The notes beneath the pieces were generated by a model. It was not told the origin of the DNA and did not search any database. It was given only the letters and a program-made list of their open reading frames with translations. The position numbers and the translations under genes are program-made. A DNA stretch of 64,000 nucleotides from Sphingopyxis sp. FD7 (lineage in GTDB: Bacteria > Pseudomonadota > Alphaproteobacteria > Sphingomonadales > Sphingomonadaceae). The stretch lies in assembly GCF_003609835.1 (NCBI RefSeq), contig NZ_AP017898.1:2046001-2110000 (forward strand), written 5' to 3'. This document shows positions 1-64,000 of the stretch, piece by piece. Every line of letters begins with the position of its first letter. Within the stretch, counting starts at the first letter, position 1.

Positions 1-1
1 C

Positions 2-751
2 ACGCTGGCCATGCGGCTCGGCGCGCTGATCGGCAAGGGGCTCGACGAGCTGACGCTCACCACCAACGCGATGCGGCTCGCCGATCATGCCCCGACGCTC
101 GCGGCGGCGGGCGTTCGGCGCGTCAATGTCAGCCTCGACACGCTCGATCCGGCGGCTTTCCGCCACATCACGCGCGTCGGCGACCTCGCCGTTGCGCTCA
201 ATGGCATCGCCGCGGCGCGGCAAGCCGGGCTCGCGGTCAAGATCAACATGGTCGCGCTTGCCGGGCTGAACGAGGACCAGTTGCTGCCGATGCTTCGCTG
301 GTGCGCCGACAATGGCTGCGACCTCACGCTCATCGAAACCATGCCGCTCGGCGAGGTCGCGGACGACCGCAGCGACCATTATATCCCGCTGCACCAGTTC
401 ATCGCCCCGCTCCGCGCCGCACACGCCCTCTATCCGATCGACAAGCGCACCGGCGGTCCCGCGCGCTATTTCGCGATCGAGGACAGCCCGGTGACCCTGG
501 GCCTCATCACCCCGCTCAGCGACAATTTCTGCGCGACGTGCAACCGCATCCGCCTGACGGTCGAGGGGCGCGTCTATATGTGCCTGGGACAGGATGACCA
601 TGTCGACCTGCGCGCGGCGCTGCGCGAAGGCGGCGACGTCGACGGCTTGATCGACCGCGCCCTCGCTGGCAAACCCCGCGCGCACGACTTTCGCATCGAA
701 CGCGAATCCACACCGGCGGTCGCGCGTCATATGAGTGCAACGGGCGGCTGA
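2..751 (+). CDS. moaA: GTP 3',8-cyclase MoaA (5' end cut by window)
   Basis: Radical SAM enzyme that converts GTP to 3',8-cyclo-7,8-dihydro-GTP, the first step of molybdenum cofactor synthesis. The reading frame is open to the left edge, so the N-terminal CX3CX2C cluster lies outside the window. What is visible is the end of the TIM barrel and the second FeS site near the C-terminus, FCATCNRIRLT followed by MCLG (C-x2-C-x13-C), which binds GTP in this family. The protein ends in the conserved Gly-Gly tail needed for activity. The internal ATG at 11 is not the true start, because family alignment continues upstream of it. nadK follows 30 bp downstream on the same strand. Confidence 0.95.
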   Translation, partial: TLAMRLGALIGKGLDELTLTTNAMRLADHAPTLAAAGVRRVNVSLDTLDPAAFRHITRVGDLAVALNGIAAARQAGLAVKINMVALAGLNEDQLLPMLRWCADNGCDLTLIETMPLGEVADDRSDHYIPLHQFIAPLRAAHALYPIDKRTGGPARYFAIEDSPVTLGLITPLSDNFCATCNRIRLTVEGRVYMCLGQDDHVDLRAALREGGDVDGLIDRALAGKPRAHDFRIERESTPAVARHMSATGG

Positions 752-781
752 CGCGGCGGCCGCGAGGGGGAACCGGACATC

Positions 782-1552
782 ATGTTTCGCAAGATCGCGC
801 TTGTCGCATCGAACGCGCCCGCCGCAATGGAGGCCGAGGCCGAACTGCGCCCGCTCTACGACTTCGTCGACATCGGCGAGGCCGATCTGCTGATCGCGCT
901 CGGCGGCGACGGATTTCTGCTGCACATGCTCCACCAGCTGCTCGACCAGCGCCGCAGCCTGCCCGTATTCGGGATGAACCGCGGCACGATCGGCTTTCTG
1001 ATGAACGAGTTTCGCGTCGAGGGGCTGCTCGACCGCGTCGCCGCGGCGCGCCCCTATCTGATCCACCCGCTGTCCGGCGACATCGTGACGGTCAGCGGCG
1101 AGCGCCACATATTGCCCGCGATCAACGAGATTTCGCTGCTGCGCGAGACGCGCCAGGCCGCCAAGCTGGAGGTGATGATCAACGAGCGGACGATGCTGGA
1201 GGAGTTGGCCTGCGACGGCGTGCTCGTCTCGACCCCCGCGGGATCGACCGCCTATAATCTCAGCGCCAACGGCCCGATCCTGCCGCTCGATTCGGCGATG
1301 CTGGCGCTCACCCCGATCAGCCCCTTCCGCCCGCGGCGCTGGCGCGGCGCGCTCGTGCCCGAATCGACGAGCATCCGCTTCAACGTGCGCGAAGCGGCCA
1401 AACGCCCGGTCAGCGCGGTCGCCGACCAGCGCGAGATCCGCGACGTAAAGACCGTCCTCGTCACCACCGACCGCAGCCGGCCGCTGACCCTGCTGTTCGA
1501 TCCCGACCAGGGCCTCGACGAACGCATCGCGATGGAACAATTTATCGTTTGA
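782..1552 (+). CDS. nadK: NAD kinase
   Basis: Cytosolic enzyme that phosphorylates NAD to NADP using ATP. At 256 aa it matches the short alphaproteobacterial form. Family motifs are present: the GGDG nucleotide motif at about residues 41-44, the NRGTIGFLMNE segment, the NE(I/D) motif near residue 116, and the glycine-rich GSTAYNLSANGPILP loop that binds NAD. The start ATG is preceded by a purine-rich GAGGGGGAA stretch. It lies 30 bp after moaA and could be cotranscribed with it. A tRNA-Asn gene follows 60 bp downstream. Confidence 0.95.
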   Translation: MFRKIALVASNAPAAMEAEAELRPLYDFVDIGEADLLIALGGDGFLLHMLHQLLDQRRSLPVFGMNRGTIGFLMNEFRVEGLLDRVAAARPYLIHPLSGDIVTVSGERHILPAINEISLLRETRQAAKLEVMINERTMLEELACDGVLVSTPAGSTAYNLSANGPILPLDSAMLALTPISPFRPRRWRGALVPESTSIRFNVREAAKRPVSAVADQREIRDVKTVLVTTDRSRPLTLLFDPDQGLDERIAMEQFIV

Positions 1553-1612
1553 GGGCTTGCAAAATCCGGCAAGCGGCGGCAAAGGAGCGCCTCGCCCGCC
1601 ACGGCGGGATGT

Positions 1613-1687
1613 TCCTCGGTAGCTCAGCGGTAGAGCAATCGACTGTTAATCGATTGGTCGCAGGTTCGAATCCTGCCCGGGGAGCCA
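1613..1687 (+). tRNA. tRNA-Asn (GTT)
   Basis: A full cloverleaf can be folded by eye: a 7-bp acceptor stem (TCCTCGG with CCGGGGA, two G-U type pairs), D arm AGCTCAGCGGTAGAGC, anticodon arm ATCGA-CTGTTAA-TCGAT with anticodon GTT, and T arm GCAGG-TTCGAAT-CCTGC. Discriminator G and an encoded CCA (1685-1687) follow. The stretch from 1688 to 1926 holds no gene that I can support. Confidence 0.97.
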
Positions 1688-1926
1688 TTTTCCTTTCCAT
1701 TGTCCGGCGTTCCGCCTTCTGCCCCTGCCTCGGTGAGCATGGGGGCGGCGGCTGTGCCGATACTGACGGCGATGGCGCTTTGCGCCCCTTGTGCGTCGCG
1801 GCGACGCCAGGCGTCGCGCGGTTCGCGTCGGAGACGCTTGCCAGGTAATGTCGGCCGCTGATGCCGGCGCCGAACAACGCCCGTTCCCCGCAAGGATGGG
1901 ACATCGCTCCGTCGCGGCGCCGCGCT

Positions 1927-2523
1927 TCAGTTCAACCGGTCCAGCAGAATCCCGATGTCGGCGACGGGCATGCAATGCCGGGCGATAAACGCATCAAGAT
2001 CGTCGATCCGCGCCATTTCGCCGTCGTCCCGCATGATCGAACAGATGACCGCCATGTCGCCCGCCCCCGCCAGCGTGCATAGTTCGATCGCAGCTTCGGC
2101 GGCGGCGGCCCTTTCCCTGACGCCGCCCGGCGCGCCGATCAACGGGAATATGTGGCCCGGCGACACAAGATCGTCACCCGATGCGGTCGGGGAAGCCGCG
2201 ACGCGGACGGTATGGGCCCGGTCCGCTGCCGATATACCCGTTCCGACGCCCTCGCGCGCCTCGATCGACCGTCCGAAGGGGCGGCCCGACTGACGGTCGG
2301 CGCCGGGATTGATCAGACTGATGCCCAGCCGCACGGCGCGTTCCGGCCGCATCGCAAGGCAGATAAGGCCACGGCCGTGGTTTGCCATGAAATTGAGCGC
2401 CTCGGCTGTTGCGTGCCGCGCGGCGAGCGCGAAGTCTATGTCGCCTCCGCGCAACCGATCGCCGGTGATGACGATGATCTCTCCCCGTCCAAGCGCCTCG
2501 ATGGCCCGATCAATATCCGGCAT
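1927..2523 (-). CDS. RibB-like protein (DHBP synthase fold) lacking metal-binding residues
   Basis: The whole 198 aa align by eye with 3,4-dihydroxy-2-butanone 4-phosphate synthase (RibB), including ISAADRAHTVR, SPGHIFPL, APGG and RDDGEMAR. However, the signature loop DRENEGD reads DRLRGGD, so both acidic residues E-x-E are gone. The GGHTEA motif that carries the metal-binding His reads RAAAAEA. In E. coli RibB, Glu and His at these places hold Mg2+, so canonical catalysis is unlikely. It is the last gene of the SQ operon and its ATG abuts the stop of the FMN reductase gene. A role with flavin or flavin precursors, or a sugar-phosphate binding function, is conceivable but unproven. It should not be annotated as a working riboflavin enzyme. 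Confidence 0.8.
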   Translation of the reverse strand: MPDIDRAIEALGRGEIIVITGDRLRGGDIDFALAARHATAEALNFMANHGRGLICLAMRPERAVRLGISLINPGADRQSGRPFGRSIEAREGVGTGISAADRAHTVRVAASPTASGDDLVSPGHIFPLIGAPGGVRERAAAAEAAIELCTLAGAGDMAVICSIMRDDGEMARIDDLDAFIARHCMPVADIGILLDRLN

Positions 2524-3105
2524 TCACGCTGCCTTTCGTGCCGCGGCGAAGCTGCTGGCGCCGGACACAAGCTGGTCGGCGACAAGCTCGAGCTGAAATC
2601 GCGCCCGATCTTCAAGGCATTCGCCATCGGGCGAAAAAAGCCCGCGATAGGTGCGAACAGTCGCGCCCATCGGCGTCGGCCAGCCGCGGAGCGCATGGAC
2701 GATGCTGCGGAGCGTCTGCATCGTGCTCATTGTCGCCTGGTCCCCATATGCCGTCGCGATCAGGCCGACCGCACGCCCATCGAGATAGGGCCGTGCATCG
2801 CCCGCCAGTTCCTCCAGATAATCGAGCGCGTTTTTCACAAGGCCGGAAATCGTGCCGTGATAGCCGGGGGCCGCGATCAATACGCCGTCGGCGTCCCGCA
2901 CCGCCGCGACCAGCCTTGCGCCGTCGTCGGGGGAGTGCAGCGGCCCGCGATAATGGGGCAACGCCCCCAGATAGGCGCCGCCGAAGATGTCCACATGCGC
3001 GCCCTTTGCCCGCGCCCGCGCCGCCGCGACGCACAGCGCCTGCTCGGTCGCGCTGATCGGCGATACCGTGCCGCCGATCGCAACGATATTGATCTTCACG
3101 CGCAT
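2524..3105 (-). CDS. NAD(P)H-dependent FMN reductase (SmoA/MsuE/SsuE type)
   Basis: 193-aa flavodoxin-like FMN reductase (PF03358 family). It shows the N-terminal strand and phosphate-binding loop (IVAIGGTVSPISATEQAL), a PGYHGTISGLVKNALDYLEE segment typical of the MsuE/SsuE group, and an AYGDQATMSTMQTLRSIVHA segment. Its expected role is to supply reduced FMN to a partner monooxygenase. The obvious partner is the SsuD/SmoC-like gene two genes upstream in the same operon. Its start overlaps the end of glpD by 10 bp, and its stop touches the start of the RibB-like gene. By analogy with the A. tumefaciens sulfo-SMO pathway this would be SmoA. I leave the symbol empty because the assignment is by context. 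Confidence 0.87.
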   Translation of the reverse strand: MRVKINIVAIGGTVSPISATEQALCVAAARARAKGAHVDIFGGAYLGALPHYRGPLHSPDDGARLVAAVRDADGVLIAAPGYHGTISGLVKNALDYLEELAGDARPYLDGRAVGLIATAYGDQATMSTMQTLRSIVHALRGWPTPMGATVRTYRGLFSPDGECLEDRARFQLELVADQLVSGASSFAAARKAA

Positions 3106-4571
3106 TCCCTTTCTTCAAAAGCAGCGGCGAGTGAACGCCGGGCCGCGGTGTCGATATGCAGCCCTAGCTTGGTGCGCCGCCAAAGAAGATCGTCGACCGT
3201 ACGGCACCATTCCCGTTCGACGAGATAGGCAATCTCGCGGTCGGTGAGCCCGAAGCCATAATGCCGCCCGCAATCATCGAGCCGTCCGACACCATCCAGA
3301 ATGTCGAACGCCCTGGTCCCGTAACTGCGCGCGAGGCGATCGGCCCACGACGGCTGAAGAAAAGAATAGCGACCGCCGAGCGATTCGACGAGCCCGGCGT
3401 AGCCGTCGATCGCAAAATCGCCGCCAGGAAGCGGCGCATCGCCGGTCCACCGGCTCCGCGCCAATGCGGGCAGGCGCGGCGCAAGCCGATCGACGACCTC
3501 TTCGGCAAGGCGGCGATAGGTGGTGATCTTGCCGCCGAAGACCGAAAGCAGCGCCGCGCCGTCGCTCATCGGCGATAGCTCCAGACAATAGCCGCGCGTC
3601 GCCGCCTCGGGCCGCCCCGATCCATCGTCGACCAGCGGCCGCACCCCCGCATAGCTCCAGACCACATCGGTCGGCGTGATCGACCTGCGGAAGAAGCGGT
3701 TGGCGCCATCGCACAGATAGGCGATTTCCTCTTCGGTGGCGCGCACATCGGTCAGAGCGCCGTCATGGTCGCGATCGGTCGTGCCGATCAGCGTGAAGTC
3801 CCGCTCATAGGGAATCGCGAAGAATATCCGCCCGTCGGGAAGCTGGAAGAAATAGCTGTAATCATGGTCGAACAGCCTGCGCACGACGATATGCGACCCG
3901 CGCACCAGCCGCACATGTCGGCGCGTTGCCGCGTCGTTCAGTTGCGATACTTCGAGTGCCGCGGGGCCCGCCGCATTGACGATGGCGCGCGCGTGAAACC
4001 GTCCTTCCGGCGTATCGAGCGTCCAATGGTCGCCGGTCCGCGCGAAACCTGTGACGCGGCAGCGTGTGCGAATGTCCGCCCCGCGATCGGCCGCATCGCG
4101 GGCATTGAGAACGACCAGTCGTGCGTCGTCGACCCAACAGTCCGAATAGGCAAAGCCCGAGACAAACCGATCCTTCAGCGGAGCGCCCGCGACATGATCG
4201 CGTAATGCGATCGTTTCGGTAGCCGGCAGGCGCTTTCGCCCGCCGATATGGTCATAGAGGAAAAGCCCCAAGCGAAGCAGCCAGCGCGGACGCAGTCCGT
4301 CGACATGGGGCAGGATGAACCGCATCGGGCGCACGATATGGGGGGCGATCGCCCACAAGCGTTCACGCTCGACGAGCGATTCCCGCACGAGCCCGAATTC
4401 ATAATGTTCGAGATAGCGAAGGCCGCCGTGGATAAGCTTGGTCGATGCGGAGGAGGTTCCGCTTGCCAGATCATTCGCCTCGAGCAACAGGACGCGCGCG
4501 CCGCGTCCCGCCGCATCGCGCGCGATCCCGCAACCATTGACGCCGCCGCCGACGATGGCGATGTCGAACAT
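3096..4571 (-). CDS. glpD: Glycerol-3-phosphate dehydrogenase, FAD-dependent (GlpD)
   Basis: 491-aa flavoprotein of the aerobic GlpD family, which oxidises sn-glycerol-3-phosphate to DHAP and passes electrons to quinone at the inner membrane. The protein begins with the FAD-binding IAIVGGGVNGCGIARDAAGR fold, followed by the family stretches STKLIHGGLRYLEHYEFGLV and GTTDRDHDG, and the GKITTYRRLAEE motif. The chosen ATG is where this fold begins; the open frame upstream is not GlpD-like. It lies 32 bp after the monooxygenase gene and overlaps the FMN reductase. Within a sulfoquinovosidase operon it makes sense as the route for glycerol freed from sulfoquinovosyl glycerol. No glycerol kinase is present in the window, so that step must be encoded elsewhere. 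Confidence 0.93.
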   Translation of the reverse strand: MFDIAIVGGGVNGCGIARDAAGRGARVLLLEANDLASGTSSASTKLIHGGLRYLEHYEFGLVRESLVERERLWAIAPHIVRPMRFILPHVDGLRPRWLLRLGLFLYDHIGGRKRLPATETIALRDHVAGAPLKDRFVSGFAYSDCWVDDARLVVLNARDAADRGADIRTRCRVTGFARTGDHWTLDTPEGRFHARAIVNAAGPAALEVSQLNDAATRRHVRLVRGSHIVVRRLFDHDYSYFFQLPDGRIFFAIPYERDFTLIGTTDRDHDGALTDVRATEEEIAYLCDGANRFFRRSITPTDVVWSYAGVRPLVDDGSGRPEAATRGYCLELSPMSDGAALLSVFGGKITTYRRLAEEVVDRLAPRLPALARSRWTGDAPLPGGDFAIDGYAGLVESLGGRYSFLQPSWADRLARSYGTRAFDILDGVGRLDDCGRHYGFGLTDREIAYLVEREWCRTVDDLLWRRTKLGLHIDTAARRSLAAAFEERECA

Positions 4572-4603
4572 TCGCAAGCCTCTCCCTCCCTCCGGGCTGG
4601 AAC

Positions 4604-5692
4604 CTAGAACGCCAGCGGCGCGTGCGCGATGTGCGGAAGGACATGGCGCGCGAACAGGTCTGCTTCCTGCGCGTGCGGATAGCCCGACAGGATGAAGGCT
4701 TCGATGCCTTCGGCCTGATAGGCGCGAAGTTTCGCAAGAACCTGGTCGGGGGTGCCGACAATCGCGGCGCCACAGCCCGAACGCGCGCGCCCGATCCCGG
4801 TCCAGAGATTCTCCTCGACGAAGCCGTCGCCATCGGCGGCGCTCCGCAATTCGGCCTGACGCTGAACCCCGTAATTTTTGGCGTCGAGCGATTTTTCGCG
4901 GATCGCCGCGCCCATCGCCTCGTCGAGCTTCGAGAGCAGACGATCGGCATAGGCGCGCGCTTCGTCCTCGGTTTCGCGCACGATGACATGGACGCGGTAG
5001 CCGAACTTCAACCGACGCCCGAACCGCGCCGCGCGTTCGCGCATGTCGGCGATCGTTTCGCGAACCTTGCCCATCGTATCGGGCCACATAAGATAGACGT
5101 CGCAGCCCTCGGCCGCGCATTCGCGCGCCTCATGGCTCAGCCCGCCGAAATAGAAGGGCGGACATTTGCCCGAAATCGTGGTGATGCGGGGCGGTTCGAG
5201 CTTCAGTTGATAAAATTCGCCGTCATGGTCGAGCGCCTCGCCGTTGAGCAGGGTCCGCACAATCTTCATGACCTCGGTTGCGCGTGCATAGCGTGGCTCG
5301 CCGGCCAGCTGCTGGCCGGGCATATCCGAGGAGATGATATTGACATTGAGCCGTCCCCCGGTGCCGAGCGCGTTGGGCCCCAGGATCTGGTCGAGCGTCG
5401 CGATGCGGCGCGCGAGCTGCGGAGGCCAATCTTCGCCGATGCGCGTCGCCCAGAGAAGTTTCATCCGCCGCAGCTGCGTCGCGACAGCGGCCGCAAAAAC
5501 GGTCGTGTCGAGCCCCAGTTGATAGCCCGAAGGAAGCAGGATGTTGTCAAAACCTCCTTCTTCAGCGCGTAGAACGATATTGCGACAATGTTCCCAGCTC
5601 GACCGCAGATAGGGATCGGGGACGCCCAGAAACTCATAGTCGTCATCGCAGAGCGCCGAGAACCAGGCGATCTCGCATTGTTGTTGGGTCAT
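4604..5692 (-). CDS. SsuD/SmoC-like flavin-dependent monooxygenase (candidate SQ monooxygenase)
   Basis: 362-aa luciferase-like (LLM) monooxygenase of the alkanesulfonate monooxygenase group. It keeps SsuD-type residues: an Arg-x-His pair in FGYRVHVIVRETEDEA (matching R226/H228 of E. coli SsuD), the Arg in ENLWTGIGRARSG (R297), and the SGYPH motif with Tyr (Y331). Start ATG at 5692 has GAGAGGAA seven bases upstream; the longer frame reaching 5764 lacks this support. With the FMN reductase of the same operon it would form a two-component system. Next to a sulfoquinovosidase and an aldo/keto reductase the likely substrate is sulfoquinovose, with C-S cleavage giving sulfite and 6-oxo-glucose, as SmoC does. 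Another sulfonate cannot be excluded from sequence alone. Confidence 0.85.
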   Translation of the reverse strand: MTQQQCEIAWFSALCDDDYEFLGVPDPYLRSSWEHCRNIVLRAEEGGFDNILLPSGYQLGLDTTVFAAAVATQLRRMKLLWATRIGEDWPPQLARRIATLDQILGPNALGTGGRLNVNIISSDMPGQQLAGEPRYARATEVMKIVRTLLNGEALDHDGEFYQLKLEPPRITTISGKCPPFYFGGLSHEARECAAEGCDVYLMWPDTMGKVRETIADMRERAARFGRRLKFGYRVHVIVRETEDEARAYADRLLSKLDEAMGAAIREKSLDAKNYGVQRQAELRSAADGDGFVEENLWTGIGRARSGCGAAIVGTPDQVLAKLRAYQAEGIEAFILSGYPHAQEADLFARHVLPHIAHAPLAF

Positions 5693-5766
5693 GTATCTTC
5701 CTCTCCATGCCCTGGGACGCCTCGTTTCGCAGGGTCTTGTCGTGCGCGGCCGAACAGGCCGCAAGC

Positions 5767-6681
5767 TCAGGGGAGGGCGGCGCCCCGCGCGGCGACAAAC
5801 ACGTCATACCATTCGGACCGCGTCCACCGGACGCGGAGCGCGCTTGCCGCCTCCCCAATTCGTTCGGCGCGCTGCGACCCGACAATCGGCACGATGCCCG
5901 CCGGATGCGCCATCAGCCAGCTGTAAGCGGCAACTTCACGCGACACATTTTGTGCGGCGGCCACATTGTCCAGCGCGGCGGCGACAGCCTGGTCGCGGCC
6001 GCTTTGCGGCGCCAGCAGCCGTCCCCCGCCCAGCGGCGACCAGGCGAGCGGCACGAGCCCCATCGCCATGGCCTGGTCCAGTTCGCCATTTTCAAAGCAA
6101 TCGATGCGCAGCGGGCTGATCTCGGGCTGTGTTGCAACCAGCCTGTTACCAAGAAACCGGTTGAGCGCCTCGGTCTGCGCGACGGTGAAGTTGGAGACGC
6201 CGAGCGAGCGGAGCTTGCCCGCGGCGATCGCGTCATCCAGTGCCCGCGCGACCTCCTGGGGATGCGCCAGAATGTCGGGACGGTGAATCTGCCAAAGGTC
6301 AATCCGGTCGGTGCGCAGGCGCCGCAACGAAGCATCGATCGCCTCGGCGAGATAGTCGGGGCTCTGATCATATGGAAGCGGCGGGCGAATGCCGCCTTTC
6401 GTCGCGAGCACCATGCGATGGCGCAGCGGCGGGTCGGCCGCCAGCACCTCGCCCAGCAACGCTTCCGCGTCGCCGAAACCCTTCGCGCCATCGAACCCGT
6501 AAATGTCGGCGGTGTCGAGCAGGGTGATTCCCGCGTCGAGCGCGGCGTACACCAGCCGCGCCGCTTCGGCGACGGTGCGTCCGCCCTCGGCGAGCCGCCA
6601 CATTCCCCAGGCGATGGGCGAAACCGACATTCCGCTGTTTCCGAGCGGGCGCGACGCAGGCGGGGCAGGCAACAGGCTCAT
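5767..6681 (-). CDS. Aldo/keto reductase (candidate 6-oxo-glucose reductase, SmoB-like)
   Basis: 304-aa AKR-superfamily oxidoreductase with an (alpha/beta)8 barrel. The catalytic tetrad is visible: Asp in TLLDTADIYG, Tyr of the same motif, Lys in VLATKGG, and His in DLWQIHRPD. The NADP-binding end is the VPIVGSQRAERIGEA segment. The ATG overlaps the TGA of the upstream LacI gene (ATGA), which indicates translational coupling and fixes the start. In the known sulfo-SMO pathway an AKR (SmoB) reduces 6-oxo-glucose to glucose after desulfonation, and this gene sits exactly where such an enzyme is needed. The substrate assignment is inference; the family call is firm. Confidence 0.87.
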   Translation of the reverse strand: MSLLPAPPASRPLGNSGMSVSPIAWGMWRLAEGGRTVAEAARLVYAALDAGITLLDTADIYGFDGAKGFGDAEALLGEVLAADPPLRHRMVLATKGGIRPPLPYDQSPDYLAEAIDASLRRLRTDRIDLWQIHRPDILAHPQEVARALDDAIAAGKLRSLGVSNFTVAQTEALNRFLGNRLVATQPEISPLRIDCFENGELDQAMAMGLVPLAWSPLGGGRLLAPQSGRDQAVAAALDNVAAAQNVSREVAAYSWLMAHPAGIVPIVGSQRAERIGEAASALRVRWTRSEWYDVFVAARGAALP

Positions 6682-7691
6682 AGAGGATTCCTGGCTGGCG
6701 GCGCGACCGAAGCGCGCTCGACAAGGGTGTGGGGAAGCCGGTGGTGACTGATGTCGCCACCTTCGATCAGAATTCGCGTCGCGGTGCGGGCCAGCTCGGC
6801 CATCGGCTGGTGAATGGTGGTGAGCGGCGGCCACACCGTCCGCGACAAGGTCGTGTCGTCGAAGCCCGCAACCGAAAGCTCCGAAGGCAGGTCGATACCG
6901 CGGTCATGCGCGACCGCCAGCACGCCGGCCGCCATGTCGTCATTTGCGGCAAAGATGGCTGTCGGCGGATTGTCGAGGCCGAGCAGGAAGCGTCCGGCCA
7001 CCACGCCGCTGTCGAAATCGAACTCGCCATCACACACGAGGCCCGGCTCGAACGCGATGCCGGCGCGATCGAGCGCCCGGCGATATCCATACAGGCGGTC
7101 GTCGGACGCGCGATGGCTTGGATGACCTTTGACGAACCCGATGCGCCGGTGGCCCACGTTGATCAGATGCGTCGTCATGTCGTCCGCGGCCTGGACGTCG
7201 TCCATGAACACCGAACTGGTGAGCGAATGGTTCGTTCCCGGTGAAATGCGAACGAACGGGATGTCGAGCGTTTCGAGCGCCGCGAGCACGGCTTCGCAAT
7301 CGGTCACGGGAGACGACAAAATGATGCCGTCGACGTGGGTTTCGGTGACCAGCCCGCGCACCTGTTCGCCCACGCCGGGATCGGCCACATCGACCGGCTG
7401 CGCCAGCAGGCGGATGCCTCGTTCCTTGCACGATTGCCAGCACCCCGTCTGGATCTGAAACATATAATAGGGGCTGTGATTGTCATAGATCAGCGCAATC
7501 TGGTTCGATTTCGCTCCCGACAAAATGCGCGCCGCGACGCTTGGACGGAAATCGAGTTCCGCCATCGCAGCCTCGACGCGACGCCGCGTTTCTTCGCTGA
7601 CATAGGGATGACCGTTGAGCACGCGGCTCACCGTCTTGACTGCCACCCCCGCCTTGGCGGCGACGTCCCGGATATTGGCCCGCTCGCTCAT
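6678..7691 (-). CDS. LacI-family transcriptional regulator of the SQ locus
   Basis: 337-aa LacI/GalR-type repressor. The N-terminal helix-turn-helix is IRDVAAKAGVAVKTVSRVLNG, with the hinge helix near PSVAARILSGAKSN, followed by a periplasmic-binding-protein-like sensor domain ending in LSVAGFDDTTLSRTVWPPLT. The start ATG overlaps the TGA of the sulfoquinovosidase gene and its own TGA overlaps the next ATG, so it is embedded in the operon it probably controls. Its ligand is unknown but SQ or a pathway intermediate is the natural guess. Candidate operators are the near-identical 17-bp motifs at 9761-9777 and 13661-13677. Confidence 0.93.
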   Translation of the reverse strand: MSERANIRDVAAKAGVAVKTVSRVLNGHPYVSEETRRRVEAAMAELDFRPSVAARILSGAKSNQIALIYDNHSPYYMFQIQTGCWQSCKERGIRLLAQPVDVADPGVGEQVRGLVTETHVDGIILSSPVTDCEAVLAALETLDIPFVRISPGTNHSLTSSVFMDDVQAADDMTTHLINVGHRRIGFVKGHPSHRASDDRLYGYRRALDRAGIAFEPGLVCDGEFDFDSGVVAGRFLLGLDNPPTAIFAANDDMAAGVLAVAHDRGIDLPSELSVAGFDDTTLSRTVWPPLTTIHQPMAELARTATRILIEGGDISHHRLPHTLVERASVAPPARNPL

Positions 7692-9697
7692 TGCTTCCAT
7701 ACCTCCGCCAGTCGGCCGAACAGCGGCGCAAAGACGCTGTCCGGCCGGAAAAATACGGGTGGCGTGCCAATCGGCGCGGAGATCTGGTGAACACCGGGCG
7801 CAAAATCCTCGCCCGTCCAGCAGTGGCGCCACGGCCCCTTGCCGGGAAGGACGACATTGCGTCGCTCGACCCCCTGCTCGACGACTGGCGCCACCAGGAG
7901 GTCCGCACCGTAAAGATACTGATCCTGCACAGTAAAGAGCGTCGGATCGTCCGGGTAGTGGAGGAACAGCGGTCGCTGGGCGGGTAGTCCCCTCTCCTGC
8001 GCCTCGTCGCACAGATGTCGGACATAGGAAGCAAGATGCGCATGGACCCGGCTCCAGCGCGCGAAGCAGGCGAGCAGGTCGGGCGTCGAATCATATTGCA
8101 GATTGTCGTCGGGGCGGTTGCCCTCATGGCTGCGCATCACCGGTGCGAAGGCCGCCAGTTCGCACCAGCGCTGCATCAGCTCCTCGCTCCGCACATTGCC
8201 ATGCAGCGATGTATAGCCGCCGCAGTCCGAATGGCTGTAGGCGTTGCCGACCAGACCCGCCGACAGGGCCGCCGTCAATACCGTCCCGATGCCATCGTGG
8301 CGGGAGAAATCGACGCTCTGGTCGCCGGCCCACAGCAGCGGGCAATACGCCTGAACGCCGGAAAAACCCGCACGCATGAAAAACAGCGCCTCGCCCGTCT
8401 TGCCCCGCGACGCGACAGCCAGGGCGTTGACCTCGGCCCAAAGGACCGGCCAGCGATTATGCGCCTCCATCGGGTCCGACCCGTCGGCGAGCCGGACATC
8501 GGTCGGCAGATATTCCCCGAAATCGGCCATCCATCCCGAAACACCGATGTCGAGCAGCTCGCGACCCAGAATATGCTCGGCGAACCAGTCGCGGGTTGCG
8601 GCGCGCGTGAAATCGAGAACGCCGCAATAAAATTCCCCGAAATCGACGAGATAGATCTCGTCGCTGTCCCGGCGCAGACACAAATGCCCATCGGCTTTCG
8701 CCCGGTCAAAAAGGGTGCCGTCGACCGCCAGATAGGGATTCACATATGCAAGGAAGCGAATGTCGCGTTCGGCCAGCGCCGCGATGCGCGCCCGAAGGTC
8801 GGGATAACGCTGTTCGCTGCGCGCGCCGTGGACCCAGTCCCAGAAAAGCCGACGACCAAAGCTCGTCTCGCGAACACCCGCCCAGTCCTCGCACCATAAT
8901 CCCGACACGGCGGCGCCGGCGTCGAGAAATCGCTCCAGCCGCTCGAAGCTCGACGCACCCGATTTGAGCCCGACGATCGCGCCGCCGATGGCCCAGTCGG
9001 GCAACGCGGGTTGTCGGCCAAATCGTGCCGACAATTGCCCGACCAGCGCCGCCGGATCGTCGGCGGCGAAAAACTCGAACCGCGCCCGCGTTCCCCAATA
9101 TTCGACGCGATGCACGGCCGGATCCGAAAAATCGAGGACGCTATAGCCAAAATCGTCCAGATGAATGGCGATCCATCGGGAGGTCAGGAACGTCGGCTGC
9201 GGATAATTGCTGTTCCAATAATCGCCCCCGGCCATCCCTTCGGCATCCATGATGCGGGTCAGGTCCGTCGACTTGTCACGCCCGACGCCGGGTTCGCTCG
9301 TCCAGATCGGGAATCGGCGGCCCGCCAGCATCAGATAGCTCATCTGCTCGCCGCCACCCCAGACCGCTTCGCCCGGCTCGGCATGGAAATGCGTCGTTAT
9401 CCGGTCGTAGCCGCTCCGCAGAAGCTCGACGCGCAGCGTGCTGCCCGCAATGCCCAGCCGCACCGCCGGCTCGCCCGCGTCGAGCAGGAGCATGTCTGCG
9501 CCGTCGGCGCGCCAGTCGGTGCACAGGATCGCGCCTTCCGGCGAGTCGTCGATCCGGAAATTGCCGCGATACATGGCGATGCTGGGAGCGCCGCGTGCAA
9601 TGGCCACCGCAGGACAATCGAAAGCGTGCCGCAGCACAAGATGCGAGCCGAATCGAAGCTCGAACCCGTCATCTCGCTCATAAAACCGCAATATCAC
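7688..9697 (-). CDS. Sulfoquinovosidase, GH31 (YihQ/SmoI type)
   Basis: 669-aa glycoside hydrolase family 31 protein. The SQase hallmark CEDWAGVRETSFGRRLFWDW carries Arg283 and Trp286, matching the sulfonate-binding R301/W304 of E. coli YihQ. Tyr495 in HSDCGGYTSL matches Y508. The nucleophile is Asp392 in GWMADFGEYLPTD and the acid/base is Asp459 in WAGDQSVD. The pair Lys245/Glu270 replaces the Gln/Gln pair of YihQ, the combination I recall for the divergent A. tumefaciens SQase. The start is GTG at 9697, because GAGAGGAA lies seven bases upstream; an ATG 36 bp further upstream lacks a ribosome site. It is the first gene of the minus-strand operon. It would release SQ from sulfoquinovosyl glycerol. 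No signal peptide is seen, so it acts inside the cell. Confidence 0.92.
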   Translation of the reverse strand: MILRFYERDDGFELRFGSHLVLRHAFDCPAVAIARGAPSIAMYRGNFRIDDSPEGAILCTDWRADGADMLLLDAGEPAVRLGIAGSTLRVELLRSGYDRITTHFHAEPGEAVWGGGEQMSYLMLAGRRFPIWTSEPGVGRDKSTDLTRIMDAEGMAGGDYWNSNYPQPTFLTSRWIAIHLDDFGYSVLDFSDPAVHRVEYWGTRARFEFFAADDPAALVGQLSARFGRQPALPDWAIGGAIVGLKSGASSFERLERFLDAGAAVSGLWCEDWAGVRETSFGRRLFWDWVHGARSEQRYPDLRARIAALAERDIRFLAYVNPYLAVDGTLFDRAKADGHLCLRRDSDEIYLVDFGEFYCGVLDFTRAATRDWFAEHILGRELLDIGVSGWMADFGEYLPTDVRLADGSDPMEAHNRWPVLWAEVNALAVASRGKTGEALFFMRAGFSGVQAYCPLLWAGDQSVDFSRHDGIGTVLTAALSAGLVGNAYSHSDCGGYTSLHGNVRSEELMQRWCELAAFAPVMRSHEGNRPDDNLQYDSTPDLLACFARWSRVHAHLASYVRHLCDEAQERGLPAQRPLFLHYPDDPTLFTVQDQYLYGADLLVAPVVEQGVERRNVVLPGKGPWRHCWTGEDFAPGVHQISAPIGTPPVFFRPDSVFAPLFGRLAEVWKQ

Positions 9698-9760
9698 GCT
9701 TTGCTTCCTCTCGCCGCGCGATTTTTGAACCATAAATCCGGTCTCGCCGCAAGCTCAATG

Positions 9761-9777
9761 TGACACCGCTTGACATA
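9761..9777. promoter_or_regulatory. Candidate operator in the SQase/TonB-receptor intergenic region
   Basis: TGACACCGCTTGACATA lies between the divergent sulfoquinovosidase and TonB-receptor genes. The motif TGACACCG-N3-GACATA recurs at 13661-13677 between the divergent MFS and YeiH genes, with 14 of 17 bases identical. With flanks it forms an imperfect palindrome ATGT...ACAT with a central C-G step, as LacI-family sites often do. The assignment to the LacI regulator of the locus is inference. The plus-strand TTGACA inside it could also serve as a -35 element. Confidence 0.55.
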
Positions 9778-9879
9778 TAGGGTCGACGGGAGCATGCAAT
9801 GGCGAAACAAGAGGCGCTTTCCCTGTGGTCGGCCGCGGCCGCGGAAACGCGCCCGAACCGCTTGTGGGAGGAGAATGCC

Positions 9880-12192
9880 ATGCGTGCGTCCAGCTTTACC
9901 CTTATGCGTGCCGTGCCCGTCACGGTCAGCGCGATCGCGATCGCCTTCGCTACATCCGCCCAGGCGCAGGAGGTCGAAGAAATCATCGTCACCGCGCAAA
10001 AGGTCGAGGAAAATGTCCAGAAGGTTCCGATCGCGATCACCGCGGTGTCCGGCGACCGCCTCGAAGCAACCGGCACGACCAGCCTGGAGGGGATCACGCG
10101 CATCGTTCCGTCGGTGACCTTCCGCAAGGGCACGACAAGCGCGAACAGCGCCATTGTGATGCGCGGCGTCGGGACGATCACTTTTTCGATCGCCGCCGAA
10201 CCGAGCGTATCGACCGTGGTCGACGGCATCGTGCTCAGTCGCTCGGGCCAGGCCTTCATGGACCTCGTCGATGCCGAACGTCTTGAGGTGCTGCGCGGGC
10301 CGCAGGGAACGCTGTTCGGAAAAAACGCGTCGGCGGGGCTCGTCAATATCGTATCGAAGGGCGGCACGGATCAGCTCGAAGCCGAAGCCAAGGCCGAATG
10401 GTTTGAAGGCGACGAGTATCGCGCGCGCGCGTCGGTGGCGGGACCGCTCGGCGGCGACTGGAGCGGCCGGGTCACCGGATTCTATGGCAGCTACGACGGC
10501 AACATCACCAACATCAACGGCGGCCGCAACCGCAAGGTCAACGGGTACGAACATTGGGGCGCGCGCGGCATCATGGACTATCGCGGCGATGGCGCACGCC
10601 TGCGCTTCATTGCCGACTATTTCAAAGCCGACGACGATTGTTGCGCCGACGTGACGGGGGCCAGCCGCGGCGCGGTGCTCGATGCCGAACTCGACCTGCC
10701 CCGCGGTGTGGCGCTCGGCGAGAAGCAGCGCTTCATCAATCACAATCTTGTGACGCAAACGCGCGACAAGCAGTGGAGTCTGACCGCCAGCGGGGATTTC
10801 GACCTCTCCGACACTCACACGCTCAGCGTCGTCGCCGGCTATCGTAATTGGGAGAATGAAGAGATTCGCGAGGGGGATTTCCTGCCTCGCGCGATCGTGG
10901 GCACGGCGGAGCTGCACGACGACGGCCTCGTCAAAACGCAGCAATTCTCGGTCGAGGCGCGCGTCGCTTCCGACCAGTCAATGCCCTTTTTCTATCAGAT
11001 CGGGGCCTTTGCCTGGCATTCCGACAACAAGCAGGATTTCACACGTCGCGACATCAGCTGCGCCACCTCGACGCTGCCGGTCGATCCGGCGACGGGTGCG
11101 CGGCCCTGCAACGTCAACGATACGGTCAACACGCTGTTCCCGACGGCGACCTCCAACAGCGACGTCAATTCGACCAACTTCGCGCTGTTCGGGCAGGCGA
11201 CCTATCGCTTCAGCGACCTGATCGCGCTGACGGGGGGGCTTCGCTACACCTGGGACGATCTGAGCTTCACGCACGTCCGCGCACCCGGCGTCAACGCGGC
11301 GACGGGTCTGCCGGCGACGGGTCCGGGCATTTCGGGCAGCCCCGCGGGCGGCACCGTCGCATCGGGCGGCACGGGGCTGAACACCTCGAGCGGGTCGAGC
11401 AGCAACGGCAATCTGTCGGGCAAGGCCGTGCTCCAGTTCACCCCTTCCGACGACATCATGCTCTATGGCAGCTACACGCGCGGCTACAAGGGACCGGCGT
11501 TCAACGTCTTCTTCAACCATACGGCGCCGACCAACGCGGTTCCGATCGACGAAGAAACGTCGGATGCGTTCGAGATCGGCGTCAAATCGCGCTTCCTCGA
11601 CAACAAGGTCCAGCTCAACCTTGCGGGCTTCAGCGTCGAATATGACGGCTTCCAGGCAAACAATTTCGTGCTTTTGAACGGAGCCGTCGTCACGAACCTG
11701 ACCAACGCCGGCACGGTGAAGAGCGAGGGGTTCGAGGCGGACCTCACGGCTGTCCCGGCGGACGGGCTGACGCTGCGCGGAAGCGCCGCCTATGCCGATG
11801 CGAAAGTCAAAAGGTTCAACCCCAACCCGTTGACCAACGCGCCCGATGCGCGTGATGGAACGCGGCTCCCGCTCGCACCGAGGTTCACCTACACGCTCGG
11901 GGCCGACTATGAAGTTCCTGTTGGCGGCCTGATGCTCTATCTCGGCACCGACTATCGCCATGTATCGAAGCAGTTTTCCGATCTCGGCGAACAGGGCGTT
12001 ATTGACGCCTATGGCCAATGGAATGCGTCGATCGGCATTTCGGATGCCGAGGACCGTTATCGCCTGACCTTCCATGCCCGGAACATCAGCGACGAAAGCT
12101 ACGTTCTGCTCAACGTCTCGAACGGCCAGCGCCTGCAGATTCCGCGCGACGCCGACCGCTATTTTGGCGTGAGCTTGCGAGCGCGCATGTAA
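9880..12192 (+). CDS. TonB-dependent outer membrane receptor
   Basis: 770-aa outer membrane receptor. A signal peptide ends about AFATSAQAQ, followed at once by the TonB box EVEEIIVTAQKVEE. The plug domain has the usual LEGITRIVPSVTFR and LRGPQGTLFGKNASAGLVNI segments. The beta-barrel ends in YFGVSLRARM, and about 30 aromatic-rich strands are spread along the chain. The start is the ATG at 9880, with GGAGGAG eight bases upstream; an ATG at 9799 in the same frame would put 27 unlike residues before the signal peptide. It is divergent from the SQ operon and shares its regulatory region, so it is the likely outer membrane port for SQ or sulfoquinovosyl glycerol. The ligand is inferred from context only. 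Confidence 0.93.
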   Translation: MRASSFTLMRAVPVTVSAIAIAFATSAQAQEVEEIIVTAQKVEENVQKVPIAITAVSGDRLEATGTTSLEGITRIVPSVTFRKGTTSANSAIVMRGVGTITFSIAAEPSVSTVVDGIVLSRSGQAFMDLVDAERLEVLRGPQGTLFGKNASAGLVNIVSKGGTDQLEAEAKAEWFEGDEYRARASVAGPLGGDWSGRVTGFYGSYDGNITNINGGRNRKVNGYEHWGARGIMDYRGDGARLRFIADYFKADDDCCADVTGASRGAVLDAELDLPRGVALGEKQRFINHNLVTQTRDKQWSLTASGDFDLSDTHTLSVVAGYRNWENEEIREGDFLPRAIVGTAELHDDGLVKTQQFSVEARVASDQSMPFFYQIGAFAWHSDNKQDFTRRDISCATSTLPVDPATGARPCNVNDTVNTLFPTATSNSDVNSTNFALFGQATYRFSDLIALTGGLRYTWDDLSFTHVRAPGVNAATGLPATGPGISGSPAGGTVASGGTGLNTSSGSSSNGNLSGKAVLQFTPSDDIMLYGSYTRGYKGPAFNVFFNHTAPTNAVPIDEETSDAFEIGVKSRFLDNKVQLNLAGFSVEYDGFQANNFVLLNGAVVTNLTNAGTVKSEGFEADLTAVPADGLTLRGSAAYADAKVKRFNPNPLTNAPDARDGTRLPLAPRFTYTLGADYEVPVGGLMLYLGTDYRHVSKQFSDLGEQGVIDAYGQWNASIGISDAEDRYRLTFHARNISDESYVLLNVSNGQRLQIPRDADRYFGVSLRARM

Positions 12193-12248
12193 CCGGCTGC
12201 GCCCGCCGCCTCCGGCGGGCGCCGCTTCCCGGCGTCTTCCGGGACCAC

Positions 12249-12278
12249 CCTCCCGCGATCATCGCGGGAGGTTTTTTT
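12249..12278 (+). terminator. Rho-independent terminator after the TonB receptor gene
   Basis: The inverted repeat CCTCCCGCGAT / ATCGCGGGAGG (12249-12271) is followed by seven T (12272-12278). It ends the TonB-receptor transcript. The MFS gene converges from the other side with its stop at 12352. Confidence 0.85.
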
Positions 12279-12351
12279 GTGGCTTGCCGACGAACGCCGC
12301 CGCGCGTCGGCAACCGGCGTGCGCCGCCGGCGGCGCTGCGCCGGCGCCGAT

Positions 12352-13587
12352 TTATTCGTGCGCCTGCGCAAGTTCCAGCCGGGGCACGATAAGATGGATC
12401 ACCAGCAGCGCGGCAAGATAGGCAAGGCTGCAGATTGCAAAGAGCGGTCCATAGCCGAGCCCGTTTCCGAGCGACCAGCCGGCGAACTCGATGATCGCGG
12501 TGCCCGACAAATTGCCGGCGACCGCCCCGAGCGCGATGACGGTCGCGACGCGGAGCGGCGGGATGATGTCGGCGGTCATGCCAAAGATGTTCGTCGAAAA
12601 ACCCTGATGCGCGAACAGTCCGACACCGACGAACAACGCGGCGACCCAGGGATTGGCAGTGTACATGGCAAGCGGCATGACCAGCACCGCAAGCGCGAAG
12701 ATGAACATCGACAGCTTGCGCGCGCGATTGACCGAGAAACCGCGACCGAGAAGGATCGGATAGAGCGCTCCCGACATGACGGCGCCAAGAGCTGCGAGCG
12801 TGAAGACGATCGCGATGGGCAGGCCGAGCGAGCCTTGACTCATTCCGAACTCGCGATTGAAAAAGTCCGGCATCCAGAAAAGCACGAACCACCAGACGCA
12901 ATCGGTGCAGAATTTGGCACCCACCACGGCCCAGGTCCGTCGGTCGCGGAGCAGCGGGCGCCAGGCGACCTTGGCGCGTTCGGGAAGGTCGCCCAGCGGC
13001 CGCATTTTGCGCATCGCGGGAAGCCAGAACGCAAGCCACACGAACCCCAGCGCCCCCGTGACGATGAACGCCGCCTTCCAGCCGAAGGCAAGCGCCAGCG
13101 GCGGGATCAGAAGCGGCGTGACTATCGCGCCGATGTTCGGTGCGGTATTGATCAGTCCGATCGCCATATTGCGCTGCCGCACGGGGAGATAGGTCGCCGC
13201 AGTCTTGATACCGGCAGGCGTGCTGACCGATTCCCCGACCGCCAGCACGACGCGCGCCGCAACGAACTGCTGGACGCTTTGCGCAAGCGCGTGCGCCATC
13301 CCGGCCAGGCTCCAGACGGATATCGCGATCGCATAGGCCCAACGCACGCCCAGACGATCGACGAACCACCCCACACCGAGAAGCGCCGCGGCCGCGGCAA
13401 TCTGGAAGGTCGAGCCCAGATGCGCATAATCCGAATCGCTCCAGCCGAATTCGGCTTCCAGCGTCGGCTTCAGAAGGGCAAGGACCTGCCGGTCGACATA
13501 GTTCAGCGCATTTCCCAGGAAAAGCAGCGTGACCAGCACGATCGCGATCCGCGTCGAACGGTCCCCCTGCGTTGCTGCCGTCGTCAT
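12352..13587 (-). CDS. MFS transporter, ACS/ExuT-like sugar-acid permease
   Basis: 411-aa major facilitator protein with about 12 hydrophobic segments in two halves. The first half begins IVLVTLLFLGNALNYVDRQV, with the NYVDR motif typical of the anion:cation symporter (ExuT/GudP) branch, and has a loop motif GWFVDRLGVRWAYA between helices 2 and 3. The start ATG at 13587 has GGGAGAGAG just upstream, and 13 residues of upstream frame are discarded. This branch imports hexuronates and related acidic sugars, which suits anionic sulfoquinovose. It sits between the TonB receptor and the divergent YeiH gene and shares the 17-bp motif in its promoter region. Substrate is inferred. Confidence 0.88.
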   Translation of the reverse strand: MTTAATQGDRSTRIAIVLVTLLFLGNALNYVDRQVLALLKPTLEAEFGWSDSDYAHLGSTFQIAAAAALLGVGWFVDRLGVRWAYAIAISVWSLAGMAHALAQSVQQFVAARVVLAVGESVSTPAGIKTAATYLPVRQRNMAIGLINTAPNIGAIVTPLLIPPLALAFGWKAAFIVTGALGFVWLAFWLPAMRKMRPLGDLPERAKVAWRPLLRDRRTWAVVGAKFCTDCVWWFVLFWMPDFFNREFGMSQGSLGLPIAIVFTLAALGAVMSGALYPILLGRGFSVNRARKLSMFIFALAVLVMPLAMYTANPWVAALFVGVGLFAHQGFSTNIFGMTADIIPPLRVATVIALGAVAGNLSGTAIIEFAGWSLGNGLGYGPLFAICSLAYLAALLVIHLIVPRLELAQAHE

Positions 13588-13660
13588 GGCCTCTCTCCCT
13601 TGCCATTTTGCTGTTTCGACTTGCAACCTAGCGCGCGCTGCCGATAAGGGAAGGAAAATA

Positions 13661-13677
13661 TGACACCGTAGGACATA
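13661..13677. promoter_or_regulatory. Second copy of the candidate SQ-locus operator
   Basis: TGACACCGTAGGACATA lies between the divergent MFS (start 13587) and YeiH genes. It matches the copy at 9761-9777 at 14 of 17 positions, differing only in the N3 centre. Two copies in two divergent promoter regions of one locus suggest a common regulator, most simply the LacI protein. Confidence 0.55.
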
Positions 13678-13766
13678 AGGTGAAAGACTGCGAAGCGATG
13701 TTGCGCGGCCCCGCCCCTGCCGAGCCGTATTGCGGGGATTTATTCGGCGAAATCCACCTGGCGGAC

Positions 13767-14780
13767 ATGGCCGACGCCGCTCCGGGGCCGGGAATCGTCC
13801 AGTATTTCCCTGGTCTGGCGATCTGCGCCGTGGCTGCCGGCGCGGCCGGATGGCTTTCGGACCATTATGGCGTCCCCGTCATCCTGCTCGGCCTGCTCAT
13901 CGGACTTGCCCTGAACTTCATCGCGCGCGACCCGCGCACCCATCGCGGACTCGACCTCGCCTCGCATGGCTTTCTGAGGATCGGAATTGTGCTCCTTGGA
14001 TTTCAGGTCAGCATTGCGCAGATCGTCGCGCTGGGCGTCCTGCCCTTTGTCGCGCTGCTGATTATCATGGCGGCTGCTTTCGCGGGAGGCCTTGTCGGCG
14101 CCCGCATCGCGCGTCAATCGCGATACGCGGGTCTGCTCGCCGGCGGGGCGACGGCAGTTTGCGGCGCCAGCGCGGCGCTCGCCCTCTACGGCATCGTCGG
14201 CAAGGAACGGCTCAGCCAGGCGCAATTTGCACTGACATTGGTGGGTGTGTCGATGGCGAGCGCGCTCGCCATGTCGCTCTATCCCGCCATTGCGGCCGAG
14301 CTGGACCTCAGCGATGCACAGGCCGGCTATCTGATCGGCGCGTCGATCCACGATGTCGGCCAGGCGATCGGCGGCGCCTATACCATTTCGGATGCCGCGG
14401 GTGCCGATGCCACGATCGTCAAGCTGGCGCGCGTTACCCTGCTGGCGCCCGTCGCGCTGCTTGTTTCGCTGATGATCGGCCCGGCGCGCGCCGGCTCGCC
14501 GCGGCCAAGTTGGCGGCGCCTGGCCATGCCGTGGTTCATCACGCTCTTCCTTGCCTTCGTCGTGCTCAACAGCCTGGTCGACCTTCCCGCCGTTGCGGCG
14601 ACCAATGCGCTTGCCGCGTCCAAGGCGCTGCTGCTGCTCGCCGTGACGGCCACCGCCATGCGTTCGCGCACCGACCTCCTGCTCGACCTCGGCTGGCGGG
14701 CCGCCGCTCCTGTGGCGACGGCTTCGCTGGCAAGCTTTGCCGCCGCGCTGGCCCTGGTGATGATCGGGGCGAACGGCTGA
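13767..14780 (+). CDS. YeiH-family anion exporter (putative sulfite/sulfate efflux)
   Basis: 337-aa integral membrane protein of the PF03601 family (YeiH, putative sulfate exporter). It has ten or so hydrophobic segments, the family signature LAGGATAVCGASAALALYG, and the ASIHDVGQAIGGAYTIS segment matching YeiH STVHEVAQVVAAGHAIS. The start is uncertain: ATG 13767 gives an N-terminus like E. coli YeiH. ATG 13698 and GTG 13680 are in frame, but 13680 lies two bases after the putative operator. It is divergent from the MFS gene. Desulfonation of SQ yields toxic sulfite, so an anion exporter here fits the pathway. Transport of sulfite is inference. Confidence 0.82.
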   Translation: MADAAPGPGIVQYFPGLAICAVAAGAAGWLSDHYGVPVILLGLLIGLALNFIARDPRTHRGLDLASHGFLRIGIVLLGFQVSIAQIVALGVLPFVALLIIMAAAFAGGLVGARIARQSRYAGLLAGGATAVCGASAALALYGIVGKERLSQAQFALTLVGVSMASALAMSLYPAIAAELDLSDAQAGYLIGASIHDVGQAIGGAYTISDAAGADATIVKLARVTLLAPVALLVSLMIGPARAGSPRPSWRRLAMPWFITLFLAFVVLNSLVDLPAVAATNALAASKALLLLAVTATAMRSRTDLLLDLGWRAAAPVATASLASFAAALALVMIGANG

Positions 14781-14799
14781 GGCGTCGCCCCTCGGAAGG

Positions 14800-16113
14800 T
14801 CAGAGCCCGTCGACGGGTCGGATCGCACCCCTGACGCGGTCGAACTGGGCCGCAACGTGGCGCGCATAGGGGAGGCCTTCGTCGCGGATCACCAGTTCGT
14901 TCCCGGCCCATTCGACGATCGCACGGCGCTCGTAATCGGCCAGCGCCGCGCGCGCGGCCATCCGCCACGTCTTGCCGACAGAAGTTCGCCCGCGACACAG
15001 AAGGTCACAAATATGCGCGGCGCGCAACCGCTCCGCATCGGTGACGGCTACACCGCGCGCTGTCGGCGGTCGCCCTTCGCTCACCCTGTCGCGATAGGGG
15101 CCCGCGCGCTTCTCATTCTGGACAAGAAGGTCCGGAAAGCGACTGATCGCGCTCGCGCCGAAACCGAGCAGCACGGGAGCCGTATCTTCGGTAAATCCCT
15201 GGAAATTGCGGCTGACGCGTCCCTCGCGCGCCGCGATCGCCAACGGATCTTCGTCGCGCGCAAAATGGTCGAAGCCGATGGAGGCATAACCCGCGGCGGT
15301 CAGCCGGTGGAAGCCCAGCTCGGCCTGCTCGAAACGCAGCCGCTGGTCGGGGAGGGTCGCTTCCTCAATCTGTCGCTGCCGCGGGATCATATCGGGCAGG
15401 TGGGCATAGCCGAACAGCGCGATCCGGCTTGGCGCGAGTCGGATCGTTTCGTCGAGGGTCGCATCGAGATCGTCCAGCGTCTGCCCCGGCAGCCCGTACA
15501 TCAGGTCGAAATTGATCGCCTCGATGCCGCGGAGGCGAAGCCCGGCGACGACACGCTCGATGTGCGAAAGCGGCTGGATGCGCCCGATCGCCTGCTGAAC
15601 ATGTGGGGCAAAGGTCTGGACGCCCAGGCTGACGCGCGTAACGCGCGCGGCGGCGAGCACCAGCGCCCATTCGGCGTCGAATCCGCGCGGATCCAGCTCG
15701 ATCGAGATGTCGGGGCGGTGGCAATCGAAAACGGTCAGGATACGATCGAGCAGGCGGACCAGTTCGACGGGCGCAATCGCATTGGGGCTGCCACCGCCAA
15801 AGGCGATGCGCTGCACGCGCCCGCGCCCGCCGAGCCGCTTCGCCACAAGCGCAATCTCGGCGCGAAGCGCTGCCAGATAGTCGGCCAGCCGCTGCCTGCG
15901 CCCGGCCGCACCGGTATTGCAACCGCAATACCAGCATATCTGTTCGCAAAAGGGGATATGGACATAAAGCGAGATCGGCGTCGCCGCCTCGACCCGGTCG
16001 AGCGCGCGCAGATAATCCTCGGCGCCGACGTCGCCGGTGAACTCCATCGCGGTGGGATAGCTGGTGTAGCGTGGCACCGGTTTGGCCAGCAGTTCGGAAT
16101 GATAGGTCCACAT
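14800..16113 (-). CDS. hemN: Oxygen-independent coproporphyrinogen III dehydrogenase
   Basis: 437-aa radical SAM enzyme that decarboxylates coproporphyrinogen III to protoporphyrinogen IX without oxygen, in the cytosol. The protein opens with the HemN sequence VPRYTSYPTAMEF, then YVHIPFCEQICWYCGC containing the CX3CX2C cluster plus the extra Cys. Further family features are IAFGGGSPN, ELDPRGFDAEW, SLGVQTF and the C-terminal HemN domain. The upstream FNR box at 16148-16161 is 35 bp from the ATG, which indicates induction at low oxygen together with the cbb3 oxidase that needs its heme. Confidence 0.96.
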   Translation of the reverse strand: MWTYHSELLAKPVPRYTSYPTAMEFTGDVGAEDYLRALDRVEAATPISLYVHIPFCEQICWYCGCNTGAAGRRQRLADYLAALRAEIALVAKRLGGRGRVQRIAFGGGSPNAIAPVELVRLLDRILTVFDCHRPDISIELDPRGFDAEWALVLAAARVTRVSLGVQTFAPHVQQAIGRIQPLSHIERVVAGLRLRGIEAINFDLMYGLPGQTLDDLDATLDETIRLAPSRIALFGYAHLPDMIPRQRQIEEATLPDQRLRFEQAELGFHRLTAAGYASIGFDHFARDEDPLAIAAREGRVSRNFQGFTEDTAPVLLGFGASAISRFPDLLVQNEKRAGPYRDRVSEGRPPTARGVAVTDAERLRAAHICDLLCRGRTSVGKTWRMAARAALADYERRAIVEWAGNELVIRDEGLPYARHVAAQFDRVRGAIRPVDGL

Positions 16114-16147
16114 GCCCGCCTCCTAATCGCGCTGGCCCGGTGTGGCA

Positions 16148-16161
16148 TTGATCGGAATCAA
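16148..16161. promoter_or_regulatory. FNR/anaerobox upstream of hemN
   Basis: TTGATCGGAATCAA is a perfect TTGAT-N4-ATCAA palindrome, 35 bp from the hemN ATG. The FnrL-type regulator encoded at 25211-25900 is the natural binder. Confidence 0.88.
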
Positions 16162-16412
16162 CAGCGCGTGCATCCGCGGCGCCTCTCCTTGCTCGCCGCG
16201 CCCTTTCCGCGCCGGTCGGTGGCGACATGGCAGACCTTGGCGCAATCGCGGTCCCGGTCGGGATTGGCGGGATCGGTTGGCTCGCCGAGCAGCATCGTCC
16301 GGGGTATCCCGCCGCCGCACGACCGCACGATCAGCGCCCGCGCCTCGACCGCGGCGGGTGGCTGCATCATCGCCGCGGCGCCGAGCAGTGCTGCGATCCT
16401 TCGCGCCATCAT
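16158..16412 (-). CDS. Small secreted Cys-containing protein coupled to ccoS
   Basis: 84-aa protein not recognised as a named family. It starts with a signal peptide (MMARRIAALLGAAAMMQPPA, cleavage about AVEA) and has a basic tail. Five cysteines are present: one in VRSCGGG, two in the CAKVCH motif (C-x3-C-H), and two in the C-terminal GCTRC. The start overlaps the stop of ccoS (ATGA), so it is translated as the last gene of the cco operon. Its 3' end runs just past the hemN FNR box. A periplasmic role in copper or thiol chemistry during oxidase assembly would fit context but is only a guess. A non-functional frame is less likely given the coupling and signal peptide. Confidence 0.6.
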   Translation of the reverse strand: MMARRIAALLGAAAMMQPPAAVEARALIVRSCGGGIPRTMLLGEPTDPANPDRDRDCAKVCHVATDRRGKGAASKERRRGCTRC

Positions 16413-16564
16413 GGGGACCGCGCCTCTTCATCCTCGACGAAGATGCGCAGAGCGGCGCCGTCGAGATCGTCGAACTGCCCCTTGCCGAGCGACCAGAAAA
16501 AGGCCGCAAGCCCCAACAGGCCGAGCCCGAGCGCGATCGGGATGAGGAAGGCCAGCCCGTTCAC
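16409..16564 (-). CDS. ccoS: cbb3-type cytochrome oxidase assembly protein CcoS
   Basis: 51-aa single-span membrane protein with the typical pattern NGLAFLIPIALGLGLLGLAAF then FFWSLGKGQFDDLDGAA. CcoS is needed for cofactor insertion into the CcoN subunit. The GTG at 16564 is chosen because AAGG lies about eight bases upstream and the protein then begins as family members do; another GTG at 16606 would add 14 unusual residues. It lies 132 bp after ccoI, and that gap is filled by one arm of an inverted repeat. Confidence 0.88.
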   Translation of the reverse strand: MNGLAFLIPIALGLGLLGLAAFFWSLGKGQFDDLDGAALRIFVEDEEARSP

Positions 16565-16579
16565 CGGATAGCCTTTTTT

Positions 16580-16845
16580 GAGCGTTTTTCGATCATTTTG
16601 GATCACCGTGATTGCGCTGTGAAGCCCGCTGGCGAGGAGCGGGGCGCCGCGTGGGCCGGAAGCCCGTGCAAGACCCGCGACGAAGTCCGGCGGGCTTCAC
16701 AGCGCAACCCCGAAGGGGCGGGCCGATTTTGGCCCATTGCTGCGTTGCTCGTCGGGCACGATGGTCCGCATCGCGCCTCTCCTCGCGCCTTGCACCGGGC
16801 CAGAATCGGCTCCGTCACGGTGACCCAAAATGGTCGAAAACGCTC
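16580..16845. repeat. Interrupted inverted repeat across the ccoI 3' end
   Basis: An inner perfect pair of 18 bp (16612-16629 with 16690-16707, TTGCGCTGTGAAGCCCGC) is flanked by an outer pair of about 31 bp. That outer pair is 16580-16611 with 16815-16845, with two mismatches and one gap. On the left the two arms are contiguous; on the right they are separated by 107 bp. The right outer arm codes for ccoI residues just after LRLRAFSTIL, so the last 40 or so residues of CcoI derive from this structure. Confidence 0.75.
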
Positions 16846-18943
16846 TAAGCCGCAGCGCGTTGCCGACCACGATCAGCGACGAACCTGACATGGCGATCGC
16901 GGCCACGAGCGGCGTGACCAGCCCCATGAAGGCGAGCGGCACCGCGACGATATTATAGCCTATCGCGAACAGAAGATTCTGCCGCACGACGGCCTGCGTG
17001 CGCCGCGCCATGCGGATCGCCTGGACCACCGCCATCATCCGGTCGCCAAGAAAGACACAGTCGGCGGCATTCTTGCCGACATCGCTTGCCGATCCCGGCG
17101 CCATCGACGCATGGCCGGCCGCAAGCGCCGGACCGTCGTTGAGCCCATCGCCGATCATCAGCACCTTGCGTCCTCGCGCCGCCTGCCGTGCGATCGCCGC
17201 CAGCTTGTCCTGCGGGCTCATTCCCGTCTGCGCCGTCAGGCCAAGGTAGCGGGCAACGGGGGCGACCGCTTCGGCACGGTCGCCCGACAGGATCATCGCC
17301 GGGATTCGCTCCGCCCGCAGCGTGCGAACCGCGTCGCGGGCGTCGGGACGCAACTGGTCGGCGAAAGCGATCGTCGCGACCGGGCGACCGTCGATCGCAA
17401 GCTCGGTCGCGAGGATATCACCGAAGTCAGCGCCCTGCGGCCGTCCGAGCGTCACGACGCGGCCGCGCCAGCGCGCCTCCATCCCGAATCCCGGCTTTTC
17501 CCGGATCGCGCCGGTTTCGGCGGCGCGCACGCCGGCCGCCAGAAGCTCACGCGTCAACGCCGCGCTCAGCGGATGGCGGCTCGCCCGCGCCAGCGCGAGG
17601 ATCAACGATCGCGCGTCTTCGTCCAGCCGCTCCAGCCCGATCGCTTCGGGACGGCCGAGCGTCAGCGTGCCCGTCTTGTCGATCAGCGCCAGATCGACCT
17701 CGGCCAGCCGTTCGAGCGCCGATCCGTCCTTTACGAGCACGCCCGCGCGCATCAGTTCGCTCGCCGCGACGATCTGCGCCGCCGGCACCGCGAGCCCCAG
17801 CGCGCACGGACAGGTGATGATGAGCACCGCAGCGGCGATCAGCAGGCTGTGATGCCAGCCCGCGCCCGCGACCATCCATCCGGCACAGGCGAGCAGCGCA
17901 AGCACATGGACTGCCGGCGCATAGAGGCGGGCGGCGCGGTCGGCGATGCGGACATAGCGCGACTTGCCCTGCGCCGCTTTGCCCATCAGCCGCGCGATAT
18001 CGGCGATTATGGTGCCGGTGCCCGCGGCGGTGACGCGCACGTGGATCGGCGCGTCGAGATTCAGCGTCCCCGCATGGACGCGGTCGTCGGCGCGCGCGGG
18101 CTGGGGCGCGCTCTCGCCCGTCAGCAGCGACAGGTCGATTCGGCTCGTCCCGCCGGTGACGACACCGTCGGCGGCAAGGCGTTCGCCCGCTGCCACCAGC
18201 ATCTCCATGCCCGGTTCGAGCGCCGCGGCGTCGACCCAGCGGCTGCCCCCCTCTGCATCAAGCACCATCGCTCCCGTTCCCATATTGCGCAGCAGCGCCG
18301 TCACCCCGTCCCGTGCGCGGTCGCGCATCACGCTGTCGAGCCAGCGGCCGGTGAGCAGGAAAAACAGCAGCATCACCGCGCCATCGAAATAGGCGTGCGG
18401 GCCGCTCGTCGCCGTCTCATGGAGGCTGATCGCGCAAACGAGCGCGACACCGATGCTGATCGGCACATCCATGTTGGTGCCCCCCCGGCGCAGCGCTCGC
18501 CACGCCGAGCGAAAAAAGGGCCGACCCGCATAGGCAACGGTCGGCAGTGCGATCGCCGCCGACAGCCAGTGGAACAGGTCGCGCGTCGCCCCCGCTGCGC
18601 CCGACCACACCGATACCGACAGCAGCATGATGTTCATCATCGCAAAGCCCGACACCGCGACGGCACGCAGCAGCTCGCGGCTCGTTTCCGCCCCGGCTTC
18701 GGCCTGGCCGGAATCCTCGCCGATCGGGTGCGCGTCGAATCCCAGGTTTGAAAAGGCGTCGATCAGGTCGGGCATGTCGGTGTCGGGCGCGCAGGACAGG
18801 CGCACGCGTTTTTCGGTGAAATTGACGCGCGCGGCGGCGATGCGCCTGTCACGCACCAGCCCCTGCTCCAGCTTGGCGATGCAGCCGACGCAGCGAATGT
18901 CGGGCACCGCAAAGTCGCGTTCGACGACGACGGCCGCGCTCAT
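16697..18943 (-). CDS. ccoI: Copper-translocating P-type ATPase CcoI (FixI)
   Basis: 748-aa P1B-ATPase supplying copper for cbb3 oxidase assembly. It has an N-terminal metal-binding domain with CVGC (about residues 17-20) and eight predicted membrane spans. The TGES phosphatase motif, CPC ion-binding motif (IITCPCALGLA), DKTGT phosphorylation site, HP motif in ASRHPLS and GDGLND hinge are all present. The ATG overlaps the TGA of ccoH. After the last helix (SLIVVGNALRLR) the protein carries an unusual tail of about 50 residues that overlaps the inverted repeat at 16580-16845, so the original C-terminus was probably shorter. Confidence 0.95.
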   Translation of the reverse strand: MSAAVVVERDFAVPDIRCVGCIAKLEQGLVRDRRIAAARVNFTEKRVRLSCAPDTDMPDLIDAFSNLGFDAHPIGEDSGQAEAGAETSRELLRAVAVSGFAMMNIMLLSVSVWSGAAGATRDLFHWLSAAIALPTVAYAGRPFFRSAWRALRRGGTNMDVPISIGVALVCAISLHETATSGPHAYFDGAVMLLFFLLTGRWLDSVMRDRARDGVTALLRNMGTGAMVLDAEGGSRWVDAAALEPGMEMLVAAGERLAADGVVTGGTSRIDLSLLTGESAPQPARADDRVHAGTLNLDAPIHVRVTAAGTGTIIADIARLMGKAAQGKSRYVRIADRAARLYAPAVHVLALLACAGWMVAGAGWHHSLLIAAAVLIITCPCALGLAVPAAQIVAASELMRAGVLVKDGSALERLAEVDLALIDKTGTLTLGRPEAIGLERLDEDARSLILALARASRHPLSAALTRELLAAGVRAAETGAIREKPGFGMEARWRGRVVTLGRPQGADFGDILATELAIDGRPVATIAFADQLRPDARDAVRTLRAERIPAMILSGDRAEAVAPVARYLGLTAQTGMSPQDKLAAIARQAARGRKVLMIGDGLNDGPALAAGHASMAPGSASDVGKNAADCVFLGDRMMAVVQAIRMARRTQAVVRQNLLFAIGYNIVAVPLAFMGLVTPLVAAIAMSGSSLIVVGNALRLRAFSTILGHRDGADSGPVQGARRGAMRTIVPDEQRSNGPKSARPFGVAL

Positions 18944-19410
18944 CGCACGTCCCTGCGATAGCGCGCTTCGTCGGCGCCGCGCCGGACGGTAAGGTCGAGC
19001 CGCCAGCGCCCCACCGCCAGCGGCTCGACCGAGCGCAGCGCGCCGCCCGCCGCGCGCTCGAAACGAAGCGCGGCGGACGCGGTGCGCCCGACGGGATGAT
19101 GGATCGTCGCCGCAACCCGAACGCCGTCGAGCGCAACCCCGTCCTTGCGGATGGTCAGCAGGACGCGCCGGGTCGCGTCGAGCGCGATGATCGCGTCCCA
19201 TCCGAGCCGGTCCTGCGCGCGGGCGCGTTGCAGCCATTCATTATAATGCTGGCTCGCGACATAGCTGTTTTCGACCGTCTTGCCGCCAAAGGTCGACAGG
19301 GCGAAGCGGGCCATGGTGACGTTCACCGCGATCACGACCGCAAAGAAAGCGACGAGGATCACGGCCATATGTCGGCCGGTGAAGCGCCGGGGCGTCGGTG
19401 TGTCAGTCAT
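18940..19410 (-). CDS. ccoH: cbb3 oxidase assembly protein FixH/CcoH
   Basis: 156-aa membrane-anchored protein with one N-terminal span (HMAVILVAFFAVVIAVNVTMA) and a periplasmic beta domain ending in GRWRLDLTV. The segment YVASQHYNEWLQRARAQDRLGW is typical of FixH. It interacts with CcoI/CcoG during oxidase maturation. The start overlaps the ccoG stop and the stop overlaps the ccoI start, both by ATGA. Confidence 0.92.
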   Translation of the reverse strand: MTDTPTPRRFTGRHMAVILVAFFAVVIAVNVTMARFALSTFGGKTVENSYVASQHYNEWLQRARAQDRLGWDAIIALDATRRVLLTIRKDGVALDGVRVAATIHHPVGRTASAALRFERAAGGALRSVEPLAVGRWRLDLTVRRGADEARYRRDVR

Positions 19411-20864
19411 TGTCCTGTCTCCGGCCGGTCGAACTGGATGGTGTCGCTGTCGCCGCGCGGATCGCCGTCGAGGCCGCGCGTGCTGATCGTGAAATCCTGC
19501 CGCGCCGGTCCCGCGCCGGGCGCCGCGACGAAAAGTCGGACGCGTGTGACGCTGTCAGGGGGCAGCGTCAGCTCGATGCGCCGCGCCGCATTTTCGCGCG
19601 AACCGGCGTGGGTCCACAGCACGGCGCCGGGCAGGCCGCTGACGCTCACCGCGGCCTCGCGCGGGCGCGTTTCCATATTGCGCAGCTTCAGCGTGTAATT
19701 GTTGCGGATATGGCCGTCGGACAGCTGGACATAGAGCGGGCTGCGTTCGTGCTGGACGGCAAGATCGAGCCGCGTGCGCTGGCCGAGCGAAAAGAGCATC
19801 GCCGCGCCGATCGCGGTCCAGACGCCGAAATAGATCAGCGTGCGTGGGCGCAGCAGCGTCCTGCGGATCGGCCGCCCGGCGCCGCCCGCCCTTTCGGTCG
19901 CCGCATCGTCGAGCGTGCAATAGTCGATCAGCCCGCGCGGGCGTCCGACCTGCGCCATCACCCCGTCGCACGCGTCGATGCAGAGCGCGCAGGTGATGCA
20001 GCCGATCTGCGGCCCCTCGCGAATGTCGATGCCGGTCGGGCACACCGCGGCGCACTGGTTGCAGTCGATGCAGTCACCAAAGGCACCCGGGTGCGCCTGC
20101 GCCTTCTTGACGCTGCCGCGCGGTTCGCCGCGCCAGTCCTTGTAGGTCACCAGCAGCGATTTTTCGTCCATCATCGCGGTCTGGATGCGCGGCCAGGGGC
20201 ACATATAGACGCACACCTGTTCGCGCAGGAATCCGCCAAGGATGAAAGTCGTCGCAGTCAGCACGGCGACGGTGCCATAGGCGACGGGGGCTGCCTGGCC
20301 CGTCCAGAAGTCCGCCGTCAGCGCCGGCGCATCGGCGAAATACATGATCCATGCGCCGCCGGTCCAGAAGGCGATGATCAGATAGATGCCATATTTGACC
20401 GCCCGCTTCGCAAACTTTCGGGCTGTCCACGGACCGTTCGCCAGCCGCAACTGCGCGTTGCGGTCGCCGTCGACCAGCCGGTCGACATGCTGGAACAGGT
20501 CGGTCCACACCGTCTGCGGACAGGCATAGCCGCACCATGCGCGCCCCACCGCGCTGGTGACGAGGAACAGGCCGATCCCCGCCATGATGAGCAGCCCGGC
20601 GACATAATAGAATTCGTGCGGCCAGATCTCGATCTGGAACATGTAGAAACGCCGGTTCGCAAGATCGACGAGCACGGCCTGATCGGGCGCATAGGGGCCG
20701 CGGTCCCAGCGGATCCAGGGCGTACCGTAATAGATCGCCAGCGTCACCGCCATGATCGCCCATTTGAAACGGCGGAAGGGGCCGTTCACCGCCTTTGGGT
20801 AAACGCCCTTCCGCGCTTCGTATAGCGGCGCGGACTGGCCGGAGAGGCCTTCAGGGCTGGCCAT
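19407..20864 (-). CDS. ccoG: Cytochrome c oxidase accessory protein CcoG (FixG/RdxA)
   Basis: 485-aa polyferredoxin of the inner membrane with several spans, the GRAWCGYACPQTVWTDLF motif, and two 4Fe-4S ferredoxin motifs: CIDCNQCAAVCPTGIDIREG and CITCALCIDACD. The C-terminal immunoglobulin-like domain (about residues 380-480) is typical. CcoG reduces copper during cbb3 assembly. The ATG at 20864 (MASPEG) overlaps the end of ccoP by 14 bp; the longer upstream frame is not CcoG-like. Confidence 0.95.
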   Translation of the reverse strand: MASPEGLSGQSAPLYEARKGVYPKAVNGPFRRFKWAIMAVTLAIYYGTPWIRWDRGPYAPDQAVLVDLANRRFYMFQIEIWPHEFYYVAGLLIMAGIGLFLVTSAVGRAWCGYACPQTVWTDLFQHVDRLVDGDRNAQLRLANGPWTARKFAKRAVKYGIYLIIAFWTGGAWIMYFADAPALTADFWTGQAAPVAYGTVAVLTATTFILGGFLREQVCVYMCPWPRIQTAMMDEKSLLVTYKDWRGEPRGSVKKAQAHPGAFGDCIDCNQCAAVCPTGIDIREGPQIGCITCALCIDACDGVMAQVGRPRGLIDYCTLDDAATERAGGAGRPIRRTLLRPRTLIYFGVWTAIGAAMLFSLGQRTRLDLAVQHERSPLYVQLSDGHIRNNYTLKLRNMETRPREAAVSVSGLPGAVLWTHAGSRENAARRIELTLPPDSVTRVRLFVAAPGAGPARQDFTISTRGLDGDPRGDSDTIQFDRPETGQ

Positions 20865-21777
20865 CGGCTCCCACCCCTTCGGCGGCCGGCGCCAGCCCCT
20901 TTTCGCCGCCGCCCAGCGAATAGACATAGGCCGACAGCATCTTGATCGTCACCCGATCGAGCCGGTTGTTCCAGCGCGGCATCACGCCGTTGCGCGGCTG
21001 GTTCACCGTCGCGGTCAGGCTGTTGCGATCGCCGCCGTAAAGCCAGATCGCGTCGGTCAGCTTCGGCGCGCCCACCTGCCGCCCGCCCTCACCGCCCGCG
21101 CCGTGGCAGACGGCGCAATTGGCGGCGAACAGCGTCGCGCCGCGCGCCGATGCGGCGCTGGCCGCTTCCTGCCCGCTGATCGTGCGAACGAAACTGACGA
21201 CATCGTCGATCTGCTTTGCGTCGAGAATGCCGTCGCGACCGAAAGCCGGCATCAGGCTGGTCCGCGTTGCCTTGTGATCGGGGTTCCGGATGCCATGGGT
21301 GACCGTATATTCGATGCTTGCAAGGTCTCCGCCCCACAGCCAGTCGTCGTCGGTCAGGCTGGGGTAAAGATTTTTCACCCCTGCTCCGCCTGCGCCATGG
21401 CACTGCACGCAATGGACGCGGAACGCCGCGCCGCCGCCCTGCACCGCCGCCTGCATCAGCTCCGGCCTGTCAGGCAGGTCGGTGATCGCGGTCGCGGCGA
21501 TGGCGTTGACCGTCGGCGCGCGGCGCCGCGCGTCGGCGGCTATTTCCTTTGCCAGGTCGCCGCGGCTCGACCAGCCGAGCACACCTCTGGTCGCGCTGTC
21601 GACCATCGGCCAGGCCGGATAGAGGATGACATAGGCCAGCCCCCAGACAATCGTGGCGTAAAAGGTCCACAGCCACCAGCGCGGCATCGGCGTATCGAGT
21701 TCCTCGATCCCGTCCCATTCGTGACCGACCGTGCTCGTGCCGGTCGCTTCGTCGATGCGCTGTTTGGGATCAGCCAT
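20851..21777 (-). CDS. ccoP: cbb3 oxidase diheme cytochrome c subunit CcoP
   Basis: 308-aa membrane-anchored cytochrome c. One span near residues 35-55 (WWLWTFYATIVWGLAYVIL) is followed by two c-type heme domains with CVQCH and CAVCH, and the distal Met ligands lie in LMPAFG and GVMPRW. It carries electrons to the CcoN active site on the periplasmic face. The ATG at 21777 is chosen because AAGGA lies eight bases upstream; an ATG nine bases earlier is possible. It overlaps ccoQ by 8 bp. Confidence 0.96.
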   Translation of the reverse strand: MADPKQRIDEATGTSTVGHEWDGIEELDTPMPRWWLWTFYATIVWGLAYVILYPAWPMVDSATRGVLGWSSRGDLAKEIAADARRRAPTVNAIAATAITDLPDRPELMQAAVQGGGAAFRVHCVQCHGAGGAGVKNLYPSLTDDDWLWGGDLASIEYTVTHGIRNPDHKATRTSLMPAFGRDGILDAKQIDDVVSFVRTISGQEAASAASARGATLFAANCAVCHGAGGEGGRQVGAPKLTDAIWLYGGDRNSLTATVNQPRNGVMPRWNNRLDRVTIKMLSAYVYSLGGGEKGLAPAAEGVGADGQP

Positions 21778-21928
21778 GCTCGTCATCCTTGAAGATCATG
21801 TTCGCGGCCTCTTCGTTGCGCGCGCGGGCGCTTGGCCGGAACGGCCAGGCGATCAGCGTGAGGAACAGCAGGGTCATCGCGAGCAGCCCCCAGCTGTCGG
21901 CAAAATGCCTGAGGTCGTCATAGGTCAT
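21770..21928 (-). CDS. ccoQ: cbb3 oxidase small subunit CcoQ
   Basis: 52-aa single-span protein found by reading the gap between ccoO and ccoP. It begins [20 protein letters not shown], continues with [13 protein letters not shown], and ends FKDDEHG. A hydrophobic helix followed by a short charged tail is the CcoQ pattern, and the position O-Q-P is canonical. Its ATG overlaps the ccoO stop (ATGA) and its end overlaps ccoP. Confidence 0.93.
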
Positions 21929-22689
21929 CGCGCCGCCCTCATTTCGGAGGGCCGCTCCTGCGCCGCCGCCTTGTCGACATCGACCAGCGTGCCGAGCATC
22001 TGGAGATAGGCGATCAGCGCATCCATCTCGGTCACCCGCGCCGGATCGCCATCGAAGTCGCGCACCTGCGCCTTCGGATAACGCTTTTGAAGGTCGCCCG
22101 CCCCGGCGTCGGGGTCGGCCTGCGCGCGGATGTCGTCGTTCGCCTTTTCGATATCGGCCGTCGTGTAGGGGACGCCGACGCGGTAGAGCGCGGTCAGGTC
22201 GTTCGACATATCGCCAGCGGCAAGTTCGCGCTCGGCCAGAAAGGCATAGGGCGGCATGATCGATTCAGGGACCACGCTGCGCGGGTCGATCAGATGCGCC
22301 TTGTGCCATTCGTCCGAATAGCGACCGCCGACGCGCGCAAGATCCGGCCCGGTGCGCTTCGACCCCCATTGAAACGGATGGTCGTACATGCTCTCGGCGG
22401 CAAGGCTGTAGTGACCATAGCGTTCGACCTCGTCGCGGAACGGACGGATCATCTGGCTGTGACAGGTGTAGCAGCCTTCGCGCATGTATATGTTGCGCCC
22501 GGCGAGTTCGAGCGGGGTGTAGGGGCGCATCCCCTCGACCTTCTCGACCGTATTGTCGATCCAGAAGAGTGGCGCGATCTCGACGATACCGCCGATCGCC
22601 ACGGTGAACAGGGCAAGCGCGCCAAGCAGCGTCACATTGCGCTCGATCCTCTTGTGGCTCATGCGATTTTCGGCGGGTTTTGCGGTCAT
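21925..22689 (-). CDS. ccoO: cbb3 oxidase monoheme cytochrome c subunit CcoO
   Basis: 254-aa membrane-anchored cytochrome c. An N-terminal span ([21 protein letters not shown]) is followed by the heme site [20 protein letters not shown], which is diagnostic for FixO/CcoO. Later segments are [20 protein letters not shown] and a likely Met ligand in ESIMPPY. It lies 12 bp after ccoN. Confidence 0.96.
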
Positions 22690-22701
22690 GGGCCGGGCTC
22701 C

Positions 22702-24360
22702 TTATTCGGCGGGCACGGGCGCGAGCGGACGATCCGACGCAGCATGGTGGGGGGTTTCGGTCATCGGCTTTTCGGCGCGGCTTTTCCCGGCGAGCGTCGC
22801 CCAGACGTTGACGATCATGATGAGGAAGCCGGCGAGATACATCGCCCCGCCCGCCGCGCGGATCAGGTACATCGGATGCATCGCCGCGACGCTCTCGGCA
22901 AAGCTGTAGACGAGATAGCCGTCGGCGCCATATTCGCGCCACATCAGGCCCTGCATGATCCCCGCCACCCACATTGACGCGGCGTAGAAAACGATGCCGA
23001 CGGTCGCGAGCCAGAAGTGCCAGTTGACCATGCGCAGGCTATAGAGGCGCGGACGGCCCCACAGGCGCGGCACCAGATAATAGACGCAGGCAAAGGTGAT
23101 CATGCCGTTCCAGCCGAGCGCGCCCGAATGGACATGGCCGATCGTCCAGTCGGTGTAGTGCGACATCGAGTTGACCCATTTGATCGACATCATCGGGCCC
23201 TCGAAGGTGCTCATGCCATAGAAGGCGAGCGCCATTACCATCATGCGGATGATCGGGTCGGTGCGGATCTTGTCCCACGCGCCGTTCAGCGTCATCAGCC
23301 CGTTGATCATCCCGCCCCAGCTCGGCATCCACAGGATCACCGAGAACACCATGCCCAGCGTCTGCGCCCAGTCGGGCAGCGCCGTGTAATGAAGGTGGTG
23401 CGGTCCGGCCCAGATATAGAGGAAGATCAGCGACCAGAAGTGAATGATCGACAGGCGGTAGCTGTATACCGGCCGCTCGGCCTGCTTCGGGACGAAATAA
23501 TACATCATCGCGAGGAAGCCGGCGGTCAGGAAAAATCCGACCGCATTATGCCCGTACCACCATTGCGTCAGCGCATCCTGCACCCCGGCGAAGGCGGCGT
23601 AGCTTTTCGATCCGAAAAGGCTGGCGGGCATCGACAGATTGTTGACGATGTGCAGCATCGCGATGGTGATGATGAAGCTGAGGTAGAACCAGTTCGCGAC
23701 ATAGATGTGCGGTTCGCGGCGCCTGACGATGGTGCCGACGAAAACGGCCAGATAGGCCACCCACACGACCGTCAGCCACAGGTCGACATACCATTCGGGC
23801 TCGGCATATTCCCTCGCCGCGGTGACCCCCATAAGATAGCCGGTGGCGGCGAGGACGATGAAGAGCTGATATCCCCAGAAGACGAAGCGCGCGAGGTTCG
23901 GAAAGGCGAGCCGCGCGCGGCAGGTGCGTTGCACGACGTAAAAGCTTGTCGCGATCAGCGCATTGCCGCCGAATGCAAAAATCACCGCCGACGTGTGGAG
24001 CGGTCGCAGCCGCCCGAAGGTCGTATATTCGAGATTGAGGTTGAGCGCCGGAAAGGCGAGCTGGAGCGCGATGAACAGCCCCGCCGCCATTCCCGCTATC
24101 CCCCAGAACAGCGTCGCGATGACCCCCCAGCGCACCGGATCGTCGTCATAGGCGCCCTGGTCGGCGGGCATCTTCAGCAGACCACGCGCGATGGCGCCAT
24201 AGTCGGCGCGACTGATCGTCGCCCACAGCATCGCGAGGCAGGCGAGCGCGACGATGACCATATGCGCCGCGAAGGGCGCATCGACCGCAAGCGCCGCCAT
24301 AACCAGCGCAAACAGGGCCAGCGCCAGCCAGCCTCCCGCCTTCGTCACCAGACCATCCAT
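22702..24360 (-). CDS. ccoN: cbb3-type cytochrome c oxidase catalytic subunit CcoN
   Basis: 552-aa heme-copper oxidase subunit with 12 or more spans, the high-affinity terminal oxidase for low oxygen. Heme and CuB ligands sit in the usual segments: [32 protein letters not shown] (CuB His and the cross-linked Tyr region), [17 protein letters not shown], and [19 protein letters not shown]. The ATG at 24360 starts just before the first helix; 26 upstream residues in the open frame are discarded. It is the first gene of the ccoNOQPGHIS operon. A perfect FNR box lies 78 bp upstream. Confidence 0.97.
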
Positions 24361-24437
24361 ATCGCTTGTCCCTGCCTGGCGCGGCGGGGTCGCCGCGCGG
24401 TTCGCGCCCGCCATGAACGCGTGCGCGCGGCGAAACA

Positions 24438-24451
24438 TTGATCGGGATCAA
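24438..24451. promoter_or_regulatory. FNR box between ccoN and ompW
   Basis: TTGATCGGGATCAA is a perfect TTGAT-N4-ATCAA site in the divergent region, 78 bp from the ccoN ATG and 79 bp from the ompW ATG. It could serve both transcription units. Confidence 0.92.
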
Positions 24452-24529
24452 CGAAATTGTTGCGCCGCATCAATGCCCCGCGACCGGGCCCGACGCAGGG
24501 ATGCGCCGTCCAAACAGGAGGATCATTGC

Positions 24530-25201
24530 ATGAAGACCAGAACGCTTCCGCTCATCGCGCTCGTCGGCGCGCTTGCGCTGCCCGGCCAGGCATTTGCCAA
24601 GGCGGGCGACGTCCAGTTCAAGCTGCTCGCGACCTATGTCGCCCCCGACGGCAAGATCAGCGACGTCAAGACCGACCTGATCGGCCTGCCCGCGGGCACG
24701 CAGGCCAAGGCCGACGACAATGTCACGCCGACGGTCGCGATCGAATATTTTGTCTCCGACGCCATCTCGCTCGAAACCATCGCGGGGGTGACGCAGCATG
24801 ACGTGGACGGGCGCGGCGCGCTGGATGGCGCAACGCTGGTGTCCGACGCAAAGATCGTTCCCGCGACGCTGACGCTCAAATATCATTTCGGCAAGGACGG
24901 CGGCGTGCGGCCCTATGTCGGCGTCGGCCCCAGCTATTTCATCTTCATCGACGAAAAGCCGGGCGCGACGACGCGCGCGCTGGGCGCGACGCGGCAAAAG
25001 ATGGGCGACAAGCTCGGCGCCGCGCTCCAGGCCGGGATCGACATTCCGCTGGGCGGCAAGGGGCTGGCGCTGTCGATCGACGCCAAACGCTATTTCCTGC
25101 GTCCGACCGCGACCTGGTATGCCGGCGGCACCGAAGTGCTGAAGACGCGGCACAGGCTCGATCCGTGGGTGATCAGCACCGGGGTCGCCTTCCGTTTCTG
25201 A
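24530..25201 (+). CDS. ompW: OmpW family outer membrane protein
   Basis: 223-aa outer membrane beta-barrel protein. A signal peptide (MKTRTLPLIALVGALALPGQ, cleavage about AFA) is followed by OmpW features such as VTPTVAIEYFVSDAISLE and LTLKYHFG with PYVGVGPSYF, and the chain ends in an outer-membrane sorting signal GVAFRF. AGGAGG lies shortly before the ATG. It forms a narrow eight-stranded barrel thought to carry small hydrophobic molecules. It shares the FNR box with ccoN, so oxygen control is likely; ompW genes are FNR-regulated in several bacteria. Confidence 0.93.
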   Translation: MKTRTLPLIALVGALALPGQAFAKAGDVQFKLLATYVAPDGKISDVKTDLIGLPAGTQAKADDNVTPTVAIEYFVSDAISLETIAGVTQHDVDGRGALDGATLVSDAKIVPATLTLKYHFGKDGGVRPYVGVGPSYFIFIDEKPGATTRALGATRQKMGDKLGAALQAGIDIPLGGKGLALSIDAKRYFLRPTATWYAGGTEVLKTRHRLDPWVISTGVAFRF

Positions 25202-25210
25202 GCGGAAAGC

Positions 25211-25900
25211 CTATCCCGCCATGACCTCCATCGCCGCGCGGTCGTGGATCACGATCTCGCGGCGTGAGGGCAGATCGAGCAGACCGTCGGCGCGCATCCG
25301 CGTCAGCTGGCGGCTTGTCGTTTCGATCGTCAGCCCCAGTATGTCGGCGATCTGCTGGCGTCCGAACGGCAGTTCGAAGCCGTCGCGCGCGCCCGACCGG
25401 CACCCCTGCCCCGCCAGGCGCTCGGACATTTCGAGCAGGAAGGACGCGACCTTCTCCGACGCCGATTTCCGCCCGAGCAGCATCATCCAGTGCCGCGCCC
25501 GGTCGAGCTCGTCGAGCGTGCGACGGAGCAGCTTCTGCTGCAAATCGGGATGCGATCCCGCAAATTCGTCGAAATTGTTGCGATTGAAGATGCAGACTTC
25601 GGCGTCGGTCATCGCGGTGACGCTATAGGGGCTTTCCTTGCCGAACGGGCGACCGATGAAATCGGACGGAAAGACGACGCCGACGATCTGCTCGCGCCCG
25701 TCGGCAGTCGAGACGACGAGCTTGAGCACACCTTCGAGCACGTTGGCGACCACGGGCGCGCCATCGCCTTCCCACAGGAGCGTCTGGCCGGCGCGCACCT
25801 TCTGCTTGCGCCCCATCCGGCTCAGCGCAGCCAGTTCCGCGGGGTTGAGGCTCGCGCAGATGGCGCGGTTTCGGACAATACAGGTCGCACAATCGGACAC
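25211..25900 (-). CDS. fnrL: FNR-type oxygen-sensing regulator (FnrL)
   Basis: 229-aa Crp/Fnr-family regulator. Three Cys cluster at the N-terminus (C4-x2-C7-x7-C15 in CATCIVRNRAIC) and a fourth is in DAEVCIFNR, the set that binds the 4Fe-4S oxygen sensor. The cyclic-nucleotide-like domain is followed by the dimer helix and a C-terminal HTH FGRQQIADILGLTIETTSRQ, with the E-x3-R contact residues of FNR that read TTGAT. The start codon is GTG at 25900. It converges on ompW, 9 bp apart. Three FNR boxes in the window (hemN, ccoN/ompW, usp) are its probable targets. The 219 bp between this gene and usp hold no visible gene. Confidence 0.94.
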   Translation of the reverse strand: MSDCATCIVRNRAICASLNPAELAALSRMGRKQKVRAGQTLLWEGDGAPVVANVLEGVLKLVVSTADGREQIVGVVFPSDFIGRPFGKESPYSVTAMTDAEVCIFNRNNFDEFAGSHPDLQQKLLRRTLDELDRARHWMMLLGRKSASEKVASFLLEMSERLAGQGCRSGARDGFELPFGRQQIADILGLTIETTSRQLTRMRADGLLDLPSRREIVIHDRAAMEVMAG

Positions 25901-26119
25901 CCCGTCGCCCTACAGCAAGGCTGCGGCTTTGGAAAGCGTCGCGAATCGAAACCTTCGGGCGGGTCGACATTCGGAAGATGGCGCGTCGGAGTCGAAGACG
26001 GTCACCGGGCGAAATGCGGCTTCTCCGTGACCCGCATCGCGGCGGGCTTTCGGCGCCTGAGCACCGGAAGCCCGGACAGCCGACATTGGCAGACCGCCAG
26101 AGCGGAATGTCGATTCAGC

Positions 26120-26929
26120 CTAGTGCATGAGCAGCAGGGGCGCGGGCGCGACGTCGAGCATGAAACGCGTGACGCCGCCGAACAAGGTTTCGCGCAGCCG
26201 CGACCGGCCAAAGGCGCCCATGACGACCAGCCCGGCGCCGATCTCGTCGGCGACGCGAACCAGCACTTCTTCGGAAGCATCCATTCCCTTCGCCTCGCGG
26301 CGCAGCTCGCCGTGGACGCCGTGCCGCGACATATAGCGCAGCGCATCCTCTGCCGCGACGCGGCCGTCGTCGTCGCCAACCGTCACCAGCGTGACCGAGG
26401 CGGCGTCACGCATCAGCGCCACGCCGGCGCGCAGCGCGCTCGCCGCCTGCGGACTGCCGTTCCACGCCACCATCACCGGCGCGTCGAGGTCGATCGGTGG
26501 CGCTTCAACGGGCAGCGCAAGAACCGGCACCGGGACCGTAAGCGCCAGGTCGGCGGCGATGGTCGACGCATGCCGCCCTCGCCGGTCGGCCGCGCCAAGC
26601 GAGACGAGGGAAAGATCGGCCAGCGTCGCAGCAAGCGCCATCGTCGACAGCGCATCGCCGTCCGCCACCGCAATGTCCCATGGCACATCCTCGCGCTCGA
26701 GCTCGGCGCGCAGTCGCTTTTCCAGCTCGGCATCGGCGATCTGGGCCTGCGCCAACTGCTCTTTTGCCAGATAGACGCCGCCGAACGGATCGGCTGCGAT
26801 AAATTGCTGATAGGGCGAACTGATCAGAAAGCTGAGGTGCGAGCCAAAGCGGCGACCGATCGCCAGCGCGCTTTCGATCCGCGTGGTCAAGCCTTCGTCG
26901 CCCGCGGCGTGAATGAGGATATTCTTCAT
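26120..26929 (-). CDS. Tandem-domain universal stress protein
   Basis: 269-aa protein with two UspA-like domains. The first (about residues 1-145) lacks a clear ATP loop. The second (about 155-269) ends with the nucleotide-binding motif VMGAFGRSRLRETLFGG. The ATG at 26929 has GGAGA eight bases upstream; the frame above it reaches into the FNR box and is discarded. An FNR-like box at 26982-26995 suggests low-oxygen induction. Tandem Usp proteins of this kind often belong to FNR regulons and may aid survival under hypoxia, though the biochemical role is unknown. Confidence 0.9.
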   Translation of the reverse strand: MKNILIHAAGDEGLTTRIESALAIGRRFGSHLSFLISSPYQQFIAADPFGGVYLAKEQLAQAQIADAELEKRLRAELEREDVPWDIAVADGDALSTMALAATLADLSLVSLGAADRRGRHASTIAADLALTVPVPVLALPVEAPPIDLDAPVMVAWNGSPQAASALRAGVALMRDAASVTLVTVGDDDGRVAAEDALRYMSRHGVHGELRREAKGMDASEEVLVRVADEIGAGLVVMGAFGRSRLRETLFGGVTRFMLDVAPAPLLLMH

Positions 26930-26981
26930 CGTCCAGTCTCCTGCGAGGGGATGAGATTGGATCATTTGCGGGATCGTATCA

Positions 26982-26995
26982 TTGATCCGCGTCAA
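26982..26995. promoter_or_regulatory. FNR-like box upstream of the universal stress gene
   Basis: TTGATCCGCGTCAA matches TTGAT-N4-ATCAA except for one base. It lies 52-66 bp upstream of the usp ATG, a workable distance for FNR activation. Confidence 0.75.
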
Positions 26996-27072
26996 CCCGC
27001 GAGCGACTTTCGCGGCGGGGTGGTCACCGCGGCAGCCGTCGCTTGCCGGGGGTCGCCTTTATGCGCGATCGG

Positions 27073-28020
27073 TCAGGAAATGTCGACCGCGTCGTTCCAG
27101 CGCAGATATTGCCCGCGAAAGTGAATGCCGATGAGACGGCCGGTCCGGACGTCGATCACCGGCGATCCCGAATTGCCGCCCAGCGTCGAGCTGTCGTGAC
27201 GCAGCAGGTAATTGGCGGTGTCACGCAGCATGATCCGTCCCGGCTGCACACGCTTCACATTATAGATGCCGCGAAAGATGCGGTCCATGACGGCGGCGTC
27301 GTTGCGGCGCGAGTCATAGGCGGGATAGCCGATGACCACGACATCACGCTGCGCCGCCAGATTGGCGAGGCCCGCCGGGATCGGGCTGGGACACAGGCCG
27401 GGTCGCATCTGCAGGATGGCGATGTCGAAGCGATCATGGACGCCCCAGATACCCGTCACCGGCACATCGGCGACCGCGGTGCTGCCGATCTCCTGCCGGA
27501 AATCGGCGCGCACCGCGACGCCGTCGTGGATGCGCCAGCCGCGGCCGGGTTCGTAGGACGCGAACTCCTGCACAACATGGCGATTGGTCGCGACGAGGTC
27601 GGGCGCGACGACAAAGCCGGTGCCGACCCAGTCGAGCGCGATGCCGCCCTCCGTTTCGATCCGGCATGTCCGCGCAATCGCCCGGTCGATCCCCGCGCGA
27701 TAGGTTTCAAGATGCCGCCATTCTTCCGGCGGCGGCAGAAAGGTGCCGTCCTGCACCAGCAGCGCGGGGCGCAATTCGGTGTGGACGATCGCCTCCAGCG
27801 TATCAACCTCGCCCGGCGACAGCGCGGCGGCGGGCAGTTCGGGCGACAGGCGTTCGGTCAGCGCGACCAGTTCGTCCTGCGCGATTCCGGCGGCGCCCAC
27901 CGATTCCTGCGCCTTCGTCACTTCGCGCCGCGCAATCGTTTGGCCGTGCTGCAACCAGCGGGGCCGGTCACGCCGGACGAGGTCGAGCAGGCAGCGGGAC
28001 CGTTCGTCGCTTTGCATCAT
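27073..28020 (-). CDS. Trypsin-like serine protease of the RiPP cassette
   Basis: 315-aa protein with a trypsin-like (Trypsin_2) domain at about residues 115-315. The triad is visible: His in LVATNRHVV, Asp in HDRFDIAIL, Ser in TLGGNSGSPVID. The N-terminal 100 residues are helical and unrecognised. No signal peptide is seen, so it should act in the cytosol. Its ATG overlaps the stop of the cupin gene (ATGA), and it is the last gene of the six-gene cassette. In that context it may remove the leader from the modified precursor, or act as an effector; neither is proven. Confidence 0.87.
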   Translation of the reverse strand: MMQSDERSRCLLDLVRRDRPRWLQHGQTIARREVTKAQESVGAAGIAQDELVALTERLSPELPAAALSPGEVDTLEAIVHTELRPALLVQDGTFLPPPEEWRHLETYRAGIDRAIARTCRIETEGGIALDWVGTGFVVAPDLVATNRHVVQEFASYEPGRGWRIHDGVAVRADFRQEIGSTAVADVPVTGIWGVHDRFDIAILQMRPGLCPSPIPAGLANLAAQRDVVVIGYPAYDSRRNDAAVMDRIFRGIYNVKRVQPGRIMLRDTANYLLRHDSSTLGGNSGSPVIDVRTGRLIGIHFRGQYLRWNDAVDIS

Positions 28021-29033
28021 GTTTCTCCCGGATCGAGCGGCGCGATCAGCTCGGCCAGGACGCGCGCCGGCCTCAGACGGGTTCCGAGCCACTGCCGCAG
28101 GCTCGGCGGACAAAGCCCCGCTTCGATCATCCTTGCCTCTTCGCCGCCCAACGCGCGGCGAAACCCGCCAAGATCGAGAAAGGACTCGCCCCGCGCGAGG
28201 TGGATCAGCGCGAGCAGGTCGGGCCGCAGAAGCTCGCCGCCCGCCACATCGGGGGGCAGCTTGCGAAACGGGCGCCAACCGAGCAGCGCGGCGCCGCGCT
28301 CTTCGATGCTCAGCGGACAGCGGGCAACCGGCCGAGCGAGCGGCCGCCGGTCGATGACCGGCACCGCCATCGCGTCGCGCATCCAGTGGAGCAGGCCAAG
28401 CGAGGCATGGATCGACCCCGCTGCGCCGTTCGTCGCGCGATGCCCGACGCCGCGGCTCAGCCACAATATGTCGCCGGGGACGAGCGCGATGTCGGCGGCG
28501 CCCGCATCGCGCTCGACCGCAAAAATCTTGGCGCCCGCCAATTGCAGGATCAGTACGTCGTGCGGGTCGCGGTGCCATTCCAGTCCCGGCGCGCCCGGCG
28601 CGCCCGCATAGACATTCACCTGGGCGGGCTGGCGCGCCGCCCCCTCGAACGCGCGCGCCAGCCGGTGCCAGTGGAAATCGAGGCTGTCGACTTTCTGGAA
28701 CACGACGGTGCCGCCGCTGTCGATCGTCTCGGCCACGCGGTCGGCGTCGACGATCGCTTCGCCCAGATTGCGCGCGGCGACGGTGCCCGCGCAGCTGTCG
28801 AACGCGCGTATCTCGTCGCGGCCGGGCCGGGGTCGCAGCGTGGCCGCGAGCCGCTTGGCGACCGCTCTGGGTTGCCCGCGCCAGACCGCCCCGCCACCGC
28901 GCAGCAGGCGCACGCCTGCGGCAACCTCAACCGCCGACGCAGCCGCGTCGAGCAGTGGGGCGACGGCACGCGCATCGCTGCCGCAAAGCAGGCGCACCCG
29001 ATCGACGGCGGGCGGCGGCGCCATGTCAAGCAT
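28017..29033 (-). CDS. Cupin_4/JmjC-type oxygenase of the RiPP cassette
   Basis: 338-aa protein with a cupin_4-like core. The iron-binding facial triad is visible as His154-x-Asp156 in GLEWHRDPHDVLILQL and His198 in RGVGHRATN, with AQVNVYAGAPGAPG before and LVPGDILWLSRG between. Relatives (RoxA/YcfD, MINA) are 2-oxoglutarate-dependent hydroxylases of ribosomal proteins, so beta-hydroxylation of a peptide is a reasonable role. About 130 C-terminal residues form a winged-helix-like tail as in that family. The start overlaps the YcaO stop by 8 bp and the stop overlaps the protease start. Confidence 0.82.
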   Translation of the reverse strand: MLDMAPPPAVDRVRLLCGSDARAVAPLLDAAASAVEVAAGVRLLRGGGAVWRGQPRAVAKRLAATLRPRPGRDEIRAFDSCAGTVAARNLGEAIVDADRVAETIDSGGTVVFQKVDSLDFHWHRLARAFEGAARQPAQVNVYAGAPGAPGLEWHRDPHDVLILQLAGAKIFAVERDAGAADIALVPGDILWLSRGVGHRATNGAAGSIHASLGLLHWMRDAMAVPVIDRRPLARPVARCPLSIEERGAALLGWRPFRKLPPDVAGGELLRPDLLALIHLARGESFLDLGGFRRALGGEEARMIEAGLCPPSLRQWLGTRLRPARVLAELIAPLDPGET

Positions 29034-30048
29034 CGGCGGCCCTCTCCATCGCGCGCACGACCCATCCGCCCGCCGCCGCGATATCGCCCGGCGTCAGGTC
29101 GGCAAATGCGAACTGGCGCGCCAACGCCCCGCGCGATGACGGAGGCGGCACCATGGCGCCGCGGCGCCGCGCCACGGGCCATTCGGACAGCGGAAGGTCG
29201 GCGAGCGGCCCCAGCAGGGCCGCGCCGTCCAGCCCCGCGCCCGGCAGCACCGCTCCTCGCGCGACCAGCCAGCCGAGCGCCGCCTCGCGCCGCGCCGCGA
29301 TCAGCGCCGCATCGATTCCGGTCCTGGCCGCCGCCCCGGCCGCCACGATCCGGCCGCTTCCGTCGGCGACCAGCACCAGCGCGACGGGCAATGGCGCCGC
29401 GATGCGGAAACCATGCCCGGAAAGCTTGCCGATCCGCACCGGACCCAACGGCTTTGCGCGGCGTGGCCCGCCCCGCGCCAGCGCGTCGATCGCGCTTCGT
29501 TCGATCATCTCATGCGCCGCCGCGCGCAGCGCGCGATTGCGGTCGAACGCAAAGCCGAGTCCCCTCGATGACGCGGGAAGCACTGGCCGCCCGCGCCGGT
29601 GAAAGGGCAGCCACGCCGCCGCCGCATCGCCATGACCGCAGGGCGTGCCGCGCCAGTCGGTCAGCGCGACGCGCTCACCACTGCCCGGCGGCACAAGCGC
29701 GGCGCCATAGCGTTCGAGCATCTCGCCGGTCGCGCGCGCCACCGCGTCGCAGCGGCGCCATCCCGCGCCAAGCCCCAGCGCGACGTCGGCGGCCGCTCCC
29801 AGCGCACGCACGTCGCACCCTTTGGCCACCGCGATCCAATGCCGAACCTCGGCGAAATAGCGCGTCGACAGTTCGGCGAGCGGCCCGGCGCCGGGGACGA
29901 GCAGCCGCTTGCGCCGCTCGCCCGACGGCAGCGTCTGGCAGGTGCAGCCCGGAAGCGCGAGCAACGCGCCGCGCGGCGCAGCGGCCACGCCGAGCGAAGC
30001 GCGGCGCGCGGCCGCACAGGCACGGCAGGCAACCGCGGCGGCACTCAT
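29026..30048 (-). CDS. YcaO-domain protein of the RiPP cassette
   Basis: 340-aa protein with YcaO features. The two E-x-x-E elements that bind ATP-Mg in this family are present: RATGEMLERYG, and AAHEMIERSAID after the SSRGLGF segment. The N-terminus is Cys-rich (CRACAAA and CTCQT), perhaps a zinc site. YcaO enzymes phosphorylate backbone amides to make azolines, thioamides or amidines. No separate E1-like or ocin-ThiF partner and no TfuA gene is visible, so the chemistry cannot be assigned. The start overlaps the stop of the upstream radical SAM gene (ATGA). The sequence is divergent, hence some caution about activity. Confidence 0.78.
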   Translation of the reverse strand: MSAAAVACRACAAARRASLGVAAAPRGALLALPGCTCQTLPSGERRKRLLVPGAGPLAELSTRYFAEVRHWIAVAKGCDVRALGAAADVALGLGAGWRRCDAVARATGEMLERYGAALVPPGSGERVALTDWRGTPCGHGDAAAAWLPFHRRGRPVLPASSRGLGFAFDRNRALRAAAHEMIERSAIDALARGGPRRAKPLGPVRIGKLSGHGFRIAAPLPVALVLVADGSGRIVAAGAAARTGIDAALIAARREAALGWLVARGAVLPGAGLDGAALLGPLADLPLSEWPVARRRGAMVPPPSSRGALARQFAFADLTPGDIAAAGGWVVRAMERAADA

Positions 30049-31583
30049 GCGCTCAGCCTTTCGGCGGTCGCGAGCGCCGTGAAATGATCGAACACCGGAG
30101 CCAGCCCACAACAGCGCCCAGTCTCGCCGCGCAGCGCGGCGATATGGCTCTCGTGCGGACACCAGCCTTTGCAATGGCCATACCAGGCGCACGACCGCAG
30201 CCGCAGCCAGCGCTCGGCCTCGCGCTGCTTCAGCGCCGCCATCCCGGCGCTTGCGCGAATATCGGCAAAGCTGCGCTCGGCCAGATTGCCGAGCGCGTGG
30301 CTGGCCGACCCCAGAAACTTGTCGCAGTGGCGCACCGTGCCGTCGGGCTCGATCCCGAAATAACCGCCAAGGCAGGGGCCGTTGAGCTCGCAGAAACCCG
30401 TCGGCTGGCGCTGCCATGCCGCGTGCAGCGCGTCGATCTCGCGGACGTCGAAGCGCAGGTCGGGGCGTGTGCGGAGCAGGTCGAACAGACGAATCAGGAA
30501 ATCGGAAAAGGCGGCGGGCGGCAGATAGGGGCCCTCGCCGGTCCCCGCGTCGGGCCGCACGGGCAGGAATCCCGCTGCGTGGACACCCGCGTCGACCAGT
30601 TCGCCGACCAGCCTTTCGATCGGATAGGCCGCGATCTCCGGCGTCACGACGATCAGCACCCCGGCAAAGATGCCCGCTTCGCGCAGCCGCGCGATCCCGT
30701 CGATGACGGCATCGAACGATGCGCCTCCGCGCGCCGTGCGCCGCTGGCGGTCGTGGATCGCGCGCGGTCCGTCGAGGCTGACGCTGACCTTGAAGTCGAA
30801 CAGCCGCCACAGCGCGACCGCCCGGTCGGGCAGCGCGGCGGCGTTGGTCTGGATCGAATTGGTAAATATCTGCCCCTGCCGCCGCAGTCGCGCCTGTAGC
30901 CACAGAAAGCCCAGCATCTTGCGCACGCCGAGCAGGCTGGGTTCGCCGCCGTGCCAGATGAAGCGCGCCGCCGCGATCGACCGGTCCTCGGCGACGCGCC
31001 GCACCATCAGCGCCTGCGTCGCCGCGGTCATCTGGTTCCCCGGCCCTTCGCGCCAGTCGGTGCAATAGGTGCAGCGCAAATTGCAATGCCGGGTCAGCTT
31101 CGCGATCAGCACGAGACTGCCCAGGCCCGTCGGCGGCCCCTCGACGGGCATCGGTTCGGCCGCCGCGAAGGCCGGGTCGGTAAGGCCGAGCGCGGGCGCG
31201 GGAATCATCGCCAGCCCGCTCGCAGGCGCAGCGCCCAGATGGATCAGCCGGTCGAACGCCCGTGCGTCATCGGGCGCCAGCCGGGCGCGCAGCCAGCGGC
31301 GCGTTTCATTGAGCGCAGCAAGCGCCGCGGCGCCGTCGCTGCCCGCGGGACGCAAGGCGGGCTTGGCGCGCGGCGCCTGCCCGACCTCGGGCGGCAGTTC
31401 GTCCGTTTCGGCGCAAGCCGGCGGCACCGACGCCCCCGGCCGCAGGAAGGACAAGAGGTCACGCGCGCGATCGAGCAGCAGCGCCGCGACCGCATCGCGC
31501 TCCGGCCGCAGCATGGCCGCGAGCCGCGCGGGCCTCTCGGCCCCGATCCCCGCTTCGGCGGCCTCGATCGTCGCGGCGTTCAT
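30045..31583 (-). CDS. Radical SAM/SPASM peptide maturase
   Basis: 512-aa protein. An N-terminal domain of about 150 residues is unrecognised. The radical SAM core starts at LTRHCNLRCTYCTDWR with Cys167, Cys171 and Cys174. It is followed by the GGEPSLLG motif (SAM binding, here HGGEPSLL) and VSVSLDGPRAIHDRQRR, as in sulfatase-maturase-like enzymes. A C-terminal SPASM region carries many Cys (GPCLGGYFGIEPDGTVRHCD, CAWYGHCKGWCPHE, RCCG) for auxiliary 4Fe-4S clusters. Such enzymes make thioether, C-C or ether cross-links in RiPPs. Its ATG overlaps the stop of the upstream gene. Confidence 0.9.
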   Translation of the reverse strand: MNAATIEAAEAGIGAERPARLAAMLRPERDAVAALLLDRARDLLSFLRPGASVPPACAETDELPPEVGQAPRAKPALRPAGSDGAAALAALNETRRWLRARLAPDDARAFDRLIHLGAAPASGLAMIPAPALGLTDPAFAAAEPMPVEGPPTGLGSLVLIAKLTRHCNLRCTYCTDWREGPGNQMTAATQALMVRRVAEDRSIAAARFIWHGGEPSLLGVRKMLGFLWLQARLRRQGQIFTNSIQTNAAALPDRAVALWRLFDFKVSVSLDGPRAIHDRQRRTARGGASFDAVIDGIARLREAGIFAGVLIVVTPEIAAYPIERLVGELVDAGVHAAGFLPVRPDAGTGEGPYLPPAAFSDFLIRLFDLLRTRPDLRFDVREIDALHAAWQRQPTGFCELNGPCLGGYFGIEPDGTVRHCDKFLGSASHALGNLAERSFADIRASAGMAALKQREAERWLRLRSCAWYGHCKGWCPHESHIAALRGETGRCCGLAPVFDHFTALATAERLSA

Positions 31584-33481
31584 CGCCGCCGCGCCGGCAG
31601 CGCCAGCGACAGATGCAGCCCGCCTTCGCTCGCGATCAGCCCTTCATGGCTCAGCAGGCGCAGCGAGCGCTCGACGCGCTGGAGCGGTTCGTCGATCAGC
31701 TCGGCGACACGCCCGGCGCTCAGCGGCTTTTCGAGCAGCGCCTGGAAAATGCGCGCGTCGCGTCCGGTCAGGCGCGTCAGCCGCGGTTCGGGCGCGTGGC
31801 GGCTGTCCTCGACGGTGACGACGCCGGGCGACGAGAAATAGCGCAGTTGCGGGCGCCAATCGCGCATCCACGCCTCTTTCCAGACCCCGATCGCCTCGGC
31901 CATGCCGTCGAAATCGCGGTCGGCCAGCGTGTTTTCCAGCTCATATTCAAAGAAATAGGCGATTGCCTCCTTGTCGATCCGCGCGGGCACGATGAAGTCG
32001 AGCGAGCGTTCGGGCTTGCGGCATGTCTTGGGAAAGCTCGCTTCGTCCTTGAACAGCGGGCTATAGCGTTCGAGCCACACGCGCAGCCCCGCCGAGGGTG
32101 GCTGCAAATGGTGCAGATGGCGGAACAAATCCGCCTGTTCGGCATAAAATTCGGTTTTTTCGCCCGGAAAGCCCCACAGCACGTTCCAGCTCACCGCGAC
32201 GCCATAATGGGCCGACCAGCGCAGCAGGTTGACATTGTCGAGCCCGCGCACGCCTTTGCGCATCAGCTTCAGCACCGGGGTCGACAGGCTTTCGATTCCC
32301 GGCTGAATCGTGCGGATTCCCGCATCCGCCATGTCGCGAATCTCGTCGGGTTTCAGGTTCGATTTGACCTCATAGAAAATGTCATAGGTCGCATCCGCCG
32401 CCGACAGCCTGGGCAGCAGCGCGCCGCGATAATCGCGATCGATGATGTTATCGACAGCCTCGAAATGATAACTCCGATGCCGCTCGGCGAGCTCGGCAAG
32501 CTCGGTCCACACCCGGTCAGGCGACTTCGACCGGAACTTCATCGTCAGCGCGTTGAGCCCGCAAAAGACGCAGTGGCTATGCTCACCCCACCAGCATCCG
32601 CGCGCGCTTTCAAAGGGGATACGGACGTCGTTGCGCAGCCCGATCTGGACGAGGCCCAGATATTCGGCGCGATCGAAATATTCGGTGTAATCGGGGGTCG
32701 GATTGCAATCGAGCGCGGTGATCATCTTCGCGGGTTTGTTCTGCCGCACCGTCCCGTCATCGTCGCGCCAGCTCAGCCCGGTGACGCGGTCGATCCCCTC
32801 GCCCGCGTCAATGGCACGGAGCAGCGCCGGAAAGCTGTCGTCGGCCTCGCCGCTCAGCACCAGCTCGACCTCGGGCACATGCGCGATCCATTCGGCCGCC
32901 ATGTCACGCTCGAAATTGGCGCCGCCGAACAGGAAGCGCGCCCGCGGCAGCATCGATCGCAGCCGCCGGGCAATCGCAATCGCCGCCGCAGTCTGTTGAA
33001 AGGTCGAGGTGAAACCGACGACCGTTGGGTTCGATCGCGCAATCTCTTCGGCCGCCAGCCGGACGAAGCGCGGCACCACATCGCGCCGGACGATCAACAA
33101 TTGCTCGGCGTCCTTGAGGTCGAAAGCCGCGAGCATCGCGCGTCCGTCGGGATCGGGCGCATCGGGACCGAAAGCCTTGACCGAAAACAGCCAGTCGCCC
33201 ACCGCCACGCCGCGATCATTGGCGATCCGCTCGTAAAATTCGCTGCCGATCATCACCGCAAAATCGAGGAACAGATGGTGCGTTCGCGCACTCCAGCCGC
33301 ACTGGCGTGCGAGCGCGGCGAGCAGGCCGACCTGGATCGAGGGGCGGCGAAAGGAGTTGAAGGGGGCGGCGACCAGCGCGATCGAATGAACCGATCGCGC
33401 CGACGCCACTTCCTTCGCCTCTGGCGCAGCCTCCTGCGAGACGGCCGCGCGGCGGCGCGACCTCTTGACGGGGGCATTCAT
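31580..33481 (-). CDS. B12-type radical SAM RiPP maturase (rSAM_ocin_1 type)
   Basis: 633-aa protein. The first 230 residues look like a cobalamin-binding Rossmann domain (ALVAAPFNSFRRPSIQVGLL, VVGFTSTFQQT, FLFGGANFE). The radical SAM cluster is in FESARGCWWGEHSHCVFCGLN, positions Cys296, Cys304 and Cys307. This C-x7-C-x2-C spacing with the GCWWG element is the hallmark of the ribosomal peptide maturation radical SAM protein 1 family (TIGR03975), often named RiPP maturation C-methyltransferase. The C-terminus (about 540-633) is a winged-helix-like domain. It starts 15 bp after the putative precursor gene. Confidence 0.92.
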   Translation of the reverse strand: MNAPVKRSRRRAAVSQEAAPEAKEVASARSVHSIALVAAPFNSFRRPSIQVGLLAALARQCGWSARTHHLFLDFAVMIGSEFYERIANDRGVAVGDWLFSVKAFGPDAPDPDGRAMLAAFDLKDAEQLLIVRRDVVPRFVRLAAEEIARSNPTVVGFTSTFQQTAAAIAIARRLRSMLPRARFLFGGANFERDMAAEWIAHVPEVELVLSGEADDSFPALLRAIDAGEGIDRVTGLSWRDDDGTVRQNKPAKMITALDCNPTPDYTEYFDRAEYLGLVQIGLRNDVRIPFESARGCWWGEHSHCVFCGLNALTMKFRSKSPDRVWTELAELAERHRSYHFEAVDNIIDRDYRGALLPRLSAADATYDIFYEVKSNLKPDEIRDMADAGIRTIQPGIESLSTPVLKLMRKGVRGLDNVNLLRWSAHYGVAVSWNVLWGFPGEKTEFYAEQADLFRHLHHLQPPSAGLRVWLERYSPLFKDEASFPKTCRKPERSLDFIVPARIDKEAIAYFFEYELENTLADRDFDGMAEAIGVWKEAWMRDWRPQLRYFSSPGVVTVEDSRHAPEPRLTRLTGRDARIFQALLEKPLSAGRVAELIDEPLQRVERSLRLLSHEGLIASEGGLHLSLALPARRR

Positions 33482-33496
33482 GACGAACCTTCCGGC

Positions 33497-34069
33497 TTAA
33501 CGCCCGAATCCCCCGGGCAGGCCGCCCAACGGCCCCGGATTGACAACCGCACCGCCAAAGGCCGGGTTGGTGCGCCATCCGCCAAGCTGGTCGGTCGCCA
33601 GATCCTTCGACCAGTCGACGCCGACGCAGGCGACGCCGACGCCCACACCGACCGAATCCATCACGTCGCCTCCAGGTGACAGGATACTGCCGAGCCGACC
33701 CTGCTCGACCTTGGTAAGCCCCTGGAAAGCGTCGGACAGTTTAACATCGCGAATGCGCGCCGCATTGGCGACCTTGATCGTGCGGATATTCTCGATCGAC
33801 GGCCCCTCGGTTGCCAGCACCTGCTGGAAATGATGCGCCGCCGCCCCCAGAATGCCGAGAAAATAGAGCCGCTGTCGGTCGGTCAGGCGGCTGTCAAGGT
33901 CTTCCAGCGCATCGCCGATCTTGTCGAGCTCCTCGCCTGTGAGTTCGATCGTCGTTGAAGGTCCGGACATGCCGCCCGAACCGTGAAGCGCTTCAATTAT
34001 CTGCTTGATCTGTGCCTCGATCGCATCGAGGCGGGCGGCCACCGAAGTGGATGATTTTGACTCTGCCAC
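33497..34069 (-). CDS. Putative RiPP precursor protein
   Basis: 190-aa protein, first gene of the cassette, unrecognised as a family. The N-terminal 110 residues are charged and helical (AARLDAIEAQIKQIIEAL, DRQRLYFLGILGAAAHHFQQ), like a long leader. The last 60 residues change abruptly in composition: SPGGDVMDSVGVGVGVACVG, then DWSKDLATDQLGGWRTNPAF and a Gly/Pro-rich tail ending GGLPGGFGR. There is a single Cys. The start is GTG at 34069 with AGGAGA six bases upstream. No signal peptide or membrane span is seen. Position and composition suggest it is the substrate of the following maturases. It could instead be a scaffold protein, in which case the real substrate is elsewhere. Confidence 0.65.
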   Translation of the reverse strand: MAESKSSTSVAARLDAIEAQIKQIIEALHGSGGMSGPSTTIELTGEELDKIGDALEDLDSRLTDRQRLYFLGILGAAAHHFQQVLATEGPSIENIRTIKVANAARIRDVKLSDAFQGLTKVEQGRLGSILSPGGDVMDSVGVGVGVACVGVDWSKDLATDQLGGWRTNPAFGGAVVNPGPLGGLPGGFGR

Positions 34070-34210
34070 GTGTCGTCTCCTGCAAGCAACGGACGCGACC
34101 CAGGCATTTTCTGTTTTGCTAACAGTCGGTAATAAAGATTTCGGTCGAGTTGCCGGACGTGGTTAATTGATGATTGCCCCTGCTTGCCGCTTCACCGCAC
34201 CGCCGCCGGG

Positions 34211-34891
34211 TCACGTCCCGGCGTTGAATTCGGCGACGAGGTCGAAACGGTCGCCGCGGAACAATTGCCGGACGTGAGTGACGACGCGGCCAGCACGCCA
34301 GGTGGTGCGATCGAGCTCGAGGCAGGCGGCGCGCATCGTCACGCCGAGTTGCGCCGCCTCGCTCCGCGTCGGCGTCACCGCCCGGATCACATGGCGCGCC
34401 TCGGTCCACGGAATATGGCCAAGCAGCCAGGTGCCGGGCGCTTCCGCCCGAAAGTCGGCATTCGCCGCATCGGGCACCTCGTCGAGCGCGATGAAGCGCG
34501 TTTCCAGCGCGAAAGCTTCGCCCGCTGCGAAATGTATCCCCTCGACGCGCAGCGCAGGCGGCGGGCACTGCGCCACCCCGTCCGATTCGATGCGCATCGC
34601 GTTCAACGACCAGCGATAGGCTTCACCCCGCGCGGCGATCAGTTCGGCTAGGTCGGGCACCGCCATCACCGCCGAATGGACCGGCGGGTGCGCGACGAAG
34701 GTGCCCGCCTTGCGGCGGCGCTCGACCAGCCCGGCCGCGGCGAGTTCGCCCAGCGCCTTGCTCACCGTCGCGCGCGCACAGCCATGGCGCGCGGCAAGTT
34801 CTTGTTCGGTCGGTACGCGGTCGCCGGGGCGCCATTCGCCCGAGCGGATCGCCGCGGCGATCTCGTCGCGAATGCGCCGCGCGGGGTTCAT
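34211..34891 (-). CDS. hutC: Histidine utilisation repressor HutC (GntR family)
   Basis: 226-aa GntR/HutC regulator. The N-terminal winged helix shows the family pattern WRPGDRVPTEQELAARHGCA then RATVSKALGELAAAGLVERR and a KAGTFVA wing. The C-terminal UTRA domain binds the ligand, urocanate in known HutC proteins. The ATG overlaps the hutF TGA. It probably binds the palindrome at 36251-36268 between hutF and hutI. The 141 bp from here to the precursor gene of the neighbouring cassette hold its promoter region and no visible gene. Confidence 0.93.
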   Translation of the reverse strand: MNPARRIRDEIAAAIRSGEWRPGDRVPTEQELAARHGCARATVSKALGELAAAGLVERRRKAGTFVAHPPVHSAVMAVPDLAELIAARGEAYRWSLNAMRIESDGVAQCPPPALRVEGIHFAAGEAFALETRFIALDEVPDAANADFRAEAPGTWLLGHIPWTEARHVIRAVTPTRSEAAQLGVTMRAACLELDRTTWRAGRVVTHVRQLFRGDRFDLVAEFNAGT

Positions 34892-36240
34892 GCGAGCAGC
34901 CGGTCGAGGCAGGCGCGATAGGCGGCGGCGATAGCGTCCGCCGCGATATGGCGCCCCTTTTCGACGCGCTTTTCGCCCGCGCGCCACACGCAATCGATCG
35001 CCCCGCCGCGCGCCGCGAAGATCCAGCGGTCGAGCAGGGTCGCCTCGTCGGTCCCGGCGAAGGAAGGATGATCGAGGTCGAGCGATACGATGTCGGCGGC
35101 CTGGCCGACGGCGAGCCCCGCGGGCACGCCGAGCGCCTGCGCGCCGCCGTGGACGGCACGGCCGAACAGATTGGCGCCGACGAAGGGCGCGGCTTCATCC
35201 GCCAACAGCGCCCGCGCGCGATGCGCCAACCGCTGTGAGTATTCGAGCGCGCGCAGTTCGCCCGCCGCATCGATCAATATGTTGCTGTCGGTGCCGACCC
35301 CGAAGCGCCCGCCTGCCGCGAGATAATCGACCGCCGAGAAGATGCCGTCGCCAAGATTGGCCTCGGTGATCGGGCACAGCCCCGCCACCGCACCGCTGGC
35401 GGCAAGGCGCAGCGCTTCGCTCTCGTCGAGATGGGTCGAATGAATCAGGCACCAGCGCTCATCGACTCCCGCGTTGTCCAGCAACCATTCGACCGGTCGC
35501 GCACCGCTCCAGGCGATGCAATCGGCAACCTCCTTCACCTGCTCGGCGGCATGGATATGCACCGGCCCGGTCGGTGAGATTTGCAGCAGCGCCGCCAATT
35601 CGCCCGGCGTCACCGCGCGCAGCGAATGCGGGGCAACGCCGATATTGGCGTCGCCGACGAGCTTTGCCCGCGACGCGTCGAGCAGTGAGGCAAAGCCGTC
35701 GATGTCATTGAGGAAACGCCGTTGGCCGTGGCTCGGCGCCGCCGCGCCGAAATTGCCATGCGCGTAAAAGACGGGCAGCAGCGTCAGGCCGATGCCCGTT
35801 ACCGCGCTCGCCTCGACGATCGCGCCCGCCATCTCGGCCCGGTCGGCATAGGGTGCCCCCGCCGGATCGTGGTGGAGATAGTGGAACTCGCCGACGCGCG
35901 TGAAGCCGCCTTCGAGCATCTCGGCATAGGCCTGCGCGGTGATCGCCGCGACATCCTCGGGCGTCAGCCGGTCGAGGAAGCGGTACATGATCTCGCGCCA
36001 GCTCCAGAAATTATCGTCCGGGCGGCTGCGCCGTTCCGAAAGCCCCGCCATGCCGCGCTGGAAACCGTGGCTGTGGACGTTGCACAGGCCGGGCAGCGCG
36101 GCGCGGTGGCGCTCTTCGCCCGCCACCGCCGCAACCCCGGTTTCGATCGCTTCGATCCGCGTGCCCGCGATGCGGAGCCGCACGTCCTTTTCCAACCGAT
36201 CGCCGATCCACGCGCGCTCGAACCAAAGCGAAGCCATCAT
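34888..36240 (-). CDS. hutF: Formimidoylglutamate deiminase HutF
   Basis: 450-aa amidohydrolase that converts N-formimidoyl-L-glutamate to N-formyl-L-glutamate and ammonia, the five-step histidine route. Metal ligands are visible in [15 protein letters not shown] (HxH), His in PVHIHAAEQ, His in [10 protein letters not shown], and Asp in [12 protein letters not shown]. The first two codons are both ATG; the first is taken, though the second is equally possible. It is divergent from hutI. The presence of HutF together with HutG defines the route that frees formate and glutamate. Confidence 0.95.
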
Positions 36241-36250
36241 CCGTCCTCAT

Positions 36251-36268
36251 ATTATGTCTAGACATAAT
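36251..36268. promoter_or_regulatory. 18-bp perfect palindrome, candidate HutC operator
   Basis: ATTATGTCTAGACATAAT is a perfect palindrome of 18 bp, ten bases upstream of the hutF ATG and 25 bases upstream of the preferred hutI ATG. GntR/HutC proteins bind GTNTANAC-type palindromes; the GTCTAGAC core fits. One operator between the divergent arms would control both. Confidence 0.85.
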
Positions 36269-36293
36269 GACGCATCGGCGCGAGACTGTCCAG

Positions 36294-37478
36294 ATGGAGC
36301 AACGCTGGACGAACGCCCGACTCGCGACGATGGCCGGAGACGACCTCGGCCTGATCGACGACGGCGTGGTCGCGGCGAAGGACGGGCGGATCGTTTATGC
36401 GGGGCCTGCCGCAGACGCGCCGACGACCGACGCGAAGGTCCATGACTGCGAAGGCCGCCTGATCACGCCGGGACTGATCGATTGCCACACCCACCTGGTC
36501 CACGGCGGCAACCGCGCCAACGAATGGGCGATGCGGCTCAAAGGGGCGACTTACGAGGAAATCGCGCGCGCCGGCGGCGGGATCGTCTCGACGATGCACG
36601 CAACGCGCGAAGCCAGCGAGGCCGAACTGGTCGCGAGCGCCCTTCCCCGCCTCGACGCGCTGATCGCCGAGGGCGTCACGACGATCGAGATCAAGTCGGG
36701 TTATGGACTTCGGGTCGATGATGAACTGAAGATGTTGCGCGCCGCGCGGGCGCTCGGGGAGCATCGCGCGATCCGCGTCGAGCCGACCTTCCTCGGCGCC
36801 CACACGCTGCCCCCCGAATATCGAGGCGACGGCGACGCCTATATCGACCTCGTCGTGGGCGAGATGATCCCGGCCGCTGCATCACTTGCCACCGCGGTCG
36901 ATGCCTTTTGCGAGGGCATCGGCTTTTCGCCGGAACAGTGCGAGCGCGTCTTTGTCGCCGCGCGGGCCTATGGGCTCAAGGTCAAGCTTCACGCCGAACA
37001 ATTGTCGGCGCTGAGCGGCAGCGCGCTCGCGGCGCGGCATGGCGCATTGTCCGCCGACCATCTCGAATATGCGACCGAAGAGGATGTGCGCGCGATGGCC
37101 GAAGCGGGCACCGTCGCGGTGCTGCTCCCCGGCGCCTTTTATTTCACGCGCGAGACGAAGCTGCCGCCGGTGGACGCGATGCGCCGCCTCGGCGTGCGGA
37201 TCGCGCTCGCAACCGACAACAACCCCGGCACCTCGCCGACGACGTCGCTGCTGCTGATGCTCAACATGGGCGCGACGCTGTTCGGGCTGACGGTGGTCGA
37301 AGCGCTGCGCGGGGTGACGGTCAACGCCGCGGCCGCGCTCGGCTTGTCGGAGGAGATGGGGACGCTCGAAGCCGGCAAGGCCTGCGATCTTGCGATCTGG
37401 AACGTGAACGACCCCTCCGAGCTTGTCTACCGCGTCGGCTTCAATCCGCTTCACCAACGCATCAAGGATGGACAATGA
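36294..37478 (+). CDS. hutI: Imidazolonepropionase HutI
   Basis: 394-aa amidohydrolase that opens 4-imidazolone-5-propanoate to formimidoylglutamate. Metal site residues are in [17 protein letters not shown], the Lys/His region in [20 protein letters not shown] and [15 protein letters not shown] 36294 is chosen because the protein then starts [12 protein letters not shown] as relatives do; the ATG at 36267 lies inside the operator palindrome. The stop overlaps the hutH start (ATGA). Confidence 0.95.
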
Positions 37479-38995
37479 TCATCAACCCTGGCGCCATGAC
37501 ACTCGCGGACTGGCGTGCGATTTACGAAGGCGCCAGCGCAAAGCTGAGCGCGGATGCGTGGGATGCCATCGACGCCAGCGCCGCGGCCGTGGCGCGCATC
37601 GTCGCCAAGGGCGCGCCCGTCTATGGCATCAACACGGGCTTTGGAAAGCTCGCGAGCGTACGCATCGCCGACGACGAACTCTCGACGCTCCAGCGCAACA
37701 TCGTGCTCAGCCATGCCGCGGGCACCGGCGCGCCATCGCCAGCGAAGATTGTTCGCCTGATGATGGCGCTGAAGCTCGCGAGCTTCGGTATCGGTGCGTC
37801 GGGTGTGAAACGCGAGACGGTCGCAATGCTCGAAGCGATGCTGGCGAAAGGCCTGACGCCCGTCGTCCCGTCGCAGGGGTCGGTCGGCGCGAGCGGCGAC
37901 CTGGCGCCGCTGTCGCATATGGCCGCGGCGATGATCGGCGTCGGCGCAATCGAGGTTGGCGGGCAAACCCTGCCCGCCGCCGAAGCGCTTGCGCAGGCGA
38001 ATCTCACACCGATCGAGCTTGGCCCAAAGGAAGGGCTGGCGCTGCTCAACGGCACCCAATTTTCGACCGCCAATGCGCTGGCGGGCCTGTTTCGCGCTGA
38101 AACGCTGTTCCGGTCGGCTCTGATTACGGGCGCGCTGTCGACCGAGGCGGCCAAGGGTTCCGACGCGCCGTTCGACGCGCGCATTCACGCGCTGCGCGGC
38201 CACGCGGGGCAGCGCGAGGTCGGCGAGGCGCTCCGTCGCCTGATGGCGGGATCGGCGATCCGCGCGTCGCACGCGGTCGACGATCCGCGCGTGCAGGATC
38301 CCTATTGCCTGCGCTGCCAGCCGCAGGTGATGGGCGCCGTGCTCGACCTGCTCCGGCAGGCGGCGGCGACGCTGGCGATCGAAGCCAATGGCGTCTCGGA
38401 CAATCCGCTGATCTTCGCGGACACCGACGAGGCGCTGTCGGGCGGCAATTTCCATGCCGAACCCGTCGCCTTCGCCGCCGACATGATCGCCATGGCGCTG
38501 TGCGAAATCGGCTCGATTGCCGAGCGCCGCATCGCAATGCTCGTCGACCCCGCGCTGTCGGGCCTCCCCGCTTTCCTGACGCCGCGCCCCGGCCTCAACT
38601 CGGGCTTTATGATCCCGCAGGTCACCGCCGCCGCGCTGGTCAGCGAGAACAAGCAGCGCGCTTACCCCGCGAGCGTCGATTCGATCCCGACCAGCGCCAA
38701 TCAGGAGGATCATGTGTCGATGGCCGCCCACGGCGCGCGCCGCCTGCTCGACATGGCCGACAATGCGAGCGCGGTGATCGGCATCGAATTGCTCGCGGCC
38801 TGTCAGGGGATCGACTTCCACGCCCCGCTCAAATCGAGCGATGTGCTGGAGTCCGCGCGCCAGCATCTTCGCGCCGCTGTCCCGACGCTCGAGGACGACC
38901 GCCATTTCCATCCCGATATGGAAGCGGCGATGGCGCTGATCCGCGACGGCAGCCTGGTCGCTGCGGTTCCCGCCAATCTGCCGGGAGTCGCCTGA
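37475..38995 (+). CDS. hutH: Histidine ammonia-lyase HutH
   Basis: 506-aa lyase converting histidine to urocanate and ammonia. The self-forming MIO cofactor motif Ala-Ser-Gly is in [14 protein letters not shown]. Other family segments are [13 protein letters not shown] with the catalytic Tyr, [26 protein letters not shown] and the FHAEPVAF loop. Length is typical. The start and stop both overlap neighbours by a few bases in the hutIHGU operon. Confidence 0.98.
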
Positions 38996-39798
38996 TGGAC
39001 TGGCTGCGCGTCCATCGCGGCGACGCGCCGCTCGTCATCGCCTTCCCGCACGGCGGGACCGACTTGGCGGGGCTCGACGAACAATTCGTCTCGCCATGGC
39101 ACACTCAGATCGACACCGACTGGTGGATTGCGGAGCTTTACGCCTTTGCCGCCGATATGGGCGCGACGCTGGTTGCGACCGACGTTTCGCGCAGCGTGAT
39201 CGACATGAACCGCGACCCGTCGGGCGCGTCGCTCTATCCAGGTCAGGCGACGACCGAACTCTGCCCGACAACGACCTTCGATGGCGAACCCCTCTATCGC
39301 TTCGACCAGCCCGACGAAACATCCATCACCCAGCGGCTTAATCTTTATCACCGCCCCTATCATGAGGCGCTGACCGCCGAGCTCGACCGGCTGAAAGCCG
39401 CGCACGGTTGCGTCGTCCTCTACGATGCCCACTCGATCCGCAGCCATGTCCCGCGCCTGTTCAACGGCGAATTGCCGCAATTCAACATCGGCACCAACGG
39501 GGGCGCGACATGCGCACCCGAACTCGAAACCATCGTCGCGAACATCTGCGCGGCGAGCGGCCACAGCCATGTCGTCAACGGGCGTTTCAAGGGCGGCTGG
39601 ACGACGCGCCACTATGGCTGCCCCGACGATGGCATCCATGCGATCCAGATGGAGCTGGCGCAGCGCGGCTACATGGCCGAGCCCGCCGCGATCACTCACG
39701 CCAACTGGCCCTCCCCCCTCGACCCCAATCCCGCGATCCGGCCCGTTCTGGAGCAAGTGATCGCCGCGACCCTCGATTTTGCGAAAGGACGTACATGA
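38995..39798 (+). CDS. hutG: N-formylglutamate deformylase HutG
   Basis: 267-aa zinc amidohydrolase of the FGase family that releases formate and glutamate from N-formylglutamate, the last step of the pathway. Motifs include [13 protein letters not shown] near the N-terminus, [25 protein letters not shown] (metal site His) and FNIGTNGG. The ATG shares one base with the hutH stop. It matches the HutF/HutG five-step route. Confidence 0.95.
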
Positions 39799-41456
39799 CC
39801 CGTCTCGACAACAGCCGCGTGATCCGCCCGGCAACCGGCGCCGAAATCACCGCCAAAAGCTGGCTCACCGAAGCACCGATGCGGATGCTGATGAACAATC
39901 TGCACCCCGACGTGGCCGAGGCGCCGCACGAGCTGGTCGTCTATGGCGGGATCGGCCGCGCCGCGCGCGATTGGGAAAGCTATGACCGCATCGTCGAGAC
40001 GCTGAAGCGATTGAACGACGACGAAACGCTGCTGATCCAGTCGGGCAAGCCCGTCGGCGTCTTCCGGACGCACGAGAATGCGCCGCGCGTGCTGCTCGCA
40101 AATTCGAACCTCGTCCCCGAATGGGCGAATTGGGAGCATTTCCACGAGCTCGATCGCAAAGGGCTGATGATGTACGGCCAGATGACCGCAGGCAGCTGGA
40201 TATATATCGGCAGCCAGGGCATCGTGCAGGGCACGTACGAAACCTTCGTCGAAATGGGCCGCCAACATTATGGCGGCGACCTTTCGGGCCGCTGGCTGCT
40301 CACCGCCGGGCTTGGCGGCATGGGCGGCGCGCAGCCGCTCGCGGCTGTGATGGCGGGCGCAAGCTGCCTCGCGATCGAATGCCAGCCGAGCCGCATCGAG
40401 ATGCGCCTGCGCACGGGCTATCTCGACAAGCAGGCATCGAGCATCGACGAAGCGCTGGCGATGATCAAGGCAGGCCATGCCCAGGGGCAGCCCGTGTCGG
40501 TCGGCCTGCTGGGCAACGCCGCCGAAATCCTGCCCGAGATGGTCCGCCGCGGCATCCGCCCCGACCTGCTCACGGACCAGACCTCGGCGCACGATCCCGT
40601 GAACGGCTACCTCCCCGCGGGCTGGAGCCTCGAACAATGGTTCGCGAAGCGCGAGAGCGATCCCGCCGCCGTCGCAAAGGCCGCGAAGGCATCGATGGCG
40701 GTGCATGTCCGCGCGATGCTCGACATGCAGGCGGCGGGCGTGCCGACGACCGACTATGGCAACAACATCCGCCAGATGGCAAAGGATGAGGGGGTCGAAA
40801 ATGCCTTCGACTTTCCCGGCTTCGTCCCCGCCTATGTTCGCCCGCTCTTCTGCCGCGGCATCGGCCCCTTCCGCTGGGCGGCGCTGTCGGGCGATCCCGA
40901 GGACATTTACAAGACCGACGCCAAGGTGAAGGAACTGCTTCCCGACAACAAGCACCTCCACAACTGGCTCGACATGGCGCGCGAGCGCATCCGGTTCCAG
41001 GGCCTGCCTGCGCGCATCTGCTGGGTCGGGCTTGGCGATCGCCACCGCCTCGGGCTCGCGTTCAACGAGATGGTGGCATCGGGCGAACTCAAAGCGCCCG
41101 TCGTCATCGGCCGCGACCATCTCGATTCGGGCTCGGTCGCCTCGCCGAACCGCGAGACCGAAGCGATGCGCGACGGATCGGATGCGGTCAGCGACTGGCC
41201 GCTGCTCAACGCGCTGCTCAACACGGCGTCAGGCGCAACCTGGGTGTCGCTCCACCATGGCGGCGGCGTCGGCATGGGTTATTCGCAGCACGCCGGGATG
41301 GTGATCGTCGCCGACGGCACGCCCGAAGCGGCAAAGCGGCTCGAGCGAGTGCTATGGAACGATCCGGCGTCGGGCGTGATGCGCCACGCCGACGCGGGTT
41401 ATGACATCGCCATCGCCTGCGCCCGCGAGAACGGCCTCGATCTTCCGAGCATTTAG
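39795..41456 (+). CDS. hutU: Urocanate hydratase HutU
   Basis: 553-aa NAD-dependent urocanase that turns urocanate into imidazolonepropanoate. Family features are [51 protein letters not shown], the NAD site [16 protein letters not shown], and [19 protein letters not shown] near the C-terminus with the active Cys region [12 protein letters not shown]. The start overlaps the hutG stop (ATGA). It is the last gene of the operon. Confidence 0.98.
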
Positions 41457-41464
41457 ATGACTCG

Positions 41465-41593
41465 TCGCCCCCGCGAAGGCGGGGGCCGCAATCGGCCTGT
41501 TCCTAAGTCGCTGCGTAACCCGACAGCGGCCCCCGCCTTCGCGGGGGCGATGGATCTCTTCATCCGTCATCCCGGCGAAGACCGGGATGACGA
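41465..41593. repeat. Intergenic palindromic repeats (REP-like) after hutU
   Basis: A perfect 25-bp inverted pair (41465-41489 with 41526-41550) has the core CCCCCGCGAAGGCGGGGG. A smaller hairpin, CGTCATCCCGG-N6-CCGGGATGACG, spans 41565-41592. The same CCCGCGAAGGCGGG core recurs at 46459-46543 and 54904-55015. The 236-bp gap between hutU and the acyl-CoA dehydrogenase gene holds only these. Confidence 0.85.
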
Positions 41594-41693
41594 TCAAACG
41601 AGGGGGAACAGTGTGTGACGCCCCGATAGGGCTTGGCGCCCAAAGCTTCGCATCCTAAGGCTGTCCCCAACGATCAGGGAGAGCCGAACACCG

Positions 41694-42857
41694 ATGTCCG
41701 AAGTCCAGCCGCCAAGCCATCCCGAAATCCGCGAGGCGGTGCGCCGCCTGTGCGCCGATTTTCCGGGCGACTATTGGCAAAGGCTCGACCGCGACCGCAT
41801 CTATCCGACCGAGTTCGTCCGCACGCTCACCCAAGCGGGCTTCCTGTCGGTGCTCATCCCGGAACAATATGGCGGGTCTGGCCTCGGCCTTGGCGCGGCG
41901 ACCGCCGTGCTCGAGGAAATCCACCGATCGGGCTGCAACGGCGGTGCGTGCCACGCGCAAATGTATACGATGGGCACGCTGCTCAAGCACGGGTCGGAGG
42001 CGCAGAAGCAGAGCTGGCTGCCCGCGATCGCGCGCGGCGAGCTGCGCTTGCAGGCCTTTGGCGTCACCGAACCGACCGCCGGCACCGACACGACGCGCAT
42101 CCGCACCTTTGCCAAGAAAATCGGCGACAAATATATCGTCAACGGCCAGAAAATCTGGATCAGCCGCGCCGAGCATTCGGACCTGATGATCCTGCTCTGC
42201 CGCACCACGCCGCGCGAGCAATGCACCAAAGCCTCCGACGGAATGAGCGTGCTGCTCGTCGACATGCGCGACGCGGTGGGCAAGGGTCTGACCATCCGTC
42301 CCGTCCGCACGATGCTCAACCATGCGACGACCGAGCTGTTTTTCGACGACCTCGAAGTCCCCGCCGCCAATCTGATCGGCGAGGAGGGCAAGGGGTTTCG
42401 CTATATCCTCTCGGGCATGAACGCCGAGCGCATCCTGATCGCGTCCGAATGTATCGGCGACGGCCGTTTCTTCGTCGACCGCGCGGCCGCCTATGCCAGG
42501 GACCGCTCGGTCTTTGGCCGCGCCATCGGCGAGAATCAGGGCGTCCAGTTCCCCATCGCGCGCGCTTATGTCCAGATCGCCGCGGCTGCCGAAATGGTCG
42601 ACAAGGCCGCGCGGCTGTTCGACGCCGGAACGGATTGCGGCACCGAAGCGAACATGGCGAAGATGCTGGCGTCCGAAGCCAGCTGGTACGCGGCCGACAT
42701 GTGCGTCCAGACGCACGGCGGCTTCGGCTTTGCCGAGGAATATGATATCGAGCGCAAGTTCCGCGAGACGCGGCTCTATCAGGTTGCGCCGATCAGCACG
42801 AACCTGATCCTGAGTCATGTCGCGACGCACGCGCTGGGCCTGCCCAAGAGTTTCTGA
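41694..42857 (+). CDS. Acyl-CoA dehydrogenase
   Basis: 387-aa flavoprotein of the acyl-CoA dehydrogenase family. The N-terminal helical domain leads into QAFGVTEPTAGTDTTRIRTF (FAD-binding VTEP motif), then GQKIWISRAEHSD. The C-terminal domain has QTHGGFGFAEEYDIERKFRE and RLYQVAPIS. It oxidises a CoA thioester at the alpha-beta bond, with substrate unknown. It shares one base with the following MaoC-like gene, so both probably belong to one short degradation pathway. It follows the hut operon but is separated by palindromic repeats. Confidence 0.92.
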   Translation: MSEVQPPSHPEIREAVRRLCADFPGDYWQRLDRDRIYPTEFVRTLTQAGFLSVLIPEQYGGSGLGLGAATAVLEEIHRSGCNGGACHAQMYTMGTLLKHGSEAQKQSWLPAIARGELRLQAFGVTEPTAGTDTTRIRTFAKKIGDKYIVNGQKIWISRAEHSDLMILLCRTTPREQCTKASDGMSVLLVDMRDAVGKGLTIRPVRTMLNHATTELFFDDLEVPAANLIGEEGKGFRYILSGMNAERILIASECIGDGRFFVDRAAAYARDRSVFGRAIGENQGVQFPIARAYVQIAAAAEMVDKAARLFDAGTDCGTEANMAKMLASEASWYAADMCVQTHGGFGFAEEYDIERKFRETRLYQVAPISTNLILSHVATHALGLPKSF

Positions 42858-43687
42858 TGGACGATTATTCCGCCTGGGTCGGTCGCAGCGAGACGCGCGA
42901 GGATGTCGCGACCGCCGCGCCGCTTGCGGGCCTTGCGGCGCTTCTCGACCACGATATGCCGCCATGGGCGCCGGGTATGGTTCCGCCGCTCGGCCACTGG
43001 CTCTATTTCCTGCCGACCGCGCGCCAGTCGGCGATCGGCGAGGACGGCCACCCGCGCCGCGACGAACACGGCCTGCTGCCACCCGTGCCGCTCCCGCGCC
43101 GCATGTGGGCAGGCAGCCGCATCGACTTCCTGGCGCCGGTTCCGATCGGCGCTGCGCTGACGCGCGTGACGACAATCGACGCGATCAGCCCCAAGCGCGG
43201 CAGGGGCGGCGACCTCTTGTTCGTGACGCTGCGTCACGAGATTTTCGCGAATGGCATCTCAGCGATTCGCGAAGAACAGGATATCGTGTTTCGCGAGGCC
43301 GCGGGATCTGCTCCCGCCGCAGCACCGCCCGCGCCCGTCAGCCCCGAACCCGCCGATGCCGTCCGCAGCATCATGGCCGACCCGGTGCTGCTCTTCCGCT
43401 ACTCGGCGCTGACATTCAACGCGCACCGCATCCATTATGACCGCGACTATGCCCGCGATGTCGAAGGTTACGCCGGGCTCGTCGTCCACGGCCCGCTGAT
43501 CGCGACGCTGCTGATGGACCATGGCCTGCGCGCCGGACTGATCCCCCGCAGCTTTGCCTTTCGCGCCGAGGCACCGCTCATCGACGGGGCGCCCTTCGAC
43601 CTCTGCCTTGCGCGCGACGAACAGGATACCCGGCTATGGTCGCGCGACGCGACCGGACGCCGAACGATGCGTGCGACGCTGACCTGA
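42857..43687 (+). CDS. MaoC/FAS1-like dehydratase (mesaconyl-C4-CoA hydratase-like)
   Basis: 276-aa double hotdog-fold protein. The C-terminal half carries the hydratase signature LLFRYSALTFNAHRIHYDRD and GYAGLVVHGPLIATLL, with Asp and His typical of the R-hydratase site in the HTD2/mesaconyl-CoA hydratase group. The N-terminal half (about residues 1-150) is the FAS1-like dehydratase domain. It would add water to an unsaturated CoA thioester made by the adjacent dehydrogenase. The start overlaps the dehydrogenase stop by one base. The exact substrate cannot be told. Confidence 0.85.
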   Translation: MDDYSAWVGRSETREDVATAAPLAGLAALLDHDMPPWAPGMVPPLGHWLYFLPTARQSAIGEDGHPRRDEHGLLPPVPLPRRMWAGSRIDFLAPVPIGAALTRVTTIDAISPKRGRGGDLLFVTLRHEIFANGISAIREEQDIVFREAAGSAPAAAPPAPVSPEPADAVRSIMADPVLLFRYSALTFNAHRIHYDRDYARDVEGYAGLVVHGPLIATLLMDHGLRAGLIPRSFAFRAEAPLIDGAPFDLCLARDEQDTRLWSRDATGRRTMRATLT

Positions 43688-43754
43688 AGCGAATGCCGAA
43701 GACCCGAGGCCGATAATCCGGTTCATCTCCAGCGTCGTCGAACCGCGGATGCGA

Positions 43755-43831
43755 TGGTGCGCCCGACAGGATTCGAACCTGTGGCCCCCAGATTAGGAAT
43801 CTGATGCTCTATCCTGCTGAGCTACGGGCGC
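43755..43831 (-). tRNA. tRNA-Arg (CCT)
   Basis: On the minus strand the acceptor stem GCGCCCG/CGGGCGC, D arm TAGCTCAGCAGGATAGAGCA, anticodon arm CAGAT-TCCTAAT-type loop with anticodon CCT, variable loop and T arm ACAGG-TTCGAAT-CCTGT can be folded. An encoded CCA is at 43755-43757. Confidence 0.95.
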
Positions 43832-43880
43832 GCCGGGGTCCGTGTAGCGGGGCCGCGCGTTCAGCGTCAATCAACTTGGA

Positions 43881-44348
43881 TCAATTAACGGCATCGGGCG
43901 GCACGATGGGGACAAGCAGAGGCATGGCGGCGATGCCGTCTTCGCGCAACGCCTCGGCCTCCTCAGGCGACGCCTGGCCGTGGATCAGTTTTTCCGCCAC
44001 ACGTCCCTCGTGCATCGCGCGCGCCGCGGCAGCGAAATCGCGGCCGACCCAGCGCGAATGCGGCAGCATCTCGGCCTGCCGGGCGGCGATTTCGGCAATC
44101 ACGCGGCGCATAAGCGCGGGCGACGGTTCGCCGTCGACGGGCTCCGCCGCCGGGGGTTTCGATACGATCTGCTGGTTCGACTTTACCCCGACGCGCGGCG
44201 CCATCACGGCCTTTCTGACGTCGCTGTCACCACAAACCGGACAAGCGATCAGCCTCCGCGCCTGCTGATCGACAAAGCTGTCGCTGCTCGCGAACCAGGC
44301 TTCGAACCGATGATCGCCAGCGGCGCAGCAAAGATCGAACACGATCAT
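43881..44348 (-). CDS. DUF1178 family protein
   Basis: 155-aa cytosolic protein of unknown function (DUF1178). It starts MIVFDLCCAAGDHRFEAWF with the common pattern of a short zinc-ribbon-like beginning, then ACPVCGDSDVRKAVMAPRVG. The middle is variable, and the end has HSRWVGRDFAAAARAMHEG and LIHGQASPEEAEALREDGI, which define the family. It lies 11 bp after grxC on the same strand. In many alphaproteobacteria a nitrilase-like gene sits between these two; it is absent here. Confidence 0.9.
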   Translation of the reverse strand: MIVFDLCCAAGDHRFEAWFASSDSFVDQQARRLIACPVCGDSDVRKAVMAPRVGVKSNQQIVSKPPAAEPVDGEPSPALMRRVIAEIAARQAEMLPHSRWVGRDFAAAARAMHEGRVAEKLIHGQASPEEAEALREDGIAAMPLLVPIVPPDAVN

Positions 44349-44359
44349 GGCTGCGTCTC

Positions 44360-44620
44360 CTAGGCGCGTCCGATCAGCGCGTCGAGTTCGCCCTTCGCCT
44401 CGAGCGCTGCGAGGTCGTCGCTGCCGCCAACGTGTCGGTCGTCGATAAACACCTGCGGCACCGTGCGCCGCCCGCCCGCGCGCGCGACCATGGCCTCGAA
44501 TCCCGCGCGGTCCATCGTCACGTCGATTTCGCTGAAATCGGCGCCCTTGCCATCGAGCAGTCGCTTGGCCCGCGTACAATAGGGGCAGAATGCCTTGGTA
44601 TATACTTCGATCTTGGCCAT
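44360..44620 (-). CDS. grxC: Glutaredoxin 3
   Basis: 86-aa glutaredoxin with redox motif CPYC (residues 12-15), the TVPQVFID cis-proline segment and GGSDDLAALE glutathione-binding end. It reduces disulfides and mixed disulfides with glutathione in the cytosol. It follows comF by 4 bp and precedes DUF1178, a known alphaproteobacterial gene order. Confidence 0.96.
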   Translation of the reverse strand: MAKIEVYTKAFCPYCTRAKRLLDGKGADFSEIDVTMDRAGFEAMVARAGGRRTVPQVFIDDRHVGGSDDLAALEAKGELDALIGRA

Positions 44621-44624
44621 GTGC

Positions 44625-45482
44625 CTATCCTGTCATCCTGCGGTCCATATCGGAATCCAACGAGGCAATGTCAATTTCGTTGCCGGTTGCCGCATCGGGC
44701 ACGACACGCGCCCAGGTGAGCGCCGACACGCGCGCCGCGCCGCTGCGGCGCAGCGCGCGCGCGGCGGCGCGCAGCGTTGCGCCGCTTGCATGGACATCAT
44801 CGACCAATATCAGGTGGCGGCCCGCCGCCCGCGCGCTGGCACCGTCGGCGAGCGCAAAGGCCCCTGCAACGACGCGCTCGCGTTCGCGCCGCCCCTTGCC
44901 GCGGAGCGAGGCCGTCGCCTTGACGCGCCGCAACAAGTGATGATCGTGCGGCACTCCGGTCAATCGCGTCAGTGCGTCGGCGATAAGCGCCGCCTGATTG
45001 AACCCGCGCGACCAGAGCCGCCAGCGATGCAGCGGCACCGGGACGAGCAGCATCGCGTCGATCGGTCCCAGCGTCGCGAGCGACCGCGCCATCAGGCGCG
45101 CCATCAGGCGGGCGTGCCCCGTCCGACGACCATATTTAAGGCGCAGCGCCACCGTCCGCGCCACCGGGCCATAAGCAACGGCGGCCGGCGCGCCCGCGAA
45201 CGGCGGCGCGTCAGCCAGGCAGGCGCCGCACATCATCCGCTCGCCGGGCAGCGCCAATGGAAGCGGCAGCGAACAGGAGGCGCAGCAGGGGTCACCCAGA
45301 AAATCGAGCGACGACCAGCAGGCGAGGCAAAATTGATGATCCTCGCCAACGACCGCGCCGCATCCGGCGCAACGGGGCGGCAGCGCATAATCAATGATCG
45401 CGCGCGCGGTGACACGGAGAAGCTGCCACGCGGTGCCATTCGCAACGTCCGATATTGTCCCATCCTCCGTCGCGCTCGTCAT
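44625..45482 (-). CDS. comF: ComF family phosphoribosyltransferase-like protein
   Basis: 285-aa protein. The N-terminal zinc finger has pairs CAGCGA, CLAC, CASC and CGAC. The C-terminal phosphoribosyltransferase-like domain has the PRPP-loop-like motif HLILVDDVHASGATLRAAAR. The central part LRLKYGRRTGHARLMARL and WSRGFNQAALIADAL fits ComF. In naturally competent bacteria ComF helps DNA uptake; its role here is unknown. The start is uncertain between 45482 and 45500. It is divergent from the methyltransferase gene. Confidence 0.9.
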   Translation of the reverse strand: MTSATEDGTISDVANGTAWQLLRVTARAIIDYALPPRCAGCGAVVGEDHQFCLACWSSLDFLGDPCCASCSLPLPLALPGERMMCGACLADAPPFAGAPAAVAYGPVARTVALRLKYGRRTGHARLMARLMARSLATLGPIDAMLLVPVPLHRWRLWSRGFNQAALIADALTRLTGVPHDHHLLRRVKATASLRGKGRRERERVVAGAFALADGASARAAGRHLILVDDVHASGATLRAAARALRRSGAARVSALTWARVVPDAATGNEIDIASLDSDMDRRMTG

Positions 45483-45524
45483 CGTCCGCTTGTGAAGCAT
45501 CGCCGGGGACGGCACAAGCGGCGC

Positions 45525-46388
45525 ATGTCGCAGCCGCCCCGTCCACTTTTTTCCCCTGCCCGCCACCGCGCACAGCGGGACCGCCTGGCGCGCCTGCCCG
45601 CCAACGCCAATTTCCTTGCACCGATCGTCGCCGAAACGCTGCTCGACCGGCTGGCGATGGTCACGCGCGCCTTTCCGCGCACGCTGGTCGTCGGCGCGCA
45701 CGATGCGGCGCTCATCGACCGGCTGCGCGCGACCGGCACCGACCTTTGCATCATCGAAGCTGCGCCGCGGCTCGCCGCGCGGATGGGTGCCATTCCGGTC
45801 GAGGCCGACGCGATCGACCTGCCTTTTGGAAGCTTCGAGCTGATTGTCTGGCCGGGCGGGCTCGACAGCGTCAACGACGTGCCCGGCGCGCTGCTGCGCC
45901 TGCGCGCGCTGCTCGCGCCCGACGGGCTGCTGCTCGGCGCCTTCGTCGGCGACGGCAGCCTGCCGCGCCTGCGCCGCGCGGTGATGGCCGACGGGGTGCG
46001 CCCGATCGCGCGAATGCACCCGCAGATCGACCTTGCCGCGATGGGCAATCTGCTCCAGCGCGTCGGCTTTGCGCTGCCCGTCGTCGATGTCGAGGCCCTG
46101 AGCGTGCGCTATGGCGACTGGTTCGCGCTGGTGCGCGACCTGCGCGCCGCGGGTCTGTCGAGCCGTCTCGACCCCGCGCCGCCGCCGCTGACGCGCGACG
46201 AGGCGGCGCGCATCGCCGCCGCCTTCGCCGCCGCCGCCAATCCCGATGGCCGCATCGCCGAAGCCTTCCGCATCGTCCATTTCAGCGGCTGGGCGCCGCA
46301 CCCCGACCAGCCGCAGCCCGCGCGGCGGGGCAGCGGCACCGCGTCGCTGGCGGAGGCGTTGAAGCCGCATGAGGGAAGGGAGAGATAA
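45525..46388 (+). CDS. BioC-like SAM-dependent methyltransferase
   Basis: 287-aa class I methyltransferase-like protein. The N-terminus PLFSPARHRAQRDRLARL and the glycine-poor SAM region TLVVGAHDAALIDRL, followed by DLCIIEAA and DAIDLPFGSFELIVWPGGLD, resemble the NDUFAF5/BioC-like group that sits beside comF-grxC in alphaproteobacteria. The usual GxGxG loop is degenerate. Possible roles are arginine hydroxylation or methylation in complex I assembly, but this is only by analogy. It starts 42 bp from comF in the opposite direction. Confidence 0.8.
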   Translation: MSQPPRPLFSPARHRAQRDRLARLPANANFLAPIVAETLLDRLAMVTRAFPRTLVVGAHDAALIDRLRATGTDLCIIEAAPRLAARMGAIPVEADAIDLPFGSFELIVWPGGLDSVNDVPGALLRLRALLAPDGLLLGAFVGDGSLPRLRRAVMADGVRPIARMHPQIDLAAMGNLLQRVGFALPVVDVEALSVRYGDWFALVRDLRAAGLSSRLDPAPPPLTRDEAARIAAAFAAAANPDGRIAEAFRIVHFSGWAPHPDQPQPARRGSGTASLAEALKPHEGRER

Positions 46389-46458
46389 TCTCTCGCGAAG
46401 GCGCGAAGGGAGTAGCCGTCGATGCCAGGGTGTGGCCACCATTAATTGAAAAGACCAT

Positions 46459-46543
46459 GTACCCCCGCGAAGGCGGGGGTCCATCTCCCGTCGGCTCAGC
46501 ATGGCACCGATCGGAGATGAACCCCCGCCTTCGCGGGTACACA
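46459..46543. repeat. Palindromic REP-like element before mutT
   Basis: Inverted arms 46459-46488 (TGTACCCCCGCGAAGGCGGG start) and 46513-46543 flank a 24-bp centre. The core equals that at 41465-41550. It lies between the convergent methyltransferase and mutT genes, in a gap of 208 bp with no gene. Confidence 0.8.
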
Positions 46544-46596
46544 CAGTTTTTCCGTGCAGCGCTTGGATTCTGTCACTCGCGCGATCGACCCATTTG

Positions 46597-47025
46597 TCAG
46601 ATCAACGCCTCCAGCAATCCGATCAGCGGCTTGTCGGCGGGCGGCATCGCGAGGCCGTGAAGCTCGACCGGGCGCACCCAGCGCAGCGCGCTTGCGTGGC
46701 GCGCCACCGGCGTTCCACGCCATTTGCGGCAGACATAAAGCAACAGGAGCAAATGTCGGTCGCCGAGCATGTCGCTCGCGAAGCAGGCGGGCGCGAGGCA
46801 CGCCTGATCTATGTCGATACCCAGTTCCTCGTCGAGCTCGCGGATCAATCCCGCCTCGGGCGTCTCGTCGGGTTCGATCTTACCCCCCGGGAACTCCCAC
46901 AGCCCCGCCATCGCCAGCCCCTCGGGCCGCTGCTGGACGAGCAGTCGGCCGTCGCGGTCGACGAGCGCCGCGGCGACGACGAGAAGCGAGGTTTTTGGCG
47001 GTTTTCCGGGATCCAGCACGGACAA
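46597..47025 (-). CDS. mutT: 8-oxo-dGTP diphosphatase MutT (Nudix)
   Basis: 142-aa Nudix hydrolase that removes 8-oxo-dGTP. The Nudix box is GGKIEPDETPEAGLIRELDE then ELGI, fitting G-x5-E-x7-REUxEExGU. Also present are LLVQQRPEGLAMAGLWEFPG and the C-terminal LRWVRPVEL. There is no ATG in a sensible place. A TTG at 47025 lies seven bases after AGGAAGG, and a GTG follows at 47019. The TTG is chosen on that basis. Confidence 0.9.
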   Translation of the reverse strand: MSVLDPGKPPKTSLLVVAAALVDRDGRLLVQQRPEGLAMAGLWEFPGGKIEPDETPEAGLIRELDEELGIDIDQACLAPACFASDMLGDRHLLLLLYVCRKWRGTPVARHASALRWVRPVELHGLAMPPADKPLIGLLEALI

Positions 47026-47090
47026 ATTGTTAACCTTCCTATGCAAATATCGGCATCCTCGGGAACTATATGTCAGCGAGGGGTGGAACA

Positions 47091-47261
47091 ATGCGCAATC
47101 TTTACAGGCTGATGCGGTCGACCAGGGCCGCAACAGCCGTCGAATATGGGCTGATCCTGGCCCTTATCTTTCTGGCGGCAGTAGTCGCCGTAGGCAATGT
47201 CGCAACTTCAACCAACAACATGTGGAACAATGTATCGACCGCCGCGGCGGAGAATCTTTAA
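47091..47261 (+). CDS. Flp-family type IVb pilin (first copy)
   Basis: 56-aa pilin precursor. A short basic leader (MRNLYRLMRSTRAAT) is followed by AVEYGLILALIFLAAVVAVG, the Flp motif with Glu and Tyr after the prepilin cleavage site, then a hydrophilic tail. GAGGGG precedes the ATG at 47091. Flp pilins form adhesive pili exported by the Tad system. No tad/cpa gene is in the window. Confidence 0.88.
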   Translation: MRNLYRLMRSTRAATAVEYGLILALIFLAAVVAVGNVATSTNNMWNNVSTAAAENL

Positions 47262-47400
47262 GGCAAGGCGTTCCATCTTGGGGCCCGGAAGCACCGGTCC
47301 CTACAAGGCCGTTAAGATTTTCAAAACCTATTAGACCTAAACCGCCAATGTTGACCCAGACCAGACCGTCAACAGGGTAAGTGAAATCAGGAGACCAGTC

Positions 47401-47562
47401 ATGAAGTTCATCAAGAAGTTCGTTCGCGACACCAAAGCCGCCACCGCCATCGAATATGGCCTGATCGCGGCCCTCATCGCCGTCGCCGGCATCACGGCGA
47501 TGACCGCTGTCGGCGAGGGCGTCGGCAACACCTTCAACGCGGTTTCGAACGAACTCAACTAA
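47401..47562 (+). CDS. Flp-family type IVb pilin (second copy)
   Basis: 53-aa pilin precursor read directly from the sequence. It begins MKFIKKFVRDTKAATAIEYG, then LIAALIAVAGITAMTAVGEG, ending NAVSNELN. The ATAIEYG motif is the classic Flp processing region. AGGAG lies seven bases before the ATG. A strong terminator follows at 47604. It is more typical of the family than the first copy and is probably the main pilin. Confidence 0.95.
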   Translation: MKFIKKFVRDTKAATAIEYGLIAALIAVAGITAMTAVGEGVGNTFNAVSNELN

Positions 47563-47603
47563 TCGCGTTCAGTCACGCAACAGGCGTGAAACGAAACAGA
47601 ACA

Positions 47604-47635
47604 GGGCGGTGGGTCATCCCACCGTCCTTTTCTTT
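47604..47635 (+). terminator. Rho-independent terminator after the Flp pilin genes
   Basis: Ten-bp stem GGGCGGTGGG / CCCACCGTCC with a TCAT loop and one G-U pair, followed by TTTTCTTT. It separates the pilin genes from the convergent M48 protease gene. Confidence 0.88.
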
Positions 47636-47653
47636 GCCATCGGCGTCGGCGAC

Positions 47654-49165
47654 CTACCGATTGGCGTAGACAATGATTTTCACCTTCTGCCCCGGCGTAA
47701 GGCGACTCGATGCGGTCAGCCGATTGAGAACCTGAAACCGTTCGGTCTGATAATCACTGTAGGCCATCCGTCGCGCGAGGCTGGCCACCGTGTCGCCGCG
47801 CCCCACGGTGACGACATCGACGCGACGCGGCCGGATCGCGGCGGCTTCGGACGTGCTCAGTCGCCGCACGCTAGCGAACATCGGGTCAAAGACGCTGCTG
47901 CGCCCCGCTTGCGTTAGCGTGACGAAATGAAACGCCTGGCTGGGCGAAAACTCATAAGCGAAAACGGTGACATCGACCTGCCCCGACTGGCTGTTGACGC
48001 GCGCGGTCGAATAATAGGCCGGAATCCCGTTCACCGTCGTGCGCTGGATCGTTCCCGGGCTGATCGCCATATTGCCCGCGACGGCGCGAAACACCGACGC
48101 GATATAGGCGTTCATGTCACCGCTATAGGGGGCGGTCGAAAACTGCCCCTGGCCGCCATTGCCGCTGATCGACACCGCCGCCGTGCCATTCTGCATCACA
48201 TAACCGCTGGGGACGGTAAAACGGAGGCGAAGATCAGGGTGCAGGAAATTGCGCCCTTCGACCACGCCTTGCGCGGGATCGTCGCCGTAGAGCACGCCAT
48301 CGACCGACGCCAGAAAGGCGTCGGCGTTGCGCATGCCGCCAGCGCCGACGCGATTGGCGAGCGATTGCGCGTTGCGCACGCGCGACGCAGGGTCGGGGTG
48401 TGTGCTCGCCCATTCGGGCAGCGAACGGGCATTGCCGCCTGCAAGGCGGGCGTCGAGGCTGGTCTGGTTGGCGAGACTCGCGAGCATCGTCGACAAGGCC
48501 ATCGGATCATAGCCCGCACCGCGCAGATACTGGACGCCCAGCTGGTCGGCCTCCAATTCCTGGCTGCGCGAAAAGCCCAGCGTTGCGAGCTGCGCGATCC
48601 GCATCGAATTATTCTGGAGCAGCCCGCCAAGCCCACCGAGCAGCCCGCCATTGTCGCCGATCGCGCTCCCGAGTACGGCGCCGAGAATGCCGAGGATCGA
48701 GTTGCGCGTCGCCGCCGACTGGCGCTTCTTGCTGTGCTGCGCGGCGACGTGGCCGACCTCGTGCCCCAGCACGCCCGCCAGTTCGGCCTCGTCGTTCATC
48801 AGCGCCATCAACTGCCGCGTCACATAGACATAGCCGCCGGGGATCGCGAAGGCATTGTTCACCGGCGAATTGAGCAGCGTGACAGTAAAGTCGCTGGGCG
48901 AACGCGACAGGCCCGACTGGACGGCGATATTCTGTCCGACACGATTCACATAGGACGCCTGCGGCCCGCTATAGGCGCCGCCAAACTCCTGCAGCAGTTG
49001 CGGATGCGCCTCGTCGCCCTGCTTGCGTTCGGCGGGCGAGATGCTCGTCGCCGTCTTGATCGGTTTCGTCCGCGCGTCGGCCGTGCCGTTCATCCCGCCG
49101 CCGCCCGCTGCCGCACAGCCCGCCAGAATCGCGGCGATCGTCGTCACTGTCGTCAACCGGCCCAT
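47654..49165 (-). CDS. M48 family metalloprotease lipoprotein (BepA/YfgC-like)
   Basis: 503-aa protein. A signal with lipobox ILAGC at about residues 15-19 indicates a lipoprotein. The M48 domain has the zinc motif HEVGH in LAGVLGHEVGHVAAQH and the third ligand Glu in SQELEADQLG. A middle domain of unknown role follows, and the end (about 440-503) looks like a LysM-type module (VDVVTVGRGDTVASLARRM). The ATG at 49165 has GGGAGG seven bases upstream; two earlier in-frame ATGs lack this. It probably takes part in outer membrane protein quality control in the periplasm. Confidence 0.9.
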   Translation of the reverse strand: MGRLTTVTTIAAILAGCAAAGGGGMNGTADARTKPIKTATSISPAERKQGDEAHPQLLQEFGGAYSGPQASYVNRVGQNIAVQSGLSRSPSDFTVTLLNSPVNNAFAIPGGYVYVTRQLMALMNDEAELAGVLGHEVGHVAAQHSKKRQSAATRNSILGILGAVLGSAIGDNGGLLGGLGGLLQNNSMRIAQLATLGFSRSQELEADQLGVQYLRGAGYDPMALSTMLASLANQTSLDARLAGGNARSLPEWASTHPDPASRVRNAQSLANRVGAGGMRNADAFLASVDGVLYGDDPAQGVVEGRNFLHPDLRLRFTVPSGYVMQNGTAAVSISGNGGQGQFSTAPYSGDMNAYIASVFRAVAGNMAISPGTIQRTTVNGIPAYYSTARVNSQSGQVDVTVFAYEFSPSQAFHFVTLTQAGRSSVFDPMFASVRRLSTSEAAAIRPRRVDVVTVGRGDTVASLARRMAYSDYQTERFQVLNRLTASSRLTPGQKVKIIVYANR

Positions 49166-49300
49166 GATCGCGCCTCCCACCTTTGTTGCCATCGTCCAGA
49201 ATATCCCTATCGTTCCATAGGACAAGCGTGGGCCAGGGACCGTCGCTTGCCCGTTATGCAAAGAGGGAACGCCGGCGGGGTGGATCGGGTTCCGCGCTCG

Positions 49301-50248
49301 TCAGGCGCGGCCCATCGCGAGAAACTTTTCCTCGCGCGCGGCGAGCAAAGTGTCGCGGGGAAGGCCCGACAGACCGTTCAGTTCCTGTTCAATCGCATCG
49401 CCAAGCGCGGCGATTGCGGCTTCGGGCGCGCGGTGTGCGCCCCCGACGGGTTCGGGAACGATCCGGTCGATGATCTTGAGCGCCAGCAGATCCTGCGCCG
49501 ACATCTTCATCGCCGCCGCTGCCTCCGCCGCCTTGTCCGACGTGCGCCACAGGATCGAAGCGCAGCCTTCGGGCGAGATCACCGAATAGACGGCATGCTC
49601 GAACATCAGCACGCGGTTCGCCGCAGCAAGCGCGATCGCGCCGCCCGAACCGCCCTCGCCGACAATCGCCGCGACCATCGGCACGCCGAGCGCAAGGCAT
49701 TGTTCGGTCGAACGCGCGATCGCCTCGGCCTGCCCGCGCTCTTCGGCCTGGATGCCGGGAAAGGCGCCCGATGTGTCAACCAGAGTCACCACCGGCAGGC
49801 CGAAACGGTCGGCAAGCTGCATCAAGCGGATCGCCTTGCGATAACCCTCGGGCTTCGCCATTCCGAAATTATGCTTCATGCGCGACGGGATGTCGTCGCC
49901 CTTTTCATGGCCGATCACCATGACGCGGCGACCCCGGAACCGGGCCAACCCGCCCAGGATCGCCTGGTCGTCGCCGAAGTTGCGGTCACCCGCGAGCGGC
50001 ATCCAGTCGTCGAACAGCCCCGCGACATAATGTTTGAAGTGCGGCCGGTCGGGGTGGCGCGCAACCTGCGTTTTCTGCCACGGCGTCAGCCGGGCATAGA
50101 TATCGCGGAGCAGCTTGGCGGACTTGTCCTCCAGCCGGGCGATATCGCCCTCGATATCGAGCGTGGGATCGTCCCCCATTTCGCGCAGTTCGGCAATCTG
50201 TCGATCGAGCGCGGCGACCTGTTTTTCGAAGTCCAGAAAGGCTGTCAT
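49301..50248 (-). CDS. accA: Acetyl-CoA carboxylase carboxyltransferase subunit alpha
   Basis: 315-aa subunit that with AccD transfers the carboxyl group from biotin to acetyl-CoA, giving malonyl-CoA. The N-terminal helix pair FLDFEKQVAALDRQIAELRE is typical, then RHPDRPHFKHYV, IGHEKGDDIPSRMKHNFGMA, the oxyanion-hole region AIVGEGGSGGAIAL and ISPEGCASILWR. Length is standard. It follows xerD by 9 bp on the same strand. Confidence 0.98.
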   Translation of the reverse strand: MTAFLDFEKQVAALDRQIAELREMGDDPTLDIEGDIARLEDKSAKLLRDIYARLTPWQKTQVARHPDRPHFKHYVAGLFDDWMPLAGDRNFGDDQAILGGLARFRGRRVMVIGHEKGDDIPSRMKHNFGMAKPEGYRKAIRLMQLADRFGLPVVTLVDTSGAFPGIQAEERGQAEAIARSTEQCLALGVPMVAAIVGEGGSGGAIALAAANRVLMFEHAVYSVISPEGCASILWRTSDKAAEAAAAMKMSAQDLLALKIIDRIVPEPVGGAHRAPEAAIAALGDAIEQELNGLSGLPRDTLLAAREEKFLAMGRA

Positions 50249-50257
50249 GCGCCGTCG

Positions 50258-51169
50258 CTAGGCCGAAGGCGTCTTCAGGTCAACGCCATCCATCCGCGCC
50301 AGCGGGTGCCGACGGTTGACCAGTTCGACGAGGCGCCGACTGTCGACATGTGTGTAAATCTCGGTCGTCGCGATATCGGCGTGGCCGAGCATGAGTTGCA
50401 GCGCGCGCAGGTCGGCGCCGCCTTCGAGCAGGTGCGTCGCGAAGGCGTGGCGCAGGACGTGCGGGCTGACCGCCGCCGGGTCGACGCCCGCGCGCGCGGC
50501 AAGTTCGCGCAGCATCTGGAACAACCGGACGCGCGAGATATGCGCCTTGCCCGACGGAAACAGCCATGGCGATCCGCCGCCGAGCAAAGGCAACCAGCGA
50601 TCGAATGCCGCGCCCGCGCGCGCCGACAGCGGCACCAGCCGCTCCTTGTCGCCCTTGCCGCGGACGATCAGATAGTCGCGCTCGCCCGCCACGGCGCGGC
50701 GCGGCAGCGACACCAGTTCGCTCGCCCGCAGCCCCGATCCATAAAGGAGTTCGAGGAACAGCAGCATCCGCACCGCCGCGAGAGGGGGCGCTTCGCCTGC
50801 GGCCTCGGTAGCCGCTTGCTCGAACAGGCGTTCGACATCGTCGTGATTCAATATGCGCGGCAGCGGGCGCTGCGTGGTCGGCCGCGCAATGTCGAGCGCC
50901 GGATTGTCCGCGCGCTCGCCTTCGTCGAGCAGGAAGGCAAAAAATTGCCGCAGCGCCGACAGCTTGCGCGCCGCGCTGCTCGCCGCCAATGCGCGATATT
51001 CGGCCATCAGTTGCCGCAGCACCGCGGAATCGGCCCTGGCCAGCGGCCCCTTGGCCCACTCGGCCGCCTGCTCCAGATCGCGGCGATAGGCGGCGAGCGT
51101 GTTGCGCGACGCGCCACGCTCGGCCGCCATCATCTCCAGAAAACGGTCGATGAGCGCCGCGTCAGACAT
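50258..51169 (-). CDS. xerD: Site-specific tyrosine recombinase XerD
   Basis: 303-aa recombinase for chromosome dimer resolution at dif. The N-terminal SAM-like domain starts IDRFLEMMAAERGAS. Catalytic residues are visible: Arg in YGSGLRASELVSL, Lys in RGKGDKERLVPL, His-x-x-Arg in VSPHVLRHAFATHLL, His in MLGHADIATTEIY, and the nucleophile Tyr of IYTHV. An in-frame GTG at 51184 is possible, but ATG 51169 (MSDAAL) is more usual. A 32-bp perfect inverted repeat lies just upstream. Confidence 0.93.
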   Translation of the reverse strand: MSDAALIDRFLEMMAAERGASRNTLAAYRRDLEQAAEWAKGPLARADSAVLRQLMAEYRALAASSAARKLSALRQFFAFLLDEGERADNPALDIARPTTQRPLPRILNHDDVERLFEQAATEAAGEAPPLAAVRMLLFLELLYGSGLRASELVSLPRRAVAGERDYLIVRGKGDKERLVPLSARAGAAFDRWLPLLGGGSPWLFPSGKAHISRVRLFQMLRELAARAGVDPAAVSPHVLRHAFATHLLEGGADLRALQLMLGHADIATTEIYTHVDSRRLVELVNRRHPLARMDGVDLKTPSA

Positions 51170-51178
51170 CGCTGAAAA

Positions 51179-51259
51179 CGGCACCGGCCCGCTCCCCCAC
51201 CCGGCCTCCCCGACGATAGTAACCTATGGGAGGCCGGGTGGGGGAGCGGGCCGGTGCCG
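51179..51259. repeat. 32-bp perfect inverted repeat with 17-nt spacer
   Basis: Arms 51179-51210 and 51228-51259 are exact reverse complements, starting CGGCACCGGCCCGCTCCCCC. The spacer is CGACGATAGTAACCTAT. No T-tract follows on either strand. It lies between the stop of the secreted unknown (51277) and the start of xerD (51169), both on the minus strand. Confidence 0.95.
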
Positions 51260-51276
51260 CTGCGTTCAAAGGACGC

Positions 51277-53070
51277 TCAGACACGCACCAAAGCTTCGGC
51301 GGCGATCATCCGCGCTTCGGCGGCCAGCCCCACATCGCGCAGCGCGCGGACGATATGATAGAGATGATAGGGCGGCACCTTCGACCAGTCACCCTGCATC
51401 CCCGCCGCCGCGAGCAGTGCGACCATGCCGGGCTCGCGCCGCTCGGCCGCTGCCATCATCGCGCGCGTCCAGCGCGTCTGCCGTCCCAGATCGACGTCAA
51501 GGTCGCGCGCCGCCGCGGCTGTGGCATTGGCGTCGAGCCGCCCCAGCCCGGCCAGCCCCGCAAGCAGGAACTTCGAGCGCAGATAATCGGCGCTGTCGTC
51601 ATCGTCCGAGAACCGTTCGACCGCGCTCGCGCTCATGTCGCCGAGCGCGCGCGGCGAGCCGACCGCAAGCACGCCCCAGGCGCGGCTGCCCGCTTCGACA
51701 CGGGGCACCCACGCCAGCGCATTGGCATCATAGCCTGCCGCGAGCATCGAACCCACGAGCTGCCACGGATCCTCGCCGACGTCGGTGCCTGGCGGCAGCG
51801 CGGCGGCCGCGCGCGCGGTCGCGATCATCGCCGCATAAGCCTCGACAGGCGTGCTCGCCGCGCTCCACAGCCCCTCCATCGCCGCATAGCGATCGGCCCC
51901 GGCCGCCGCACCGAACGCCGCGCGCAGTCGGTCGGTCTGCGCCACCAGCCCTTCGCCGGGTTCTTCCTCACCCGCCGCGGCGCTCAGCAGCGACACATAG
52001 GCTTCGCTCGACAACACGCCGCGCGTCGCGGCTTCGGGCGCTGCGGCGACGCGCTGCGCCATATCGGTCATCGGCGCGAGCACGGTCCAGCCTTTCATAT
52101 AGGCGGGTGCGGCGCCACGCAGCGCCTCCGGCACCGGAATGGCGGTGGCGGTCGCCATGCCGAAGCGCCAGCTCGTCAGCCGCTCGACATTATCCCATTC
52201 GATCGTCGTCGAGCGCCGCCCGGCGCCCGTCGCGCCCAGCACGCGCTCGGCGAGCAGAATGTCGAAGTTCGACAGTCGGCCGCTCGACCGCACGCGGCCG
52301 ATCGCCCAGCCCGCCGGCCCCGCTTCGCCCGACAGGCCCGCACAGATCGCCGACGCGAGCCGCCAGCTGTGCTCGTCGCCATGCGCCAGCCCCGCGGGCA
52401 CATAAGGACAGAGGCCCGCCGGGTCAGCCGTGGCAAGATAGGCCTGCTGCGCCGCGGCGACGAGGCGCGGGCTCGCGCGATCATAGTCGACCGACTGCAC
52501 GATTCGCCGCGCCGTCGTCGATTCGCCCATGCGAAGCAACAGCGACGCGCGCTCGGCGGCCAGGTCGGCGCCGTTGATCGTCGGGGGCGTGTCGATCGCC
52601 GAGGCGAGTGCGCGGCGCAGCAATATCTGGCCCCAGCGCGATGCAAGCTGGCCATTCGTTTTGCGCATGATCGCCGCGGCATATTGGCCGCGCACGCCAA
52701 AGGCGTCGGGCGCCAGCCCGCCGGTTTCGGGCGTGAGCGGGCCGATCCGCGTCAGCAGACGGCGCGCGCCGGGTGGCAGATCATATTTGAGCCCGCCCGA
52801 TTCAACCGCTTCCTCTTCCGTATCCTCGTCTTGGTCAGCGCCCGCCGCATCGCTCGCGCTGCCGCCGATCGTCGGAACGACCGCAGGCGGCGCGCTGCCA
52901 TTCGTCGGCGGCGACGTCGGGGTCGGCGATGGCGTCGGGGCGGGCCGCGGCGCAGGCGTGTCGACGGGGTTGCCGAACCCTTCGGGCAGCAGCGATTCCT
53001 GCGCGATCGCGGGCAGCACCAGCGCCGCGGCCGACAGGCCCAGCGCCAAGGACAATGTCGTTCGCTTCAT
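51277..53070 (-). CDS. Secreted protein of unknown function with Pro-rich linker
   Basis: 597-aa protein not recognised. A signal peptide ([20 protein letters not shown], cleavage about AIAQ) leads to a Pro/Thr/Ser-rich linker (about residues 38-65, [18 protein letters not shown]) and an acidic run ([10 protein letters not shown]). The rest is Ala-rich and helical with repeat-like units such as [20 protein letters not shown], which suggests a TPR-like alpha solenoid. It is periplasmic or surface-bound by prediction. It is divergent from aroK, 139 bp away. The function cannot be assigned. Confidence 0.8.
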
Positions 53071-53209
53071 ACTGCGGCGCTTTCGGCCATCTTGTCGTTC
53101 CCATCCACCTCGATCGTCGGGCGCGCCATCTCGCGCCAGCTCGCTATCCCAGTTGCCGCGCAGCAAAACCATTGTCCCCTGCGGTTCGGGCGGTATAGCC
53201 GCGCGCACC

Positions 53210-53785
53210 ATGTCGCGAAACCCGAAAAGCCCGGCGCGTCCGTCGCCCGACGCCATCCCCGCGTCGATTCGCGACCGATCGATCGTGCTCGTCGGCCTGA
53301 TGGGGTCGGGAAAATCGACCATCGGCCGCCGCCTCGCGCAGCGGCTGGGAATGCGCTTCGCCGACGCCGACGACGAGATCGAGCGCGCCGCGGGCATGAC
53401 GATTTCGGATATTTTCGCGCGGTTCGGCGAGGCGCATTTCCGCGACGGCGAGCGCCGCGTCATCGCGCGCCTGCTCGGCGGCAGGCCGATGGTGCTCGCA
53501 ACGGGCGGCGGCGCCTTCATCAATGACGAGACGCGCGCGCTGATCCTGAAGGACAGCCTCAGCATCTGGCTCGACGCCGACATCCCCACGCTCGTCGAGC
53601 GCGTTGCCCGTCGCAGCCACCGTCCGCTGCTCAAGGATCGCGATCCCGGCGAGGTGCTCCGCGAACTGGCCGCGGTGCGCAATCCCATCTATGCCGAAGC
53701 GCATATCCGCGTCAGCTCGGCGAGCACGCCGCACGAACATGCGGTGCGCGCGATTCTGGAGGCCCTCAAAAAATGGAAAAACTGA
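53210..53785 (+). CDS. aroK: Shikimate kinase
   Basis: 191-aa kinase that phosphorylates shikimate at O3 in aromatic amino acid synthesis. The Walker A loop is [20 protein letters not shown], followed by [20 protein letters not shown] (shikimate-binding Asp), FRDGERRVI, and the VLATGGGAF motif. The lid is [16 protein letters not shown] 53210 (MSRNPKSP) adds a short extension before the core. It overlaps aroB by 13 bp. Confidence 0.96.
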
Positions 53786-54891
53786 TCGTCGAGCTGGGCG
53801 CCCGCAGCTATCCGATCCTGATCGGCGACGGGTTGATCCGCGACATGGGCGCGCATGTTGCGCCGCTGCTCAAACGCCCGCGGACGATGATCGTCACCGA
53901 TACGCATGTCGCCGATCATTATCTGCTCCCGCTCGGCACTGCGCTGGCGAAGGAGAATATCGCCTTCTCCTCCTTCGTCCTCGACCCCGGCGAGGCGACG
54001 AAGAGCTGGGCTGGGCTCGCGCGCCTCACCGAATGGCTGATCGGTGAAGGCATCGAACGCAGCGACCATGTCATTGCGCTTGGGGGCGGCGTGATCGGCG
54101 ATCTCGTCGGGTTCGCGTGCAGCATCGTCAAGCGCGGCTGTTCCTTCATCCAGGTGCCGACGACCCTGCTCGCGCAGGTCGACAGCAGCGTCGGCGGCAA
54201 GACCGCGATCAACGTGCCCGCGGGCAAGAATCTGATCGGCGCCTTTCACCAGCCAGCGATGGTCGTCATCGACCCGACGACGCTCGAAACCCTGCCGCGC
54301 CGCGAACTCGGTGCGGGCTATGCCGAGGTGGTCAAATATGGGCTGATCGACGACGCCGGTTTTTTCGCCTGGTGCGAAGCGAATGGTGCAGCCTTGCTCG
54401 CGGGCGACAGCGCCGCGCGGGCCCATGCGATCGCGCATAGCGTCGCCGCCAAGGCGCGGATCGTCGCCGCCGACGAGCGCGAGACGCAGGATATTCGCGC
54501 GCTGCTCAACCTCGGCCACAGTTTCGGTCACGCGCTCGAGGCCGAAACCGGCTATTCGGACCGGCTGCTCCACGGCGAGGCGGTCGCGGCGGGCATGGTG
54601 CTCGCGCACCAGTTTTCGGCCGCCAACGGCCTCTGCCCCGCCGCCGACGCGGCGCGCGTGCAGGGCCATCTGGCGAGCGTTGGCCTGCCGCACAGCCTCG
54701 CCAGTGCGGGCATCAACAGCGGCGGCGCCGAACTCGCCGCGCATATGGCGCACGACAAGAAGGTGCGCGGCGGCAAGCTGCCCCTCATCCTGACGCGGGG
54801 GATCGGGCAAAGCTTCGTGACCGAGGATTACGGGCTCGACGCGGTGGCGGCGTTTCTGGACGGCGTTCGGACGCAGGGCGCTGGCACGTAA
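53773..54891 (+). CDS. aroB: 3-dehydroquinate synthase
   Basis: 372-aa NAD- and metal-dependent enzyme that cyclises DAHP to 3-dehydroquinate. Motifs seen are [34 protein letters not shown] then [19 protein letters not shown], the metal ligands in [23 protein letters not shown] and [11 protein letters not shown]. It is cotranscribed with aroK, the usual pair. Confidence 0.97.
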
Positions 54892-54903
54892 CAAAGCAGC
54901 CGC

Positions 54904-55015
54904 GTGTCCCCGCGGAGCCGAAGGCGGCGCGAAGCGCCAACGCGGGGGCCCATCATCCGACGGTTCAAAATCGCACCCACAGCAGATGCGCCCCCGCCTT
55001 CGCGGGCGCGCACGC
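54904..55015. repeat. REP-like palindromic sequence between aroB and the Kef gene
   Basis: Two imperfect inverted arms, near 54904-54952 and 54985-55015 (GCGCCCCCGCCTTCGCGGGC), carry the same CCGCGAAGGCGG core seen at 41465 and 46459. The aroB and antiporter genes converge on it. Confidence 0.7.
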
Positions 55016-55020
55016 TCTTA

Positions 55021-56922
55021 TCAAACCGTCCCCGGATCAGCCGCCTGCATCGCTTCCTCGTCGCGCGCCGCCTTCGCCGCGCGGCGGCGCTGGCGGAAGG
55101 TTTCGATCACGCTGTCCGCCTCGCGCCCGCCGCCGGGCTTGAAGCGATGGTCCATGCCCGCGGTCAGGTCGCCCTCGTCGATCTGCGCCGCCAGCCGCGT
55201 TTCGTCGAGCTGGCGGAACGCGGCTTCGACATCCTCGATCTCGCGCGGGTCGACGTCGAGCTCTGCGAGCGCCTTGAGGCCAAGCGCGACCGAGCTTTCA
55301 AACACCTCACGCACCGCGCCCGCGACGCCCGCGCCGTCGATCGCGATCAGCTGGCGGCGATCGAACACGCGCGCGAGCACACGCGCCTGCGGAAAGGCCT
55401 CGACGATCGGCCGCATCGTCGCGGCGTCGAACGCGGCGTCGTCGATGCAATAGATGATGAGCCTTGCATCGTCGGCGCCCGCGCGCCGCAGCAGATCGAG
55501 CCGCAGCCCGTCGCCATAATAGACTTTGGTGTCGAACCGGCCCGACCGTTCGATCTGGCTCGGCTTCTTGTCGATGAGCGTCACCGAACAATCGACCGCG
55601 TGCAGCATCTGCGCCACCGTCTGTCCGAACCGGCCGTAGCCGATCACCAGCGCCGAACCGCGCGGCGCATGTTCGGGGCCGTCCATCGCGGGGCCGTCGC
55701 GGTCGGGCGCAAACTCCAGATTGCGCGCGAACAGCATCAGGAAGGGCGTCGAGATCATCGACAGCGTGACCACGGCGCTGAACAGGCTTGCCGCCTCGGG
55801 CGCGATGAGCAGCGCCTGCTGCGCCTGCGTGAACAGCAGAAAACCGAACTCGCCGCCCTGGCTCAGCAGCAATCCCAGGCCGAGCGCTGTCTTCCACGAT
55901 TTGCCGAACGCGCGGACGATCAGCGTCAGCACCGCGAGCTTGACCACGACCAGCGCGGCCGCGAGCCCGACGACGCGCAGCGGGTCGGCAAGCACGACAT
56001 TGACGTCGAGCACCATCCCCACCGCGAGGAAAAAAAGGCCGAGCAGGATCAGGCGGAAGGGTTCGACATCGGCCTCGATCTCGTGCCGATAGGGCGAATC
56101 GGCGAGCATCACGCCCGCGATGAAGGCACCGAGCGCGGTCGACAGGTGCAGGCTGTGCATCAGCGCCGCGCTCGCCAGCACCGCGAGCAGCCCGACCACC
56201 ACGAACAATTCGCGCTCGCCATAGCGGCCGATGAGCCTGAGCAAAGGATTGAGAATGAACCGCCCCGCGAGCACCAGCCCGATGATCGCGCCGACCGTAT
56301 AGAGCGCGAGCATCGCGCCCGGCGGCGCCGACGGATCGGCAGGCGCGCGCGACAGCGCGGCAACGATGGTAATCATCGGCACGATCGCCAGATCCTGAAA
56401 CAGCAGGATCGAAAAGGCTTTCTCACCGAAGGGCGAATTGATGCGACCCGAGCTTTTGAGGCCGGGGAGCACCTGCGCGGTCGACGAGAGCGCCAGCGGC
56501 AGGCCGAGCGCGATCGCCGCGGCGGGGCTGAACCCGAGGATGAGATAGATGAGGCCGGTGAGCACCAGCCCTGTGACCACCACCTGCGTCATGCCGAGTC
56601 CGAAGATCGCACGGCGAAGCTGCCACAGCCGCCGCGGGTGGAGTTCGAGCCCGACGAGGAAGAGCAGGAAGGCGATGCCGAGTTCGGCGATCGCCAGCTT
56701 CGATTCGCCGCCGCCCACGAGCGCCAGCCCGTGCGGCCCGACGATCGCCCCGGCAATCAGGTAGCCGAGCACGGCCCCCAGGCCGAGGCGGCGAAAGATC
56801 AGCACGAACAGCGTCGCAACGCCGAGCAGGATCGCGCCTTCCAGCAGCGCGGTGTCGGTCGCGGTCTCCGCTGCTTTCTCGGCCGCCTCGGTCGTCGCGG
56901 CGGATAGCGCGAGCAAGATCAT
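55021..56922 (-). CDS. Kef-type monovalent cation:proton antiporter (CPA2) with RCK domain
   Basis: 633-aa membrane protein. About 12 spans form the Na+/H+ exchanger domain, with LGAVLGYLIAGAIVGPHGLA, GIAFLLFLVGLELHPRRLW, LGLPLALSSTAQVLPGLK, ILLFQDLAIVPM (ion-binding QD), and SQGGEFGFLLF. A TrkA-N (RCK) domain at about 450-570 begins ALVIGYGRFGQTVAQMLHA and continues VTLIDKKPSQIE. It resembles KefB/KefC, the potassium efflux systems, though the glutathione-binding residues were not checked. The ATG at 56922 overlaps the upstream NifU-like stop (ATGA). Confidence 0.92.
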   Translation of the reverse strand: MILLALSAATTEAAEKAAETATDTALLEGAILLGVATLFVLIFRRLGLGAVLGYLIAGAIVGPHGLALVGGGESKLAIAELGIAFLLFLVGLELHPRRLWQLRRAIFGLGMTQVVVTGLVLTGLIYLILGFSPAAAIALGLPLALSSTAQVLPGLKSSGRINSPFGEKAFSILLFQDLAIVPMITIVAALSRAPADPSAPPGAMLALYTVGAIIGLVLAGRFILNPLLRLIGRYGERELFVVVGLLAVLASAALMHSLHLSTALGAFIAGVMLADSPYRHEIEADVEPFRLILLGLFFLAVGMVLDVNVVLADPLRVVGLAAALVVVKLAVLTLIVRAFGKSWKTALGLGLLLSQGGEFGFLLFTQAQQALLIAPEAASLFSAVVTLSMISTPFLMLFARNLEFAPDRDGPAMDGPEHAPRGSALVIGYGRFGQTVAQMLHAVDCSVTLIDKKPSQIERSGRFDTKVYYGDGLRLDLLRRAGADDARLIIYCIDDAAFDAATMRPIVEAFPQARVLARVFDRRQLIAIDGAGVAGAVREVFESSVALGLKALAELDVDPREIEDVEAAFRQLDETRLAAQIDEGDLTAGMDHRFKPGGGREADSVIETFRQRRRAAKAARDEEAMQAADPGTV

Positions 56923-57347
56923 GCCGCCGCTGCCCGCTGCTCGAACGCGGCGATCGCGGCATCGAAGGGCAGCAGAATTGCGCCGTGCCGCGCCGGATAA
57001 TCGCGCGCGGGGGCGAGCAGATCGAACCCCGGCCAGTCGGGTTGCGCGCCGGTGCCCGCGAACCAGCCCGCGATGCCGTCGCGCGCGCGGCGCAGGTCGG
57101 CGAGGCCGCGGCCGGGCGCATGGCGCGCGAGCAGCGCCGCCGACGCCTGCCCCAGCGCGCACGCCTCGACATGCAATCCCACGCGCGTCACAAGCCCGCC
57201 CTCGTCGGTGTCGAGATCGAGGATGATCGCGCTGCCGCAGAGCGGCGCACGCTTGCTCGCCCGGTATCGCGCGTCGGGGTTGGGCAGATAGTCGGCGGTG
57301 GCGATCGCCAACGCCAATATGTCCCGGTTATAAAGCGGGGCGCTCAT
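56919..57347 (-). CDS. NifU/IscU N-terminal-like iron-sulfur scaffold protein
   Basis: 142-aa protein with the NifU_N/SufU pattern ASKRAPLCGSAIILDLDTDE and GLHVEACALGQASAALLARH. Two of the usual cluster cysteines are seen (RAPLCGS, VEACALGQ); the third at the C-terminal end is missing, as the chain ends FEQRAAAA without Cys. Such proteins occur widely in alphaproteobacteria between cvpA and downstream genes, and their scaffold function is doubtful. Start and stop both overlap neighbours by ATGA, so it belongs to the cvpA-kef operon. Confidence 0.85.
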   Translation of the reverse strand: MSAPLYNRDILALAIATADYLPNPDARYRASKRAPLCGSAIILDLDTDEGGLVTRVGLHVEACALGQASAALLARHAPGRGLADLRRARDGIAGWFAGTGAQPDWPGFDLLAPARDYPARHGAILLPFDAAIAAFEQRAAAA

Positions 57348-57880
57348 GGTGCGACCGCCTTTGCTTCGGCATCGCGCGCCTCGGCGCGGCGTTCGGCGAT
57401 CACCTTGCTCATCGCCGCGCCACTCGCGCTGAGCGCGGGGTAGGTCCGGCTGGCCGTCATCCATTCGGGGCGCGGTGCGGTGCCATAGCCGATGTCGTAA
57501 AGCAGCGTCAGCAGCATGAAGCCGATGGTGGCGATCAGCAGTCCCTTGATCGCGCCGAACCCTGCGCCCAGCCCGCGGTCGAAACCGCCGACGATCGACG
57601 CGCGGCTGCGCCGTCCCATCGCGCGCGATCCCCATTTGGCCAGCGCAAAGACGCCGCCGAACAGCAGGACAAAGGCCAGCACCGCCGCCCCGCCGCCGGC
57701 GCCGACCCAGCCGCTCGTCAAATCCGTCACCGGCGCGTGAAAAAAATAGACCGCCGCGATCGCCAGCACCCAGGCGAGCAGCGTCGTCACTTCCTGCACC
57801 AGGCCGCGCATGAAACCGAGCACCGCGCTGCCGCCGACGAGCGTCAGCACGATCATATCCAGAGCCGTCAAACTTCCCAT
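57344..57880 (-). CDS. cvpA: CvpA family membrane protein
   Basis: 178-aa inner membrane protein of the CvpA family (colicin V production, linked to cell envelope homeostasis). It has four spans: TALDMIVLTLVGGSAVLGF with the FMRGLVQEV signature, LLAWVLAIAAVYFF, AAVLAFVLLFGGVFALAKWG and GLLIATIGFMLLTLLYD. The central SIVGGFDRGLGAGFGAIKGL loop is conserved. It follows radA by 10 bp on the same strand. Confidence 0.95.
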   Translation of the reverse strand: MGSLTALDMIVLTLVGGSAVLGFMRGLVQEVTTLLAWVLAIAAVYFFHAPVTDLTSGWVGAGGGAAVLAFVLLFGGVFALAKWGSRAMGRRSRASIVGGFDRGLGAGFGAIKGLLIATIGFMLLTLLYDIGYGTAPRPEWMTASRTYPALSASGAAMSKVIAERRAEARDAEAKAVAP

Positions 57881-57890
57881 GCTCGCGGGG

Positions 57891-59252
57891 CTAGTCGCGC
57901 CCGAGCATCAGGTCAACGAGTTCGCCGACCCGCGCAAAGCCCGTGACGCCGATTCCGTTCACGCGCTTCATCCCCTTCGGCCCCCAGCCGCTTGAGAATC
58001 CAAGCTTTGCCGCTTCGCGAAGCCGCAGCGCGTCGTGCGCGACAGGGCGCACCTCGCCCGAAAGCGACAATTCGCCGAAGACGATCGCATCGGCGGGCAC
58101 CGGTCGCTCGCTGAACGCCGAGATCAGCGCGGCAGCAACGGCGAGATCGGCGGCGGGATCGGTGAGCCGGTAGCCGCCCGCGATGTTGAGATAGACTTCG
58201 GCCGCCCCCATTTGCAGCCCGCAGCGCGCCTCCAGCACCGCGAGGACCATCGCGAGCCGCCCGCTGTCCCAGCCGACGACGGCCCTGCGGGGAGTCGCGC
58301 CGCTCGCGAGGCGCACGGTCAGCGCCTGCACCTCGACCAGCACCGGGCGCGTGCCTTCCAATGCGGGGAACACGACCGATCCCGGCACGTCGCGGCTGCG
58401 GTCGGTCAGGAACAGGCTCGACGGATTCGATACCTCGCCCAGCCCCTCCTCGCCCATCGCGAACACGCCGATCTCGTCGGTGCCGCCAAAGCGGTTCTTC
58501 ACCGCGCGCAGGATGCGATATTGGTGGCTGCGCTCGCCCTCGAACGCCAGCACCGTGTCGACCATATGTTCGAGCACGCGCGGCCCGGCGATCGTCCCGT
58601 CCTTGGTCACATGGCCGACGAGCACGATCGCCGCGCCGCTATCCTTGGCATGGCGGATCAATTCCTGCGCGCTCGCGCGTACCTGGCTCACCGTCCCCGG
58701 CGCGCTGTCGATCAGGTCGCTGTGCATCGTCTGGATCGAATCGATCACGACGAAATCGGCGGTCTGGCGGTCGAGCGTCGCGAGAATGTCGCGCACCGAC
58801 GTCGCGCTCGCGAGCGCCACAGGCGCATCGCCCAGCCCCAGTCGCTGCGCGCGCAGCCGCACCTGCGCCGCGGCCTCTTCGCCGCTGATATAGACGACCG
58901 ACCTGCCCGCCTTGGCGAGCCTTCCGGCGGCCTGGAGCAGCAAGGTCGATTTGCCGATTCCCGGATCGCCGCCGATCAGCGTCGCCGAACCCGCAACGAA
59001 GCCGCCGCCGAGCGCGCGGTCGAACTCGGCGATCCCGCACAGCATCCGTTCGGGCATCGAGCTCGCGGCATCGAGCGTTTCGAGCGCGAGCGTGCGTCCG
59101 CCTTTGCTCAGGTCGTGCTTGGCCGAAAAGACGGTTTCGGCGGCCTCTTCGACCAGCGTGTTCCACTCACCGCAATCGGCGCACTGCCCCTGCCAACGGT
59201 AAGATACGCCCCCGCAATTCTGGCAAACATATTGACGCTTTGCTTTGGCCAT
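57891..59252 (-). CDS. radA: DNA repair protein RadA
   Basis: 453-aa DnaB-like/RecA-like ATPase that helps branch migration in recombinational repair. It has an N-terminal C4 zinc finger (VCQNCGGVSYRWQGQCADCG), Walker A GDPGIGKSTLLLQA, Walker B-type FVVIDSIQTM, and the RadA-specific KNRFG motif in RAVKNRFGGTDEIG. The C-terminal Lon-like domain ends with DLAVAAALISAF and ELSLSGEVRPV. Full length. Confidence 0.98.
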   Translation of the reverse strand: MAKAKRQYVCQNCGGVSYRWQGQCADCGEWNTLVEEAAETVFSAKHDLSKGGRTLALETLDAASSMPERMLCGIAEFDRALGGGFVAGSATLIGGDPGIGKSTLLLQAAGRLAKAGRSVVYISGEEAAAQVRLRAQRLGLGDAPVALASATSVRDILATLDRQTADFVVIDSIQTMHSDLIDSAPGTVSQVRASAQELIRHAKDSGAAIVLVGHVTKDGTIAGPRVLEHMVDTVLAFEGERSHQYRILRAVKNRFGGTDEIGVFAMGEEGLGEVSNPSSLFLTDRSRDVPGSVVFPALEGTRPVLVEVQALTVRLASGATPRRAVVGWDSGRLAMVLAVLEARCGLQMGAAEVYLNIAGGYRLTDPAADLAVAAALISAFSERPVPADAIVFGELSLSGEVRPVAHDALRLREAAKLGFSSGWGPKGMKRVNGIGVTGFARVGELVDLMLGRD

Positions 59253-59300
59253 GATCAGCGCTTAACGTGAACAAAGGACGAACGCCAGCCTCTTTCCACA

Positions 59301-59376
59301 TTCGTCACCCCGAACTTGATCCGGGGTCCATTCAGCGCCGCGGCTATGGATGCCGGATCAAGTCCGGCATGACGAA
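59301..59376. repeat. Palindromic intergenic element between radA and the transaldolase gene
   Basis: Inverted arms 59301-59331 and 59346-59376 (TTCGTCACCCCGAACTTGAT versus TTCGTCATGCCGGACTTGAT on the other strand) flank a 14-bp centre. The remainder of the 210-bp gap holds no visible gene. Confidence 0.8.
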
Positions 59377-59462
59377 AACAGGCGAGCACGGTTCATATTT
59401 GACGTTCATTGCTCTAGGGCGATGGCCAAGCCGAATCACCTGCCCGCAAGAAAGCCCATCCC

Positions 59463-60113
59463 ATGAAATTCTTTGTCGACACCGCCGAAATTGACGCCAT
59501 TCAGGAGCTCGCCGCGACCGGCCTGCTCGACGGCGTCACCACCAACCCGTCGCTGATCGCCAAGTCGGGCCGCGACTTCAAGGACGTGACCAGGGAAATC
59601 TGCGCGCTGGTCGACGGCCCCGTCTCGGCCGAGGTCGTCGCGCTCGATCATGAAACGATGATGAAGGAGGCCGAAATCCTCCGCAAGATCGCCGACAATG
59701 TCTGCATCAAGGTGCCGCTGACGATCGACGGCCTCAAGACATGCAAGGCGCTGACCGGCGACGGCACGATGGTCAACGTGACGCTTTGCTTTTCGGCGGC
59801 GCAGGCGCTGCTCGCCGCCAAGGCGGGCGCAACTTTCGTCTCGCCCTTCGTCGGGCGCCATGACGACAATGGTTTCGACGGGATGCAGCTGATCGGCGAC
59901 ATCAAGCTGATCTACGACAATTATGATTTTAAGACCGAAATCCTCGTCGCGAGCGTGCGCCATGGCATTCACGTCCTGCAGGCCGCACAGATCGGCGCCG
60001 ACGTGATGACTGCGCCGCCCGCCGTCATCAAGGGGCTGTTCAAGCATGTCCTTACCGACAAGGGCATCGAAGGCTTCCTCGCCGATTGGGCCAAGACCGG
60101 CCAGTCGATTTAA
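59463..60113 (+). CDS. fsa: Transaldolase / fructose-6-phosphate aldolase-like protein
   Basis: 216-aa class I aldolase of the TalC/FSA group (short transaldolase). The first residues [20 protein letters not shown] and [16 protein letters not shown] are diagnostic. The Schiff-base lysine lies in [13 protein letters not shown], and ISPFVGR-like [11 protein letters not shown] follows. In sphingomonads this gene is usually the transaldolase of the pentose phosphate pathway, since the long form may be absent. Transaldolase and FSA activity cannot be told apart by eye. Confidence 0.93.
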
Positions 60114-60120
60114 AGCGCCT

Positions 60121-60218
60121 CGTCATTGCGAGGAGCCGAAGGCGACGCGGCAATCTCCAGTTGTCGGCGTCGCTTAAGGCCGATGCCTGGAGATTGCTTC
60201 GCTGCGCTCGCAATGACG
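60121..60218. repeat. Large intergenic inverted repeat before the enoyl-CoA hydratase gene
   Basis: Left arm 60121-60160 begins CGTCATTGCGAGGAGCCGAA and right arm 60187-60218 reads the inverse, ending CAATGACG. It resembles the CGTCATTGCGAGCG palindromes common in proteobacterial genomes. The centre has 26 bp. Confidence 0.85.
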
Positions 60219-60242
60219 ACGAGAGCGGCTGCATCCTTTCCA

Positions 60243-60260
60243 GTTGACGTAAACGTCAAC
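60243..60260. promoter_or_regulatory. Palindrome resembling a LiuR (MerR-type) site
   Basis: GTTGACGTAAACGTCAAC is a near-perfect palindrome (8+2+8), 36 bp upstream of the enoyl-CoA hydratase ATG. It matches the TTGACGTNNACGTCAA shape I recall for LiuR, a regulator of branched-chain amino acid and acyl-CoA catabolism. No merR-type gene is in the window. Confidence 0.65.
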
Positions 60261-60296
60261 CACCCGCGATACTCGCCCGAAAGGGAGAGATTCGCG

Positions 60297-61091
60297 ATGA
60301 CCGACACCACCATCCTCACCGAACGCCAGGGTCACATATTGATCGTGACGATCAACCGCCCCGAGGCGCGCAACGCGGTCAACGCCGCCGTCCATGTCGG
60401 ACTCGGCACGGCGCTCGAAACCGCCGAAAACGATCCCGAAATCCGCGCCCTCATCATCACCGGCGCGGGCGACAAGGCCTTTTGTGCGGGCGCCGACCTC
60501 GTCGCCCTGTCGCGCGGCGAAAGCCTTTATCCCGACGACCCGGCGCAGCAGGCATGGGGCTTTGCGGGCATGGTGGCGCACCCCATCTCCAAACCGATCA
60601 TCGCCGCTGTCAATGGCTTTGCCTTTGGCGGCGGGTGCGAGATCGCGCTGATGAGCGACATCATCATTGCCGCAACCCACGCGCAATTCGGGCTGCCCGA
60701 GGTCAAGGTCGGGCTGTTCGCGGCGGCGGGCGGCGCCTTCCGCCTCGCGCAGCAAATCCCGCGCAAGCTCGCGATGGAATATATGCTGACCGGCGACCCG
60801 ATCCCCGCCGCGCGCGCCGCCGAATATGGGCTGGTCAATCATGTCGTCCCGCTCGCCGAGCTGATGCCCACGGCGATTGCGCTCGCCGAAAAGATCGCCG
60901 CCAACGCCCCGCTGGCGGTGCAGGCATCGAAGCGCGTCGCGCTCGGCATCCAGGACGGGCGGATTGCGGCGGACGCGCCCTATTGGGAGCATAACACGCT
61001 CGAGCGCAGCGCGCTGATGCGCAGCGAAGATGCGCGCGAGGGCCCGCGCGCCTTTGCGGAAAAGCGCAAGCCCGAGTGGAAAGCGCGTTGA
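60297..61091 (+). CDS. Enoyl-CoA hydratase/isomerase
   Basis: 264-aa crotonase-family enzyme. It has the family opening ILIVTINRPEARNAVNAAVH, the oxyanion-hole segments GDKAFCAGADLVAL and NGFAFGGGCEIALMSDIIIA, and a catalytic Glu in FGLPEVKVGLFAAAGG. GGGAGAG lies shortly before the ATG at 60297. It is followed two bases later by the thiolase-like gene, so both likely act on one CoA ester route under control of the palindrome at 60243-60260. Confidence 0.94.
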   Translation: MTDTTILTERQGHILIVTINRPEARNAVNAAVHVGLGTALETAENDPEIRALIITGAGDKAFCAGADLVALSRGESLYPDDPAQQAWGFAGMVAHPISKPIIAAVNGFAFGGGCEIALMSDIIIAATHAQFGLPEVKVGLFAAAGGAFRLAQQIPRKLAMEYMLTGDPIPAARAAEYGLVNHVVPLAELMPTAIALAEKIAANAPLAVQASKRVALGIQDGRIAADAPYWEHNTLERSALMRSEDAREGPRAFAEKRKPEWKAR

Positions 61092-61092
61092 C

Positions 61093-62592
61093 ATGACCAC
61101 TGATCCCGAACGCATTCCCGTCATCATCGGCGTCGGACAGGTCAACGACCGCCCCGCCGATCCCGACGACGGCCTGGATTCGCTCGGACTGATGGTCGCC
61201 GCGCTCAAGATTGCGGCCGAAGACGCGGGCGTGCCGCTCGCCGACATCGACAGCCTCGCGATCGTCGACCAGATCAGCTTTCACCACCTCGGCAAGCTGT
61301 GCGAACCCCTTGCCCAAGCCATCGGCGCCAACCCCGCGATCAACTATCAGTCCGCCGCGCCGCACGGCGACACGCCCGTCCGCCTGCTCAACGAGGCCGC
61401 GAACCGCATCGGCGCGGGCGAGGTCAGACTTGCGGCCATCGTCGGCGGCGAGGCGCTGCGCACCGCCGCCGGGCGCGCCGCCAAGGCCGCAAGCGGCGAG
61501 GACAAAAGCTATAATGCAATTCGCAAGGTCGCGACACGCCGCGAGCCCGACTATGCCCAGAAACATGGCCTTGCCGCACCGGTCGATGTCTATCCGCTCT
61601 ACGAAAATGCGACCCGCGCCGCGTGGGGGCAAAGCCTCGCCGACGCGCAGCTCGAGAGCGCCGAAATCTGGTCGCGTTTTTCCGAGGTCGCCGCCGCGAA
61701 CGACGGCGCGTGGATTCGCAAATCCGCTTCGCCCGACGACATTCTCGACGTCAACGAACGCAACCGCCCGATCGCCTTTCCTTACTCAAAGCTGATGGTC
61801 GCGAACTCGTCGGTGAATCAGGGCGCAGGCTTTATCGTCGCCAGCCTCGCCGAAGCGCGGCGTCGCGGCATCGCCGAGGACCGCCTCATCCATGTCGGCA
61901 TGGGTGCCGCGGCGAAAGAACCACCGACTATCCTCCACCGCGACCGCTACGATCACAGCGTCAGCATGGAGGTGTCGATCACGCGCACGCTCGCGCTCAA
62001 TGGCATGACCGTCGACGATTTCGACTGCGTCGAACTCTACAGCTGCTTCCCCTGCGTGCCCAAGATGGCGCGGCGCATCCTCGGTTGGCCATGCGATCGC
62101 TCCGCGACGGTATTCGGCGGGCTGACCTTCGGCGGCGGGCCGATCGCCAATTATATGAGCCATGCAATCGTCTCGATGGTCGAAAAACTGCGCCGTGAAG
62201 GCCGCTATGGCTTCCTCTTCGCCAATGGCGGCTTCGCGACCGACAATCATTGCATTGTGTTGGGCAGCCAGCCGATCGCGGCGGCAAGCTTCCCGCAGGA
62301 TTTCGACTATCAGGCCGAAGCCGAAGCCAAGCGCGGCCCGGTGCCCGACCTCGTGGAGGATTATGCGGGGGTGGCGACGATCGAAAGCTATACGGTCTTT
62401 TACGGCCGCGACGGCGCGCCGAAGGCGGGCGTGGTGGTGGCGCGGACACCCGATGGACAGCGCACGCTGGCGCATGTCGATGTGGGCGATGCCGCGATGC
62501 TGGCGTTTTTGACCGACGGAACGCGGGAGCCGGTGGGGACCGAAGGGCAGGTGGTGCAGCTTGAAGAGGGGTTCGGGTGGCGGGGGGTCTGA
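61093..62592 (+). CDS. Thiolase-like protein (TLP1/SCP2-thiolase-like)
   Basis: 499-aa thiolase superfamily protein. The region that normally holds the nucleophilic Cys reads INYQSAAPHGDTPVRLLNEA with no Cys. The later motif region has ELYSCFPCVPKMARRILGWP, and FGGLTFGGGPIANYMSHAIV matches thiolase-like proteins. The C-terminal 100 residues (GVATIESYTVFYGRDGAPKA) look like the TLP1_add_C domain. Such proteins are often labelled acetyl-CoA acetyltransferase, but Claisen activity is doubtful without the Cys. The gene starts two bases after the hydratase stop. Confidence 0.87.
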   Translation: MTTDPERIPVIIGVGQVNDRPADPDDGLDSLGLMVAALKIAAEDAGVPLADIDSLAIVDQISFHHLGKLCEPLAQAIGANPAINYQSAAPHGDTPVRLLNEAANRIGAGEVRLAAIVGGEALRTAAGRAAKAASGEDKSYNAIRKVATRREPDYAQKHGLAAPVDVYPLYENATRAAWGQSLADAQLESAEIWSRFSEVAAANDGAWIRKSASPDDILDVNERNRPIAFPYSKLMVANSSVNQGAGFIVASLAEARRRGIAEDRLIHVGMGAAAKEPPTILHRDRYDHSVSMEVSITRTLALNGMTVDDFDCVELYSCFPCVPKMARRILGWPCDRSATVFGGLTFGGGPIANYMSHAIVSMVEKLRREGRYGFLFANGGFATDNHCIVLGSQPIAAASFPQDFDYQAEAEAKRGPVPDLVEDYAGVATIESYTVFYGRDGAPKAGVVVARTPDGQRTLAHVDVGDAAMLAFLTDGTREPVGTEGQVVQLEEGFGWRGV

Positions 62593-62723
62593 TCCTCCCC
62601 CAACGGGGGAGGGGGACCACCCGAAGGGTGGTGGAGGGGTACAGGCCCGCATACACCACGCTCGACTGCACGTGCCCCTCCACCATGCTTCGCATGGTCC
62701 CCCTCCCCGTTCCGGGGAGGATC
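62591..62723. repeat. 52-bp inverted repeat between convergent thiolase-like and ALDH genes
   Basis: Arms 62591-62642 and 62672-62723 are near-perfect inverses (start GATCCTCCCCCAACGGGGGA) with a 29-bp centre. Each arm also contains inner hairpins (CCACCCGAAGGGTGG and CCATGCTTCGCATGG). It fills the gap between the two genes and could act as a bidirectional transcription stop. Confidence 0.88.
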
Positions 62724-62724
62724 G

Positions 62725-64000
62725 CTAAATCTCGAACGAAACCCCCTGCGCCAGCGGCAGCGCATCCGAATAATTCACCGTATTCGTCGCGCGCCGCATA
62801 TATTGACGCCAGGAATCCGACCCGCTCTCGCGCCCGCCGCCGGTCTCCTTCTCGCCGCCGAACGCCCCGCCGATCTCGGCGCCGCTCGTGCCCAGATTGA
62901 CGTTGGCGATGCCGCAATCGCTTAGCGCCAGGAAGCGTTCGGCTTCGCGCATGTCGGTGGTGAAGATCGCCGACGACAACCCCGCGGCGACATCATTGTG
63001 CAGCCGGATCGCGGCGTCGAGTTCGTCGTAGCGCATCACATAGAGAATCGGCGCAAACGTCTCCTCCAGCACCGGCCCGACCTGTCCCGGCATCTCGACA
63101 AGCGCGGGGCGGACATAGTAGCTCGCTCCCTCGCCCACGCGCGCGCCGCCATGCACCACGCCGCCTGCCGCTTTCGCAGCCGCCAGCGCCGCCTGCATGG
63201 CATCATAAGCTGCGCGGTCGATCAGCGGTCCCACGAGCACGTCGCCTTCCAGCGGATTGCCGACGCCGACGCTGGCATAGGCCGCCTTCAACCGCGCGAT
63301 AAAGCCGTCATAAATGCTGTCGTGGACGAACAGCCGCCGCGTCGTCGTGCAGCGCTGCCCCGCCGTCCCCATCGCGCCGAAGGCCACGCCGCGCAGCGCG
63401 AGGTCGAGGTCGGCCGAGGGCGCGACGATCACGCCATTGTTGCCGCCGAGTTCGAGGATCGCGCGCGCAAAACGCTGCGCGAGGCGCGGTGCGACCGCGC
63501 GGCCCATCCGCGTCGATCCGGTCGCCGAGACCAGCGCCACGCGCGCGTCGTCGACCAGCGCCTCGCCCGCCTCGCGCCCGCCGATCAAAAGTTGCGACAG
63601 GCCTTCGGGCGCGTCGCCGAACCGCGCCGCCGCCCGCTCGAAAATCGCCTGCGTCGCCAAGGCCGTCAGCGGCGTCTTTTCCGACGGTTTCCACACCACG
63701 CTGTTGCCGCACACCAACGCCAGCGCCGCATTCCATGCCCACACCGCCACCGGAAAGTTGAACGCCGAAATCACGCCGACAACACCCAGCGGATGCCACA
63801 CCTCCATCATCCGGTGCCCCGGCCGCTCGGTCGCGATCGTCAGGCCGTATAATTGCCGCGAGAGACCGACCGCGAAATCGCAGATGTCGATCATCTCCTG
63901 CACCTCGCCCGCGCCCTCGGAGGGGATCTTGCCCGCCTCGATCGTCACCAGCCGCGCCAGATCGTCCTTCGCTGCGCGCAGTTCCTCGCCGAACAGCCGG
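62725..64000 (-). CDS. ALDH7-type aldehyde dehydrogenase (5' end cut by window)
   Basis: At least 425 aa of an aldehyde dehydrogenase, open at the right window edge. The frame above the ATG at 63948 continues with ALDH-like residues (LRAAKDDLARLVTIEAGKIP). The motifs EVWHPLGVVGVISAFNFPVA, catalytic Glu in ILELGGNNGVI, nucleophile Cys in GTAGQRCTTTRRLF and the end GGEKETGGGRESGSDSWRQY identify the antiquitin/AmaB (ALDH7) group. Its substrate in that group is L-piperideine-6-carboxylate or alpha-aminoadipate semialdehyde in lysine breakdown. It converges on the thiolase-like gene. Confidence 0.93.
   Translation of the reverse strand, partial: RLFGEELRAAKDDLARLVTIEAGKIPSEGAGEVQEMIDICDFAVGLSRQLYGLTIATERPGHRMMEVWHPLGVVGVISAFNFPVAVWAWNAALALVCGNSVVWKPSEKTPLTALATQAIFERAAARFGDAPEGLSQLLIGGREAGEALVDDARVALVSATGSTRMGRAVAPRLAQRFARAILELGGNNGVIVAPSADLDLALRGVAFGAMGTAGQRCTTTRRLFVHDSIYDGFIARLKAAYASVGVGNPLEGDVLVGPLIDRAAYDAMQAALAAAKAAGGVVHGGARVGEGASYYVRPALVEMPGQVGPVLEETFAPILYVMRYDELDAAIRLHNDVAAGLSSAIFTTDMREAERFLALSDCGIANVNLGTSGAEIGGAFGGEKETGGGRESGSDSWRQYMRRATNTVNYSDALPLAQGVSFEI

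Follow-up and report, generated by a model that had tools for sequence, protein, structure and literature searches.

A predicted sulfoquinovose monooxygenase locus in Sphingopyxis sp. FD7 carrying a putatively repurposed RibB paralogue next to an FMN reductase gene

Results

Organization of the locus

The window analyzed is a 64,000-nucleotide stretch of the Sphingopyxis sp. FD7 genome (contig NZ_AP017898.1, positions 2,046,001 to 2,110,000). Ten reading frames lie between positions 1927 and 14780 of the window; all are present, with the gene set and the minus-strand run described in the original prediction, and Pfam and NCBIfam bear out their family assignments.

1927-2523, minus: RibBl, a RibB-like protein of 198 aa, apparently a remodelled DHBP-synthase paralogue (PF00926, 197 bits)
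2524-3105, minus: NADPH-dependent FMN reductase (PF03358), likely supplying FMNH2 to the monooxygenase
3096-4571, minus: GlpD-type glycerol-3-phosphate dehydrogenase (NF009906, 728 bits)
4604-5692, minus: SmoC/SquD-like sulfoquinovose (SQ) monooxygenase (SMO) of the LLM class (7olf, 366 bits)
5767-6681, minus: SmoB/SquF-like aldo/keto reductase (AKR), putatively converting 6-dehydroglucose to glucose (7bbz, 188 bits)
6678-7700, minus: LacI-type regulator (PF00356 and PF13377)
7688-9733, minus: GH31 sulfoquinovosidase (SQase; 5ohy and 5ohs, 803 and 801 bits)
9799 (or 9880)-12192, plus: TonB-dependent receptor (PF07715, PF00593), putative outer-membrane uptake
12352-13587, minus: galactonate/ExuT-like MFS permease (TIGR00893), putative inner-membrane uptake
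13680 (or 13698)-14780, plus: YeiH-family protein (PF03601, 158 bits), likely sulfite export or tolerance

The GH31/LacI, LacI/AKR and GlpD/FMN reductase gene pairs overlap, the FMN reductase and RibBl genes abut, and the remaining two gaps among the first seven minus-strand genes are 32 and 74 bp. Because of this tight packing, the seven genes from RibBl to GH31 likely form one operon. A palindrome search of the intergenic gaps for LacI operators gave nothing that stood out. In 38 SMO regions from 37 other genomes of the family, an AKR was found in 36, a TonB receptor in 32, a GH31 protein in 21 and a YeiH protein in 18; some regions are cut by contig ends, and a GH31 match was absent from 17 of them. 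The arrangement goes beyond chance, as this set of genes is found together in many Sphingomonadaceae genomes.

Core enzymes

The best solved matches of the SMO are 7olf (366 bits, E 2e-108) and 7oh2 (350 bits), which we take to be SmoC, whereas the SsuD entries 1m41 and 1nqk reach 180 bits. The stretch NLWTGIGRARSGCGAA is the same in 7olf and different in 7jv3, and the protein shares 50.7% identity with its SmoC-like counterpart in Rhizobium sp. SL42. The AKR has 188 bits to 7bbz (phmmer E 2e-54), presumably SmoB, with the next family (7twz) at 147 bits, and it shares 38% identity with the rhizobial AKR. For the GH31 protein the top scores, about 800 bits, are those to 5ohy and 5ohs, presumably the A. 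tumefaciens SQase, followed by E. coli YihQ and two GH31 entries at 593-654 bits and then by matches at 134 bits. Its residues aligned to 5ohy positions 283, 286, 491 and 455 are Arg, Trp, Tyr and Asp, which we take to be the three sulfonate-binding residues and the acid/base Asp of a sulfoquinovosidase. Ten of the 12 positions tried are identical to 5ohy; 395 and 472 differ, the former being the number that we had assumed for the nucleophile, apparently wrongly. The two outcomes named beforehand as speaking against the prediction, an SMO grouping with alkanesulfonate enzymes and a GH31 protein of the ordinary alpha-glucosidase kind, are therefore not what the scores indicate.

In the available text of PMC13372026, a sulfo-SMO pathway is assigned where a SmoB-type AKR and SmoC lie within 10 ORFs of each other (at least 30% identity, E of 1e-50 or below, at least 70% coverage), and SmoA is not required. 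Here the AKR gene adjoins the SMO gene, and the pair falls within this rule with 7bbz and the rhizobial AKR as references in place of that study's own. Together with the 7olf match, which indicates an SQ monooxygenase of the SmoC/SquD type, the sequences support the reading of the core as a sulfo-SMO (sulfo-ASMO) locus encoding a predicted SQase, SQ monooxygenase and 6-dehydroglucose reductase, as originally assigned.

Flavin reductase, glycerol, transport and sulfite genes

The FMN reductase was ruled out as an SsuE equivalog, since it scores 29 bits against TIGR03567 (cut-off 164). The reductase gene beside the rhizobial SmoC/SmoB-like pair is of the PF01613 type, presumably that of SmoA, and was used as a stand-in for it; sequence similarity between this protein and the PF03358 reductase of the window was not found, and the latter is not of the SmoA type by this comparison. 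A plasmid search with the reductase returned relatives in many genera, and among the annotated ones two lie directly behind LLM monooxygenase genes and a third does not. Of the "flavin-related genes" in the earlier reading, the reductase is a plausible FMNH2-supplying partner of the SMO.

The genome has two GlpD copies, the second of which (C1:2399733) scores 706 bits against NF009906; in N. pentaromativorans US6-1, GlpK follows GlpD. The MFS permease reaches 165 bits with TIGR00893, under the cut-off of 395. An ABC importer was not found within the locus and TonB and MFS genes are present instead, in agreement with the original prediction as far as the locus extends. The YeiH protein is 41% identical over 292 aa to a YeiH-type protein encoded near the rhizobial SmoC/SmoB-like pair, and a relative in Salmonella is described, in the text available, as driving sulfite resistance.

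RibBl is a remodelled DHBP-synthase paralogue

RibBl, labelled RibB-like in the original prediction, is not an ordinary RibB, as its changed active-site residues show. Two RibBA genes with intact motifs lie elsewhere in the genome, and RibBl is, as judged from its sequence, a third, remodelled paralogue. Its AlphaFold model (mean pLDDT 92.4) has the DHBP-synthase fold: every solved match with an E value of 0.001 or lower, 47 in all, is a RibB/DHBPS protein, and the five best have TM scores of 0.88-0.92. The fold is common to RibBl and RibB (PF00926), but several active-site residues are not. The metal-binding Glu (Glu-39, V. cholerae numbering), mutation of which abolishes DHBP-synthase activity according to the accessible part of PMC5228156, is present in 81 of 81 ordinary RibBs and lost in 31 of 32 readable RibBl copies. 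Thr81 and Glu162 (window numbering), also kept in all 81, are altered in 33/33 RibBl, and the otherwise invariant Thr142 in 30/33; RibBl departs from DHBP synthase at the Glu-39 ligand and in the RENEGD loop. Arg81-Pro82 is newly present in 33/33 copies, and Gly21 and Gly27 (the latter in place of Asn27) in 32/32 readable ones. Equivalents of Thr108, Asp114 and His137 are retained in 33/33, and those of Arg38 and Asp43 in 32/32 readable copies. RibBl is therefore very probably not a maker of DHBP, the riboflavin precursor, and a part in flavin supply is doubtful for it because it is without residues that ordinary DHBP synthases keep.

The RibBl copies form one clade with 100/100 support. Across the 14 closest pairs, which share sequences, dN/dS is 0.05-0.13, and RibBl is under strong purifying selection in close pairs.

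RibBl was found in 31 of 397 family genomes by a search that scored at most eight candidates per genome and may have missed some. SMO is present in 30 of these 31 and in 72 of the other 366 (Fisher test, 1.3e-18, a value that overstates independence as the genomes are related). The pathway does not depend on RibBl, because 72 of the 102 SMO-positive genomes show none. The FMN reductase gene lies directly upstream of RibBl in all 30 fetched regions and in the window (31/31), the adjacency is kept in differently arranged loci, and every RibBl neighbourhood fetched resembles an SQ locus. A class-wide search (E 1e-75, at most eight candidates per genome, misses possible) found RibBl in one of 385 genomes, that of Sphingopyxis sp. 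FD7. A search of genome contigs with the RibBl alignment gave at least one RibBl, from Novosphingobium sp. SG707, among 80 loci kept; the other 79 are ordinary RibBs and served as comparators. RibB was not found in 11 neighbourhoods of reductase paralogues (ten genomes of the same genus) or in two SMO-plus-reductase regions (L060 and L063), and the reductase-RibB pairing is therefore not general. Literature text searches, in which SQ catabolism was judged by title, showed no link of RibB or riboflavin to sulfoquinovose among the papers listed, and neither word occurs in the available text of PMC13372026.

Discussion

We suggest, with a probability of roughly 85%, that this is a sphingomonad sulfo-SMO locus with a neofunctionalised RibBl, a companion of the FMN reductase that has no part in making DHBP. 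Gene identities, synteny, active-site changes and selection are seen in the sequences, and the following reactions, transport directions and regulation are inferred for the strain. Sulfoquinovosyl glycerol (SQGro) or SQ would cross the outer membrane through the TonB receptor and the inner membrane through the MFS permease, and the GH31 sulfoquinovosidase would release SQ and glycerol. The FMN reductase would provide FMNH2 to the SmoC/SquD-like monooxygenase, which would convert SQ to sulfite and 6-dehydroglucose, and the AKR would reduce the latter to glucose. Glycerol may enter metabolism through a glycerol kinase encoded elsewhere and the GlpD of the locus, YeiH may serve in sulfite removal or tolerance, and LacI would regulate the locus. 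RibBl most likely helps at the flavin/monooxygenase step, or else a sulfosugar or oxyanion is its ligand. That it is a new component of SQ desulfonation, a repurposed DHBP-synthase fold acting with the FMN reductase and SMO, has in our view slightly better than even odds; its ligand might then be, for example, SQ, 6-dehydroglucose, a sulfite adduct or flavin. A role as an SQ mutarotase is speculation.

RibBl could instead still work as a DHBP synthase despite its altered site and so increase the flavin available to the SMO, a role that RibB genes may also have in other operons with flavin monooxygenases. Elsewhere in the genome, an intact RibBA gene sits immediately behind that of an FMN reductase paralogue, within a catabolic run of genes and some 7 kb from an LLM monooxygenase gene of that strand, and the metal-binding Glu is still present in one RibBl copy, L214. 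In the ipp cluster of Rhodococcus sp. D-6, as far as PMC12442392 is available, a RibBA-like ORF likewise lies between the genes for a flavin monooxygenase and its reductase, but the monooxygenase group and the substrate differ. We consider this unlikely, since Glu-39 survives in one of 32 readable RibBl copies against all 81 RibBs, the Thr81, Thr142 and Glu162 changes are nearly universal, and two RibBA genes whose motifs are intact are already present in the genome.

LLM monooxygenases differ in the compounds they act on, and the substrate of the locus might be an alkyl sulfonate or a sulfonated sugar other than SQ. In Rhizobium sp. WSM4643, a homologue 71% identical to the SMO adjoins genes for LacI, an ABC sugar transporter and L-arabinonate dehydratase, and no AKR or SQase is annotated within 8 kb, so part of the SMO clade may have another substrate. 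For the window, this is somewhat less probable again than a working synthase, as the adjoining GH31 protein matches SQases at about 800 bits and keeps the presumed sulfonate-binding residues, and a SmoB-type AKR adjoins. Least probable, and very much so, is that RibBl is a decaying pseudogene or functionless passenger: its catalytic residues are gone, many SMO-positive genomes lack it and the N-terminal end of one copy (L192) is out of frame, but the low dN/dS, the newly fixed Arg81, Pro82, Gly21 and Gly27 and the constant place beside the FMN reductase in differing loci speak against it.

The favoured sulfo-SMO reading resembles the A. tumefaciens sulfo-SMO locus (SmoA-I) in its SQase, SmoB and SmoC and, as we assume for that organism, in its LacI-type regulator; GlpD, YeiH and RibBl are extras of the window. 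A. tumefaciens has an SQGro ABC transporter, according to the available text of PMC9594981, in contrast to the TonB/MFS genes here. That a sphingomonad sulfo-SMO pathway is itself new is not supported: the sections available of two reviews (PMC9594981, PMC12890257) already credit sulfo-ASMO to Novosphingobium aromaticivorans DSM 12444 (SquD, SquF; Liu et al. 2021), with a cluster found through its sulfoquinovosidase gene. That cluster, compared by review description, likewise has a sphingomonad host and an SsuD-type SQ monooxygenase with an AKR, and SsuE is absent from it; "TonB" does not occur in the available text of either review, nor "GlpD" in that of PMC12890257. The sulfo-SMO core is thus already known in sphingomonads. 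What marks the sphingomonad version, as read from the genomes, is GlpD, YeiH and, within the locus, TonB/MFS genes but no ABC importer, and RibBl was seen in this analysis only in SQ loci.

Sulfoquinovose is a plant sulfosugar and among the most abundant organosulfur compounds (PMC12890257, in the part available), and a 2026 isotope study counted Novosphingobium among the active SQ degraders and, in its accessible text, predicted sulfo-SMO from related genomes (PMC13372026). The locus names proteins that can be tested for roles in uptake, flavin supply and the disposal of sulfite by sphingomonads, and with RibBl it brings to light a subfamily which profile searches label as riboflavin biosynthesis, yet whose active site has been rebuilt.

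The core of the locus

The ten genes predicted between window positions 1927 and 14780 lie where the original prediction placed them, and profile searches bore out their families. The seven genes running from the RibB-like protein (RibBl) to GH31 overlap, abut, or are separated by gaps of 32 and 74 bp. The monooxygenase (SMO) scored 366 bits against 7olf and 350 against 7oh2, which we take to be SmoC, 205 against 7jv3, presumably MsuD, and 180 against SsuD; a 16-residue stretch is the same in 7olf. The aldo/keto reductase (AKR) scored 188 bits against 7bbz, which together with 7bby we assume to be SmoB, and the next family reached 147. The GH31 protein scored 803 and 801 bits against 5ohy and 5ohs, in our understanding the A. 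tumefaciens sulfoquinovosidase (SQase), 654 against 8r56 and 632 against 6pnr (labeled GH31 or alpha-glucosidase, nothing more), and 593 against E. coli YihQ, followed by a drop to 134. The PDB molecule names are silent on these assignments of the SmoC, SmoB, SQase, and MsuD entries. The GH31 protein keeps the equivalents of Arg283, Trp286, and Tyr491, which we take to bind the sulfonate, and of Asp455, presumably the acid/base; 10 of the 12 positions tried are identical.

Judged by sequence, the locus qualifies under the published sulfo-SMO rule, given in an excerpt of PMC13372026 as SmoB and SmoC within 10 ORFs and applied here with structure entries and a rhizobial homologue as references instead of that study's own. 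The sulfoquinovose (SQ) pathway of sphingomonads is already known and not new, because excerpts of two reviews describe sulfo-ASMO as characterized in N. aromaticivorans DSM 12444 and A. tumefaciens (PMC9594981, PMC12890257), an excerpt of a 2026 isotope study reports SQ carbon uptake by Novosphingobium (PMC13372026), and the GH188 gene of Sphingomonas sp. Leaf17 is named among SQ clusters, its pathway not specified in the relevant excerpt (PMC10755693). As described in the same review excerpts, the DSM 12444 cluster has no SsuE (PMC9594981, PMC12890257).

Distribution and accessory genes

The monooxygenase was found in 38 of 149 Sphingomonadaceae genomes, our own included, and in 102 of 397 at E 1e-120. 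The 37 other SMO genomes of the smaller set gave 38 regions (one genome gave two, and several regions end at contig ends), which contained AKR (36), TonB receptor (32), MFS (27), LacI (24), GH31 (21), YeiH (18), GlpD (13), and FMN reductase (10), the low-identity TonB, MFS, and GlpD matches being possibly unrelated family members. RibBl exceeded 60 bits in 8 of the 38. One genome (G007; 86% complete, 7% contamination) has two SQ-locus copies (L071 and L072) near opposite ends of one contig, with fragmented SMO and GH31 matches in each copy. On a plasmid of Rhizobium sp. WSM4643, a homologue 71% identical to the SQ monooxygenase (L226, 7995-9053) adjoins LacI and ABC sugar-importer genes, and no AKR or SQase is annotated within 8 kb; its substrate may differ from SQ.

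Our genome has a second GlpD outside the locus and, elsewhere, one glycerol-kinase-like gene at 560 bits, slightly below the family cut-off of 590. In N. pentaromativorans US6-1, the monooxygenase is directly followed by GlpD and GlpK, which fits glycerol release from sulfoquinovosyl glycerol. Rhizobium sp. SL42 has a YeiH relative in the vicinity of a SmoC/SmoB-like pair, and an excerpt of PMC12880088 describes YeiH as chiefly responsible for the sulfite resistance of Salmonella. The FMN reductase belongs to PF03358, whereas that of the rhizobial SmoC/SmoB-like locus belongs to PF01613, without sequence similarity. In Sphingobium sp. AntQ-1 and Pseudomonas sp. CIP-10, a relative of our reductase comes immediately after an LLM monooxygenase gene; upstream of the one in Rhodococcus qingshengii are instead a VOC protein and a member of the acyl-CoA dehydrogenase family.

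RibBl is a remodeled accessory of SMO loci

The following features lie at or near the two ends of the locus.

Window 1613-1687, plus strand: tRNA-Asn about 240 bp past the RibBl 3' end, at the locus edge, a possible insertion landmark
Window 1927-2523, minus strand: RibBl
Downstream of YeiH, on the minus strand (window 14800-16113 and 16697-19237): HemN-type coproporphyrinogen III oxidase-like and FixI-type copper P-type ATPase-like ORFs, by sequence reading

RibBl is one of three DHBP-synthase (DHBPS) genes in the genome, the others being two RibBAs with intact motifs. We compared 33 RibBl sequences (the window, 30 family genomes, N. humi, and Novosphingobium sp. SG707) with 81 ordinary RibBs, namely 79 among the matches listed and our two RibBAs. 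The N-terminal loop was readable in 32, L192 being excluded: in this region (genome G603, about 16640-16760), RibBl is out of frame up to about residue 43, which may reflect damage to the copy or a sequencing error. Glu-39 (V. cholerae numbering, offset by 13 from the window's) binds both metals, according to an excerpt of PMC5228156, and DHBPS activity is lost when it is mutated. This position is Glu in 81/81 ordinary RibBs; in the readable RibBls it is Gly (19), Arg (9), His (1), Asp (1), Gln (1), or Glu (1, L214). Asn27 is replaced by Gly in 32/32, and Thr81 by Arg, with Pro at position 82, and Glu162 by Ser or Ala in 33/33; Thr142 is retained in 3/33. At position 141, RibBl has Ala or Thr in place of the His metal ligand, a loss that alone is weak proof because 29/81 ordinary RibBs carry Gln there. 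Retained are Thr95, Asp101, His124, Arg138, and Glu143 (33/33) and Arg25 and Asp30 (32/32). The comparators were chosen by patterns including TGISA(A/H)DRA, so that part of the conservation within this stretch stems from that choice; none of the lost residues falls inside it.

RibBl forms a single clade with 100/100 support and a long stem. For its 14 closest pairs, which have sequences in common, a simple counting method put dN/dS at 0.05-0.13. Among 397 family genomes, 31 carry RibBl (E 1e-70); class-wide, it was found in 1 of 385, our own. Taking the two 397-genome counts as one draw, since size and handles agree, the monooxygenase is present in 30 of 31 RibBl genomes versus 72 of 366 others (Fisher p 1.3e-18, kinship ignored). 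The exception is 69% complete, and its short contig has TonB, MFS, FMN reductase, and YeiH around RibBl. Outside the window there are 30 RibBl regions, that of this exception among them, and 28 of the 30 contain the monooxygenase, 0.9-11.3 kb off; the remaining two are on contigs of 5.2 and 15.3 kb. The 15.3-kb contig belongs to a fragmented genome in which a different contig carries the monooxygenase at its end. The FMN reductase is directly upstream of RibBl on the same strand in 30/30 regions, overlapping it by 4 or 1 bases in 25 (start codons as picked), and GlpD adjoins the reductase in 26. The order GlpD, reductase, RibBl also occurs in N. humi and Novosphingobium sp. SG707, and this module stays intact despite its varied position and orientation within the locus. 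RibBl is nevertheless an accessory of SMO loci, because it is absent from most SMO-positive genomes.

Possible role of RibBl

The AlphaFold model of RibBl has a confident DHBPS fold (mean pLDDT 92.4), and 47/47 structure matches at E ≤0.001 are RibB/DHBPS entries, some solved with sulfate; a predicted fold of this kind does not on its own reveal the function. No RibB was found in 13 other neighborhoods of the reductase family (L229-L239, L060, L063). Our genome also has an FMN reductase paralogue with an intact RibBA immediately behind it and, some 7 kb upstream, an LLM monooxygenase:

L228 (G000:C2:53000-72900), 8246-17957, second replicon: catabolic gene run; LLM monooxygenase, FMN reductase, and RibBA by Pfam, the rest by sequence reading

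The Rhodococcus ipp cluster, as an excerpt of PMC12442392 describes, likewise has a RibBA-like ORF, placed between the genes for a flavin monooxygenase and its reductase. Monooxygenase gene groups with a RibB close to a flavin reductase have therefore been seen at least twice elsewhere; the RibB of SQ loci is, by sequence comparison, a rebuilt one. We infer that RibBl would somewhat more probably act at the flavin/monooxygenase step than directly on the sulfosugar.
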